DNA from: Toxorhynchites rutilus septentrionalis
Lineage: Eukaryota > Arthropoda > Insecta > Diptera > Culicidae
Length of the DNA: 64,000 nucleotides
NCBI RefSeq assembly: GCF_029784135.1
Contig: NC_073746.1
Span: forward strand, 61,602,097-61,666,096
Reading direction: 5' to 3'
The translations under genes were made by a program, and so were the position numbers. Positions 1 through 64,000 of this stretch are shown one piece after another. The stretch's first letter is position 1. Each line of letters begins with the position of its first letter. The notes under the pieces were generated by a model that searched no databases, was not told where the DNA came from, and was given only the letters and a program-made list of their open reading frames with translations.

Positions 1-90
1 GAAGTGTTGTGTGAAAGGTGAAAGTGTTTAGAATTAGCAAAAATTGATTCAATAATCGAGGCATTAGAAACACTTACGATCGATCCCGAC

Positions 91-1350
91 ATGGCCTTGA
101 ACCCGTCGAACCCGATCGTTTCTGTGCCACCTGTTTTGGAAAACGCCACACCACGTTTTACGATCGACACCAGAATGTCGTTCCACGAGCGTGGCAAAAT
201 TCCAGCTATCGTGGCAGACTTGCCCATTTACACAGGGAATCCGCGCAACCTCGCGCAATGGATTCTCGATGTAGAAGATATATTGGAATTATTCGAAGAT
301 GGTAGAGATACATTTCACTATCATCTGATAATAAAAACTATCCGACGTAAAATTAAAGATGAAGCAAGTGATGTACTCATCACAAACAATACTCCCGTTG
401 AGTGGGAGGCAATAAAAAACACTTTGCGTCTGTATTACGCGGACAAAAGGGATTTGATGACACTGGACAGCCAGCTGAAAAATATGACAAAGGCAAAGAA
501 CGAATCAATCGAAACCTACTATAGCCGGATCACCGAGATGATATCTCTCATAAGTTCCGCAATAAACTTAGACGAACAATGGCGGGGACACGAAACCGCC
601 CTAATAAAATTATATAATATGCTTTCCTTAGATACCTTTGTGAGAGGTCTGGGAGAACCGCTCTCACTTTTTTGCAAAAACTACAAACCAAGTAATTTAG
701 CACAGGCCTACCATTATTGTGTAGAATACCTGAACCTAAGTGCAAGAAACGCTCCATTTAATACACAGACACCACTGCCATTACCCGCTCCTCGTAGCAA
801 TCTACCAACGAGAAATATTACGCCACCAGTGCCCCCGCGTTATTCGCAACCCAAATTTTCAAATTTCCACCCAGGAAAATTGCCAATATTACCACCTCGA
901 AATACACCATTCCAAAGTCAAAAGTTCCAAAATACCAATTTCCAATCACAACCTAACGTATTTGCACCCAAAAGGACATTTATGCAACCTCAACCACGAC
1001 CGGAACCGATGGATACGAACTCTATTCGTACTAATCAAATTAACTACGGTAATCGACCTTCTGCACAACGTAGGCAAGCAAGCGATTCAATGCGTGTTCA
1101 CGAACCTAACGCTAAACGAATGGCAAACATCTTAGAAGAATGCCCCGATCCGGAAGAATATGAAAAATGGTACACCGAACAATTGGAATTGAGTAAGGAT
1201 GATTTCAATAACGAAAATTATGTGGAATCGTTAGAAAATTTAAATCTAAACGCCGAAAATTCTAACGAAGCTAACACCAATCAAATGCCCGACCAAGCTG
1301 AAGAAACTAATTTTTTAGAGGACACCGATTGGGTCACGAAATGGTTTTAG
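91..1350 (+). CDS. gag: Errantivirus Gag polyprotein
   Basis: An uninterrupted 419-residue frame starts at the ATG at 91, about 90 bases into the visible leader. Residues 1-230 form a mostly helical, capsid-like region; the middle (about 240-330) is rich in proline, glutamine and asparagine, and the tail is acidic. No CCHC zinc knuckle is present, which is usual for gypsy-type Gag and separates it from most other Ty3 elements. The protein would package the element RNA into particles. Its stop at 1348-1350 overlaps the pol frame, which lies in the -1 frame. Position at the 5' end of the element, length and composition all fit; the absence of breaks contrasts with the damaged pol next to it. 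Confidence 0.85.
   Translation: MALNPSNPIVSVPPVLENATPRFTIDTRMSFHERGKIPAIVADLPIYTGNPRNLAQWILDVEDILELFEDGRDTFHYHLIIKTIRRKIKDEASDVLITNNTPVEWEAIKNTLRLYYADKRDLMTLDSQLKNMTKAKNESIETYYSRITEMISLISSAINLDEQWRGHETALIKLYNMLSLDTFVRGLGEPLSLFCKNYKPSNLAQAYHYCVEYLNLSARNAPFNTQTPLPLPAPRSNLPTRNITPPVPPRYSQPKFSNFHPGKLPILPPRNTPFQSQKFQNTNFQSQPNVFAPKRTFMQPQPRPEPMDTNSIRTNQINYGNRPSAQRRQASDSMRVHEPNAKRMANILEECPDPEEYEKWYTEQLELSKDDFNNENYVESLENLNLNAENSNEANTNQMPDQAEETNFLEDTDWVTKWF
1311..1317 (+). promoter_or_regulatory. Probable -1 ribosomal frameshift site (gag-pol)
   Basis: The heptamer TTTTTTA lies in the Gag frame as T TTT TTA, matching the X XXY YYZ slippery rule, and sits 31 bases before the Gag stop codon. The pol frame is -1 relative to gag and is open from here, so a one-base slip would join them. 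A downstream stimulatory structure was not folded. The same heptamer type is well known from retroviruses; its use here is inferred. Confidence 0.7.
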
Positions 1351-4300
1351 GAGAACCTGACGTTAAAACCCTCCCTTACGTTGAAATACCTACATCGAAA
1401 GGAGTCATTAAAATGCTCATCGATTGCGGTGCCAACGTAAATGTTATCTCAAAGAAATGGGCTAATTCATCCGGAATGCCAATAAATACCATGCGTGAAC
1501 AAAACATTAAAGGGAGAACATTGGTACTCAGAAAATAAAAGAATGCGTCAAATTAAAAATTTTCCACCCACTTTTGCATCGAAGTTTCAACTTTTTGGTA
1601 TTCGATTTTCATCCTTTTTTTGACGGAATAATCGGAACCGAAATTCTTTTCGGCAATAGATTTAACCTTATTAGTGCGAAAAAAAACCCTTAAAGTTAAA
1701 TGCGATTCAGGAGATCTGAGAACCATCCCTCTATAATTTTACAGCCCTACACCTACACGAAGACAAGCGATAAATAAAACAGAAACAACAAACATTTTAG
1801 GAAAAATTAGAATTTCCCATCTAAACGAAAATGAGCGAAATTCCTTGATACCCATCATAAATAACATCAAAGAAGTGTTTCATAATCCCGATAACAAATT
1901 AACTTGTACCACCAACGTCGAATGCGAAATTCGAACTGTTGACGACATACCCATTTATCAGAAAGCATACCCGTATCCAATAGCATACAAATCAGAGGTC
2001 GAAAAACAAATAAGCAAACTTCTGAACGATGGTATAATAAGACCATCTAGATCCGCGTGGAATTCACCTGTTTGGATTGTCCCTAAAAAACTGGACGCCT
2101 CAGGGGAAAGAAAATTCCGGCTTGTCATAGATTATCGAAAATTGAACGATAAGACTATCTCGGACAAATACCCTATGCCAGAAATATCGAACACTATAGA
2201 CCAATTAGGAGGAAATAAATATTTTACTACTCTCGATCTTGCATCCGGTTTCCATCAGATCAAGATGAAAGGAGAAGATATTGAAAAGACGGCATTTTCC
2301 GTCAATTATGGCAAATACGAATTTGTTCGTATGCCATTTGGCCTAAAAAATGCACCGGCCATCTTCCAAAGATCTATAGACGACGTATTACGACACCACA
2401 TCGGGAAACGGTGCTTTGTTTATATAGACGATGTAATAGTCATGGGAAAGACACTCAAAGAACACCTCGAAAATCTAGAAATCATTTTGAAAACGTTACA
2501 CGACGCCCATCTTAAAGTTCAGTTAGACAAGTCAGAATTCCTACACGAATCAGTGGAATTTTTAGGTTATATAATAACCAACGGAGGAATAAAACCCAAC
2601 GAGAAGAAAATCGAAGCAATAAAAAAATATCCGGAACCCAGAAACCTGAAACAACTTAGAGGATTTCTGGGCATGATGGGATATTATCGGAGATTTATTA
2701 AGGATTTCGCTAAAATAGCCAAACCCTTAACTAAACTCTTGAGAGGAGAAGGAGATCAAAGAAGTGCTAAAAGTATAAATTTCAACACTGATGAAAGAAG
2801 ATGTTTCGAAAGTATGAAACGGATACTGACCGGAAATGACATCCTAACTTATCCAGATTTCTCCGAACCTTTTTGCTTAACGACCGACGCGTCTAATTTC
2901 GCGATTGGTGCTGTTTTAAGTCAAGGAAACCCTGGAAAGGATAGACCGATACATTTTGCCTCTAGAACTTTAAACAAAACTGAAGAATCGTACAGTGCCA
3001 TAGAAAAGGAACTGCTTGCGATTGTTTGGGCTTTGAAAGTATTTAGAGGATATCTCTACGGTCAGAAGGTTAAGATCTATACAGATCACCAACCTCTAAC
3101 ATACAATCTTTCTCCTAAAACTTCGAATAGAAAACTCATGAACTGGAAAAATTTCATTGAAGAACATGATTATGAAATCACCGGGAAAATCTAATGTAGT
3201 TGCAGACGCCTTGAGTCGCGTTCAGATAAATTCATTAACGCCCACTCAACACTCTGCAGAAGACGATGATTCCAACTACATCATTTCAACAGAAGCCCCT
3301 TTGAACAGCTTCCGTTCCCAATTAATAATTGAAATTTCAACAACTAACTCAGAAACAATAGTAACAAATCCATTTCCTGGCTATCGTAGAATTCTGATCA
3401 GAAGAACGAAATTGAACGAAGAAATTTTGACCACTATTCTAAAAGAATTTTGTGATCCAACTAAAACCAACGGATTGTATACTTCTGAAGAAATTCTGGG
3501 ACAAATCCAGGAAGTGTTTAAAAAATATTTCAGCAGGCCCGGATTGCTCGAGATTCGTTTCACCCAAATTATATTACGAGATGTTACAGACGCAGATGAG
3601 CAAACAAGAATAATTCAAGAAACTCACAATAGAGCCCACCGCGGAATCCAAGAGAATAAATTTCAGATTTTACGTGAATTTTACTTCCCAAATATTATAC
3701 AACATTTGAAGAAATTTATACGCGTTTGCGATGAATGTAACACTTCGAAATATGATCGACACCCGCTCATTATCCCTATACAAGAAACACCAATCCCTAA
3801 TCATCCCTACCAAATCCTTCATATAGATATATTTCAAATAGAGTCCAACTACTTTTTATCTAGCATTGATAAATTTAGTAAGTATGGTCGCATGATTCCT
3901 ATTAGATCCCGACATGCTGTTCATATTGAGAAAGCAATATGGGAAACAGTTACCTCCTTTATCGTACCAAGCTCCCTTGTAATGGATAACGAGCGCGCAT
4001 TTCAATCACCCGATATCAAAGGGAAATTACTCGATTTGAATATCAAGGTTTATTTAACCCCAAATAGCAAATCAGAAGTAAATGGCCCTGTGGAGAGATT
4101 TCATTCCACTATCCTAGAACTATACAGAATTCAAAAGCAAATCACTCCTCACTTGCCATCCCATAACATTATCCACATAGCAGTGGAAAAATACAATAAC
4201 ACAATCCACTCATCCACACTCAAAACCCCTAAGGAAATTTTATTCGGAAATCAAAGGAACCCCGACAGACAAATTAATCCTGACGAACTAGAACAAATAC

Positions 4301-4575
4301 GACAGAAGACTTACGACGAAATAATAGTTAGACTAAAAGAAGCTCAACACAAACAACTTGAAAGAGCAAATAAAAATAGTAAAACTGCACCTGCACTAGA
4401 AACTGGGCAAATGGTATATGTAAAAGACAAAATCATTCAAATCATCAAGAAAATATTCAAGAAAACTTTTGTTCAAAATAGCAATAAAGTAACGTTCAGG
4501 AACGAAGAAAATGCAAAACTACACAAATCTAATGTAAAAAATATCAACTTATTTCCAGGATCCCAGCAGTCTTAG
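1317..4575 (+). pseudogene. pol: Errantivirus Pol polyprotein, broken frame
   Basis: Domains appear in the expected order. The protease segment (1317-1538) contains LIDCGAN where the family normally has an Asp-Thr/Ser-Gly active site, so the catalytic triplet reads DCG. The frame is then lost near 1535; protease C-terminal coding resembling FFDGIIG continues in another frame to about 1680 and breaks again before 1800. Reverse transcriptase and RNase H (about 1800-3194) are continuous, with the catalytic YIDD box near 2430 and RNase H residues around TTDAS near 2885. A further one-base slip lies near 3185. Integrase follows to 4575, with the HHCC zinc finger (HNRAH then CDEC, 3625-3745) and D, D, E residues in HIDIF, VMDNE and GPVERFH. 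At least three frame breaks make this a pseudogene; the late motifs are still well kept, suggesting moderate age. Confidence 0.9.
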
Positions 4576-6068
4576 GAACACTGCAAATACAAAGCCTTAA
4601 CCAAGAACATGTAGCAATCATACACCTATCCCAGAGCAAAATTGTAACAGGGCAGTCTAAAGTTATAAACAAAATAAACACAACAAATATAGCATTAGCC
4701 GTACACGACATCAAAACCAAGATTCTGACTAGAGAAAATGACGACCCCGAAATGACAGCTTTACTAAAATGGAAAATAGATGAACTAGAAACAAACCTCA
4801 ACCAAATACAACCGGCACACCGACGACAAAAACGATGGGACGCACTCGGAAGAGCATGGAAGTGGATGTCAGGCTCACCAGACGCAGACGATTTACGACT
4901 TATCGACTCTGGAATTCACAAAATTACCGAAAATAGTAACCAACAAATTACTATCAATGACGATCTTTATGATGGGCTGAATAACATGACAGAAACCATT
5001 AATGATCTAATTAAGGAAGAAAATAAAACACACAGAGCAGTTAAGGCAGGAAATGATTTAATAAATATTATTCTCAATCTAGATATTATCAACCAGGAAG
5101 TATTAAAAATTCAAAATTCCATTACGCTATCAAAGTTGGGAATTGTTAATAATAGAATGCTTACATCAAAAGAGACAGATTTCATGATTCAAATTCTTAG
5201 CGATCAAGGTATACCAACCGAATTAATAGACGAGGCACTTGGGTTCGCAAGCGTCACCATAGGCACCAACGGACAAACTATACTCTACATCATCAACATT
5301 CCAAATCTTAGCAACTCAACATATCAGCACCTGAAAATTGCTCCTATAATAACAGATTCATTACGTATAAAACTGGAAGGAGATGAGTATCTCTACGGTA
5401 ATGACAAACTTTTCCTGAAAACAGACCATTGTTCAAGATTAGGCAACTGGAGTCTTTGCAACCACAACAGTTTGAAAGATGTTTCCTTAGACGAATGCAT
5501 ATCCAATATAATAATTGGCCACGACAGCAAGTGCACGTATGAGAACGTCGCGCATTACCCAATAGTAACGGAAATGAGTCCCACAATACTACTATTAAAT
5601 CAAGTGAACGATTCATTTCACAACACATGCGGAGTTTCCAATCGACGATTAATCGGATCATTCCTGATCACATACCAAAACTGCTCAGTTTCGATACGAA
5701 ACATGACATTCACAAATCAAATCATAGAAACCGTTGAGCATCCAATCTTCTCGCTTTCAACAGGACTAAATGTTGTTAAGCGGAAAATAGAACAGCAAAC
5801 CGACATTCATTCATTGAAAAGACTTCACCACAAAAACCTGGAACATCTGGAAAACCTGAAACTCACAACAGTTACACACCATTGGACAATAATCGGAGGA
5901 TTTTCATTTACAACTTCTATGATCATAATCTTTATCATCTACATTCTTTTCAAGTTTAGAACCCAATCAGCTAAAGCAACAATCAACCCAGAAAAGTCAA
6001 CCATAGATGATCATTTCGCTGACCCAGCACCAGTACATTTTTACCAACCACCATCGCTAAGAACCTGA
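4559..6068 (+). CDS. env: Errantivirus Env (baculovirus F-like) glycoprotein
   Basis: The frame is open from a stop near 4530 to 6068, but its first ATG (4752) lies only 23 residues before the basic cleavage-like site RRQKR, too late for a signal peptide. A good splice acceptor (pyrimidines then CAG, ending at 4558) lies just inside the end of the integrase frame, so Env is probably translated from a spliced RNA whose 5' exon supplies the start, as described for gypsy. After the cleavage-like site come a hydrophobic/glycine fusion-peptide-like stretch, a long helical region, several cysteines, potential N-glycosylation sites, a transmembrane segment near residues 380-398 counted from 4752, and a short cytoplasmic tail. 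No frame break was seen. Envelope function would be membrane fusion; whether this copy is expressed is unknown. Confidence 0.85.
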
Positions 6069-6093
6069 CCGTTGAACCAGGAGTTTCAACACT

Positions 6094-6103
6094 AGGGGAG
6101 GAG
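6094..6103 (+). promoter_or_regulatory. Polypurine tract of the errantivirus
   Basis: The run AGGGGAGGAG lies immediately upstream of the 3' LTR, where plus-strand DNA synthesis is primed in retroelements. Position and composition fit. Confidence 0.75.
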
Positions 6104-6104
6104 C

Positions 6105-6340
6105 AGTTACCACCCAGGCACGGTACACCAGCTGCAGGGAGCATTGCGACCCAGTGCACCGAGTCACAGGCACATTTTTCGCAACACTCGGCATAAAAGC
6201 AAACATTATAAAAACCATAGTGTAAGCATATTTAGGCAATCGTGTAAATCAATGAAATAATAAAGTCAGTTTACATTGTGACTCCGTTCAGGGTAGTTCA
6301 GCTTTTTTAAAAAGTCAACCGAACTTCCCCAAACGTAACT
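6105..6340 (+). repeat. Errantivirus 3' LTR
   Basis: This 236-bp block begins AGTTAC and ends GTAACT, a perfect 6-bp terminal inverted repeat in the style of ZAM-like LTRs. It contains a TATA-like TATAAAAA at 6207-6214 and a polyadenylation signal AATAAA at 6259-6264, giving a plausible U3-R-U5 order. The matching 5' LTR is outside the window, so the ends rest on the inverted repeat and the adjacent purine tract only. Confidence 0.75.
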
Positions 6341-8330
6341 TTGATTCAGATGCAACTTCAAACAAATGATTACTAAGTCAACAGTGGCCCTACATCTATC
6401 TCGCGGTTATATCACAGATAGAACCACCTCTAGTTTTTAATGAAACATAATGTGTATTTGTAGCTACCGATTTCCTTCGACCTAGGATTCCTGGTAGTCG
6501 ATACACATTCCCCTATCACTTTCATTACGTTAGTCACAGTTGATTTGGTCACAATTTAGAATTTTTACAACTTCGCGTGCAAGAATCTTGAATACCTGCG
6601 ATATGGGTCGTGCGGAGTCAATAAAATTTATTTTTCAGTGCATTTTGCTTGAAAAATAAAATTCCCCATGCTGTATTTTTTCCGCATGCTGTCAGATGGT
6701 TCTCCTATAAAAGAAGCAAACTTGACTCCGGCTTTGTAAGAACTGAAAAGTTTCATACCTCTATAATTCATCACGTTCGTTCGTTCGTTCGAGCTTTGTT
6801 TATTTAACGTTTGGCCGAAACAGAGTTGAAATAAATGTTGTAATTTGTGTAATTCGTATTTTTTAATTGTTTTAATGAAAGATAAAAGTTCAAATAATAT
6901 AATTCTATCGTTCAGAATAATAAATACCTACCATTTGGCGAGAAGTAAAACTGAATCATAATTAGGTTTATTTAAGGCAAAATGTCTGTTAACCTCTTAC
7001 GATTTTAATCGCTAGCATTAATTTATGAAATAATGTAGTTCATTCATTTTAATTAATTCGATTATTTTCACCTTTACTTTACATACTTTCTCTATTTAGT
7101 GGAATATCATAAGAAAAATAACACCTTTTTTCCCCTCCTGATTCTTGGATATTCTTCGACATTTCTATTGGATTCTTTTTGACAACCAATTTGATTCTAT
7201 CCGCATGATCCAGCTTGCGATGTGCGAGCGAAATTTTCATCCTCACTTGGACGCCATTCTAAGAACCAGTCTTCAATGTTTCACAAAAAACACTGCGTCC
7301 GGAATAAACATGTCCACGATGCTGTTCACAGTTTTTTGTTTGAGTACAAACATGATATTTTCGTACCTATGTTAGAAAATGTGACATGTTTGTATTCGTG
7401 GTATGTTTGGACATACGATGTTTAATCCCAATGTTTCACATGATGTTCGAACATGGTGTACAGTTTCTCTTGCATTTTCACCCCAAGCACCGGCAGTGCG
7501 TAGAGTAGAAGAAGCGAATCGGACACCACACCACCACCACTCAACGCGTGGTGTGTTGGTATGTTGACATGGAAAAAATGCTTTCCTTTCATGACAATGG
7601 GTGCTTCATCAAAAGTATTGGGCAAATAAAATAAACCTCTTTTTCTGTTCTGAACAAAATAAACATCGATTGATTTGAGAGTTTTTCACATTTGATATCA
7701 TTATTTAGTGCACGCATCAATTTATATATTGAATTCATGTAACATTCGCTATTATTAGCTATTTGAACAAGTACTAAAATTGAATTATTCAGCAGCGACA
7801 TGTTAGGCGTGACGCTAACCACTCGACCACGGGAGCAACAATTTTGGCTGGATCTTTGAATACAAATGGCCAATACTGCTTGTTCGCGACGATCGCGACC
7901 CGAGCTATAAAACGAGCGGAGAAGAGGAGAAGAAAGGATGATGCAATCGCATGCACACATAGCATATATAGTGCAATGTAAGTGTAGCTTTAAGTTTTTT
8001 CCTTCATTCAGTTTGTGATAACATCAAGAGATTAATGGTGTGTTTTAGCCGCTGAAATTTCTCTGCTGGTTCTGCTGTGTGCTGCTGAAGGTTGCATCTA
8101 AAACTAATTTTTGGGTATTTATTTTTTTGGACAGCATTTGTACGACGTCGCCCGCTATGCAGTCAGCTCCCCAGACTTTAATTGCCAACATGCACGCAAA
8201 AAAAATAGAAAGCTTCTTTCTATTCAGAGAATGTTTTCTTTGAACGAAACCAAGGATTATTTAATCAGACTTGCAAAATGTGCATGAACGATCTATAAAC
8301 TTTTACTTAGTCGCGGCAATACATACACAC
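6341..8330. other. Mostly unassigned AT-rich sequence; possible solo LTR
   Basis: 6341-6440 resembles the end module of the P1/P2 repeats. Between about 6455 and 6860 there is a TATA box (CTATAAAAG near 6712) followed about 110 bp later by AATAAA (near 6829) and a short GTTC repeat, the spacing expected in an LTR, but no convincing TG...CA ends were fixed. 7808-7835 contains, on minus, a short stretch like a tRNA A-box (GTGGTCGAGTGGTTAGCG) without a B-box. 6870-7790 and 7840-8330 show no coding signal or repeat I recognise. Confidence 0.35.
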
Positions 8331-8750
8331 ACTCTTTACAGATACACGGGCCGAAGATTGTGCAGTCCACTGATGATTCAACAAGAGGCAAAGGTTGTAC
8401 CGCTCATGACAACTCTACACAAGCTGATGATTGCGCCGGCTAATGATCATTCTATCCTGGATTCCTCGAGTCGAAAAAGACGCACCACGCTAGATATGGG
8501 GTGCAGACTAGGGGGTCGTTGCTGATTAACGGTCAGCTGCATCCCAATAGGAAGTATCCCATGTCGGGCACACGTACAGAGCATTGGAGACAGCAACATC
8601 CCAATTATGAGAACACTTGTAATACTAACCTCGAGCCAACCGCGAGTAATCGGTTACATATTACTAACATAGTTGTAAGCAAACATTGTCAAAATATTGA
8701 ACTCCCGGCCCCGTTAGGCTGACGCCATATGAGCCTTAATAAAAATATAT
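8330..8750 (+). mobile_element. Possible non-LTR retrotransposon 3' fragment
   Basis: This GC-richer block differs from its AT-rich surroundings, has short broken frames and ends with a TTAATAAAAATATA-like tail. It resembles 3' untranslated ends of mosquito LINEs in style, but no reverse transcriptase motif was found. It could equally be an LTR fragment. Confidence 0.3.
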
Positions 8751-9409
8751 ATTTTGGTGCATGAACTTATAGCCTCTTAGTTCGTGCAATTTTTGAAATG
8801 CGAACTAAATTTCAAGTTCGTTTCTGTGAAAAAGTATTCTACGAAGAAATGTTTTGGGATGAATAATTTCTTTCCGTGTATGAAAAGAAACGAAACGAAA
8901 GCAATGAATACTGCGACATCGGGTGATATGTTTGTACATGATGTTCTTGAATTATAAACATCGTGTTTGTTTTCATATGTCTATGTTTGTGTATCATTGT
9001 TCGTGTTGGGGATAGACACTCAGCACTAGCGAGAATCATGTTCGAATTCAAACAAAAACATGGAATTTTCACATCGCGTGGACATGTGTAAGTGTTTTTC
9101 GGAAGACTGCTAAGAACTGAAGAGCAAACGTTATAATCAAAATAAAGGAACTACACGCACACCCCTACCAAAAAAAGTGATGTTCAGTTTTTTTGAATGA
9201 AAACTCAAAAGCTTACCTGATTTTGATTGATCAACTCTTACATTACATTTTCCCTATATGAACGGTAATGAATCTTAGACCATTAAGAGACAAGACACTT
9301 TTAAAGCCACTTTTCGAATGCCCTCTGAGAATAAAACGGATGTTATAGCATTATATTTCAAAAAAAAAAACTGGAACAAATCTTTTCTCGTTATTTCGTT
9401 ACACTACAT
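8751..9409. other. Unassigned AT-rich sequence
   Basis: No reading frame with recognisable motifs. 8930-9080 has several near-copies of ATGTTTGTGT-like words and mirror-like A/T runs, but no clear inverted termini were found. The last eight bases (9402-9409, CACTACAT) are the left target duplication of the next element. Confidence 0.5.
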
Positions 9410-10884
9410 CAGGGATTCTCAAACTATTTTTGCCAAAGACCCCTATTCCAGATTGAAGTGACACCATCGACCCCTATAGCCACTTGACGTAATAATCTCA
9501 TCAATAAATAGACAAAAAAAATCAGTAAATATCAGGTGTAATTAATAATCTATCTATATATATAAAAATGGATTTCTGTCTGTCTGTCTGATTCTTATGG
9601 ACTAGGAAACTACTGAACCGATCAACATGAAAATTGGTATGTAGGGGTTTTTGGGGCAGGGGAAGGTTTTTGTTATAGTTTGAGACCCCTCTCTCCTCTC
9701 TAAGGGGGGGGGGGCTGCCACACAAATTAAACACAAATTTCTACATTATTCGAAAATTATTCAAGCAAATGAAACCAAATTAGGCATATTGAGTTTTTAG
9801 GGTGCAATAAATGTTTCTATGGTGCTTATACTCTCCACCCCCCTCTCTAAGGGGGAATGCCATACAAATTAAACTGAAATTTCTGCATCACTCGAAAATT
9901 AATGAAGCAAATGAAACCAAATTAGGCATATTGAGGTTTTAGGGTGCAAAAAATGTTTCAAATACAAATGAAACACATATTACAGGGGGCACACAAACAC
10001 AAACTTCTGCATAACTCGAGAACTAATCATGCACAATTTGAGATGTGAGGGTTTTTGGGTATGAGAAACGTTTATATGATGGTATGACACACCTCCCTCC
10101 TCTGGAATGGAGAGGAGGTCCCATAAAAATATTACACATATTTCAATCAAAAATAATCCAACCAAACATGACAATTGAAAATTTTCGGAAAACTCTGAAG
10201 GAAAAGGGAAAATTCAGAAAATTAAATTCCATATGTTCTACAATTACATGTGCTGTGCTGTTAGTCCATTTGATAGATTTTAATGTGAAGAAACGCACTC
10301 CTATATCTTCTTCTATCTATACCAATAGAAAAGTATCGCCGAATGTGTTGATAAGAGAAGAACTCGAGGAAGGAATAGTCCGATTTAGGGCTGTCTTTAT
10401 TCTATCATATTTTCTGTAGAAAACATTTATTCCATGTAACGGAGAAACATGTTATTTGCAAATGATTGAAAAATCTGAAAATAATCTGATATTATAATGA
10501 TGAATTTTGTTAGAAATACTAGGAATTTTATAGTAAAAGGTAAATTCAACGAGTTCGATCAGAAGATCAATCAATGAACAGTTCGGCGGTTGGACCCATG
10601 AACTTGCTTATAGTAGAAAAACGTGAATGGTTGAAGGTATTGATAACAAAAAACAAAATTTTGGGCGGTACGAAGTTTGCCGGGTCAGCTAGTTATTAAT
10701 ACAAATTACAAAAACAATACTCTCTACTATTATATTAGTCATTCTTATAACGAGTTGGTTCACGTAACACAACTTATGCAGTATCTTGAAAGTTTCAAAT
10801 ATGAACTTATGTTAATTAATAAGGGTCGATCTTTAGATGTCGTCGACCCCTAGGAAACCGATATTGACCACAAGAAAACCCCTG
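9410..10884. mobile_element. Nonautonomous hAT-like element, split by a Helitron
   Basis: The left end is CAGGGATTCTCAAACT and the right end, read on minus, is CAGGGGTTTTCTTGTGG. The flanks are CACTACAT and CTCTACAT, seven of eight bases matching, as expected for an 8-bp hAT target duplication. Removing the Helitron at 9549-10692 leaves about 331 bp without coding capacity. The right part (10700-10884) is homologous, inverted, to 61917-62118, which confirms a dispersed family. Confidence 0.75.
9549..10692 (+). mobile_element. Nonautonomous Helitron
   Basis: The element starts TCTATCTATATATATAAAAA after an A and ends GGGTCAGCTAG before a T, matching Helitron rules (5' TC, 3' CTRR, insertion between A and T, no target duplication). 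A short GC hairpin remnant (GGC...GCC) precedes the CTAG. Internally there are about three diverged copies of a 150-bp unit with the words GAAACCAAATTAGGCATATTGAG and CACAAATTTCTGCATAACTCGA, usual in insect Helitron-like elements. No Rep/helicase coding is present, so it depended on another copy. Confidence 0.85.
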
Positions 10885-11615
10885 CTCTACATCATCAGTT
10901 ACTCATCAGTCACGGTCTTAGCCAGCCGCTTCCACCACCTCTTTATCTAATTATTGTCGTTGGTGACTTCTCCCTTGCTCCCTGCTCCACCCTGCGCTTC
11001 TTTCTCGCAAATATTTTTCTATTAGACAAAACTAGGGGCAATTCAGCTCATTTGGATTGAAACATGTTCTTGCTGTAATGGCCGCTGGTTAGCTCTGGCC
11101 AAAACGTAACTAGACATCATGTGACTTAAAAAAAACGTGCTACCGATATTAGGTATTTACGTAAAAGTAAATTCATTCGTGAGTGGTTAATTTGAATTAT
11201 TGAAATAATTGCACTGGTGGGGTGAAATGAATAGTCACATCCAAGATCACATCCAATGCATGATTGAAAATAAAGAGAAGAATATACAACTCCTTTTTCT
11301 ATTGCTTTTGCTGTTTGTTCTATTTCAGTTACTGGACACACAAACACTGAGAGAGAGACACACAAACACTGAGAGTTCCCCGTTGTACGTTGTACAATTT
11401 TGTGATTGGCATACAGTCAATAACAAAATTGAGTATACACCTCGTGCTGCTTTGTTATTTTTGAATTTTTCGGGGTTAAAAATTGAATGATTAAATGCGA
11501 CTCATATTCATCACAAAATCGATCCATTGTACTCTCATGTAGTGATAAGAAAAAAATTAAAATAGTCACATTCCTACTTCATGTTTAAAATACAAACAAA
11601 AAATCTCCCATTGAG
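10885..11615. other. Unassigned sequence
   Basis: Starts with the right target duplication of the hAT-like element. The rest is AT-rich with no recognisable motif; ACACAAACACTGAGAGAGAG-like words near 11335-11375 form a tiny direct repeat. No gene was identified. Confidence 0.45.
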
Positions 11616-13175
11616 ATGTGGCAAAATTGAGTGTACAGTTCAAGCTTTTCTTAAAAAGAAAATTGAAATCAGTTCTGAAATGTTCACAGATAACAAAAAA
11701 CAATCCCCTAGTATTTGGTATAGCCCCCCTTTGGCGTCCAGCACTTCCTGCAAGCGCCGAGGCGAGATTTCTGGTCACTGTAGACGAAAGTACCTCCCAG
11801 ATCTCCGTAATCGTCGTTTTGAGTTCCGCTTTGTTCCCTGGATTTTTATTCTTCAGATGGTTCTTGATTCCCCACCATAGATACTCAATAGTGTTCAAGT
11901 CCGGTGATTGCGAGGGTGTTTTGAGTTGATTGGGACATTATAGAGCAGGTATTCCCGCACGATGAGGTCAGTTTGCTTCGGGTCATTATTCTGTTGAAAG
12001 TAGTAATCGCGAGGGAGACCCAATTTCTGAACGGGAGACTGCAGGTTACGTTCCAGGGAGATCAATTAAGCCATCTTAACCATCGCCGAATCGGTAAACT
12101 CGGCTCCAGTTCCAGAAGACATCGAATTCTGAATTCTGCCGCCGTGTTTTTCTGTGGGAACCAAATGCTGAACCTGGAGCACCGATCCTGTTTTTCTCCA
12201 CACCAACTATCTTCCATTCGATTCAAAGAGATTGGTTTCCGGCTCATCCGTATAAAAGACATTCTTCCAGAACTCGTTAGGTCTGTTTACATATGCCTCA
12301 TACTTATGACAGACATACAGCTGTACTACCGTTGTACTTCGAAAATTGTATGTCTGTCACCATGTACAGCGCTAGAACCATGCAAGCAACTCGGTACAAT
12401 CGCTGTACCTGTACCGACCTATTTTACCGCTGTACATGGCTACAGTTGTACTGTGCGCAGCGCCACAAATGGTTAGTGGTGGGTAGCATGAACAAACTGA
12501 ATCAAAACACTTGGTAAATATTCTTTTCATTGACTTTCTCTTGAGTTAATAACTCAGATTGGAAACTTGTTTGTTGTGTTTGATAGTTTAGACACTAAAT
12601 AAAAACCTTTTTCATTGAAATATGTGGTGAAAATTGGAAAAATTTCTGATTGTCAGTTTGACATACGGTACAATGTACAACCAAAGTATGTCTGTCATAG
12701 TACGATAGTACCTGTATAACGCTGTACTCTTACAGCGCAAGTACAGCTGTATGTCTGTTCCTGGTATTAGCAAACTGTAGTGGTTTTTTTCATATTCACC
12801 GTTGAGACGAAATACTTTTCACGGTCAACACAACCTCTCAGATTATTCCTGTATGCTGCTCTCCGGACAGTGTCTACGCTGACAGGTCTTCCAATGGTAC
12901 TGGCTACTTCGGTAATCAATTTAGGAATGTTTGTTTCAGGGTTCTTTCGCAATCTTCACACAATTACTCGTTCATCATCAGAAGATAGGATCCGTTTGCG
13001 TCCTCGGGAGATTTTCCATGGTTCCTTCGTATGTCTACTTGTTTACGATTTTCTTTACTAAAGAGTGGATTCTTCTGACAGCAGCTGCTATTTCCCGCAA
13101 TGTCTTTTCTCGACAAGTCTTACTTATTATCATTGAACGTGCAACAATATCCATTTCTTTCCTGTTACTTGCCAT
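11566..13175 (-). pseudogene. Tc1 transposase remnants
   Basis: Three minus-strand segments carry the domain order of a Tc1/mariner transposase: paired-like DNA-binding N-terminus, DDE catalytic core, and the conserved tryptophan-rich C-terminal EYLWW motif. The first catalytic Asp is visible in YTDEP, but the reading frame is broken by indels and by the nested insertion, and the intact length would be roughly 340 residues. It cannot encode an active enzyme. Confidence 0.85.
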
Positions 13176-13265
13176 TTTGATAAAAACTTTTTCAAACAAA
13201 AAGATCTTACTAAAACGGTTAATTTTTTTGAAGAAATTTGAGATGTACGCTTAATTTTACGATGC
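11616..13265 (-). mobile_element. Dead Tc1-like transposon interrupted by a foldback element
   Basis: The two ends are inverted repeats of about 30 bp with mismatches (left CAAAATTGAGTGTACAG, right on minus TAAAATTAAGCGTACAT). Read on minus the inside encodes broken Tc1 transposase: an N-terminal helix-turn-helix region starting near 13173 and including NIPKLITEVASTIGRPVSV (12880-12950), a catalytic-domain piece with YTDEP (about 12060-12270) and a C-terminal NTIEYLWWGIK segment (11800-11898). The transposase is cut between 12293 and 12772 by the foldback element and has several further frame breaks. Confidence 0.85.
12293..12772. mobile_element. Foldback element, copy 1
   Basis: Both ends carry GACAGACATACAGCTGTACT facing inwards, and further inverted words (CGTTGTAC, TATGTCTGTC) lie inside each arm, so most of the outer 200 bp can fold back. 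It sits inside the Tc1 transposase, whose codons resume on either side. The interior 12480-12680 is present again, inverted, at 13430-13680. No coding capacity. Confidence 0.75.
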
Positions 13266-13429
13266 TTAGAATAGAGATTGTTTTAGATTTTTGGATTAAA
13301 TAATTGACAAAAAACTTTTCGCGAAATTTTCTTGCGCGCATAGTTAATTAAAAGTGTGTGTTATTAATATGCATCAATAAAAAAAATGTATTCAAAATAT
13401 TTTGTACCAAATAAATGGGGAGTGTCGTC

Positions 13430-13680
13430 AAATAGTATGTGTATACTAATTTTTGGGATTGACTGCACTTTGGTTGAACATTACACCGCATGTCAAACTG
13501 ACAATCAAAAATTAGACCAATTTTCACCACATATTTCAATAAAAAAAATGTTTTTATTTAGCGTCTAAACTATCAAACACCTCAAACATGTTTCCAATCT
13601 GAGTTATTAACTCAAGAGAAATTCAATGGTTTGTTCATGCTACCCATCCCTACCTTCTATGGCGCTGCTCACAGTTGGAA
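13430..13680. repeat. Inverted partial copy of the foldback interior
   Basis: The reverse complement matches about 12462-12690 across words such as TTGAGTTAATAACTCAGATT and GTTTGATAGTTTAGAC, but the terminal repeats are missing. With copy 1 it forms a broken palindrome with a spacer of about 750 bp. Confidence 0.7.
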
Positions 13681-13785
13681 TTGACAAGCTGTAGCATTGT
13701 CTACAGTTGTTATCAATTTACAAAGTGTAAACGATTGAAAATCTACGAAAGCAATAAAAACTGCTCTGACTTTATGTTTCTTATA

Positions 13786-14085
13786 CTTATGACAGACATA
13801 CAGCTGTACTTGCGTTGTACTTCGAAAATTGTATGTCTGTCACCATGTACAGCGCTAGAATCATGCAAGCAACTCGGTACAATCGCTGTACCTGTACCGA
13901 CCTGTTTTACCGCTGTACATGGCTACAGTTGTACTGTGCGCAGCGCCATAGACGGTTAGTGGTGGGTAGCATGAACAAGCAGAATACAATGAAAGTATGT
14001 CTGTCATGGTACGATGGTACCTGTACAACGCTGTACACGTACAACGCAAGTACAGCTGTATGTCTGTCCCTGGTATTACCTACCC
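13786..14085. mobile_element. Foldback element, deleted copy 2
   Basis: The first 190 bases match the left arm of copy 1 nearly base for base (to the words TAGCATGAACAA), then the sequence jumps to the right arm ending in CAGCTGTATGTCTGTC. The roughly 200-bp interior is absent, giving a 300-bp internally deleted form. Confidence 0.75.
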
Positions 14086-14178
14086 ATATTTCTACTTGTT
14101 TCATATTCCACCCAACATATCTCATTTGCTATATTGCGATGAATGAAACAAACGCCGGTCAGAAATGCATGCAATAGG

Positions 14179-14600
14179 ATAGGTTGAGAATAGCAGACGC
14201 TGTGAAAATTTTGAGAACCGGATTTCCCGTTCGGAAGGCGGCCAAATTGCACAGAATTCCGTATTCAACACTAAGCGAGAAGGTCTTGGGAAAATATTCC
14301 AGACAACATCCTGGAAAAGTAACCATTCTCGAAGCCACAGAAGGACGAATAGTTGAATGGCTGTCAGCTAAAGCAAAAGCAGAATTCCCCGTGAACACAA
14401 AAAGATTACTGTTATGTGTAGCACTTTAAGTGAGGAAATCAGCTCGTTCCAATCCATTAAAAAACGGGATACCGGCTCTTAAATGAATCAATGGATTCAT
14501 TAAACGACATCTAGGAATATTAAAACGGGTGCCAAGCATATTATCAAAGCATAGTGCAGCTGTTTCCAAGCAACAAATCAGGAGGATTTTTTTATAATGG
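14179..14600 (+). pseudogene. pogo/Tigger-type transposase N-terminal relic
   Basis: The frame from 14184 reads ADAVKILRTG then VRKAAKLHRIPYSTLSEKV, a pipsqueak-type helix-turn-helix, followed by a CENP-B-like second HTH with IVEWLSAKAKAEFPV. Coding similarity continues past a frame break near 14430 as NGIPALKW and SKHSAAVSKQQ, again like pogo-family DNA-binding regions. The DDD catalytic domain was not found. The window also holds small elements with pogo-like ends (41560, 43122, 44612), which could have used such an enzyme. Confidence 0.7.
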
Positions 14601-15499
14601 ACAATATCGACAAAAAAACAAGAAAAAGAAAAGGATGTCCCTAGAAATCCTTTTATATCATCTTTTTATGTCCCATCTAAAAAAAGGCAATAATTCTTAA
14701 ATTACCAAGAAAACAAAGACAAAGAATATTAGAAATATGCAAACTTTGTATTCCAGAACCTTTATCATCTGGTAATTATCTAGAAGGTCGTTATACATTC
14801 TTCTCTTCGATAAAAGACCCGAAAAACACGCAACAACTGCATGAAATGTAAAAAATATGTTTGTTCCGAGCATGCAATTATGCTATGTTCTGATTCTTAC
14901 TCCAATGAAACCACAATCGATTAATACGTTTTTATGTTATTTTATAGCTCTTTATACTTTCATGAACTATATTCTGTTCCTTACTTTTAATTAATAACAG
15001 TGAAAAATTCGAATTTCGTTATTTGTGTTGAAATATCAAAAATTACTCTATTTTGATGAGGGTGAATTAGATGACTATTAAAACATAATAAAGACGAAGA
15101 AAACATATGTTTTGGTGTTTTCATTCAATCATACCCTCTTCTTCAAATAGATGCCAATAAAGCCTGAAAATGCACAATGACAACATTACATAGAAGTTCA
15201 ATTTTCGGTCTGTGACACCGTGCGCGAGTATACGTGTTACGATTTTGCACGCGAGTACAGGAGGGTTAAAAATATTATACACGCGTAAGCAGTAATTTTT
15301 AGAGTACACAAACCTTAAATATTGTCTTAGCTGAGCGGTATATGGGTACTTCACGGTACTTCAGAATCATTTACTTCTGTTTTTGCATAAAAAACATCGT
15401 AGTAATTGGGTAATTTGGCTTAAATTAATAAAAAATGGAAAGTCATGGCATGGTTTATTTTGTACCGCGGAACCCTGGACTTGCACTGGGACAATATCA
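14601..15499. other. Unassigned sequence
   Basis: 14601-14860 may continue as decayed transposon coding, but no motif is firm. 14860-15499 is AT-rich, with a GC-richer patch at 15190-15260 containing two GCGCGAGTA(C/T)A words. No gene recognised. Confidence 0.4.
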
Positions 15500-15750
15500 C
15501 GACAGGGTTATTAATTATTAATTTCATATTCCTTTATTGAGTTTAACATTTTTACATTAAGTTCCGTTATTCTTTTATGCAGAGATTTGAAATATCTTAC
15601 AGCTGCATATTTTTCATGTTAAGTTTTTTTTTGTAGTCATGTTATTTACATAATTTTGTAGCACGTCAAAGTAACATTAGGGGAAAATTATTAGCAAAAA
15701 AAACCCTAGGAATCAAAAGCGTTTAACCTACTTATACTAATATTACAGAA

Positions 15751-16914
15751 CTAAGGATATAATGCTAATATAAGCGGATTAGCGGAAATTGTACAAGATA
15801 ATCTGGAAGTAGGGGCCGTCCTGTTAATGAAGCATTCGATACTTTCTAGTTCTGCGATGTCGTGAAGTTCATCCATAGGGAAGTATGGAGATGGACCTAG
15901 CATCATTTTTAGCAACTGATTTTGTTTCACCTGAAGTCGCTTGAGATGTGTTTTCGCACAGCAACGCCACACGGGAGAACCGTAGGTAAGAACTGGACGG
16001 AAAATACATTTGAATAGTAGTAACTTGTTGGCTGTCTGTAACGTCGCCCTTCGGTTGATGAGCGGATATAAGGATTTGATAAGCACATTAGACTTTCTGA
16101 TAGTCATGTTGGTGTGGTCATGAAATAGTAATTTTTGGTCTAAAGTTAGACCTAGATATGTCACTTCTTTCTTCCACGGGATTGGCGTTCCGCAGACTTT
16201 TATTGTGAGCGCGTCTTCTTGTGAAGAAGATAGTTTGGGTTTTACTCGGGTTTATGTTAATTCGCCACCGGCGTTGGTACTCCTCAAGTGCGTTTTGGGC
16301 GTGTTGGAGCTTGGTAGTCACAATAGTCGGATCATCATCTGTGACAAGAAATCCAGTATCGTCGGCGAAGAATATGTAGTTTACTCCATCTATCATCACA
16401 ATGTCACATTGTAAACATAGCGATGATAGATGGAGTGTAAACATTGTAAAGCGTTGGACTGAAAACTGATCCTTGCGGTACTCCAAAGAGGATGTTGTGT
16501 CTTTCAGAGAGTGAGCCTTTTACAGACACACGAAAGTTCCTATTTGTGATGAAGGAATGTATGATTTTGATCATATATAAAGGACAGTTAGACCTGTAAT
16601 GTTTATGCCGCCTGCCAGACAGAGTCGTAAGCTTTCTCGACATCTAGCAGAACCATTCCTGTAGATTTCTTAGCCGCAAATCCTGCTCGAATGTTGTTGG
16701 TCACACGCAGAAGTTGTTGACAAGTTGAATGCCCATGTCTGAAACCAAACTGTTCATTTGGAATAATTCCCGACGCGTCGAGATGAGTGCTGAGGCGTTT
16801 TAATACTACACGTTCCAAAATTTTGCTGAGGCTGCATAGTAGGCTTATGGGCCGGTTGTTGTTCGGTAACGTGATGTCTTCATTCAGTTTTGGGATAGCT
16901 ACGACATTTTTCAA
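15751..16914 (-). pseudogene. LINE reverse transcriptase, frame-broken
   Basis: Read on minus in at least four overlapping fragments: RT blocks with NNRPISLLCSLSKILERVV and NEQFGFRHGHST (16700-16880), LDVEKAYDSVW (near 16630), GVPQGSVFSPTLYNVY (near 16460-16500), and the catalytic FADD in YIFFADDTGFLV (near 16380). A downstream thumb-like piece includes MTYLGLTLDQKLLF and RPVLTYGSPVW (15950-16160). Catalytic aspartates persist, but repeated frame changes make it inactive. Confidence 0.85.
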
Positions 16915-17010
16915 AATTTTTCGCTACTATTGGTTAAATTCCGTATTGTTGTACCGAAGTTCCGATATTTGTAAGAAGCGATTTCGTCTCGAATCTTGTG
17001 ATTCAGTTCC

Positions 17011-18021
17011 TCAACGATTGTTCTGAGAAAAAGGGTCTCTCGTGCGACCATACTGAAGGCGGCGGGAATTTCTTAATCGAATCAGCTGCTTTATATATCC
17101 AGGGAGCTCTTGTTTTTGAGGTGATCGCGTAACAAGAGGAACAGAAATATTTTCAGCATCCACGAGTGACGTGATGAAAACATTCATAGCGTCGTCGTTT
17201 GTTTGTGTTGAGTTCAGGTTGCTGATGAGAGGAGATGTGATATCCAGGTTCTGATAAAGAAAGCTGGAGTACAATCTCCAGTCAGCCCGACGATAGTTTC
17301 TGTATTGTCTCTCGAAGTGAAAAGGAGATTCTGCATTTATGGTGAATAATACCGGGAAATGATCTGATGATAGTTCTTCGAATACTTCAGGTAGAGTCAT
17401 GCTGATTAGATTGTTGGATAGTGGCAGGTCTAGTGTGGATGGACAACCCCTTCCTTGTGGAACCCGAGTGAATTTTTGTAGATGATGGATATAGAAATTA
17501 TGGTTTTCACATACATTGTACAGCAAACGACCAGCTCCATTTGTCTTACTGCAGTTCCATGATCGGTGCCGGGCATTTAGATCACCTATGACGAATAATG
17601 GTTCATCATAACGAGTGAGGGTTCTTATGTCTTTTTTGAAACGATTGAGGACAGTATTGTTACCATATCCCGAGAAATATGCAGCAATTATGTGCACGGG
17701 GGAAGTATCCGTTGTGATTGTTACTCCTACTGTTTCTATAGTAGAGGTTTGTAGATCCATCTTGACGAATCGTAGAGCATTGCGTACGAATACTGCCACT
17801 CCTCCCCCACGGTTGGTATCTTCGTTATTCCGGTCGACCCTCACACAGGTGAATTGCTTGTTGAAGATCGAGATTTTTGAAGTTAACCAAGTCTCCGTTA
17901 CTACTGCTATATCTACATCGTGTCTTTCCAGGAATTCGAAAAATTCGGATGATTTGTTTCGAATGGAACGACTGTTCCAGTTTAGTATTTTCAGACAGCT
18001 TCTATTGAACATTGTATACAT
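17011..18021 (-). pseudogene. LINE apurinic-like endonuclease domain (ORF2 N-terminus)
   Basis: A 336-residue frame starts at the ATG at 18021 and includes the AP-endonuclease signatures LNWNSRSI, TETWL, GGVAVFV, GDLNARH and SSDHFPV in order, giving Asn, Glu, Asp and terminal Asp-His catalytic residues. In target-primed retrotransposition it nicks genomic DNA. The domain is continuous, but the ORF ends before the RT, with a missing stretch and frame loss around 16915-17010. Confidence 0.85.
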
Positions 18022-18505
18022 ACTTAATCATAAGCTCGGACAGAGCTGCAAATTGCATTGTTTTGGAACGACAAGCAGAGAGACGTTCGAACATTTCTTT
18101 TGCCAGGTTCAGGAATTCGCTGGCAGTGAAGAGGAGAACATTAGTAGAAGTGTTAGATTTCAGAACGTCAGAAAAGTTGTAGTTCTGTTGGACGAAAGAT
18201 GAATTAAACGTTCGGGCTCGAGTATGTGTCGTGGTTTTATTTGCCAGTTGTTCTCTACGCTTCTGGAGGGCTTCGATGTATTGCCTTCTTTGTGGACATC
18301 CTTTGTAGTTGGCAGTGTGATTTTGTTTGCAATTGGCACAAAAGATTTTTTCCCGTGGGTTATTATCTGTTGTTAGAAGTGAACGTGGTGGTAGGTTAGG
18401 TGCAATTCACCACACTTCACACATTTGGCTTCAAGGTTGCAGTTTCTCATCCCATGTCCAAACTGCTGGCATCTGTAACATTGTACAGCATCGGTATTTT
18501 TACGA
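18002..18505 (-). pseudogene. LINE ORF1 (Gag-like) C-terminal part
   Basis: On minus, CYRCQQFGHGMRNC, CVKCGELH and CANCKQNH give three CCHC-type knuckles between about 18290 and 18490, then a charged tail ending at TAG (18002-18004), 20 bases inside ORF2. The protein would coat LINE RNA. The N-terminal half is absent because the sequence changes to a P1/P2 repeat at about 18510. Confidence 0.75.
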
Positions 18506-18784
18506 TTGTAAAAACAGGAAGTGGGTTATATCTATGGTATAACCGCAAGGGTGACGTAGGACTATCGTTGATTTAGAGATCATTTGTTTGAAGTTGAATC
18601 TGAATTCATTCTGAATGAATGAATATTTGGAGAACTTCGAAAACGAGAGCGTTACGTTGGAGGCACACGGTTTTATGCATCCAATATTGGATACGGAAAT
18701 ATCCTACTGATGGGAAGAATAATCTTCAGAAGCTATCCTGTTAATTGCGATTGATTGATAAATCACTAAACCAAATATATTTGG

Positions 18785-19073
18785 TCACAGTGTTACATGG
18801 ATAGAAAACATTAAAATAAACTCTTTCACATGAATGTAATTTTAAATTCCCAGAGGAACTGGCAGATTATTTTCAGTAACGATTAGATATTTCCACATTT
18901 TCCTCGATACTGGAAGCCCACCAGTGGTTTATGCTAACTCGATAACCATCTGTTAATAGCACTTGATTGGAACATATTTGGTCACAGTGTTACATGGATA
19001 GAAAACATTCAAATAAACTCTTTCACATGAATGTATTTTTAAATTCCCAGAGGAACTGGCAGATTATTTTCCG
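18785..19073 (+). repeat. 90-bp direct repeat, two copies
   Basis: The block beginning TCACAGTGTTACATGGATAG and ending AACTGGCAGATTATTTT occurs at about 18785-18877 and 18987-19073 with few differences, about 200 bp apart, inside repeat member I. Confidence 0.8.
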
Positions 19074-19119
19074 GATCTTTCTCGATGCTGAATGGCATCC
19101 AAACGGAAAGAATTCCGCG

Positions 19120-19125
<6 letters not shown>

Positions 19126-19152
<27 letters not shown>
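19126..19152 (+). repeat. (GT)n microsatellite
   Basis: A run of about 13 GT units. Confidence 0.95.
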
Positions 19153-19324
19153 AGCGGCTGCTTCGAGATCTTCCCGGGGAACCGTTTGTGGCATCACTCT
19201 CCTCCTGATGGATTCCTTTCTAGCCTAACGTGCACAAACAGGCTCTTGGTGACACCGTTCATCCGCGCTTTCATGATAAATGAAGAACTTCACCACAACA
19301 GCGACAACATGCTCCAATCGCTGT

Positions 19325-19375
19325 TCAATTAGAACTGAGTGGATTTCCGAGCGGCGCTCGCTTATATACCGATTG
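19325..19375 (-). promoter_or_regulatory. TATA-type core promoter candidate
   Basis: On minus the order is a CCAAT box (CACCAATCGG), the TATA box GGTATATAAGCGAG, a GC-rich spacer and an initiator-like TCAGTTC about 30 bp downstream. This spacing is that of an arthropod RNA polymerase II core promoter, in particular histone-type ones. The downstream transcript, toward 19150, has no coding region I can name. Confidence 0.5.
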
Positions 19376-19618
19376 GTGATTTCAATAGCCTGTTTTGAAA
19401 ACAAATTTAAGACTATTGAAACAAGTTTTTGGATCAGAAAGTAACAAGTATAGAACGCGTAGAAATTTTATCTTTCGAATGAAGTGTTTATCATACCATT
19501 TCGTTCAGTTGTTTAGGAGCTATTAACACCCAAAATCTCGGTCTCCGGCGTAACGCTTTCGTTTTCGAAACTTTGATTTTACATCCCGGTATAGAAATGA
19601 AAGACGTAGTCCTACGTC

Positions 19619-20306
19619 AAAACGCCAACTAACGATCACGTCGAAGAGCGTTTTGGTTTTTTGCAGTTCTTGTAGGCTGTAAGATTGTGTCCGTATCAGC
19701 TTTCGCGTCCGTTCTTCTCTTCGCTCATAGCCCGAATGACCGCTCGTAGCCCACCCATCAATGTATATGAATATAAAAGGTATGCATCGGTGAATAACAA
19801 TGTGAGGCAATACAAGGTGTGAGTAAATAGGTGTGTTGCAATGGTTTATTAATACAAGGTAGGCAATACACTACATAGGCGAATTGTTCCCTTCGTGAAC
19901 GTTAGGAGGTATAGCGCATTCTCTCCTCTATTGGAAGTATATAACATGTTGACATCCAGTGGTGTGATTATTTTTCAACTCCTCTTTAATTTCCTCTAGC
20001 TCAAATTTATGTAAGAACGAGAACGACTTTGATGGGTGTTGTATCACTTGTACCATGTGTGTAAAACCTGGTATCGCTTGATTTTAGCGCATTGAAAACA
20101 GTAGCAAAACTCTGTTTACATTTCATTTGGATCTGGATTCTCTCCCTGCCCAGTCTTAATGTGTAGTTTCCTGGACTAATATCCAGCGATGCCATTATTG
20201 AATTTTATTCCACCACGATTTTGTTATACACAACAATAGGCGGACAGCGATCTTTTGTTTTCGGATGTAGTTCATTTTTTTCATTTTTCTTATCTACAGC
20301 TGTAGC
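19619..20306. other. Unassigned sequence
   Basis: Short unrelated frames only. 19640-19760 is GC-richer, with a TATAAAAGG word at 19773 facing plus, but no supported gene. 19805-19920 contains repeated GGCAATACA words. Confidence 0.4.
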
Positions 20307-20318
20307 ACCTCCAGCATC

Positions 20319-20483
20319 GCGGAGGCGATCTGGCGTAGTGGTAACATCCATGCCTCTCACGCTAAAGGTCACGAGTTCAATTCTCACTCCCGACATTCTT
20401 CCAAAAATGGAAGTAAAAGTGACGAACCAGCCAAATTGAGTTGAAAATCACTATAATACAGATAAAAAAAAAAAAAAAAAAAA
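20319..20483 (+). mobile_element. tRNA-derived SINE
   Basis: An RNA polymerase III A-box (TGGCGTAGTGG, near 20331) and B-box (GGTCACGAGTTCAATTC, near 20367) lie about 36 bp apart, followed by a short body and an A-rich tail. The element is flanked by a perfect 12-bp duplication ACCTCCAGCATC (20307-20318 and 20484-20495), so both ends are exact. SINEs are copied by LINE machinery. The perfect duplication suggests a recent insertion. Confidence 0.9.
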
Positions 20484-20645
20484 ACCTCCAGCATCAGCAA
20501 TATCGCCGCCAACAACAGCATCTTGTGAACCGTCGTCCATAGTGAGAATGTCGAAAGTATTAAGCGTTGGTATGTTTGACGGTTTGACGGAGTCAAAGGA
20601 TTTTTGTCATTCGTTGATTCGACACTCGATGACATTCGATACACC

Positions 20646-20987
20646 GCTACACTATTCGTCCGAATCTATCTTTGACCGATTGGTTTGATTACAAGTTTTA
20701 GATGAAGTAACTATGAAATTGATTCATAAAGTTCAAAATATTCGGCCAAATATTGATATCAGTACAATTTTAATACTTGCATCGTCATTCAATTTCCTAA
20801 CGTTTTTGATAGATAATAAAAACAATAAACATTCGATCCAAATACTCGCCGATTGTTTGGACCGATTGCATTGAATCGAAAATTCACTTCACCGTGAATT
20901 CAGCACATTCGTCACAACATTTGTCGATTCATCGAGTCAAATGTTTGAGTCCAACATTCGAGTGAAACGTTGGACGAATCGTGTAGC
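20646..20987. mobile_element. Small TIR element (MITE)
   Basis: GCTACACTATTCGTCC on the left and its near-complement ending GTGTAGC on the right form about 16-bp terminal inverted repeats with one mismatch; the 340-bp interior has no coding. Superfamily not determined. Confidence 0.55.
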
Positions 20988-20999
20988 GCCCGCATAAGA

Positions 21000-21363
21000 C
21001 AAGACGTGACAACTGGATTCTTACTCTTCTTTCTGCATTTTCGTCGATCAGGTGCTAGATAACAGGGAAGCGAGATGTGAAGGTTGCCAAAGGTTATAAT
21101 ATTTCGGAAGATTATTTTCCCACGAGAGAAACATGTGTTCTTCGTATCATGTATTTTCTGAGCTGTACCATTTTTTGTATTAATTATTCAACCGAATGTC
21201 ACATATTTTAAAGAATAAATATTTTCGTGGTATTTTTGTATGTAAAAAAATTAAATGTGAAGAGAGCAAAGAAAACTAAAATACACAGATTTGATAGAAG
21301 GAGTATGATGTGTTAAAACACATGAATTGAATTTTTGGATCATTTTATTTATAAAGTGACTAT
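21000..21363. other. Unassigned AT-rich sequence
   Basis: No recognisable feature beyond AT-rich single-base runs. Confidence 0.4.
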
Positions 21364-21875
21364 GGGCCTTATTCCCGTATAGATTTCACGATGAACACGA
21401 AATGATCGAAGCATCATTGAACTTAGTTTTACGAATTAAAGAAGCGTCAAAGATAATAATGGGTTTTCAGGCCGATTGAACATTTTTCAAATAGAAATTA
21501 TGAATGAAAATTAACTTCTCCGTTTCAAATTAGTGTTCAATGTGAATGGAAAACTTTGTTTTCTTCATGTGGTAAAATAATCGCTTACAAAAATTTAATC
21601 TGAAGATAATTTTATATTATAATGATAAGTTTTAGTGGGAATATCGGAAAGTGTACAGAAATGGGTTAAGTAGGGTAAGAAAGACGTGATTCAAGTAAAT
21701 AAATAACGCCATGTAAAAAATGTTATCCAGATTTTAGCCTTTTGCCGGCTATTCTGATAGAGTAGTAGGCCTTGGTAAAAACTAATTTCGTATCCTGATG
21801 TCGACACTGTGCCGTTGTCATCGTGGATACACTTCATTTCGTGTCCACCGTAAAGTGTACACGGGAATAGGGCCC
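21364..21875. mobile_element. TIR element related to the 42-45 kb tandem pair
   Basis: Ends GGGCCTTATTCCCGTATAG and, on minus, GGGCCCTATTCCCGTGTAC form about 20-bp inverted repeats. The interior (21490-21720) aligns with 43430-43640 and 45120-45350 (shared TATGAATGAAAATTA and GGAATATC words), so it belongs to the same broad family. No coding. Confidence 0.6.
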
Positions 21876-22368
21876 GATTGGAAAATAATTGAATGCTCTT
21901 TTCTGCTAGACTGCCACTATTATGCTATGCTAGATGACAGGAGGATCATAAAAAGGAGTAGAGGTGGAACTTGCGATGCAAAGTTCAGCTCTCTTCAGGG
22001 AACAGGAAAAAGGACGTGAAAGAAACGAGAATATTCAAAGAGTCGATAATATAAATTTTAACTAAATTGAAATATGAATGCAATCTTATTAAATTTTTAA
22101 TATTTTTGCCAACACTACAAAAAAGTTGGAAATCCTATACTTGTATATTTATCTTCGTTAATTATTTTCTTAATCAACCAATCAGAAACCGAGTTGTGAG
22201 TGGTCCGAGTTTGACAGTAAAAGTGGTCCGGAATCGGCCCCCTATTGTCATGTCTCGTCTCAGATTCGATCCACAACAATAACAATGCAAAGGTAACAAC
22301 AACAAAATGACACCCACATTAAAAACATGCGCATCTCCAGCATCGCTCAGTGAATAGTTCAATTTTTT
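21876..22368. other. Unassigned sequence
   Basis: Short frames without motifs. ACAACAATAACAATGC-type low complexity near 22270-22310. Nothing else seen. Confidence 0.4.
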
Positions 22369-23846
22369 GACGTGGAACTACGTCTTTCATTAAGGGGGCC
22401 AAATCAGAAAACAGGTCACGTTTTATGAAATAAAGTTAACGTTAATAACTATTTTTGCCGCGAACGGATTTTGACGATTTACATATCAAACGAATCGGAA
22501 ACTCCCTAAGACTTGTTTTTGACGAAAGTTTACGTCTTTTGGGAACATATTGTGGTACAAACTAAAAATCGAAAATCGAGCAAATCGTGAAAATTGTCCA
22601 ATTTCAAACGCTTATTGCTCAGTCATTTCATAATGGATCGATGAAATTTTTGCGTCAATCGATTTCGGTAATCCATAACAATTTTTTATACTGAAGAAAA
22701 TAATGTATGTCGTGAAACTAACTATCAAACAATTGAAAAATCTCAACCTCTATCCTAACGGAAATACCCACTTCTGATTGATCGAAATTGACGATAGATG
22801 CGTCGGGTCACTAACAGAGACATCAAAACAAGCTGCCTGGGGGGAAATCGGCATTGCAAATACATGCAAGAGCTTTTGTTCCTACCGAATTGTATTCCCT
22901 AACAGAGACATCAAAACCAAGCTGCCTGGGGGAAATCGGCATTGCAAATATATGCAAGTCGGGGGCATTTTTGTATTGAAAGTAAGGTGAGTGATACGAT
23001 TAATTCTAGCTGATAAAATTTAAATTTGGAACTTTGATGTTGGTTGTTTCGTGAAATTTCATATAAATGACCGACTATGCACTGTGAAAAATTAAGCACA
23101 AGTGTATGTGTAAAATTGTATAAGGTAGCAGTTGTGTTGAAAACGACTTGATATATGGAACGATTTATTTCAATTTTCATAAATAAAAACCAAGGCGTCT
23201 CGAGTGGGAACGAGTCGTTTGGTTTAATCTGTCTGTTTTGTTGTGTTCATTTTCACCCAAGGAAAGTTTATACGGCGAGAAAAATTGGAAAAGTGAAGAA
23301 ATATTTGAAAAGTGAATTCCCATATGCTCTACATATAGTATTAGGTGTTGTTAGTTCAATTAAAATTCGCATTGGGTTGAATAAACACACAGCAAGTATA
23401 AATTATAGAAGAAAATTACCTTTTCCATTTCAAATATGTTTTCTCTATATTAAAGTAACATGTTTATACTGATGAGAAAAAATGATAATTGTGTTCGGTA
23501 TTGGTAGTTATCTTATATTACATTGGTGAGTTTCTTTATTTCATCCATACATAACACAGGACGCATCTCGTCTAGGATCTCAGAGGGCGGTTTTCATCAT
23601 ATCTCGCTCGTTCCACTTAGGTATCCTGCATCTGATTCGCACCATCCAACGACTGTTTACCATCTTTCTGTCATCATCAATAGGTAAAGACTGGTGGAGT
23701 GAACAAACAATACCCAACAACCAAACAAAACGGCCCTTTTCACGGCAACCAAATCACTATCAAAAAATTCTTCAAACATATCCAAAATCAACAGATAGCC
23801 TAACGGAATCCAACGTGAACTATGCGGTCGTGTCTCGGACACAACC
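22369..23846 (+). repeat. P1/P2 repeat member II with octamer-like array
   Basis: Left end GACGTGGAACTACGTC (P2 with one change) at 22369; a P1 palindrome TCGTGTCTCGGACACAACC lies at the right, near 23828-23846. The first 400 bp resemble member VIII (62973 onward) closely and run to a CCAAT-box-like CTGATTGATCG near 22776. Two roughly 95-bp units follow (22806-22985), each with GCATTGCAAATA. 22990-23515 also matches member VIII. A weak histone-like stem (GGCCCTTTTCACGGCA) lies at 23732-23747. Confidence 0.55.
22806..22985 (+). repeat. Tandem array of octamer-bearing units (2 copies)
   Basis: Each unit runs from CTAACAGAGACATCAAAAC through CATTGCAAATA to a TTTTTGTTCCTACCGA-like end. Related arrays lie at 30330-30760, 52060-52340 and 63258-63510. 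Confidence 0.75.
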
Positions 23847-25205
23847 TTCCTGTGACTTTTTTATAATATATATTACAATCTGATGTGTAAATGGGTTGAA
23901 TTAATGAATACTAGAAGCATTTTCATTTTCCCATATATTTGTTCTGCTCATTTGTGAGCTTTCCTACCCATGCCGTCAATAACGAGCAACTTATCGGCAA
24001 TCAACGAAAGGGAATGATTTAAAGTCTCCGTGAACAAAGAAAAGATGAAGGTTAAGAACGAAGACGAATATTTTCCCAGAGCATTAATATTGGATATCGC
24101 TGAGGCAAACTTTCAGTATCGTTCTAGATACGAAGAAATGAACATCGCTTGTTATTCCTTGTTTTGCGTCATTACATGTCTTCGTTCCGGATTGAGCTGT
24201 GGACGCAAACAAATTACTTACTTGCTGATGTCTCTGGATCAATCATTACATCAAACTGACGCCATTGAATTAAGGTTCTGAGCTACACAATTGTGTGAGG
24301 AATCATCAAGCTAGGCTATCGTCAGCTCACCAAGAAAATAAATGTTCTGGAATTTTGTCTGTAATTTGGTTTCGCATGACGGTAGTAAAACTCTCTCCAC
24401 AAAGGATGACAGCTAAGCTGATCTAGATCGGTAATGTTAACAAAAAGGGCTTGTGTTGAGAAGAGCGCAAAACGGAGATAAGTGTGTGTATATTTGATTG
24501 CTTCAAGCTATCGATATATGGATATTTGTGTACGTACGTGCGTTTTAACGTATTGCGCTGTTGCGGGCGAACATGTCGATCCGAACGTGGCGACAAGGAG
24601 GGGAGAAAGCTGAATTAGTTATGAATCTCTGCTGAGGCACATATTTTCCAAGCAGTTAACATTGTTTGTTTTCTGTCATCATTAAGGCTTCGTTGGTGCC
24701 TTTGACATTGCATCAGTGCGTTGAACTGACGCTATGGTGAAGCAGGTGTTAAGGTTGTGCACCAAAAATTATTTGAGGAATACCAAGTTATTCAATAAGT
24801 TATAATAAGTTATTAATTTATTTGGGTTTGCGTGCCAGTTGCAAAACTGCCTTCAACTAGGATTGCATTTGCGTTAAATGAATAATGAAGCAGTGCTACT
24901 CTTTTCGAGGTTGTTGAGATTAACAGAAAGAGTTTATTTCGTTTATTTAGTCATCAAGAAAGTAAATGTCGTTCTGGAATTTTGTATGTGATTTGGTTTC
25001 GCTTGCCAGTAGCAAAACTTTCTCTTTTGTTTCATTCCTTTCCTCTGCGAGGACAAGAATGAATCATCATACAATAATCATCAAATGATTACACAAGAAA
25101 AAAGTATTTCATGGTGACCAAACTGGTAGAATGGTTATTTCTAAAATTTCGTAGCATTATAAAATAACATTCGAAGTTATAAACAAGCGACTTGAATTAA
25201 GCTAC
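23847..25205. other. Unassigned sequence with short diverged repeats
   Basis: Two imperfect copies of a 75-bp word (GTTCTGGAATTTTGT, then TTTGGTTTCGC and GTAGCAAAACT) lie at about 24335-24400 and 24968-25040, with a partial third near 24820-24850. A short frame at 24030-24281 has no recognisable domain. At 25206-25246 a P2 (AGCGTAGTTCTACGTC) and a P1 occur in right-end order, so an unrecognised P1/P2 member may end here. Confidence 0.4.
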
Positions 25206-25246
25206 AGCGTAGTTCTACGTCAACAATGGTCGTGTCTTGGATACAA

Positions 25247-25512
25247 CCAAGGCGCGTAGAAGTATATCCTAAGGTGGGCCAACTTGCTAAAATCACTCTT
25301 CAGCCATATTGGAAATCTACTGTGTTTTGTTTATAAACAAAACACAATACGCTTGTGCCCAAGCTCACTCGTGATCAGTCTGTCTCTTTCACGTTTCAAG
25401 CAAATAAATCCCCTTCTGCTTTCTTCCGTACTATTTTCATATACCGCTCCCTTAACCCACTTAGTGACAAAACGGCCTCACCTAGTACCATAGACCCGTC
25501 TTGGATACAACC
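25247..25512. mobile_element. GCG-TAGAAGTATATCC MITE, copy 1
   Basis: The left end AAGGCGCGTAGAAGTATATC and the interior match copies at 53029-53282 and 56117-56391 (words GTTTTGTTTATAAACAAAAC and GAAAGCAGAAGGGG or complement). It lies exactly between two P1-like TCTTGGATACAACC words, which look like a duplicated flank. No coding. Confidence 0.65.
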
Positions 25513-25779
25513 TCCTAGAATTTTTTTGACGTAGGACTACGTCTAACCGGAAGATATAGGGGGTGAAATGGAAATCTAGGCACTGAACAAGTAGGAAAAA
25601 ATGCAAGATTTGGAACGCATATAACTCGAGCATTTCTCAATAGATCGCAAAGGTTTTTGCATCAATTGATAGGAAATATATCTACGCATCTATCATAACG
25701 AATAACATTTCATTTTTCTTGAGATAAATAATTGAATAATTGTGAAATATCAAGCATTGTCAAAATGCACTATGTGCCC

Positions 25780-26047
25780 ATTTTTGATTGGTCCATTTTG
25801 TGCTCCTCATATCGTACCGACAAAAACGGGCAACCAGAGCAGCAGCGAAATAGAATGAAGCACGATTGGAAAGGAAAAAGAAAAAAAAAAGAACGAAACA
25901 TTGGTCGCAGTCTCACACATGCGTAATTCTCGAGCCAGCCAGTCAGCTTAAAAATCCCCGCTCCGCTGCCGTAACGATCATTCTCATTCAAACCGTACAC
26001 CACATCGGTTCGCATCACAAAACATCAACAAACCAACCCAAACAGCC
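25780..26047 (+). promoter_or_regulatory. Histone H2A-type promoter region
   Basis: A CCAAT box in reverse (TTGATTGGTCC) lies at 25783-25793, followed by GC-rich sequence, an AT-rich TTAAAAAT word near 25948 in TATA position, and a CA-rich leader ending directly at the H2A-like ATG (26048). Because it precedes an H2A remnant with its own 3' processing signals, this was probably genomic histone promoter DNA and did not come from a retrocopy. Confidence 0.6.
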
Positions 26048-26340
26048 ATGTCTGGACATGGTAAAGGAAGAAAAGTGAAGGGAAAGGCAAAATCCCGCTC
26101 GAACCGTGTTGATCCGGAATTCCCCGCAAAGGTAGCTAGGCCGAGCGCATTAGTACCAGTGCACCAGTCCACCTAGCCGGCGTTATATAGTTTCGTCGCC
26201 GAAGTGATCGAGTTAGCTGGCAAAGCTGCTCGCGACGATAAGAAAACCCGCATTCGGAACAGAACACATTCGGTTCGGTGGACATCAAGACAACAGGCAG
26301 TTGCAGCGAGTGGCGAGTGGCAAACGCAATCGCAAAACGG
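26048..26340 (+). pseudogene. Histone H2A pseudogene 1, copy A
   Basis: From the ATG the reading is MSGHGKGRKVKGKAKSRSNR, clearly the H2A N-terminal tail. The next part has lost about 30 bases (the VGRIH-RLLR region), then coding similar to KGNYAER (with a TAG stop), GAGAPVYLA and VIELAGKAARDDKKTRI follows in broken frame to about 26255. Later bases are hard to align. H2A is a core nucleosome histone; this copy cannot encode one. Replication-type 3' signals lie downstream at 26490. Confidence 0.85.
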
Positions 26341-26489
26341 CATTAGGTAGCAGAAGAAAAAAGTTTGTTCTTTATACAAACTGCTTTGGTGGCAAATCCA
26401 GAACAAGGCGGCATCGAGGTCGTTCGAAATGGTTTTTTTCAAAACCACGAGTACTAAGTTTTCTAAATTGGAACCATTCCATAAAACAA

Positions 26490-26526
26490 GGCGCTTTTCA
26501 GGGCCATTAAACCTTCCAAAAAAGAG
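26490..26526 (+). terminator. Histone mRNA 3' stem-loop with downstream element
   Basis: GGCGCTTTTCAGGGCC (26490-26505) fits the replication-dependent histone hairpin with one mismatched pair, and the purine-rich AAAAAAGAG about 12 bases later matches a histone downstream element for U7-guided cleavage. Confidence 0.75.
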
Positions 26527-26723
26527 TTTAGGAAATACAGTTCAATGCTTTCTAAAACATTATCCAAAATAATAATAAAACACAAATTGATTTTTTCATA
26601 ATTTGTTTGCCAGGACCTGATGAGTATGTGAATTTGGCAGTTGTTCTGAGCTTATTGATAGTTGAGGACTTTCCTGATTATTCAATTTTCACCAATTCTT
26701 AAATTGTTTCCAGATTGAAAGTA

Positions 26724-26943
26724 CAGTAATTTACAATTAGTTCGACATTTAGCTAATTGGACGGACATGTGATGCGACTTATTTAGTTGGACATTTTTGT
26801 AAACATAGAGATCCAAATTATGACCCCACATTGAAAGTCGACACTGTACCACTGTCATCGCAAATGTTCAATTACAGGTTAAAATCGCCTCCAATGCGAC
26901 ACTGAGTGGCGCTTCGGCACGTCGCATTGAATGTAATTTACTG
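26724..26943. mobile_element. GCGAC-type MITE inside histone repeat A
   Basis: Ends CAGTAATTTACA and TGTAATTTACTG-like, flanked by TA on both sides. Same family as 42620-42855, 44192-44364 and 46929-47139. Interior words include TGCGACACTGAGTGG and GTCGACACTGTACCACTG. No coding. Confidence 0.75.
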
Positions 26944-26959
26944 TACAACATGTTACAAA

Positions 26960-27116
26960 GCTGGATGGGAAGAAATTTTCCAACTGTGAAAGCTGTGGCG
27001 AGTGGCAACAAATCGCTAAACAGGAAGGTTTAGCCGAACAAGATGGGGATATCGAGTGATAACAAAACAATAAACTCTTTAGATTGAAGATAATTTTGTG
27101 ATCCTGAAAAGGACCC
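26960..27116. repeat. H2A 3'-coding fragment plus inverted histone stem-loop
   Basis: 26985-27060 resembles an H2A C-terminal stretch (compare 27700-27800), while at 27100-27115 the minus strand reads GGTCCTTTTCAGGATC with AAAGAG 20 bases beyond. Thus one histone 3' end points left here, opposite to the H2A pseudogenes, as if a divergent neighbour had been mostly deleted. Confidence 0.6.
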
Positions 27117-27339
27117 TTTTTAGCCTGCATGTGAATCCAACGAACAAACAAATCGTACTGAATGTATTTTTTTTTGCCATCGCTCCCTTTTAACGCTCAT
27201 TCGTTCGTCTCGTTGGACTCGCCCCTCTGGCTGAGTCTGCCGATTTGTCTCTATCCTGTGAGTGTGTACCGCTAGACAATAAAACACGCGGACCCCAAAA
27301 AAATCTTATTTTCTTTCAAACCGTAAACCCGTGTGGTTG

Positions 27340-27640
27340 TACGGCATCGGCATCGTGAACGTAACAAAGGAGGACAAGTTAAGGGAAAGGCAAAGTCTCA
27401 CTCGAACCGTGCAGGTCTCCAGATCCCTGTTGGTCGCATTCACTTATTGCTCTGCAAGGGTAACTAGGCCGAACGGATTGGTGCCGGAGCACCAGTATAC
27501 CTAACAGCGATTATAGAGTTTCGGCCGTCGGAGTGCTCGAGTTGGCTTGCAAAGCTGCTCACGACAATCAGAAAACCCGCATCAAGAACAGAGCAGCTTC
27601 GGTTCGGCGCTCATCAAGGCAACAATTAGTTTCAGTGAGT
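27340..27640 (+). pseudogene. Histone H2A pseudogene 2, copy A
   Basis: The start codon is altered, but coding resumes near 27360 with [20 protein letters not shown] and VGRIH, keeping the region lost in pseudogene 1, then KGN-stop-AERIGAGAPVYLTA. Later residues are in shifted frame (KLLTTIRKPASR in place of AARDNKKTRI). A perfect histone hairpin follows at 27823. Confidence 0.85.
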
Positions 27641-27822
27641 GGCAAAGTGTTTCTCCGGCACGTCGCATTAAATGTAATTAACTGAACAATATGTCACAAG
27701 CTGGATGGGAAGAAATTTTCCAACTGTGAAAGCTGTGGCGAGTGGCAAACGCAATAGCTAAACAGGAAGGTTTAACCGAACAAGATGGGAATATCGAGTG
27801 ATAACAAAAACACAACACCAAA

Positions 27823-27860
27823 GGTTCTTTTCAGAACCATCAACATATCCATAAAGAGTA
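27823..27860 (+). terminator. Histone mRNA 3' stem-loop with downstream element
   Basis: GGTTCTTTTCAGAACC (27823-27838) is a perfect 6-bp stem with the consensus TTTTCA-type loop region, followed by ATAAAGAGTA at about 27850, matching a histone downstream element. Confidence 0.8.
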
Positions 27861-28236
27861 AACAGTAAACTAATCCACTTTTCAGGTAGATAGGTAGGTA
27901 TTCACGTAGGAGAAGAAAATAAAACAATATATAAATATATATAAATATATATTTAACAAAAGCTGTCCCCTTTGTATAGTCCTACGTCACTCCGGTTATG
28001 TCCCCGACATTACCCACCCGTCTTTTTAAATAATAACAGACATGCTGTCATGTGCGAGCCCTGCGGTCTAAACTGCGTCGGATGAACAACGTATCCGAAG
28101 CGCGGCAAAATAGAGTTGTCCACAACAGTTTAATGGATAGTGATTTCAGATTCTGGACTGGTCAGCTTGTTTACCTGTCAAGAACTTATGAGGAGTGATC
28201 GCATGAACAGTATATGCAGTATGAAGCAGTATGTAT

Positions 28237-29343
28237 TAGAGATGGGCAAAACAGTTCACTTTGATGAACGGTTCACTCACTAACCGTTCATCTAAGTGAA
28301 TCAGTTCTTTTGAACCGTTCTTTCGCTCTTTCGTTCAGCGGTATTAAGAACAACATAGAATGTTAGCTGTAACCCAACATTAATAGACAGCTATTAATTA
28401 ATATCGTTGGACTGGATAGTGTACGTATGGGATTTATATTTTTGAAATTTAGTGGGGAAAGATAAGCTGCTCCATTAAAAGTCGCAAACTGTATGTGAAA
28501 ATATGTTTATCGGTCGACAAAAGTTTATGTAATAATTTGATGCGGACAAAATATGTGCAATTTTTCATATTATGTTTTTGGACAACACACAGGTTCCATG
28601 TAAGATCATATTTCATAATGTTCATTCAGAGAAAAAAATCATCACCGATTTTCACTAACAATCAATCATACAAAAAATCACGATAACACGTACACGCCAA
28701 ACAATGAATTGAAAGCAACGAAAAACCTTTTTTTTTCTCAAAATGCCCTCACTATAAAATTTTATGTTCAGCCCCAGCTTCCTCCAGATTTTTTTCTGAT
28801 AATCAGATAGTATATGATTGTTACGCGGAATTGAAAGAATACATGAAATTGAAAATATATAGCTTGCTTTTAAAACTACGAAAATCTAATTTAATTTTAA
28901 ACCCAAAATTGAGTATACATTAACAAAATAAACCCTGCGTTACATGCATTTTGCTCTTAAATGACAAATCGTTTTATTTTCCTTACAAGCGTTCTCGTTT
29001 TATTTATCCATTCCGTCCAGTGCAAATCAGTTCAGCTGCACTAGTTCGTTCGCTAACACTTCGTTCTCAAACAGTTCGTTCCCAAACAGTTCACTCTCAA
29101 TCAGTTCTTTTCCATACAGTTCACTCGCAAACAGTTCGTTTACAAACAGTTCACTCTCCAACAGTTCACTCTCAAACACTTCACTCGCAAACCGTTCTTA
29201 CGGAATCAGTTCGTTCACAACCCGTTCGCTCGCAATCAGTTCGTGGGGAGAACTACCGTTCTTTGAAAAAGAACGACCGCTCGTTCACTCTTTTCGGCGA
29301 ACTAGTTCTTTCGTACCGTTCGTGAACGGTTTGCCCATCTCTA
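28237..29343. mobile_element. hAT-like element with internal minisatellite
   Basis: Ends TAGAGATGGGCAAA and, on minus, TAGAGATGGGCAAA are perfect inverted repeats, and the flanks GTATGTAT and GTATGAAT match at seven of eight bases, the hAT target-site length. The subterminal DNA is filled with GTTCA/GAAC words in both orientations. A run of about 14-bp units (CAAACAGTTCGTTC and variants) spans 29040-29250. No transposase coding. Confidence 0.85.
29040..29250 (+). repeat. 14-bp minisatellite within hAT element
   Basis: Roughly 14 diverged units of CAAACAGTTC(G/A)(T/C)TC. An open frame through it (LRSQTVRSQTVHSQ-like) is a by-product of a period close to a multiple of three codons per three units and not evidence for a protein. 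Confidence 0.8.
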
Positions 29344-29794
29344 GTATGAATCATTCGAAGAGCTAAAACGAGCAGTATCTTCTACGTAGAACGAGATTCA
29401 CTCTAAAACTTGGCGCAGCTTGGTCGAAACCACTCCGAATGGGTTATTTGAACTGATTGAGAACTAAAGATGACCTACAAATTAGAAACTTATCGTATGT
29501 TATTTGAAATTGACGTTAATTTTTTTTTCACGTTTCACGCCTGGACAACAATAAAGTTCAAGGGCCAGGGTTATAACTGAAGATAGCTATTATATCCTAC
29601 ACTATATACTTCAATTCAACCGAATTCTTACATATCTCTGGAAATTCAGAAAAATGAAGTGGTTCTATAGTTCTGAAACGCAGTATAGTTGGCATACCGA
29701 TTAGACCAGGATTCGAATAAATTTAGTATTTAAACAATGCGCTGTAACCCATTCTATTCGCTGTCTGAATATTACTATTTAGAGAAAAAAATGA
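29344..29794. other. Unassigned sequence
   Basis: Begins with the right target duplication of the hAT-like element; otherwise no recognised feature. Confidence 0.4.
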
Positions 29795-31030
29795 GTGGTT
29801 TATATCTATGATATAACCGCAAGGTTGACGTGGAACTACCTTAGCTTAGCAATCATTCGTTTGTATTGATTAAATTCTTGATTGAATGAAACAGTTTCCA
29901 AATTCAATTGAGTTCAATATATTTGCTCTGTGAGTGAAAAAAATGAACAAATGCCGTGTAAAGTCAATTCATTTATTGTGATTGATTGTTCTTCGTTACA
30001 AGTAAATTTAATGACGGACCTTTTACGTTTGGTATGATGACTAGAACAAAATATATGTACGGAAGAATTATCAAACGTTTGATGAACCAGCCTAAGGCTG
30101 AAAATCTTTCCAATAAAGACAAAAAAAATTATCAAACGATTATTCTATTTTACATTTCCCTCTGAAGTTTACATCCCAAAAGTGTACATACTTCTCGAAT
30201 CTTGAATTTGCTTGAAACTGGGAAGTTCATTCGCTTCTAGTGTCTGCACGATTTTCCCAGGTTCCTAAGTTTAGAAGATTATGTTAGGACAGACATATTC
30301 CACTCTGCACAAAGGCAAGCGAGGACAAAAGTACTAGCAGTTTGCATTTATTTGCAGAGCCGATTTCCCCAGAAACCTCGGTTTTGAAGTCCGTGTTAGG
30401 GAAACACATTCCAGTCGGAACAAAAATACCCCCGACTTGCATGAATTTGAAATACCGATTTCTCCAGGCACCTTGGTTTAGAAATCTCTATTAGGGAACA
30501 CATTTCGGTGGGAACAAAAGCTCCCCCTACTTTCGTGTGTTCTTCTTCTTCTTTTCGGCTTTAAGAGGGTTTGAACTTTTCAGTTCACTCGCCTCTAGGG
30601 TCTTTCGTGTGTTTGCAATGCCGATTTCGCTGCTTGGTTTTAAAGTCTGTGTTAGGGAACATTTTTCGATGAGAACAAAAGTCCCCCTACTTTCATATAT
30701 TTGCAATGCCGATTTCCCCAAGGCTGCTTGGTTTTGATGGCTGTGTTAGGGAAACCGTAAATCGGGCCAATCAAAACGATGCAGTTAGGGCGTTTAGATA
30801 ACGCCTAATATTTTACAGTTATTCAATTGTTTATCTAATGAAAAACAACATTTTGTTAGTTGCGATAGATGCGTAGAAATATTCCCTATCAAGTGATGCA
30901 AACATCTCTCGTATCCAGTACGAAATGTTCGAGCTATAGGCATTCGAAATCTTTCATTTTTTCCTGCATGTTCTGTGTTTAGGTTTTCATTTTACCCTCC
31001 ATATATTCCGGTTAAACGTAGTCCCACGTC
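29795..31030 (-). repeat. P1/P2 repeat member V with octamer-like array
   Basis: Left end: P1-like TATATCTATGATATAACC and P2-like GACGTGGAACTAC (29827). Right end: ACGTAGTCCCACGTC at 31016-31030. Read on minus from 31030, the first 250 bp align with the left end of histone repeat IV (words CTACGCATCTATC, GATAGGGAATAT) up to a CCAAT box (TTTTGATTGGCCC, near 30770), after which comes an array of four to five units instead of H2A. It ends about 20 bases beyond the poly(A) signal of the ZAD gene. Confidence 0.6.
30330..30760 (-). repeat. Tandem array of octamer-bearing units (4-5 copies)
   Basis: On minus, units of about 90 bp carry GGGAAATCGGCATTGCAAAT and CCTAACAC(A)G words, with one interrupted by TTCTTCTTC low complexity near 30540. 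Same unit as at 22806, 52150 and 63258. Confidence 0.75.
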
Positions 31031-31109
31031 AAAAATGTCTCGCACTATTATTTATTTTCATATCTTTATATATTAAAGCAGAACGAAATAAGATAGATTA
31101 TTTTTTGCC

Positions 31110-33748
31110 TCAATCATCTGTCTCCACTACCTCGACGATTAGGTCCATATCTCCCTGACTGCTGAATTGAAAAGCCGTACGATCGGTTTCCGCTTCCGTA
31201 TGGGTTCGTTCATGTTTCGACTGATCTGCCCGATATTTAAACTTTTTGTCGCATATTCGACACCTGTAAAGTAAAAAAAGAAACAAGTGAACGCAAAAGA
31301 GACCCCTAATTTGATCCCCGCCATACTTATAATTCAAGGTATCCGAATGTTTCCAGCGGTGTTCTTTCAGCGTTCGTTCGCGTACAAAAGCCTTCCCGCA
31401 CACGTCGCACGCCCACGGTCGAACGTTCTTGTGTGCGTCCATGTGCTCAACTAAACTGTTCTGTAATAAAAATGGGACGGGCAGCGGTTGTAATATCACG
31501 TACTGCTGCTGCTAGGTGAACGAACTTACCCTGAAACGAAAACTTTTGCCACATTGCTCGCAGCAGAAACGTTTGACACCGTCGTGAATATATTCGTGCA
31601 TATCAAGACTCTGTTTCGAAGGGAACCGTTTCGGGCAATGCGCGCAGTGAAACTTCAGTGTGTGTCTCGCCAGGTGGTTGTAGTGCTTGGCCCTATTTGT
31701 GGTGCTGAAATCACAGCCCTCCACTTGACACTTCCTCGGCGCAGCGAAGAATTGAGACTTTGGATACTGAGTTTTTGGATACTGGGTACTTGGGAGCTGT
31801 GGTTTCTTCTTCCTCGTCAGACCTTCATGCGCCACTGCGATGTGGTCATTCAGACAGTACCGGGATCGGAACCGTTTGCCACAAGTATCACATCGGAATC
31901 CTTTCTCACCCGTATGGGTACGCTCGTGGCCATGTAGACTAGTTTCGTTGGTGAACGTCTGAAATTCAACATTCCTCCTATGTAACGTGTTTGAATGCTT
32001 GGCGGATACGTGGGTCGACTTACCTTTTCACAGTACCTACATTTGTACGGTCTTTCCTGAGTATGGGAACGCTCGTGGCGCGTCATACGGGTTTTCGTGT
32101 CGAACTTTTTGTCACAATGACTGCACGGATAACGTCCATCGTCAAGCGCTTTGTGGGAGCGCATGTGTTTATGGAACCGTTTTCTGTTCTCCAATTGATG
32201 GCCGCAAATTTCGCAAGTGTATTTCGTCTTCGAATCTGCTCTATGGTGGTTCGACATATGGGCGTAAAGTGCCACTCGAGTGAACGTTTGTATCGGACAA
32301 GAGGCGATCGGACATCTGATCGAACCAGCATGCATTCGGAAGTGCCGGTGGAGTAAAATAAGAGAAGTGAACTGTTTCGCCTGCCCACTTTCATCCACAC
32401 ATCGATCACAGCTGTAAGGAAGCATATCCACATGATCCGGCAGATGTATATCCAGTGCGTCGGTGTCCGGAAACACGCTATCACAAATATAACACTTGTT
32501 TGGGTCAGGCTTTGTGTCCTTCATATCTATATTGTAGACACGTTTTGGCTGACGTTTCCTCTGAATAAATACGGGTCGTTCATCCGTTTCCTGTACCCCC
32601 ATAGGAGCTTCAACAAACTCTGGCTCTAGATTAACTTCTTCCGCGTAAATGAAAGTCTCTACCATTTTTCCCTCTTCTATACGCTCCTCCTCCGATTGCT
32701 CGTTTGATTCTTCTAAATCTATCACTGTTTCTAAATCGACAGTATCGACAGGCCTTTGCGAATCACGCTCAACTTTGAGAGGTTTGTCAACCAGAGCAGC
32801 CATAAACTTTTCCACGGGCATATTTTTGGTGATCTCCTCAAGCACTTCGTTCCCTGCCTGTTTCTCCAAATGCTCCTGCTTCTTGATTAGACGCATCCGG
32901 ATGATATCCTTATGTTGGCGAAGTATTTTCTCGCCATATGATTCCGTCGTGAGGCGAATTCCCTTCTGGTAATTTTGCAAATGCTCCAACAGGGTCTGTA
33001 TCCTAGTTAGGGAGAAGCTCTTCAGCGTACGATGCGTGTCCAGAAAATCCTTCCTAATATTGTATGCATAGTCGAGCCTTATCAAACAATTTATGCACAC
33101 TTTTTTGGGCAGTTTGTCGCGGAAATTAATATTAATCCCCGTAACGATGTAAAACATTTCCGGAACTAGCACATTCTGAATGCGGGACATAAGCGGGAAA
33201 AGATTCGGAATCTCGCGCAGACACAAGCGACAGAACGAATTAACACCTTCAATCGGAATGTCCAATGGATTGGTTATTATTTCGACTTGGGGAAGTGGAA
33301 GTTCCACCGGTTCCTCGTCAAGTTCTTCCTTAATGTCTGTTGATTGGAAAATATCAAACGAAAACAAAGTATTAAGATAACAGCTATTTTGGTGAATCAC
33401 AAATACTGGTTACCATCACTGTCTAGATCAAAGTCATGCCATAAATTGGCATCAAATAAAGGCTCACTTTTCTTGACAGATGAAACGGATGTTGGTTCAA
33501 TTTTCAGCTCTTCGAAGATTTCGTCGTCTGAATCTTCAAGCTTTTCAACGATCATCTCTTCATCATAACATTCCTCTGTTGTATCCAGTCTACAATCGTC
33601 TGCTGAAATGTTAACTAATAAAAATGAACTTAAGCCGTTTGCGATTTTTCAAAATATATTATTTATATGCATCAGACTCACTGGTTTCATTATACACAAC
33701 ACTTGGAGTGTCTGCAACCATATTATTAGATAGCAGTCTCCGGCGCAT
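31110..33748 (-). CDS. ZAD-domain C2H2 zinc-finger protein, gene 1
   Basis: Six exons on minus with GT-AG borders and matching phases: 33748-33682, 33602-33414, 33336-32024, 31958-31530, 31460-31327, 31263-31110, coding for 761 residues. The zinc-finger-associated ZAD domain begins at residue 121 (CRLC) with its second pair at 166-169 (CINC); such domains dimerise insect zinc-finger factors. An acidic linker follows, then about twelve C2H2 fingers, for example CEICGHQLENRKRFHKH, CDTCGKRFRSRYCLNDH and CDVCGKAFVRERTLKEH. It is therefore a nuclear DNA-binding protein. A poly(A) signal lies on minus at 31056-31051. No break was seen. The gene at 58608-61217 is an inverted paralog with the same exon plan; its single-exon reading through intron 3 would be artefactual. 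The DNA target is unknown. Confidence 0.92.
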
Positions 33749-34339
33749 TTTTTTCATTTGCTATGTAAAAATTACATATAACGAAAGCTATAAATGAATC
33801 CTTTCGGTTTTCTGCACTACAGCAATAAACCACTCGATGCTAAGCACGAAAACAAAAGTGTCAGCTTTCGCCGTATTCAAGGTGAATAGTAAGGTGGAAT
33901 GGTCTGCTAGAACTACACCCAGAAAAATCCTTGGTAAAAGAATACTCAAACAAACAAACAAAATTGAATTAACGCAAAGCTGCATCACCCCATGCGACAC
34001 CTACATTACAGCTCAGAACCACAAAAGTGATGATGTTTGTATTCCAACGCGCTTGAAAGTGCGATTCGGTCGGGATTATTTTTATTAATTTCTATTTAGG
34101 TCCATTTTAACCGTAAAATGTCGTCATCAAATGGTAATAAAGCTAAATTCTTTCACAGTAAGTTACATATAATTCGACATCTAGCTAAGCGTAAGAACAC
34201 ACTGGACGGCTCTCCCGCGCGGATTTTGAAATGACAGGCCGCCGCGGGGCCTCGATAATGGAATGCAAATAAGATAAAACATACAAAGCGGGCGGGTGTG
34301 TACGGTTCTTAATTCAATGTTGTATGGTTCCAGAAAGTC
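33749..34339. other. ZAD gene upstream region and unassigned sequence
   Basis: 33749-33900 is the likely promoter region of ZAD gene 1, without a clear TATA box. 34155-34200 resembles one end of the GCGAC-type MITE (CAGTAAGTTACATATAATTCGACA near 34157). 34200-34310 is unusually GC-rich (CCGCCGCGGGGCC) and unexplained. Confidence 0.4.
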
Positions 34340-34620
34340 GCCAAGGCTGGACGAGTGCGATGGGCAGGGCATGTTGCAAGATTGCCGGACAGTAGCTCTG
34401 CAAAGATGGTGTTCGCATCTAATCCGGTAGGAACAAGAAGGAGAGGATCCCAGCGAGCGAGGTGGCTGGACCAGGTGAAGCAGGACTTGGCAAGAATCGG
34501 TGCAGCCGGGAGTTGGAAAACTGCAGCCATGGACCGGGTTTATTGGAGAAGAGCATTGAATAATATCAATGTGATGTAGTCATAGTAAATAAAATAAATA
34601 AATAAATAAAAATGGTTCCT
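34340..34620 (+). mobile_element. LINE 3' end fragment
   Basis: The frame 34355-34579 reads RWAGHVARLP, GTRRRGSQRARWLDQVKQDL and DRVYWRRAL, the usual C-terminal signature of several insect non-LTR retrotransposons, then a stop, a short 3' UTR and an AAATAAATAAATA tail. Upstream coding is missing, so it is a severely 5'-truncated insertion. Confidence 0.75.
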
Positions 34621-34930
34621 CATTCCTCGTCGATTATTTGAAAGAGACGGACACACATTGTCCGTCCTCCGCTACAATATCGAAGCTGGAAAGTTTTTTT
34701 CCCTCTCCGCCAAAGTGATTTTTGGTTGTTGTTTTTTTTTCTTTCGCCCATTGGTGACAAGTTAAGCGCCAACGCATCCAGAACAGCGAGGAAGCAGCAC
34801 CTCTCCAGCGACGCTGGACCGGTGTTCTGTGAATTGGTTCCATTGAGCGTCACATTTGTATCTTCACCAAACATCAAACAGAGAAGTACAATAGAATAGT
34901 TTTTGCCGTCTCGCTATTGTGCTTATACCG
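34621..34930. other. Unassigned sequence
   Basis: GC-moderate DNA with T-rich runs and no supported frame. It may be 5' untranslated DNA of the LINE that follows. Confidence 0.35.
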
Positions 34931-35217
34931 TAGCGTGCAGCGTTGTATAGCTCCCTGAATAGGGTTGTTCAAGTTGTTCGAACTCATCAGACTAAATTTC
35001 TTTATTGAGTTTTTATTTATTATTTTTTTTTTACGAAATTATTGTTTTTTTTTCAAGAAGATTTTTGATTTGAGCTAGTTTTTAGTTTAAGTTAGTTTTT
35101 AGTCTAAGTTAGTTTTAAGTTGAGTTTTTGCGCGAGTGTGTGCGTGTGAGTTGTGTGTGTGCGTGCGAGTTTCTTTTTCGTTTTCATAGGCGGTTGCGCA
35201 CCGTCTGCGCAACCGTT

Positions 35218-36180
35218 ATGACATCTGCTGATGCCAATGTTGCGCGGACGCGTTATTATCAGCAGTCCTCGAAGGCACCATGGGTTGTTTTCTTTCGACC
35301 CAAGGAAAAAGCTTTGAGAACTCTTGATATTTCAAGAGATTTGCTGCGTAATTATAAGGGCGTCTCGATACATAAAGAGAGACCGGACAAACTGCGTGTA
35401 GAAGCGCCGACTTTTGATGTGGCCAACAAGATTGTTGACCACGAAGTTTTTAACAGGGAGTATCACATCTACATCCCTTCTCGAGAAGTGGAGATAGAAG
35501 GCGTAGTAACCGACGCGAGTCTGAGTGTCGATGAACTAAAACAAGCGTCGGGTTCCTTCAAAAACTCGATGATTGGAGATCTTGTAAAGATCCTGGATGT
35601 TAGAAATCTGCATTCAGCATCTTTGGAAGAAAATAAAAAAGTTTATAAGCCCTCGCACTCTTTTCGAGTTACTTTCGCAGGTTCTGTTCTCCCAAACTAT
35701 GTGAAAGTAGAAAATGTTTTTTTCCCAGTGCGCCTGTTTGTACCGCGGGTTTATAATTGTACCAAATGTAAAAAGTTGGGACACTCGGTTAGCCACTGCG
35801 GTAACAAATTTCGTTGCGGCAAATGTGGCGATAAACATAGTGAGGATTCTTGCACTCAAACAGTGGAAAAATGTATTCACTGTGGCGAGAATCCTCACCC
35901 TCTACAAGAGTGCCCAAGGTTATATGGGTCTACCCCAAGGCTCATGTCTCAGCCAAGGCGTTGTATTATAGGTGGACCGCAATGTCAAAATTGCTGTTCG
36001 GCCATTGCTCGTGAAAAAACAAATTTGTTTACAAAACAAGTCGTATTTTTTGGTGACAAATGCATTCGTTGGCAAAATAGCTGCCCGCGCTTTATTGTTT
36101 ATTGTAAAATGTACTTCTGTTTGGCTCCCATCGGCGGGGAAAAGAGTACTATCAGCTACGGCGATGGTGACAAACAATAA
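35218..36180 (+). pseudogene. I-type LINE ORF1 (Gag-like)
   Basis: From the ATG at 35218 the frame is open. The first 200 residues have the RRM-like fold expected from APWVVFFRPK and VYKPSHSFRVTFAGSVLPNYV, followed by CCHC knuckles CTKCKKLGHSVSHC, CGKCGDKHSEDSC and CIHCGENPHPLQEC (35755-35915). The tail after residue 235 does not look like Gag and probably reflects the internal deletion junction. It would bind the LINE RNA. Confidence 0.8.
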
Positions 36181-36484
36181 CGCTGATTGTGGCTCCACTG
36201 ATTTCGCTCAGGAAGGAGGAGAATGCTGTGCATATACCTGGAAGGAGATCCGGAAAGAGCTTGTAACGGTAATTGGCTAGAGCAAAAGGAGGTTGTGCAC
36301 TATATTCCACGAATATATATTTGCTTATTTTTTCCTTCAATTATTTTCCTTAGCGAGTTGACATTGAAATCATAACCACACACCCAAACAAAAAGTAAAT
36401 AATTCTGAAAGTTACGTCTCGCTACTCGTCTCACGTCATGTCCTGAAAGTGTCAAGAACGAAACACCTATAGTTCAGCATCTTG

Positions 36485-37865
36485 GTCTCAGCCCCCTTCT
36501 TTATAATTTTTATGTGAAAGATATTGACAGTTGTTTGGCAGAACAATGCACGCTAAGACAACTTGCAGATGATGGTGTGGTTTCCTTCAGAGGTCCCCAT
36601 GCCGAAAACTTGCAATGACTATTGCAAAATTCACTAGATAACTTGTCTCAACGCATAACATGAGTCTCGAGGTTCTGGCAGGAGTAACTCCTCTACAGAA
36701 CCGATTCTGGGAACTTTCTCTCAGAATACTGGTGAATTGCGGTATCACGAACACACTTGTGATTGAAAACTTTGATAAAATTCTTCATCTAAATATACAA
36801 TCTCGGTTTATGAGAATTTATCATCACTATATTTCATCAGATATTTGTCTTCCATCGTTTACTCCAGACCGTGCTCACTTCACCATCAGCAGTTCCTCAA
36901 TTGAATACGATCTGTCGATGAAACAAGCAATACTTGGGATTTCAGATCAGCTTCGACCAACTTTCATTCCCCGTATTTTTAACCGAAAGTACCAAAAAGT
37001 CAATTGCATGAAAAGATACTTCACTGATGGGTCTCGCCTCAATGGATCCACTGGCTTCGGTGTTTTCAATGAAAATTCAAGCGCCTTCCGTAAACTGCAG
37101 GAACCTTGTTCCGTTTATGTTGCTGAGCTGGCAGCAATCGACTTCGCATTGGGGATGATCTCCAACAAGCCTGCAGACCATTACTTCATTTTCTCGGATA
37201 GTCTCAGTTCGCTTGAGGCTTTCCAGTCGATGAAAACTAGTAGGCACCCATCTTATTTCCTCACAAAAGTGAGACAGCAGATGAGTGCACTGATCGAAAG
37301 ATCTTATAAGTTAACCTTTGTTTGGGTCCCCTCTCATTGCTCAATTCCTGGCAATGAGAAGGCGGACACTCTCGCAAAGGTGGGTGCCCAGGAAGGCGAA
37401 TTGTTTGATAGACAGATTTCATACGATGAATTTTTCCAATTACTGCGTCAGAGTTCCCTCTTGAGTTGGCAAACCGATTGGGACACTGGAAGTCTTGGGC
37501 GGTGGTTATATTCAATTATTCCAAAGGTTTCTTCGAGAGCGTGGTTCAAAGGTTTGGACTTAAGTCGTGACTTCATTCGTGTAATGAGTAGACTTATGTC
37601 CAACCACTACTCGCTAGATGTGCATCTCCACAGAATAAATCTTGTTCAAAGCAACGTCTGTCGGTGTGGAAACGGTTACGATGACATCGATCACGCAGTT
37701 TGGCAATGTACGGATAATTACGCAGCCAGAGAGTACCTTTTGAATGCCCTTGAGGTCCAAGGAAGACAACCCTATGTTCCTGTTAGAGACGTGTTGGGAA
37801 CTCGCGACATCTGCTATATGCAGTTGATCTATATGTTTGTGAAACGGTCTAGTATAAGTATTTAA
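36485..37865 (+). pseudogene. I-type LINE ORF2 remnant: RT tail, RNase H, zinc-binding end
   Basis: 36485-36640 encodes the end of RT motifs with LADD in place of the catalytic YADD or FADD, then a stop. From 36660 a 401-residue frame carries RNase H: YFTDGSRLNG, VAELAAIDFAL, FSDSLSSLEAF and WVPSHCSIPGNEKADTLA supply Asp, Glu, Asp and His-Asp. A C-terminal CRCGNGYDDIDHAVWQC zinc-binding motif follows. RNase H residues are intact, but without endonuclease and RT the element is dead. Confidence 0.85.
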
Positions 37866-37962
37866 TGCTTTTGTGTTTTTCTTTTTCGTTATTAGTTTGT
37901 TTGTCTTGTCCCCCCATCTCACCGTCGCCCACCCTCGACAGCTAGTCGAACACCAGATGCTA

Positions 37963-38862
37963 CCCAGCAAACATTAAATCGCATAACAAGCATATATATA
38001 ACATCATATGCCCTAAAATTTGGTTGGCATATAATGCGCCTAACTGGCATATGCATGCAAAAGTGGAGGCCATATACATACATGGCAAATGCTTACCGAA
38101 TTTGTTTGGATGAATATGCAACTTTGACCGGCTATAATAGCGACTTTTGCCATACTCATATACGATTTATTACAGACATAGAAAAAAAAAACAAATGGCG
38201 CAAAATATTTTCGTGAAATGTTTATTATAGCCTCACGAATCGCTATTTTTATATATGAGTATTTATGTTTGTAGAAATAATAATTGTTTGATTGACTTGT
38301 GTTGGGAGTGGAATATGAATGTTTGAAATGGCACAGATTGATGTTTGATGAAAACTGCTCCGATGTGGGTTCGAACTCCGGTCGTCTGGATTATCATCCA
38401 CCAGCTATCTCGCGCGGCTATCTGAAATTTAATTCAACAGCGGTTAAAACTTTCGAGTGCATCAGCATTTCATTGTCATTTCAATATGATGTAATATGTT
38501 CTTTATTAGGATCTAATATGATTCACTGTTTCATGATTTTCTTCAGCATGCAACACGATTCACTACAGTACTGAATCGATTTAAATTATACGCTTATACG
38601 ACACACAAACTGCATCAGCGTAATATACGCATATGATGCGGATTAAATATGTTTTACGACAATGTGCATCATAAAATTGATGTTTATTATACCGAATTGC
38701 GACTTAATTTGATAATGGTATTTAAAATCGAGTTTTTACATTTAATGCGATTTCAAATATACACGATACATACTTTGATTGATATTATATGCGATTCTGA
38801 TTTATTCGGATTTCTTGTAAGACTTGGCACGTGCAAAATTATACGATTTAATGTTTGCTGGG
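37963..38862. mobile_element. CCCAGCAAAC element, long form
   Basis: Ends CCCAGCAAACATTAAATCG and its complement are inverted and TA flanks both sides. The 900-bp interior has no convincing coding and closely matches 39114-39991. Confidence 0.85.
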
Positions 38863-39020
38863 TATCCCTGGTCATTATGCACAATGCTACAGTGCGTGCG
38901 GCAACCCTCGGTTGAGACAACGATACCGACAAGAATAATTGGATATTTTCCTTCTAATTGTACATTTTTGGTAAACATCGAGTTTGATCTCAAATGGCCC
39001 CAGATTGATAGTCGTCACCA

Positions 39021-40277
39021 CCCAGCAAACATTAAGTCATATGAATAGCTATAATTGGAGGCGATATACATACAACCAAGACACATTTGTATGGTATATG
39101 ATGCATATAACTACCCAGCAAACATTAAATCGCATAACAAGCGTATATATAACATCATATGCCCTAAAATTTGGTTGGCATATAATGCGCCTAACTGGCA
39201 TATGCATGCAAAAGTGGAGGCCATATACATACATAGCAAATGCTTACCGAATTTGTTTGGATGCATATGCAACTTTGACCGGCTATAATAGCGACTAGTG
39301 CCATACTCATATACGATTTATTACAGACATAGAAAAAAAACAAATGGCGCAAAATATGTATTATATATTTATATATTATATATTTATTATTGAGTATTAA
39401 TGTTTGTAGAAATAATAATTGTTTGATTGACTTGTGTTGGGAGTGGAATTGAATGTTTAAAATGGCACAGATTGATGTTTGGTGAAAACTGCTCCGTTAT
39501 GGGTTCGAACTCCGGTCGTCTGGATTATCATCCACCAGCTATCTCGCGCGGCTATCTGCAATTTAATTCTATAGCGGTTAAAACTTTCGAGTGCATCAGT
39601 ATTTCATTGACATTTCAATATGATGTAATATGTCCTTTATTAGGATCTAATATGATTTACTGTTTCATGATTTTCTTCAGCATGCAACACGATTTACTAC
39701 AGTACTGAATCGATTTAAATTATACGCTTATACGACACACAAACTGCATCAGCGTAATATACGCATATGATGCGGATTAAATATATTTTACGACAATGTA
39801 CAACATAAAATTGATGTTTATTATACCGATATGCGACTTAATTTGATAATGGTATATCGAGTTTTTACATTTTATGCGATTTCAAATATACACGATACAT
39901 ACTTTGATTGATATTATATGCGATTATGATTTATTCGGATTTCTTGTAAGACTTGGCACATGCAAAATTATACGATTTAATGTTTGCTGGGTAGCATATA
40001 CACGCAAAAGTGGAGGCGATATACGTATGTGCCATATTTTGTACACATATAAAGCCGTATATAACGATATGCGATGCTTTTTGGACTGATATGCGATTTG
40101 ATCCGACAATGTTACCACTCAATCCATCGATGACATGGAAAATCGTGTTTTTGCATTTTATGCGAGTTTAGATATACATGATCGATATTTTGATTGATAT
40201 TTTATGCGATTGTGATTTGATACTAATTTATATGTAACTTATCATGTGCAAAGTTATACGATTTAATGTTTGCTGGG
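39021..40277. mobile_element. CCCAGCAAAC element, short form, split by a long form
   Basis: Left part 39021-39111 and right part 39994-40277 together give about 376 bp and align with 41435-42040 once its own insert is removed. The break is the long form at 39114-39991. Confidence 0.8.
39114..39991. mobile_element. CCCAGCAAAC element, long form, nested
   Basis: An 878-bp near copy of 37963-38862 with the same inverted ends, inserted at TA (39112-39113 and 39992-39993) in the short form. Sequence between the two long copies differs by only scattered changes, so both are fairly recent. Confidence 0.85.
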
Positions 40278-40596
40278 CAGACGTCGACACTGTGCCACTG
40301 GCATTGCGAATATCCCATTACAGGTTACAATCGTCTCTAATGCGACATAGAAAGGTGCTTCGGTATGTCAAATTAGATGTAACTTACTTTATATTCTCAA
40401 CGCGATTTGACCAAAGTCATAGATAACCTTCGAAATGTTTATGTTTGATAATGGATATAGGTTATGCATCGTTCGAGCGATACGAGAAGGATCTGCAGTA
40501 TTTGAAGCAAATATATGTCACACATCGTTCGCCTAGTAGAAGGATGTAAATCACAACACTTATAACAAGCCATTCTTCATATATTATGAATGAAAT
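40278..40596. repeat. GCGAC-type MITE half and copy of THAP-gene intron DNA
   Basis: 40280-40395 resembles the right half of the GCGAC-type MITE (GTCGACACTGTGCCACTG, TCTAATGCGACA). 40400-40596 is homologous, inverted, to about 49580-49830, the second intron of the THAP gene model (words GATTTGACCAAAGTCATA, CGATACGAGAAGGAT, CTTATAACAAGCCATTC). Confidence 0.6.
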
Positions 40597-41272
40597 CTCG
40601 CGTAACTTTTGAAAAGGTCCTATGTAACATTCACATCAACTCGAGAAAAACGGAGTTGAAGATCGGAATATTGTTCCGCGAATTGTTTCAAAAGGAATCA
40701 ATCTTTATCACTACTTTTACCACTAGCAGTCAATAATAACTCTGAAAAACCAATCGTAACTGTTGTCATGTGATTTTAGTTAGAAATTCAAGCCTTCGAG
40801 CGAAAAATGTTACATTGGACGTTTTGACTGCCCGCTTTGTACATTGGACAAATAACGTTGCACGATGAGAATCTGAAAATAACTACTAAACAACGATCCA
40901 AATACTTGCACTTCGTGCTAAAAGCAGATCATTATTGTTATAACTCGTTGAATTGAACTAAAAACGATATCAACACCCGAAAATAACAAAAACTCAAAAT
41001 GACCGAAGTGCGATTTCGTGTTGTATTGGTTGCTTTGTTACTTCGGATGTATCGAGCGTCAGAGGAAAGTGGTGTCCGAAGTAACAGTCGAGTGCTTAAA
41101 ATTCGAATCTGTACATTGGTCATTTTTTGTATCGGCGATAAAAAGGTGAAAAGGATAGATACTTGAACGATTGTTTTCTCAATGCATTAAATGATTGATA
41201 ACTAATAGTGTGAATCCATGAACTCGATTTGTTTACATTTGTTACTTAGGACGTTTTCGAAAGTTACGCGAG
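40597..41272. mobile_element. CTCGCGTAAC TIR element
   Basis: CTCGCGTAACTTTTGAAAAG at the left and CGAAAGTTACGCGAG at the right are inverted ends of about 32 bp. The inverted homolog at 49.5 kb lacks this block, which gives an empty site and supports a 676-bp insertion. No coding. Confidence 0.75.
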
Positions 41273-41434
41273 AAATAATATAAAATGATAATTTTCTATC
41301 TTTTTCAGCGTAGAAATAATATTTAAAACGGGGAAATTTGAAGAAAATAATTCTGATTTTTTCTCAAAATTCAAGCGAACTACAAACCAACAAAACCAAG
41401 CATCGTCATTTTACTCATCGTCATTTTGAGCTCT
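41273..41434. repeat. Continuation of THAP-gene-related segment
   Basis: 41273-41330 aligns, inverted, with the start of putative THAP exon 3 and its acceptor (TTTTTCAGCG near 41310). No coding here. Confidence 0.45.
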
Positions 41435-42040
41435 CCCAGCAAACATTAAATCGTATAAAATGCCATAATTGGAGACCATATACATACATCCAAGACACAT
41501 TTAGATAATGTCTTGCGTAGAACTGGCATATACATGCAAAAGCGGAGGCGATATACCTACAGTAGAACCCCGATTATCCGCGGAACAGTCGGGCTAGCTC
41601 ACCACGGATAACGAAAGTCGCGGATAACGCTGTAAATGACTAAAAATGAGTTCCAAACACAAAAAAAGATATTTCGGCATGAAAACTATGAGTCTATCAT
41701 TCACCGACAAATTCGGGGAAGGCCTGTAGATTTACTATGGAGCTTGCATTCGCGGATCATCCGCTCGCGGATAATCGGGGTTCCACTGTATATGCCATAT
41801 TATATACGTATATAAAACCGCATATAGCGATATGCGATGCTTTCTACACTGATATGCGATTTGATCCGACAATGTTACGACTTAATCCATCGATGACATG
41901 GAAAATTGAGTTTTTGCATCTTACTCGATTTTAGATATATATGATCCATATTTTGATTGATATTTTATGCGATTGTGGTTTGATACGAATTTATTTGTGG
42001 CTTATCATGTGCAAAGTTATACGATTAAATTTTTGCTGGG
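41435..42040. mobile_element. CCCAGCAAAC element, short form, with nested pogo MITE
   Basis: CCCAGC at 41435 and GCTGGG at 42040 bound a 375-bp short form split by the 229-bp element at 41560-41788. Confidence 0.8.
41560..41788. mobile_element. pogo-like MITE 1
   Basis: CAGTAGAACCCCGATTATCC and its near-complement at the right end are the terminal repeats typical of pogo/Tigger elements, and TA lies on each side. No coding. Confidence 0.85.
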
Positions 42041-42323
42041 CTGTTGCATAATCAACCGCACCGCACGCACCGAAAAAGAATTTCATTTTTCATAATGAAG
42101 GTAATTTTTTACAGCGTTTTGGATGACTCCTGCGAAGGTAGTGCAAATTTTACGAATAATTGATATTTACAACGAGTTTTGAAAATCATGGAGGTGCACT
42201 CAAGCCACGCCAACATTTGAGTACAACATTACATCGCCCGATCAACGAAGCCAATGCAATGATACCGGGTTATGTCAGGAAATCCACATATTAACAGTGG
42301 GAAAAACCATAATATCCATAAGC
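42041..42323. other. Unassigned sequence
   Basis: No supported feature. Confidence 0.4.
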
Positions 42324-42619
42324 GGACCTTACACGGTCAAATTTATTGACAATATGATGACATTTGAGAGCATAATGACAGCTAAACATGGCCGACAACG
42401 CAGAAATCCGGATTTTCTGATTTTCGGGCATCAATATCGTGACATTTCATATGGATGCATGATGTTGACGTTTTACCTCACGGACTTCCAGACTGAGTTG
42501 CCAGATTTGCAAGCGGACATTTAATGTTTGTTAGTCTTTTTTGCGATTGCAATTAAAATTTATAAACTTCTGAAATTGTAGCAATCATAAATGAAAGCTT
42601 TTGGTTTGGAAAACTGATA

Positions 42620-42855
42620 TAGTAATTTACATTTAATGCGACATGCCGGAGTACCACTCAGTGTCGCATTGGAGGCGATTTGACCTGTAATTGGACATTG
42701 AAGATGAGAGTGGTACAGCGTCGACGTCTGGCGGCGAATGTCAATGTGGGGCCATAATTTGGGCCCGAACTCGATGTTTACAAAAATGTCTAACTAAACG
42801 TGTCGCATATAGGTCTGTCCAATTAGAAAAATGTCGCATTAAATGTAAATTACTG
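42620..42855. mobile_element. GCGAC-type MITE
   Basis: AGTAATTTACATTTAATGCG on the left and its complement ending TACTG on the right; interior TGTCGCATT and GTCGACG words match the other copies. Confidence 0.8.
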
Positions 42856-43121
42856 TACCTAAAATAGCAAAATACAGTACTTTTCGCGATACAAACCAAA
42901 ACCTCAAAGTAACTGACAATGTGATGGTGAGAGAGTGAATGAAAATTAACAACGTCTTAGGACTGTTTAAAACATTGAACTCGTTCATTCTTTGCGCTAG
43001 CGAGCGGGGCAGCCACTTTAGTCTAAGTTGTGTGTTTCTTCACACTCCGCTATAAAATTTGGAGAATGAGAAGATCTGGGAAAATCACAGGTGAAAAAAC
43101 ATCACGTGTTAATTCAAGTTA

Positions 43122-43256
43122 CAGTAGAATCCCGATTATCCGTGAATAGTCGGGATGATTTTTAAACATAGAAACTATGTTTTATCAATACAGAAATAGA
43201 TACAGATACAGATAATCGGGGTACAGATACAGATACAGATAATCGGGGTTCTACTG
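43122..43256. mobile_element. pogo-like MITE 2, deleted, with GATACA repeats
   Basis: CAGTAGAATCCCGATTATCC to AATCGGGGTTCTACTG; interior shortened and partly replaced by repeated GATACA units (43200-43240). Confidence 0.8.
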
Positions 43257-44191
43257 TCATAGTCTTATTTATCGAATAAAAACATTTGCTTGCAGATAAT
43301 ATAATTTGCATATATTTTCACAATCTAAAATAATTTGGCATCCCTGAAACTGAAAGGATCAGTCTGTATTTGTGAAGTGAGTATTATGATGTGTTTTTGA
43401 GAAGGAAAAACGAGTTTTAAAGTGTAAATTATGAATGAAAATTAACTTTTCCAAATCAAATTAGTATTCTATGTGAATGCAAATCACTTTTTTCTGCAAG
43501 TGGTGAGAAAATCCCATACAAAAATTGTATCTGAAACTGACGTTATATAATAATAATAAATTTTAGTAGGAATATCTGAAAATTCATAGAAAATAGGTTA
43601 AGTTAGAGTTAGGACTACGCGCTTCAACTAATTAAATAATACCAAGTAGATATTTTCATTCAAATTTTACCAATTGAAAATTGCAATTTAGCCTTCTAAT
43701 CGGATGGAGAATAGTTTGGATCCCAAACTCGAATGTCACCACTAGCCATCGCGGATATTTTCGTTGTCTCGGGTTGAGGGCGATATTGACCGTGTAAGGT
43801 GGAAAAATATTGATTGAGGTTAGATCGGATGTCGAAAGCCTAGCTGTCACGATATTGAAGACACTTATTATCATTCAGTTTGATCGTGTAAGGTGCCCAT
43901 TACACGGTCAATTTTATTGACAATATGATGACATTTGAGAGCATAATGACAGCTCAACATGGCCGACAACGCAGAAATCCGGATTTTCTGATTTTCGGGC
44001 ATCAATATCGTGACATTTCATATGGATGCATGATGTTGAAGTTTTACCTCACGGACTTCAAGACTGAGTTGCCAGGTTTGCAAGCGGACATTTAATTTAT
44101 GTTAGTCTTTTTTTGCGATTGCAATTGAAATTTATAAACTTCTGAAATTGTAGGAATCATAAATGAAAGCTTTTGGTTTGGAAAACTAATA

Positions 44192-44364
44192 CAGTAATTA
44201 ACATTTAATGCGACATGCCGAGGATGTGTTTGTTTATTGTTTACTATCTTTATATTTTACTATGTTTACAAAAATGTCCAATTAGAGGTAAAAATGTCCA
44301 ATTAAACGTGTCGCATTACAGGTCTGTCCAATTAGAAAAATGGCGCTTTAAATGTAAATTACTG
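44192..44364. mobile_element. GCGAC-type MITE, deleted
   Basis: CAGTAATTAACATTTAATGC to GTAAATTACTG; the middle is replaced or deleted relative to 42620-42855. Confidence 0.75.
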
Positions 44365-44611
44365 TACTTTAAACAGCGAAATACGGTACTTTTCACGAAA
44401 CGAATCAAAACCTCAAAGTAAACTGACAAGGTGATGGTGAGTAAGTGAATAAAAATTAACAACGTCTTAGGATTTTTTTAACATTGAACTCGATCATTCT
44501 TTGCGCTAGCGAGCGGGGCAGCCACTTTAGTCTAAGTTGTGTAATTCTTCACACTCCGCTAGAAAAATTTGGAGAAGAAATGAAAAAAACATCACGTGTT
44601 AATTCAAGTTA

Positions 44612-44951
44612 CAGTAAAATCCCGATTTTCCGCGGAATAGTCTATTAAACTAACCGCGAATAACAGAAAATCTCGGATGACCCATTAAAGGACCAAAAAA
44701 GAAATGCAAACACGAAAAAAGATGTTTCAACATAAAAACTATGTTTTATCAATACAGAAATCATTAAACTATCCATCTATAAGGTCGTGTATACCAGTGG
44801 CAAAATAATGTAAAAGCCATGACCACAACAAATGATCATGGGCCTGGCACTCACTAACAAATTCCGGAAAAGCTTGATTAACTATGGAACTCGCAGTCGC
44901 GAATAATCCGCACGGCTGATCACCCGCTCGCGGATAATCGGGGTTCTACTG
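44612..44951. mobile_element. pogo-like MITE 3
   Basis: CAGTAAAATCCCGATTTTCC to ATAATCGGGGTTCTACTG, 340 bp, fuller than its partner at 43122. Confidence 0.8.
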
Positions 44952-46214
44952 TCATAGTCTTATTTATGGAATAAAAACATTTGCTTGCAGATAATATAAT
45001 TTGCATATATTTTCACAATCTAAAATAATTTGGCATCCCTGAAACTGAAAGGAACAGTCTGTATTTGTGAAGCGAGTATTATGATGTGTTTTTGAGAAGG
45101 AAAAACGAGTTTTAAAGTGTAAATTATGAATGAAAATTACCTTTTCCGAATCAAATTAGTATTCTATGTGAATGCAAATCACTATTTTCTGTAAGTGATG
45201 AGAAAATCCCATACAAAAATTGTGTCTGAAATTGACGTTATATTGTAATAATAAATTTTAGTAGGAATGTCTGAAAATTCAGAGGAAATGAGGTTAAGTT
45301 AGGGTTAGGACTACGCGCTTCAACTAATTAAATAATGCCAAGTAGCTATTTTCATTCAAATTTGACCAATTGAAAATTGCCTTTTAGCCTTCTAATCTGA
45401 TGAAGAATATTTTGGATCCCAAACTCGAATGTCGCCACTAGCCATTGCGGATACTTTCGTTGTTTCGGGTTGAGGGCGATATTGACCGTGTAAGGTGGCA
45501 AAATATTGATTGAGGTGAGATCGGATGTCGAAAGCCTAGCTGTCACGATATTGAAGACACTTATTGTCAATCATTTCGATCGTGTAAGGTGCCCAATAAG
45601 CAAACTTTGGCTTTGACAGATGAACGAAGCGTTACTAATAAAACAATGACGCGTTACTAATAAAACAAGTACTAATATTTTTAGTCCGATGTAAGATTAT
45701 TATGCAACACAAAATATTAGAACTTTTAGATTCTAGACTTGTAACTTGTAACCAATACTATGAGGCTGATTATGCAACAGGGCCCTGGTTGTAAATCTAA
45801 TAGCGAATTCGTTTTTAAAACTGAGTTAGTGTCACACTGACTCTGAAATAAAAAAAGACGGGTGGGTAATGTCGGGGACATAACCGGAGTGACGTAGGAC
45901 TATACAAAGGGGACAGCTTTTGTTAAATATATATTTAAAATATATTGTTTTACTTTCTTCTCCTACGTGAATACCTACCTATCTACCTGAAAAATGGATT
46001 AGTTTACTGTTTACTCTTTATGAATATGTGATGGTTCTGAAAAGAACCTTTGGTGTTGTGTTTTTGTTATCACTCGATATTCCCATCTTGTTCGGTTAAA
46101 CCTTCCTGTTTAGCTATTGCGTTTGCCACTCGCCACAGCTTTCACAGTTGGAAAATTTCTTCCCATCCAGCTTGTGACATGTTGTTCAGTAAATTACATT
46201 TAATGCGACGTGCC

Positions 46215-46515
46215 GGAGAAACACTTTGCCACTCACTGAAACTAATTGTTGCCTTGATGAGCGCCGAACCGAAGCTGCTCTGTTCTTGATGCGGGTTTTC
46301 TTATTGTCGTGAGATGCTTTGCAAGCCAACTCGAGCACTCCGATGGCCGAAACTCTATAATCGCTGTTAGGTATACTGGTGCTCCGGCACCAATCCGTTC
46401 GGCCTAGTTACCCTTGCGGAGCAATCAGTGAATGCGACCAACAGGGAACTGGAGACCTGCACGGTTCGAGTGAGACTTTGCCTTTCCCTTAACTTGTCCT
46501 CCTTTGTTACGTCCA
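46215..46515 (-). pseudogene. Histone H2A pseudogene 2, copy B
   Basis: On minus it matches 27340-27640, including [20 protein letters not shown] coding, the TAG within KGN-AER, and the altered start. It shares breaks with copy A, so they were inherited from a common ancestor. Confidence 0.8.
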
Positions 46516-47489
46516 CGATGCCGATGCCGTACAACCACACGGGTTTACGGTTTGAAAGAAAATAAGATATTTTTTTGGGCTCCGCGTGTTTTATACTCTA
46601 GCGGTACACACTCACAGGATATAGAAAAATCAGCAGACTCAGCCAGAGGGGCGAGTCCAACGAGACGAACGAATGAGCGTTAAAAGGGAGCGATGGCAAA
46701 AAAATACATTCATTACGATTTGTTCGCTCGTTGGATTCACATGCAGGCTAAAAAGGATCCTTTTCAGGATCACAAAATTATCTTCAATCTAAAGAGTTTA
46801 TTGTTTTGTTATCACTCGATATCCCCATCTTGTTCGGCTAAACCTTTCTGTTTAACGATTGCATTTGCCGCTCGCCACAGCTTTCACAGTTGGAAAATTT
46901 CTTCCCATCCAGCTTGTGACATATTTTACAGTAAATCACATTCAATGACACGTCGCATTACCACCACTCAGTATCGGATTGGAGGTAATTTTAACCTGTA
47001 ATTGAACATTTGCGATGACAGTGGTACAGTGTCGACTTTCAATGTGGGGTCATAATTTGGATCCCTATGTTTACAAAAATGTCCAACTAAATATGTCGCA
47101 TTACAATTAGCTAAATGTCGAAATAAGTGTAAATTACTGCACTTTCAATCTAGAAGCAATTTAAGAATTGGTGAAAATCAATAAGCTCAGAACAACTGCC
47201 AAATTCACATACTCAACAGATCCTGGCAAACAAATTATGAAAAAATCAATTTGTGTTTTATTATTATTTTGGATAATGTTTTAGAAAGCATTGAACTGTA
47301 TTTCCTAAACTCTTTTTTGGAAGGTTTAATGGCCCTGAAAAGCGCCTTGTATTATGGAATGGTTCCAATTTAGAAAACTTAGTACTCGTGGTTTTGAAAA
47401 AAAACATTTCGAACGCCCTCGATGCCGCCTTTTTCTGGATTTGCCACCAAAGCAGTTTGTATAAAGAACAAACTTTTTTCTTCTGCTAC

Positions 47490-47789
47490 CTGATGCCGTT
47501 TTGCGATTGCGTTTGCCACTCGCCACTCGCTGCAACTGCCTGTTGTCTTGATGTCCACCGAACCGAATGTGTTCTGTTCCGAATGCGGGTTTTCTTATCG
47601 TCGCGAGCAGCTTTGCCAGCTAACTCGATCACTTCGGCGGCCGAAACTATATAACGCCGGCTAGGTGGACTGGTGCACTGGTACTAACGCGCTAGGCCTA
47701 GCTACCCTTGCGGGGAACTCCAGATCAACACGGTTCGAGCGGGATTTTGCCTTTCCCCTCACTTTTCCTCCTTTACCATGTCCAGACAT
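47490..47789 (-). pseudogene. Histone H2A pseudogene 1, copy B
   Basis: The ATG is at 47789; the reading MSGHGKGGKVRGKAKSRSNR keeps GlyGly where copy A has GlyArg, so it is slightly closer to normal H2A. The same 30-base loss and stop codons follow. Confidence 0.85.
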
Positions 47790-48311
47790 GGCTGCTTGGG
47801 TTGGTTTGTTGATGTGTTGTGATGCGAACCGATGTGGTGTACGGTTTGAATGAGAATGATCGTTACGGCAGCGGAGCGGAGATTTTTAAGCTGACTGGCT
47901 GGCTCGAGAATTACGCATGTGTGAGACTGCGACCAATGTTTCGTTCATTTTTTTCTTTTTCCTTTCCAATCGTGCTTCATTCTATTTCGCTGCTGCTCTG
48001 GTTGCCCGTTTTGGTCGGTACGATTTGAGGAGCACAAAATGGACCAATCAAAAATGGGCACATAGTGCATTTTGACAATGCTTGATATTTCGCAATTATT
48101 CAATTATTTATCTCAAGAAAAATGAAATGTTATTCGTTATGATAGATGCGTAGATATATTTCCTATCAATTGATGCAAAAACCTTTGCGATCTATTGAGA
48201 AATGCTCGAGTTATAAGCGTTCCAAATCTTGCATTTTTTCCTACTTGTTCAGTGCCTAGATTTCCATTTCACCCCCTATATCTTCCGGTTAGACGTAGTC
48301 CTACGTCAAAA

Positions 48312-48325
48312 AACCTTTTCAGGTT
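48312..48325 (+). terminator. Isolated histone-like stem-loop
   Basis: AACCTTTTCAGGTT directly beyond the outer P2 resembles a histone hairpin with a shorter stem. No histone coding is adjacent, so it is uncertain. Confidence 0.35.
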
Positions 48326-48329
48326 CACG

Positions 48330-49274
48330 AATGCGTCGGTTTGTTGGTGTGCGTTATATAGTCTGATTTGTTTATATTTGCGATGACAAATGTGCAGTGT
48401 CGACTTCTGATGGTGATATTAGTGCTTGGGAGGTAATTTTTTCTCTATCAGATCAGAAGGGCCAAGTGCAGTATAAAAATGAAAAAGTTTGAATGAAAAT
48501 TTCTACTTCATATTGTTTAATTACCTAACTAATGTACTCCTGACACTCACTTAACCATTTGTCGATGCATTTCCTGTTTGTTACACAAGTAATTGATAAT
48601 ATAATATAAAATCATCATCAGACACAGTTTTCGTTCAATATGTTTTAGCAATTTCAAAAAAAAAACTCTTATTTCATCACATAAAATTAGTATTCGATAC
48701 GTTAAAGTAAATTTTCATTCATAATTTTGATTTTGAAAGCATGTTTGTTTCACCTGATAAACCATAATTATTTTAGATTTTTTTAGATTTTCCAAAACAA
48801 CACTCGGAACTTCACAGTTCAGTATAGTTGTATTGGTGAACACGAGTGCGAACCGGTGAAACATCTCAGTGCGAAACAAACAGCTTTCTGGTTGAACCTG
48901 GTGCGAAACTGGGTTGAAACCAGGGGTTAGACATCAATTGAATATAGGCTACCCAAAATAAAAATCAATATGGCGTCATTTGCTTACCAACATATCATTT
49001 ACGAGGATTGAAATCGAAAAATGCGTTGCTTTATTCTAACTGCTTGAGCGATTTTTATATTTCGGTTTCACATGGAGGTGTTCACATTTAACATGGAGTT
49101 TAAAGTTAGCCACTATTCGACTATATAACCGGACCAAGTTGTAATTGTAATTGATAGAACCAAAATGTCAGTGAACCGCAGCAATATTGGGTACACTGGC
49201 AATATGAGGGATTTGACGTTTTAGTTGTACCCCTGGTTAAAACAGAAGGAGGCCGTACACTGTTTGCCCGAAGG
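48330..49274. other. Unassigned sequence
   Basis: 48370-48420 has a fragment of GCGAC-type MITE interior (GCAGTGTCGACTTC). 48840-48920 has GTGCGAA-type short repeats, and AACCAGGGGT (near 48917) is inverted at ACCCCTGGTT (near 49231), possibly the ends of a small element. No gene. Confidence 0.4.
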
Positions 49275-50935
49275 TCAAATATTTGATATTTGTTGACAGA
49301 TAAGTTTTGATTTCATATTTGTACAAACACTATTTTGTTTGCCACTTGTTTGCCAGTGGTAAACAATGTCAAACACCGAACATGGAAAAAATCCGCTGAA
49401 ATATTCAAGGTAACCTAACCATGTACCGACAGGTTCGAAGAACAGACTGAAAAAATATTTTAGACATCCAATAATTGAATATTTGCTTGTCGAATTCAAG
49501 TATTCTTTCCACGCTGAAAAGGTTAGAAAATCATCATTTTACAATGTGGTATGTATATTACGAGGAATGGCTTGTTATAAGTATTGTAACTTTAACAACT
49601 TTAACAACAAAGTAAACGATGAATAGGGTGTTTTCCGCTAAAAATACTGCAAATCCTTCTCGTATCGGCCCCTACATAATCAATGATATCAGCCAATTTG
49701 ATGAGATATCGATTTCATCGCAATTATCCATAGTATCACTAACCAGTATGCATTATCAAACTTTAAATTTTCGAAGGTTATGTATGACTTTGGTCAAATC
49801 GCGTGTTGAAACAATCGTAAATATAAAAAACTCCAACATTCTTACCATATACTGACGACATTCAATGGCTGAAATGAATCTAAATTGAAATAAAATGAAT
49901 AATCACAACCGAATCTTGCGTTTCAGTGCGTAAAATAATCAAATACCCTCACTTTTGTGGCTCTGAGCTCTAATGTATATGTCGCACAATGTTATAGTCA
50001 TAAAAGATTATTTGATTGCGATGAGTTTGGAAAAGAAATTATTCTGTACAATTTTATATATGACATGTTATTTTCTTACCTCTTTCAGTAGTGAAAATTG
50101 TATAAATGTTGACAATGGTTGAATCAATAAAGGAAATTCGAGAGCACAATCAAAAACAAGTTGAAAAATGAATGGTTCCTGCATGCGAGAACTACATTGG
50201 AAAGTCCGAGAGTAAAATATACGTGATTTTTTTTAAGGCTACCTTATCATCATTTTCTTAGTTCAAAAACAAAATCCAGATGTCTCACCGATTATTTACG
50301 TTTTGCGTTAGATCGCCAATATCAATGTTCTGATTAACACCGATGGTCATTTCAGAATGACATGAAAATTTTCTATACTTCATGTAATACATTATGCAAA
50401 CAAAAAGCAATCTGAATAAAAACATAATCAAATCTACCAATTGAATTCATCAGGCATTCGCGTGAAATTGTTCTTTTTGACTACTCGTGTAGTAAATTAA
50501 ATAACAAAAACCTACCTGGTATTTCAACATTTTCTATCGCCTCAGGCCATGTTTTATCGTAATCAGTGAATTGATTTGCGTTCACCTCTGATATTGTACA
50601 ATGTTCGGGATCCCCTGGTAATGCTAAAATGAGCAATAATTCATTAGACTTACTTAGGTCTACACAAATCACAACTTACCATCAGCATTGAGTTTCCGGC
50701 GCCGCTTGGCTGAGTTCGAGCAAGTATTCTCAATGTAGCAGTATGGTGCGAAATGTTTTGCACAAATTCCTTGGTTGGCTTGAGGCTTCCATCCTTTTTT
50801 TTTACCACAATAGCCAATCCAATGAGAGAGACGACTCTCATTCGTGGGAAATCCATGCACAGTTGTAGTAAAATCCGTATTTCTGCTGTGCAAACGTGTT
50901 GTTCCGCAACCATGAACAGCACAGTAATGAGCCAT
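49275..50935 (-). CDS. THAP-domain protein, three-exon model
   Basis: Exon 1 (50935-50680) begins MAHYCAVHGCG and includes HGFPTNESRLSHWIGYC and GICAKHF: together Cys-x4-Cys and Cys-x2-His with the FP and W positions expected in a THAP zinc-coordinating DNA-binding domain. It ends at GTAAGT. Exon 2 (50623-50516) lies between TTTTAG and GTAGGT and is acidic, without a known domain. A third exon (49513-49275) starts after TTTTCAG and continues in phase to a stop, giving 200 residues in all. The first two exons and their borders are convincing; the 1-kb second intron and the last exon are less so. THAP proteins are host factors or transposon-derived; no P-type transposase core is present here. 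Confidence 0.6.
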
Positions 50936-51750
50936 CTATGAAGAAAACAAGCTTTTCATATACTGCCCATGTTTGTATAGGAGATGTAAGCGACAAAATG
51001 AACAAAATCGACTTTTTCGCTGTTATGCATTCTGCGCAATGTAACACGTTTGTTCAACATGCAAACAAACACATTTTGTTCGAAAACATTTGAGCAATTT
51101 TGAAAAAAAAACGTTTCCGAAGAATCACTGTTTGTCCGCATAACAGACGTAGTTCCATACAGCCTTCATACGTCGTTCAAAAATCAACAATTAGCATTAT
51201 TATGTGCTATAAGCAAAATCTACATTTGAATCACATTCTTTGTAGAGTCCGAACATACCTGTCATGATAGTGTCTTATTACTTAGTGTTTAATGAATAAA
51301 AGAAACCATTGAAACGCTACTCATATAATTACTATTTTCTGTACACTGCACTGTGATGAACAAAGAGAACCAATTGTGTTTTTTAATGTTATAATTACCT
51401 AAATTTCTGCATTTGAAACTTCAAGTAAATAATGAAACAATCAGATCAGTAGTAAAATTAAAATAATATTGGTTTCTAGCAATATAGACTCGGATTCGGA
51501 TTCTGGATTCGTAGCCAGAGCACCTTTTCCAGATATTCACTAAATTTCCAAACCTATTTGATTTTATCCGATAACAGGTGAAACTACCGACGGAGACGTT
51601 TTGAATATTATCAGAAATGTAAATACTAACGCTACAGACAGAGCAACCTGGTGATTACGTCTAGCTATGCGAACAAATGTTCATTGAAACGATTGATTGT
51701 CCGCATAAATAGACGCAAGCGTTTTCCAAATGAAAAAAAAATGTAAGGGG
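50936..51750. other. THAP gene upstream region and unassigned sequence
   Basis: Likely promoter of the THAP gene near 50940-51100, without a clear TATA box. A partial P2 (GACGTAGTTCCATAC, near 51146) occurs alone. The rest shows no gene. Confidence 0.4.
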
Positions 51751-52799
51751 TTGTATCTAAGACATGACCTCATATTTTCGACGTAGAACTACGCAGTTAT
51801 TTTATGCAATCCACTTGTTTACCACTTCGAATATTATTTTAGAACACATCGACATTTTTGTAATAGATTACGTTCTTCGTTACAAATAAATTCATTGAAC
51901 GTCCTTTTACGTTTGATAGGATGCATAAGACTACCAAAATATGTGAATAGAAGAATTGTTAAACGATCATTGTATTTTACATTTCCCTCTGAAATTATTG
52001 CACATCTCATTTTTACGTAGTTCTCGAACCGCGAAAATTCATTCACCTCTAGTATCTGAAATGACGATTTTTCCAAGCTTCTCAGTTTAAAAGTACGTTT
52101 TAAGGAAACATATTCCAGTCTGCACAACGACGAGCGAGTACAAAAGTGCACAACACCAAAAAATACCCCCGACTTGAAGTATTTGCAAAGCGGATTCCCC
52201 CAGGCACATAAATTTTGAAGTCCGTGCTAGGGAAACACAGCTCGGTGGGAACCAAAATACCCCCGACTTGCATGTATATTTGCAGAGCGCATTTCCACAG
52301 GTACATCGATTTAGAAGTCTGTGTTGGGGAAACCGTAAATCGGGCCAATCAAAACTTAGCAATTAAGGCGTTTAAATAACGCGACATTTTACAGTTATTC
52401 AATTGTTCATCTCATGAAAAATAATATTTCATTAATTGTGATAGACGCGTAGAAATATTTCCTATCAATTAATGCAAACATCTTTCCGATCTGTTACGAA
52501 ATGTTCGAGTTATAAGCATTCGAAATACGGGTAGGGCTAGCACACAAATCGACAGAACAAATGTATGGGAAAAAAGAATGGAAAAAAAAGAAGTTCTTCC
52601 AGTTTACATGAATTTAAATCGTTTAGAGATTAGCGAATTGTAATGTATAGCATATCAAACAAATCTTAGAGAATTCGATTGGTATGCAAATCATGAGAAT
52701 TCGTTCACAGTGAAAATAGTTATTAACGTTAACTTTATTTCATAAAAACGTGACCTGTTTTCTGATTGGCACCCTTCCTGAAAGACGTAGTTCTACGTC
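51751..52799 (-). repeat. P1/P2 repeat member VII with octamer-like array
   Basis: Left: P1-like GGTTGTATCTAAGACATGAC and P2-like GACGTAGAACTACG (near 51780). Right: full P2 GACGTAGTTCTACGTC at 52784-52799. On minus it resembles member V: a CCAAT box (TTTTGATTGGCCC near 52345) and about three octamer-bearing units (52060-52340). The right-terminal 100 bp is closer to member II (AAATCAGAAAACAGGTCACG or complement). Confidence 0.6.
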
Positions 52800-53028
52800 A
52801 CAATATGTTTTAATCCGCAAAATCTCCTAAGCCCTCGTTTTGCCGATAATATCCTTCAACTGGACAGATTATTTCATTGGAAATTTGCATGTTTAACTCA
52901 AAAAGTTGTTTTTTACTTATTTTATTTTCTCTTGGTTTGGATCGATTAATCCACGTAAATTATTCGTTTGCTTCGATTATTGGTTGCGCAGTATTCGTTC
53001 AATTTATAATCGATTTCTATAGGAAGTC

Positions 53029-53282
53029 TAGGCGCCTAGAAGTATATCCCAAGGTGAGACCGTTTCGTCACTAAGTTGTTTAGGGGAGCGGTATATGAAA
53101 ACAGTACGGAAGAAAGCAGAAGGGGTATTATTTGTTTGAAGCATGAAAAAGCCGGACTACGAGCGAGCTTGGGGACAAGCGTATTGTGTTTTGTTTACAA
53201 ACAAAACACAGTAGACTTCCAAGATGGCTGAAGAGTGGTTTTAGCAAGTTGGCCCACCTTAGGATATACTTCTAGGCGCCTT
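53029..53282. mobile_element. GCG-TAGAAGTATATCC MITE, copy 2 (intact ends)
   Basis: TAGGCGCCTAGAAGTATATC and its inverted right end give about 22-bp TIRs around a 254-bp non-coding body. Matches 25247-25512 and 56117-56391. Confidence 0.8.
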
Positions 53283-53481
53283 ACTTTTAATATTGAAAAA
53301 CTTACCCCGTAAATCAGTGCTTCTAGAACCGAATTATAAAACCAATCACTCAATCGCACTGATCGCACAATAAGTGAATGAAGTGTTAAATACCCGGAAA
53401 TACTTGATTTTGTTGAAACGCTTTGAAAATCAAACAGCACACAACCTTTAACGCTTGTATCTGACAGTATTTATATACATA

Positions 53482-53888
53482 TAGAGACGTCGGTTAATCG
53501 TTCGATTAATTCAAATAATCGAATATCTGAAATTATAATCGAGTAATTTTGCATCGAATAATTTAAAATCAAAATATGAATACATCGAATAATTGCCACT
53601 GTAATCGCGATTAATGAAAGAAGAAATCTTTCTCAAGGTTAATGCATTTTTGGGTTAAGAATAAGGCTATATATTTTTTTTCCAACATTTTTTTCTCCAG
53701 CCTTCTAACATCGATAACCCGATAGACCACGCGACCAGAATGACAACGTCATACGTGATTATTACAAGAAATAAATATTCGCTCGATTAATAGAATATTG
53801 AAAAACAATTATTCGAATGAATCGAATATTGAAAAATGCCCCAACGATTAATCGATAATCGAATAAATGAAAAATTTAGACATCACTA
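53482..53888. mobile_element. hAT-like MITE with perfect target duplication
   Basis: Ends TAGAGACGTC and, on minus, TAGTGATGTC. The 8-bp flanks TATACATA (53474-53481 and 53889-53896) are identical, the signature of hAT insertion. The interior is rich in TCGATTAATCGAATAA-type words. Confidence 0.9.
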
Positions 53889-54199
53889 TATACATACGAA
53901 TCAGCTGTGCCCTTACCCAGGGTACATATATGACAAGGTAGTCTGAACTGACTTGTGCATCAGTAACAGTGAGGCTGTGACGTGTAGCTTTGCAAGTATC
54001 ATGGAGCGGTATAATAAATTAGCCTTAATAAGTTTGTTTCTATTGTATTTTAGCCTCATGTATATATTTATTCTTTGCAGTAAAGTTAATCTATTTAGAT
54101 TCAAACCCTTATCAAAACCTAGTGGAAATTGCGGTTCGGTAATTCGGATTTTAGCTTCCTGAAGCTCTCTGTATCTCTCCGATACAGAGATGTTGATGG

Positions 54200-54729
54200 T
54201 ACTGCTGCCGATTTCTTTTGACGGAATACCCCTCTCGGGCTAGTCTTGTTTCGTCCCATTAGAAAACTGGACCGATTCCGCGGATGTTGCGGATGTTTTA
54301 CTGGATTCAACTCTTGCTTGATGTCAATCAAGAACTTTCGGCGAGCTGTCCGGTTTTGATTTCCCGAGGCATGAAAATTGTTGGCCTTTCGGACAGTAGG
54401 AACAGCTAAAAAAAACTATTTTGGGTACTAATTGTAAAATCTGGATTTATTTAAATTTACCTGTTGGTATCAGTTCTCGACGATATTGTACTTCCAATCG
54501 ATATGCATGAAACAATTTGGACTGAAGTGAAGCGAGCAAATGTACATGTATTTAGTATGCTATTTAGGTCCTGTCCAAAGAATCGAAGCCATTTCTTTCG
54601 AATGGTCACATCCCTCGAGGATCGATGAAATGATAATTTGTTGGATATGTTTTCATAATTTGAGGTCGACTCGAGCCCGGGCATCAATGACTGAACGCTC
54701 ACGCATCCGGATGCCATACATTGAGCCAT
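54200..54729 (-). pseudogene. THAP-domain gene fragment, left arm
   Basis: On minus, exon 1 (from 54729) reads CMASGCVSVQ, then LSFHRSSRDVTIRKKWL, the first Cys pair and helix of a THAP domain. After a putative intron ending TTTTTTTAG (near 54408) a second exon continues RKANNFHASGNQNRTARRKF and a basic, serine-rich tail. The distal Cys-x2-His pair is not evident. THAP domains are the DNA-binding part of P-type transposases, so these may be internally deleted P-like elements; a captured host gene is the alternative. Confidence 0.6.
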
Positions 54730-55263
54730 AGAGTTGTTTAAAAATGGAAATATTTTGTATATATTCCCTCGCAGTCGAGCCGCCTCTCTCCTCTATCCCA
54801 CGTATTATTGGCGTATTTATGAGAAAAAAAAGGAGCAAAACACGTAATATTTGCAACGAAACAAAAACCCTTGCTATGAATTGCTCAGCGATCGCTGCTT
54901 TTCGTCAATGTCATAAACGTACACCGGCTCTTACCGCCAGGGTACGTTTATGACAAGGTAACCTGGACTCGAAGTGTGTAAGACACGATTCACTTATACA
55001 CTCTCAACTATGACCTCTTTGCTTTGACGAAAAGAAGCGATCGCAAAGCAATTCATAACAAGTGTTTTTTTGTTGTTGTAAATATTACGTGTTTCGATAT
55101 TCGATATGAAAATACGTTATTAATACGTAGGATAGAGAAGTTAGTGAACCATTAACGTTAAAGGCTTTTCGGAATTAGTACCTTGAATGTGTTGTTTCTG
55201 TGCAGCTTTTTGAAACTGGCGGCTCAACTGCGAAGGAATATATTTATATAATATTTCCATTTT

Positions 55264-55690
55264 CAGACAACCCTATGGCTCGATGAGTGGCACCCGGCTC
55301 GAGTCCAACGCGAATTATGAAAACATATCCCACAAATTATCATTTCATCGATTCCCGATGGATATGACCATTCGGAAGAAATGGCAGGTATTAAAGAAAT
55401 CCAGATTTTACAATTATTACACAAAACAGTTTATTTTTAGCTGTTCCTACTGTCAGAAAGGCCAACGATTCTCATGCCTCGGGAAATCAAAACCGGACGG
55501 CTCGCTGAAAGGTTTTGATTGACATCAAGCAAGAGTTGAATCTAGTAAAAGCATCCGTAACATCCGCAGAATCGGCCTAGCTTTCTAGTGGGACTAAACA
55601 AGACTATCCACAGAGGGATATTCCGTCAAAGGAAATCGGGAGCAGCATCATCAACATCTTTAATGAAAAATCTAGCGATTCGGCCGGTTC
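55264..55690 (+). pseudogene. THAP-domain gene fragment, right arm
   Basis: Mirror copy of the left-arm gene with NYENISHKLSFHRFPMDMTIRKKW ending at a GTATTA donor (near 55389), and a second exon after TTTTTAG (55440). It retains FP where the left arm has SS, so it is closer to a functional THAP helix, but its second exon has a stop near 55520. Confidence 0.6.
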
Positions 55691-56116
55691 TGATGACTTA
55701 ATTATCCGAATCTTAATAAATCCGAATTACCGAACCACAATTTACTCTTTGTTTTGATTAGGTTTCGAATTTAAATAAATTATCTTTACGATGCAATGAA
55801 TAAATATATACATTAACCTAAAATACAATAGATATAAACTTATTTAGATAAATTTATTATACCGCTCCATGATACTTGCAAAGCTAACAAGTCACAGGCT
55901 CACTATTATTGATGCACTAGTCAGTACAGACTACCTTTCCATATACGTACCCTGCCTTACCGCATTTTTTGTAAACAATCCCCTCTAACACTCTCCACCA
56001 CTTAACAATCCCCTCGCTAACTTATTGACGATACTTTATATGCACCTTGGGCTGAATTTTTCACGATAGATACAATACGGTAGCGCGACTTATGAGAAAG
56101 GCCTTTCAGCCATCTT

Positions 56117-56391
56117 GGATTTTGTATGTAAACCAAGACGGGTCTATGGTACTAGGTGAGGCCGTTTCGACACTAAGTTGGTAGGGGAGCGGTATATGAA
56201 AACAGTACGGAAGAAAGCAGAAGGGGAATTATTTCCTTGAAGCGTGAAAGAGACAGACTGATCACGAGCGAGCTCCGGCACAAGCGTATTGTGTTTTGTT
56301 TACAAACAAAACACAGTAGACTTCCAAGATGGCTGAAGAGTGGTTTTAGCAAGTTGGCCCACCTTAGGATATACTTCTACGCTCCTTGATG
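56117..56391. mobile_element. GCG-TAGAAGTATATCC MITE, copy 3
   Basis: Matches 53029-53282 across GAAAACAGTACGGAAGAAAG and the right end TTAGGATATACTTCTACG; the left end instead extends to CCAAGACGGGTCTATGGTAC as in copy 1. Confidence 0.75.
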
Positions 56392-56605
56392 TAAACAATC
56401 TGCAATATTTTTCAATATCTTTTTTTTGCTCTTTGTGTGAGGTATTGTTTTGGTAGGAATAAGAGCATTGAAAAATTGAAAGGTAAGTCTTTTACGGTTA
56501 AAGTTAGGTTTGTAATATACTCTATCTTATATGTTTCAGCTCAAGAGAATAAATCGACTTTCGGTGTCGGTCGGTGATGGAGGTATTTTTCCCGCGTTTT
56601 GCAGT
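56392..56605. other. Unassigned sequence
   Basis: No feature seen; ends in the target duplication TTTGCAGT (56598-56605). Confidence 0.4.
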
Positions 56606-58022
56606 TAGAGACGTCGGTTAATTATTCGATTGTAAGATTTCTGGAATTTCAAGTTTTCCTATATCTAATATTCTTTGTTTCTGTGTTCTTGGTTAACAAA
56701 AACTTAATGCCTTGTTTTGATGGGGCATAAAAAGATGATATAAGGATTTCTAGGAACTTCCTGCGACTTGTTTTATTGTCGATATTGTTCAGCTCATATA
56801 TTATAGAAAAAACCCGAAGCTGTAACTGTAAAAATAACCATAAGCCACCGATTAATTTTTAATTTACAGTTTACAATTCTTCCGCAAGTGCATTTATTGC
56901 ACAAGTGTGTATATGCGTGACCATTATATTTAGTGAACAACTATAAGAATGTTAAACATTTGTACTTTACTTTTGCACGTATGAATCTAACGACGAGTAT
57001 ATCGACGAATAATATATGAATCCATTCAATCCGGTGACGAAAGGACTAAAATCAAATAAGAATAGTCCGAAAATGATATAACGCATTATATTTTTAAAAT
57101 AGGAAAAGAAGTCACTTGTCCAAAAAAGTTACTCCTGTACGCGCGTCGGTGTCTCAGACCGAAGGTGGTGAAAAAGTGATATACGTCCCCTTCGTACCAA
57201 CTTATATGATACGCCAAACGATGATGAACAACGAATGACGAAGCTAGAGAGAATCGCAATGTCGTAGTGTTGATGTTTTCTGAGAAATGAACGAATTATT
57301 GATTTCTTGGTCTCTCAGATCTATGCGCGAGTATAGGAGTGTTAACCGTCATGGTGTTTCGTCGAAATTCTTCGGATATGCTAAATCATTTACGGTTGAA
57401 CCATAAAAATAATTCCCTGGTGGTGGAGGAGACTGGGAAGAAGAAAATCAGGGTCTGCAGGAGTAAAATGCGGACTTAGAAAAGGTGCTCCCGTTCTAAA
57501 ATAGTAGTATTCAAATTCAGAGTGCCGAGGAAAATATACCATACTAGTGGTCAATGATTCTATAAATGTACCTCTTTTGAACTAGTAGCTATAAGGACCA
57601 AGCAGAAATATTCAAACAAATCAGCTATTTCATTCAACATTCAAAGAACAGGTAATTTTGAACAGAGAAATTTTTATGTTGGTACAATAATAATATTGTG
57701 CATCATTCTCATTGTGTACTTTTTTTTCAATCGTCCTCAAAAAATCATGAAATGGTAAATTTATCAATATACTAAAATACAATTTCATTCAAAAACAATT
57801 ATTCTGCACCATGTTTATTTCAAAATTATATTTAATGTAACTTTTAAAATTATGACATCATACTTTTTTATTACAAATATGTCTGTTCTTTTTGATTACA
57901 AGAAATAAATATTCGCTCGGTTAATCGAATACTGAAAAACAATTATTCGAATGAATCGAATATTTAAAAATGACCCCACGATTAATCGACAATTGAATAA
58001 ACGAAAAATTTAGACATCTCTA
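56606..58022. mobile_element. hAT-like element, 1.4-kb form
   Basis: Same ends as 53482-53888 (TAGAGACGTCGGTTAAT and, on minus, TAGAGATGTCTAAA), with identical 8-bp flanks TTTGCAGT (56598-56605 and 58023-58030). About 1.2 kb between the termini is unlike the small form and has no transposase motif; it may be an acquired or nested insert. Confidence 0.9.
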
Positions 58023-58030
58023 TTTGCAGT

Positions 58031-58607
58031 CAAACCCCTTTCCACAGTCCTCTGTATGTTTATACCGATTCCCCTCGGGCACTTATTGACGACACGGTCA
58101 CACCTTTATTCCACACATCTTGGAATTTTTGTGATAACCGCCATGCGTTGGTGTGGGTGGTTTGTTTACGAAATGAAACTAGACTCAAAAGCTCAAAATC
58201 TGAATGAAAATTTGTACAGATTTGTGTATTCTATGCAATAGAGTAACATAGTTTTACAAAAAAAACTGATGGTGCTGAATGGTGATAAAAAATTGAACGA
58301 AAATTGTGTCTAATAAAAGTTTAATATTAAAGAGACCCTTAATATCAGTAATATTATGGAAGAATGGTTGATTAAATGCCAGGATTGCGTGTTTTGACTA
58401 GCCAAATAACATTAAATGAAGACTTCCATTGAAATTTTAACACTATTTTCCTCGTCGCAGATTATCAGCTGATATCTGTTATTACGGTTCATAGGAATTG
58501 ATACGGCGACAGCTGTTTTTTTTTTGTCGTGGTTAGCGTCGTAATGTTTAGGAAGGAGGTCGGAAAGGTTTTTCGTTATATGTAATTTTTGCATAGCGAT
58601 TGAAAAA
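58031..58607. other. ZAD gene 2 upstream region
   Basis: No supported coding. The last 150 bp should contain the ZAD gene 2 promoter; no TATA box was found. Confidence 0.45.
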
Positions 58608-61217
58608 ATGCATCGACATCTGTTATCTAACGATATATTTGCGGACACTCCCGATGCTAGGTGTGACGGAAACCGTGAGTCTGACTCTTCTGAGCCTCCA
58701 AAAAATACCGATTCCAGAAATGGGGAAGTATAATGTGGATGCATAACTCATTTTTATTGTTTCACATTTCAGCAGACGACTGTAAGCTGGACACAAGCGA
58801 GGAATGTTATGAGGACGACATGATCATTGAAAAGCTTGATGATTCAGACGATCAAATTGTCGCAGAACTGGAAATTGAGCCAATAGTTTCTTCCCAGGCA
58901 GAGAGCGAGCAGCCTTCAATTGATGTTAAACGTTTGTATGATTTAGACACAGATAGTGAAGGTAATCGGTACTTCTCATTCACTTGAATAATTGTTATCT
59001 GAATCTGGTTTTTTGGTATGACATTCTCCAATCATCAGACATCAAGGAAGAACTTGACGAGGAATCGGTGGAATTTCCACTTCCTCTAGTTGAAATAACT
59101 ACAAATCCACTGGACGTTCCAAACGAAGCTGTTAATTCTTATTGTCGCTTGTGTCTGCGTGAGATTCCGAATCTTTTCCCGCTTATGTCCCGTATTCAGA
59201 ATGTGCTCGTTCCGGAAATGTTTAACATCGTTACGGGGATTAATATTAATTTCGGCGACAAACTGCCTAAAAAGGTGTGCATAAACTGTTTGATAAGGCT
59301 CGACTATGCGTACAATATAAGAAAGGAGTTCCTAGATACGCATCGTACGCTGAAGAGCTTTTCTCTGACTAGGATACAGCCCCTGTTGGAGCATTTGCAA
59401 AATTATCAGAAGAAAATTCGCGTCACGACGGAATCGTATAGCGAGAAAATACTTCGCCAACATAAAGATATCATTCGGATGCGTCTAATGAAGAAGCAGG
59501 AGTATTTGGAGAAACAGGTGGAAAATGAAGCGCTTGAGGAGCTTTCCAAAAATATGCCAGTGGAAAAGCTTATGGCCACTGATAAAACTCTCAATGTTTA
59601 CCCCAAAATGCAAAGGAATATTCAGGAAGATTTAGAAACAATGGAAGACCTAGAAGAACCAAACGAACAAACGGAGGAGGAGTGTTTAGAAGAGGAAAAG
59701 ATGGTAGAGACGTTGATATACGCAGACGAAACTAATTCGGAGCCAGAATTTGACGAAGCCCCTAAGAAAGCACAGAAAACGAATGCGAAACAGCACCTTG
59801 CACTGGGGAAACGTCAGCCAAGGCGTTTCTATAACATGGAAATGAAGGAGACAAAACCCGACCCAAACAAGTGTTATATTTGTGACATCGTGTTTGACGA
59901 CACCGACGCACTGGATTTACATCTGCCGGATCATGTGGATATGATTCCTTACAACTGTGATCGATGTGTGGATAAAAGTGGGAAGGTGAAAAAGTTCACT
60001 TCTCTCATTTTACTTCACAGGCATTTTCGAATGCATGCTGGTTCGATCAGTTGTCCGATCGCCTCTTGCCCGATACAAACGTTTACCCGTGTGGCGTTGT
60101 ATGGCCATATGTCGAATTACCATAGATCAGATTCGACGACGAAATACACTTGCGAAATTTGTGGTCATCAGATGGTGTCTAGGAAACGGTTCCATAAACA
60201 CATGCGTTCCCATGAAGCGATTAGCGATGGACGGTATCCGTGCAATCATTGTGACAAAAAGTTCGCTACGAAGACCCGTTTGACGCGTCACGAACGTTCT
60301 CATACCCAGGAAAGACCGTACAAATGCAGGTACTGTGAAAAGGTAAGTCTACACGTCAAGCATTTGAACACGTTACATAGAAGGAATGCTGTTTGAATTT
60401 TAGACATTTTCCAACGAAACAAATCTTCACGTCCACGAGCGCATCCATACTGGTGAGAACAGATTTCACTGTGATATTTGTGGCAAAGGATATCGGACCA
60501 GGTACTGTCTAAGTGACCATATCGGTACGGCGCATGACGGCCTGAAAAATCCAGACAAACCAGTATCCAACATGCATCCAAAATACTTCGTCGAGCCAAT
60601 CAAGTGTCAAACGGAAGGCTGTGATTTTGTTGCCACAAATAAGGGTCAGTACTACAATCACAGGGCGAAACACACGCTGAAGTTTCACTGCGCGCGTTGC
60701 CCGGAACGGTTTCCATCGAGACAACGTCTCGAGATGCACGAGTTTGTTCACGACGGTATCAAACGTTATTGTTGCGACCAATGTGGCAAAAACTTCCGTT
60801 TCACGGTAAAAAATGAATAACTATCAGCAATACGTAATATTACATCCGATGCCTGCCATTCTGTTACAGAAAACTTTCAATGAGCACATGAATGCACATA
60901 AAAACATTCGTCAGTACGCGTGCGATGTGTGCGGAAAGGCTTTCGTACGCGAACGATCGATGAAGGAACATCGTCTGAAACATTCGGATCAGCTGAATTA
61001 TAAGTATATTCGTATTGATGCTCGGGGATTTCTTTTGCGCTGATTAATTTTCTTTTACAGGTGTCGAATATGCAACAAAAAGTTTAGATATCGGACAGAC
61101 AAATCAAAACATGAACGAACACACCATAGAGAAGAAGACATCGATCGTACGACTTTTCAATACGACAGCCAGGGTGATACGGACCTGATCGAGGAGGAAG
61201 TTGAGGCAGATGACTAA
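58608..61217 (+). CDS. ZAD-domain C2H2 zinc-finger protein, gene 2
   Basis: Six exons, 58608-58674, 58773-58961, 59039-60342, 60404-60805, 60870-61003 and 61061-61217, with GT-AG borders and continuous phase, give 750 residues. The ZAD domain is in exon 3 (CRLC ... CINC), followed by an acidic hinge and about twelve C2H2 fingers such as CEICGHQMVSRKRFHKH, CDICGKGYRTRYCLSDH and CDVCGKAFVRERSMKEH. AATAAA follows at 61262. It is an inverted paralog of the gene at 31110-33748: exons 1, 2 and 5 are equal in length, and exon 3 differs by three codons. Fingers are more conserved than the acidic linker. Both copies appear intact; it probably acts as a nuclear sequence-specific factor. Confidence 0.93.
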
Positions 61218-61514
61218 GGCAGTTGAATATGCTTTAATTTCCTAAATCGAAATTCTATGAAAATAAATCATGCTGCGTATAGTATAGAATTGATTCAAAC
61301 TTTTTAATCTTTCGTAAAATACCCACTAGAACGTAACAGTTATTGGTGATCGCTACGGGTCCACGTTGCGGTTACCATCGTAATTGAGTGCAATGTGCCA
61401 TACCGCGCGTACCGCAATTCATCTATTGAATAAAACGGTCCAGGAATGGACAATTTCGTCTCATCGACTTACGAATCTTTAAGAAAAAGCAAAATTATGG
61501 AGCGATGGCGAATT
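61218..61514. other. ZAD gene 2 3' flank
   Basis: Poly(A) signal AATAAA at 61262-61267; the remainder has no recognised feature. Confidence 0.5.
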
Positions 61515-61600
61515 CCCAGCAAACATTAAATCGTGTAATTATCGTATTTATAGCATCATATATCCCATGTTTTGAGGTGGTATATGAAGCGTATACTCAA
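61515..61600. mobile_element. CCCAGCAAAC element, truncated end
   Basis: Starts CCCAGCAAACATTAAATCG, then resembles the first 80 bases of the long form with substitutions; no right end was found. Confidence 0.65.
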
Positions 61601-61916
61601 AAAAATCTACCCGTTGATGTTACGTGAAAACGTATGTGATTTTTCTCCAGCGAACTTTTCACGTGATATTGACGATAATCAGAATGATCATACAGAATGA
61701 ACTCATGAACTAATGAATTTCACGTTATACTTACATAATTTTTCCGTACCTAATACCCCTTCAGTGTGATCGCAAATTTATTTTCAGTTGATGTTCATTT
61801 TGATAATTGCATTATTTTCCAACATTTCTCTTACTAGTTAGGATAATTTATTTAAAAATAATGCAACTATTGAAGAAAACATAAAAAACAAAAACATAAT
61901 AAAATACAGTCTAGAC
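61601..61916. other. Unassigned AT-rich sequence
   Basis: No feature seen. Confidence 0.4.
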
Positions 61917-62118
61917 CAGGGTTTCTCAAAGTGTCGATATTGACCTTTTAGGGTCGATTTCGGCTTCCCAGGGGTCGACATAAACAAAAACTAATTTTAG
62001 TGGTCAACGAGGTCTAAAAATCGAGCCCTATTAATTAGCATAAGTTCTCATTTGAAACATTCAAGACACTGTATAAGTTGTTTTAAGTGAACCATCTTAT
62101 TATAAGAATGACTAATAT
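61917..62118. mobile_element. hAT-like element fragment (same family as 9410-10884)
   Basis: Begins CAGGGTTTCTCAAAG and is the inverted homolog of 10700-10884 (shared TAAGAATGACTAATAT, AGGGGTCGAC). The other end is absent. Confidence 0.75.
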
Positions 62119-62972
62119 TTGAGTAGATGCAGGTGATCCGCGTGATGCTCATAGTGTACTGTTTGCCTTTTTCGTCTCAAGGTAAGCCTGGAGTCTATTG
62201 ATGGAAACAAGACTCTTCTTGATTTATGCCGTAAATGTAACTGGCGCGACTGCCAGGATGATCGTCTATTACTCTATAACTCTTTAATTGATGCCCAACG
62301 TAAATAGGATTCCAAGAAAACTTTTTTTTTACTCTTTTAGTAGAGAGAGAACGTGTCCGAAACGCTCCGCTCGTTATGTTTGTTACTGCCACTAGTAAAC
62401 CGATGCGAGACACAGTGAGACACAGGTTGTTTAATGCTAGGTGTTGATACCGCTGCTGCAGTCGTTGCCACTAGAGATCTATGTGCGGCACAGTCGGATT
62501 GTTAGCCGCTCAACTTTAAATGCTCGCCTCTTGCTGCCGTGGGGAAATCTCAACAAGCCACTTCCACTTTTCCGATGCCAAGCAAGCGCGCATACTCGCT
62601 CCTCTACCAGACAGAGCGTACCCGAAACGATCCGCTTGTGATGGTAACTGCTGCCACTAAAAGTAGACCGTTGCTACTGTTTGCCACCGCTTCAGTGATC
62701 GCCTTGGTAAGTGCTACTTCCACTGCTGCTGCTTGCCGATGTTATCCGTTCCGCGTCCGTTGTAAGAATAATCGCTGCGCACTTTTTTTTCACTTAAATT
62801 CTTTTTATTTCTTAATTTGGTTTACATCATAATATAATACTACATTTCAAGTGATCAACCTAGGGTTCTACATCTTTAAGTTGCAATGTCAAGTTCTGTA
62901 ATGATTTTCATCATACTCATTATCCGATTGTTTCATTATCCTAAAATCATGCCTAAACTTTTCTAGTTTTTT
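62119..62972. other. Unassigned GC-richer block with a direct repeat
   Basis: 62341-62402 and 62607-62672 share GTACCCGAAACGATCCGCT-like and ACTGCTGCCACTA-like words about 265 bp apart, with GCTGCTGC low complexity. It may be part of an unrecognised retroelement. No supported frame. Confidence 0.4.
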
Positions 62973-64000
62973 GACGTAGGATTACGTCTTTCGGGAACAT
63001 ATGGGGGTACAAATTGAAAATCCAAAATCGAGCACAACGTGAAAATTGTCCAATTTCAAAAGCTAATTGCTCAGTCATTTCATGATGGATTGATTAAATT
63101 TTTGCGTCAATCGATCTCGGTACTCCATAATAATTTTTTATATTGAAGAAAATAATATATGTCATGAAACTAACTATCGAACAATTGAAAAATCTCAGCC
63201 CCCATCCTAACGGAAATACCCACTTCTGATTGGTTGAAATTGATGACAAATGCGGCGGGTCCCTAACAGAGACATCAAAATCAAGCTGCCTGGGGGAAAT
63301 CGACATTGCAAATGCATGAAAGTAGGGGGAGCTTTTGTTCCTACCGAAATGTGTGCCCTAAAAGAGACATCGAAATTAAGCTGCCTGGGGAAATCCGCAT
63401 TGCAAATACATGAAAGTAGGGGATGCTTTTGTTCCTACCGAAATGTATTCCCTAACTGAGACATAAAAACCAAGGTGCCCAGGGGAAATCGGCATTTCAA
63501 ATATATGTAATTTGGGGGCATTTTTTTATTGCAAGTAAGATGAGTAATACGATTAATTCTAGCAAATAAAATTTAAAAATAAACTTTAAAGTTGGTTGCT
63601 TCGTGAAATTTCATATCAATGACCGATCGTGTATTGTGGAAAATTTAGCACAAGTGTAAGTGTAAAATTGTACATGGTATCAGTTGTGTTAAAAATGACT
63701 TGATATATGAAACGTTTCATTTCAATTTTCATAAATAAAAACAAAGGTGCGTTTGGTTTAAGCTGTCTGTTATGTTGTGTTCATTTTCACCCAAGGAAAG
63801 TTGACACTGTCAGTCCAATTAAAATTCGCATTGGGTTGAATAGACACTCAGAAAATAAAAGATATTAAAGAAAATTACCTTTTCCATTTCAAATATGTTT
63901 TCTCTATATTAAAGAAACATGTTTTTATTGATGAGAAAAAAGTGATAATTGTGTTCGGTGTTGGTAATTATCTTATATAAACCAACCATTAAAACCAACC
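62973..64000 (+). repeat. P1/P2 repeat member VIII with octamer-like array, cut by window end
   Basis: Starts GACGTAGGATTACGTC and follows member II (22369-23515) along its whole visible length, including the CCAAT-box-like CTGATTGGTTG (63224) and three octamer-bearing units (63258-63510). The right end is outside the window. Confidence 0.65.

Follow-up and report, generated by a model that had tools for sequence, protein, structure and literature searches.

The 2.5-kb block described here was assigned to the Helentrons, an endonuclease-encoding lineage of rolling-circle transposons. Within this lineage, Helentron-Cq-32A of Culex quinquefasciatus, with eight copies, is reported to hold broken histone gene fragments, which come from two genes, H4 and H1/H5 (H15) (Thomas, Vadnagara and Pritham, 2014; PMC4067079). 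Leaving aside examples annotated earlier, that study detected gene fragments only in the Culex and Phytophthora elements it surveyed. No further case of histone capture was returned by a surface-level literature search. The DINE-1/HINE elements of Drosophila and mites have the same end anatomy as the block, lack coding capacity and occupy T-rich targets without any target-site change. Canonical Helitrons, which begin with 5' TC and end with 3' CTRR, are likewise of rolling-circle lineage, and those of maize and bats carry captured gene pieces. They insert between A and T (PMC4067079).

In the window, the 64,000-nucleotide stretch of Toxorhynchites rutilus septentrionalis DNA that was analyzed, the block is very probably a non-autonomous Helentron (HINE) that carries pieces of H2A genes and was amplified across the host genome. 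By its description, Helentron-Cq-32A resembles it in palindromic subTIRs, a 3' stem-loop, insertion at TT or T-runs and broken histone fragments. Unlike that element, it carries H2A units in tandem, accompanied by promoter-type DNA and a histone 3' stem-loop, occurs beside an intact Helentron frame and is a short derivative in many copies. It also departs from typical DINE-1/HINE elements in carrying gene fragments. A canonical Helitron was rejected: the ends read TTGACG... and ...CCCGTC plus T's and lie within T-runs, and the putative partner protein has an endonuclease domain. The earlier note on this DNA knew of no described family like the block, a view not supported, given the known Helentrons and HINEs and the 2014 Culex report.

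Termini and anatomy of the element

The two copies in the window, inverted relative to each other and 20 kb apart, were 94.8% identical end to end over 2512 columns (25522-28027, plus strand, against 48313-45852, minus strand). The block and its inverted second copy, as claimed in the earlier note, were thus real, but the true ends of copy 1 lay slightly outside those given there, in the T-run before GACGTAGG (25521-25527) and at CCGTC + T5 (28018-28027). The claim that both copies have the same internal breaks held with slight exceptions: stretches of about 27 bp and 10 bp in copy 1 are absent from copy 2, and there are smaller gaps besides. The palindromes said to bound the block also held up: TTTTGACGTAGGACTACGTC occurred 7 times in the window with at most 3 mismatches and 0 times in 100 shuffles, and is therefore not a product of chance. 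No coding capacity was found in the 2.5-kb HINE. The positions of all features are collected in Table 1.

Table 1. Features of the histone-bearing HINE and of a related element, by position in the window
Feature	Positions	Strand	Evidence
Copy 1 of the histone-bearing HINE, complete	25522..28027	+	Sharp ends common to 41/41 copies examined
5' Helentron DNA segment	25523..25798	+	78% to another window element (31035-30759, minus strand)
5' subTIR, palindrome GACGTAGGACTACGTC after T-run	25528..25543	+	Single-stranded DNA hairpin, -4.4 kcal/mol, z -1.48
H2A-type upstream DNA; motifs taken to be GATTGG/CCAAT-type, TCATTC presumably initiator-like	25799..26047	+	Sequence
H2A remnant 1, ATG kept, frame broken	26048..26254	+	tblastn E 6e-16
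Weak histone 3' stem-loop match	26426..26471	+	Rfam RF00032, 24.5 bits, below the 34-bit cut-off
Weak histone 3' stem-loop match, AAAGAG downstream	26485..26530	+	Rfam RF00032, 24.0 bits, below cut-off
MITE-like insert, 26-nt inverted arms (81%)	26721..26946	+	Related sequences at 42618-42858 and at other window positions
H2A remnant 2, interrupted near residue 62 by a TAG stop and a frame break	27354..27592	+	tblastn E 2e-24 (27360-27536)
Segment duplicated from or with 26912-27067 (91%)	27653..27809	+	Sequence comparison
Intact histone 3' UTR stem-loop GGTTCTTTTCAGAACC, AAAGAG downstream	27818..27862	+	Rfam RF00032, 40.4 bits, E 1.2e-8
3' subTIR TAGTCCTACGTCA	27977..27989	+	13-bp inverted match to 5' subTIR, 38 bp from 3' terminus
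3' terminal hairpin ATGTC-CCC-GACAT	27998..28010	+	17 bp from end; -4.0 kcal/mol, z -1.47
3' terminus, CCGTC + T5	28018..28027	+	Comparison of copy ends
Copy 2 of the histone-bearing HINE, inverted, complete	45852..48313	-	End-to-end match to copy 1; both termini present
Copy 2 counterpart of the 27818..27862 stem-loop	46007..46053	-	Rfam RF00032, 37.3 bits
Complete HINE of another subfamily	18510..19622	-	Same subTIR and architecture; 3' hairpin differs, GGTTATACC-ATA-GATATAACC

In published descriptions of Helentrons, a palindromic subTIR lies 2-4 nt inside the 5' end, its inverted counterpart (11 bp or longer) some 38-60 bp before the 3' terminus, and a palindrome or stem-loop 8-35 bp before that same terminus. 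All three were present in the histone-bearing HINE, and its end anatomy fits this description. At least two T's followed by the palindrome were observed in 39/39 compared copies (a few with one altered letter) as well as in L034 and L036, the exact 5' end within the T-run being ambiguous in all copies. The terminal hairpins were not unusually stable (z about -1.5). The terminus sequence was not found in the literature search, and a scan of viral contigs for it gave 0 matches.

The GATTGG inside the 5' Helentron segment is also present in the relative of that segment. The HINE of the other subfamily gave no match to histone queries by tblastn, and its 3' end is common (93%) with that of a second Rep/helicase locus, L050.

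The histone cargo

The two H2A remnants reported in the earlier note were recovered in copy 1 by tblastn with a Drosophila H2A query, and copy 2 was matched at 46514-46335 with E 1e-26. With H2B, H4 and H3 as queries, the best match in the whole window had E 3.2. Four stop-free H2A pieces, three of only 24-35 aa and the fourth of 97 aa, showed no histone domain in Pfam and one weak unrelated match. The three histone stem-loops of the earlier note became one firm and two weak ones when Rfam scores (scan of 24000-64000) were set against the curated cut-off of 34 bits; copy 2 retains one of the two weak matches (47306-47351, 23.5 bits). The stem-loops above the cut-off in both copies indicate that the cargo probably derives from histone gene DNA of the replication-dependent type. 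Promoter-type DNA upstream and DNA beyond the stem-loop are both present, and the H2A units are in tandem, two in the window copies and three in L031.

The reading frame of the second H2A stopped at residue 61-62 in 20/20 copies, and a stop after GN was present in 19 of these 20 (21 copies were then available, and L008 was excluded for an internal duplication). The damage to the H2As therefore predates the spread of the copies and goes back to their shared founder. Intact H2A genes were located at C2:101.6-102.7 Mb, at C3:233.55-233.68 Mb, at a few single places and on small contigs, and none in the window by tblastn. The promoter-type DNA and the 3' signals of the element point to histone genomic DNA as the likely source of the cargo.

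Dispersal and insertion sites

A first look at the 902.6-Mb host genome gave 3099 candidates, the 40 best-scoring of which were examined, so that copy numbers are lower bounds and the total may be far higher. The same two termini were present in 41/41 copies, namely these 40 places (one being window copy 1) and window copy 2. Copies occur on C1, C2 and C3 at distances of tens of megabases. The earlier note had taken the block for a dispersed amplifying unit, an account it would have given up had there been no copies beyond the first two, or none away from the histone cluster; the copies proved to be spread and not confined near the intact clusters. Among 39 copies compared, both flanks were common (100%) only to L017 and L018 on contig C287, which were therefore counted as one event.

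Furthermore, three copies (L023, L027 and L034) were nested in older copies of the same element, which revealed the empty sites. L027 entered a host TTTT, as in copy 1, and now has TTTT on each side; L034 entered TTTTT and is now flanked by T4 and T5; L023 entered T7, if the host was like copy 2, and now has T7 and T5. When the flanks of L023 and L027 were joined, a continuous older copy was restored at about 90% identity. Insertion thus took place into T-runs without target-site modification at these three sites, where a TTTT duplication and T's carried by the element are indistinguishable. The target duplications that the earlier note had proposed to map were not found at the copy ends, as expected of the Helentron class. 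In an exact-word test of 39 copies, no fixed non-T duplication was detected, and only T-rich words stood beside both ends; one of these, the nine-letter TTTTTTATT at L015, is a pattern that duplication could also give.

A putative autonomous partner

A search with PF14214 found locus L051 (C2:6.60 Mb), with an intact Rep/PIF1-helicase/endonuclease frame of 1674 codons (Helitron_like_N, 1.3e-22; PIF1, 2.1e-33; Exo_endo_phos, 2.8e-7), in which PHAHILLWL is presumably the HUH-type site. Its 3' end matched the HINE at 97.9% over the last 95 bp and at 93% over the last 223 bp. A partner was defined as a Rep/helicase fused to an endonuclease with a 3' end of at least 80% identity over the last 60 bp, and L051 has both. 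Additionally, the DNA upstream of the ORF matched element positions 607-1769 at 92% and was recognized as H2A by tblastn; this H2A-related DNA stops 3.3-3.5 kb before the ORF. The 3' end and the H2A DNA suggest L051 as the partner, its 5' terminus lying outside the region read. The H2A DNA might conceivably be part of an adjacent copy, but L031 maps on both sides of the ORF with an 8.9-kb gap, which argues against this. L030 and L035 map nearly so, and the split of all three around the ORF is the pattern expected of deletion derivatives. The ORF had only two full-length matches in the host genome, both on C2 (the other at C2:26.08 Mb, minus strand); hence, one of them could be a recent duplication.

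Alternative explanations

The alternative that survives best, though we consider it unlikely, is that the histone promoter or stem-loop is no passenger and aids the element, such as through transcription of the downstream Helentron gene in S phase or the germline. The H2A DNA upstream of the L051 ORF, the histone fragments of the Culex Helentron (PMC4067079) and the distal stem-loop above the Rfam cut-off in both window copies would agree with this. Nevertheless, in 39 aligned rows the mismatch was 2.17% for the stem-loop and 1.96% and 2.50% for the H2As, against 2.05% for the whole element, while the last 54 bp were better conserved (1.14%). The distance between the H2A-related DNA and the ORF also speaks against it. 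Constraint on the histone parts was rejected, as they were no better conserved than the rest. These rows omit L018 (duplicate of L017), L034 and L036 (5' ends outside the first fetch), include copy 1 twice (reference and L001), and represent young copies, since the best-scoring ones were taken. A related and similarly doubtful conjecture supposes repeated uptake of histone genes by mosquito Helentrons, with H4 and H1/H5 taken in Culex and H2A in the present case. The advantage would lie in replication-coupled histone promoters and 3' signals, which would restrict Helentron transcription to S phase or the germline, a time at which rolling-circle intermediates, being single-stranded, can be formed and inserted; the histone DNA would then be a working regulatory part of the transposon.

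A cut-and-paste transposon of the MITE type, with terminal inverted repeats and histone DNA inside, was judged very improbable. The 13-bp inverted repeats near the ends, the lack of coding capacity and the many copies would suit it, as would a 4-T duplication at L027 and L034; yet the outermost sequences, TTTTGACGTAGG and AAAAAGACGGGTGG, do not form an inverted repeat, there is no clear target duplication besides T-runs, and at L051 the same 3' end lies downstream of an intact Rep/helicase/endonuclease frame. This class was rejected on its differing ends and on the lack of a fixed non-T duplication, TTTT being still compatible. Just as little probability was given to retroposed histone mRNA pseudogenes amplified later, which would account for the broken coding regions and for a 3' stem-loop as in mRNA, but not for promoter-type DNA upstream, DNA with AAAGAG past the stem-loop and tandem units, all of which count against them; promoter-type DNA and 3' signals point, as the earlier note held, to genomic histone DNA. 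Least probable of all is that DNA of a histone cluster was duplicated locally as a segment and multiplied through unequal exchange or duplication in the assembly, since the inverted window pair and the shared flanks of L017 and L018 are outweighed by common ends on C1, C2 and C3, by self-nested copies with empty sites and by intact H2A genes lying elsewhere, and as a general account it is refuted by the common ends and empty sites.

Proposed history and significance

In the non-autonomous Helentron reading, a Helentron would have acquired a stretch of tandem H2A gene DNA of the replication-dependent type, with promoter, coding region and 3' stem-loop, and the H2A frames would then have decayed. 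Once the Rep/helicase/endonuclease gene had been deleted, a 2.5-kb derivative would have remained that kept the two termini and the histone cargo. An intact Helentron protein of the L051 type may have mobilized this derivative in trans, through a rolling-circle-type intermediate, with insertion into T-runs and no target duplication. The histone pieces would be passengers.

The histone-bearing HINE adds a good example to a kind of element already described. Helentron gene capture is sparsely documented, and this host genome adds a recent many-copy case in which an intact frame with the same cargo stands beside many copies, so that capture, decay, deletion and spread can be traced in order. For annotators, dispersed broken H2A matches in this genome are likely transposon cargo and not genes, and would inflate histone counts. 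With a second histone-carrying Helentron, histone capture becomes testable as either chance, histone clusters being large repeated targets, or benefit to the element.

Structure and Content of the Histone Element

The histone element, a 2.5-kb non-autonomous Helentron (HINE), is present twice in the window. The inverted second copy claimed in the earlier note was borne out by an end-to-end alignment of the two copies at 94.8% identity. The interior holds two H2A remnants, histone-type upstream DNA and a MITE-like insert. The remnants were identified as H2A because tblastn with a Drosophila H2A, the Rfam stem-loop and a whole-genome H2A search, which also returned the element copy in L015 (C2:202667378), all pointed to it; Pfam found no histone domain on four stop-free pieces of the element. 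Of the three histone stem-loops reported earlier, one was firm (RF00032, 40.4 bits; cut-off 34), and the other two matches in copy 1 were weak, under the 34-bit cut-off, with just one of these two detected in copy 2. A further histone-type stem-loop, GGTCCTTTTCAGGATC, lies on the opposite strand at 27104-27119 between the two H2A units; absent from the Rfam matches, it may be what is left of the end of a histone gene in the opposite orientation.

Coordinates of the histone element, its candidate autonomous partner and other features of the window
Feature	Position	Strand	Remark
Histone element copy 1	25522-28027	+	window
Histone element copy 2	48313-45852	-	window
L051, candidate autonomous partner	C2:6600000-6609900		1674-codon open frame, measured between stops, its first ATG being codon 14
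HINE of another subfamily	18510-19622	-	internal direct repeats 18774-18874 / 18971-19071, 97%
Helentron-type 5' termini with different interiors	22363; 31035; 52803; 62967	+; -; -; +	same Helentron type; seven 5' termini in the 64-kb window in total
Zinc-finger gene pair	31110-33409 / 58694-60820	- / +	inverted, 78.5% DNA identity; family by eye
LTR-retroelement-like frames	22-6068	+	four long open frames (gag, reverse transcriptase, integrase, env-like), by eye
Frames resembling non-LTR retrotransposon proteins	15751-18406; 35119-37865	-; +	by eye

Dispersal in the Host Genome

The earlier note had claimed a dispersed repeat and proposed a search of the assembly. When the host assembly (902,557,243 bases, 514 contigs; the window occupies C3:61602097-61666096) was searched with window 25528-27988, at least 51 matches were found in at least 40 places (L001-L040, L001 being window copy 1), the best 40 of 3099 first-look candidates having been scored. 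Since the list holds the best-scoring copies and lacks window copy 2, it is a lower bound. In the sample of 41 copies (all 40 places and window copy 2), both termini were visible at once in 39, and those of L034 and L036 were seen after reading longer DNA (L041, L042), so that both ends were found in 41 of 41 and the claim of dispersal stood.

When 700 bp per side were compared among 39 copies (pairs >85%), both flanks were common to L017 and L018 alone (contig C287, 100%), and this pair was counted as one insertion event. The remaining listed pairs reflected one-sided sharing of repeat pieces, the longest being between L030 and L037 on the right side (563 columns, 88%, offset 22 bases); the flanks of L023 and L027 matched each other, both copies sitting in older histone-element copies. 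Divergence from the majority sequence was 0.9-8.4% per copy, mostly 1-2.5%, with 3.4% in L008 and 5.6-8.4% in L030, L031, L032 and L035. The older host copies around L023 and L027 were ~90% identical to the element, and the family has therefore been active for some time.

Termini and Insertion Sites

The 5' end consists of a T-run (2-16 T's, 39 copies) followed by the palindrome GACGTAGGACTACGTC. The 3' subterminal inverted repeat (subTIR), TAGTCCTACGTCA, matches the 5' subTIR in inverted orientation over 13 bp, lies 38 bp before the terminus and is followed by the hairpin ATGTC-CCC-GACAT, ACCCACCCGTC and a T-run. By script count this run had at least five T's in 37 of 39 copies, L031 being among the 37 despite an altered tract, and four in L027 and L040. 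As single-stranded DNA, both terminal hairpins folded only moderately better than shuffles (z ~ -1.5).

Exact words of at least seven letters were common to both flanks in 11 of 39 copies. Only the T-rich words of L004 and L015 (TTTTTTATT) adjoined both ends, the rest not being adjacent on both sides; therefore, the mapping of target duplications suggested in the earlier note yielded T-rich letters alone, and no exact duplication beyond them was seen in the 39 copies. Three copies (L023, L027 and L034) are nested inside older histone-element copies, and their empty sites could thus be read from other copies. For L027 the empty site is TTTT, as in copy 1, and the filled site has TTTT on each side; for L034 it is TTTTT, as in copy 1, filled as T4 and T5; for L023 it is T7 if the host was copy-2-like (copy 1 has ten T's), filled as T7 and T5. 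With the inserted copy taken out, the flanks of L023 and those of L027 each joined up into an unbroken match to the element. The gain of T's at insertion was hence 4, 4 and perhaps 5. According to Thomas et al. (2014; PMC4067079), Helentron insertion leaves a variable number of T's and a target otherwise unchanged; a plain TTTT target duplication may also account for the gains at these three sites. The histone element is a mobile element with Helentron ends.

Inserts were observed within several copies. One of 184-236 bp, at element positions 445-463 and thus close to the start of H2A transcription, occurs in 14 of 39 copies (L013, L015, L017-L020, L022, L023, L027-L029, L031, L035 and L038); a 19-bp repeat (14 bp in L022) stands on either side of it, some copies have it as a dimer of ~412-420 bp, and it was carried along in several. 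L022 and L040 hold inserts of 1165 and 1634 bp, apparently HINEs of the GGTTAT...ATAACC 3' hairpin subfamily.

A Candidate Autonomous Partner

A profile search of the genome with PF14214 (Helitron_like_N) gave at least 132 matches (150 of 1313 candidates scored), and none in 14 control genomes. Nine such loci (L044-L052) were examined, three of them over ~10 kb. The L051 frame carries Helitron_like_N, PIF1 helicase and Exo_endo_phos domains, each above cut-off. Its 3' end matched the histone element at 97.9% over the last 95 bp and 93% over the last 223 bp, and the DNA upstream of the ORF matched element positions 607-1769 (92%) and, in tblastn, H2A (E 1e-10). An intact Rep/helicase/endonuclease frame stands with the same 3' end and cargo as the histone element. 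L031, an older copy, mapped to both sides of the L051 ORF, its two matching parts being separated by 8.9 kb; the maps of L030 and L035 were alike at somewhat lower identity. This layout, which is that expected of deletion derivatives, argues that the upstream H2A DNA is part of the same element. With 23 of 23 candidates scored, the frame matched over its full length in two places, its own locus and C2:26.08 Mb (100%); fragments of a further copy (92-96%) lie at C2:168.4 Mb. A second, inverted histone-element 3' end was noted at L051 9796-9890, ~2 kb past the Helentron's 3' end.

The frame of L050, 1564 codons long, has the same domain make-up as that of L051 (67% protein identity), with an endonuclease match just below cut-off (24.2 vs 24.5 bits) and no histone match. 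Behind it lies the 3' end (93%) of another HINE, which is complete in the window as the other-subfamily HINE of the table. In L052, 5'-type termini lie downstream of a 1169-codon frame.

The Histone Cargo and Intact H2A Genes

In the whole-genome H2A search (best 150 of 20767 candidates scored, rows sorted by hand), 59 of 150 rows matched the query at 100% and were intact. These form clusters in at least two chromosomal places, C2:101.6-102.7 Mb and C3:233.55-233.68 Mb, as well as on small contigs, whereas another five intact rows (92-98%) lay in single places. Around the 124-aa match in the C3 cluster, the open frame reaches 195-210 codons. Another 63 rows, of which 62 lie on C1-C3 and the remaining one on a small contig, were broken, at ~55-75%, each with one TGA and one TAG, and one additional TGA and TAG row stood at 90%.

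The second H2A of the element had two stops in 15 of 20 copies, which suggests that it and the 63 rows, seen as H2A matches, may come from one broken founder. Its frame stopped at residue 61-62 in all 20, the stop following GN in 19 (L012 being the exception). The common founder already carried the histone parts in broken form. Among the single copies, L031 contains three H2A units, and L008 is internally duplicated. Per-site mismatch over 39 rows was 2.17% for the firm stem-loop, 1.62% and 1.95% for the weak ones, 1.96% and 2.50% for the H2A parts and 1.14% for the last 54 bp (overall 2.05%), which gives no indication that the histone parts are under particular constraint in this sample, which is biased to young copies.

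Discussion

The earlier view that no described family resembles the element must give way to the histone-carrying Helentron of Culex quinquefasciatus (PMC4067079); a literature search, with most subscription papers beyond reach, found no further case. Compared with the Culex element, the histone element differs in its histone (H2A), has tandem units with regulatory signals and forms a many-copy family of short derivatives. The H2A would have entered the element as DNA, from a histone array. The Rep/helicase/endonuclease protein would move the short copies in trans, probably by the rolling-circle-type step that has been proposed for Helentrons, and the histone cargo would be a passenger.
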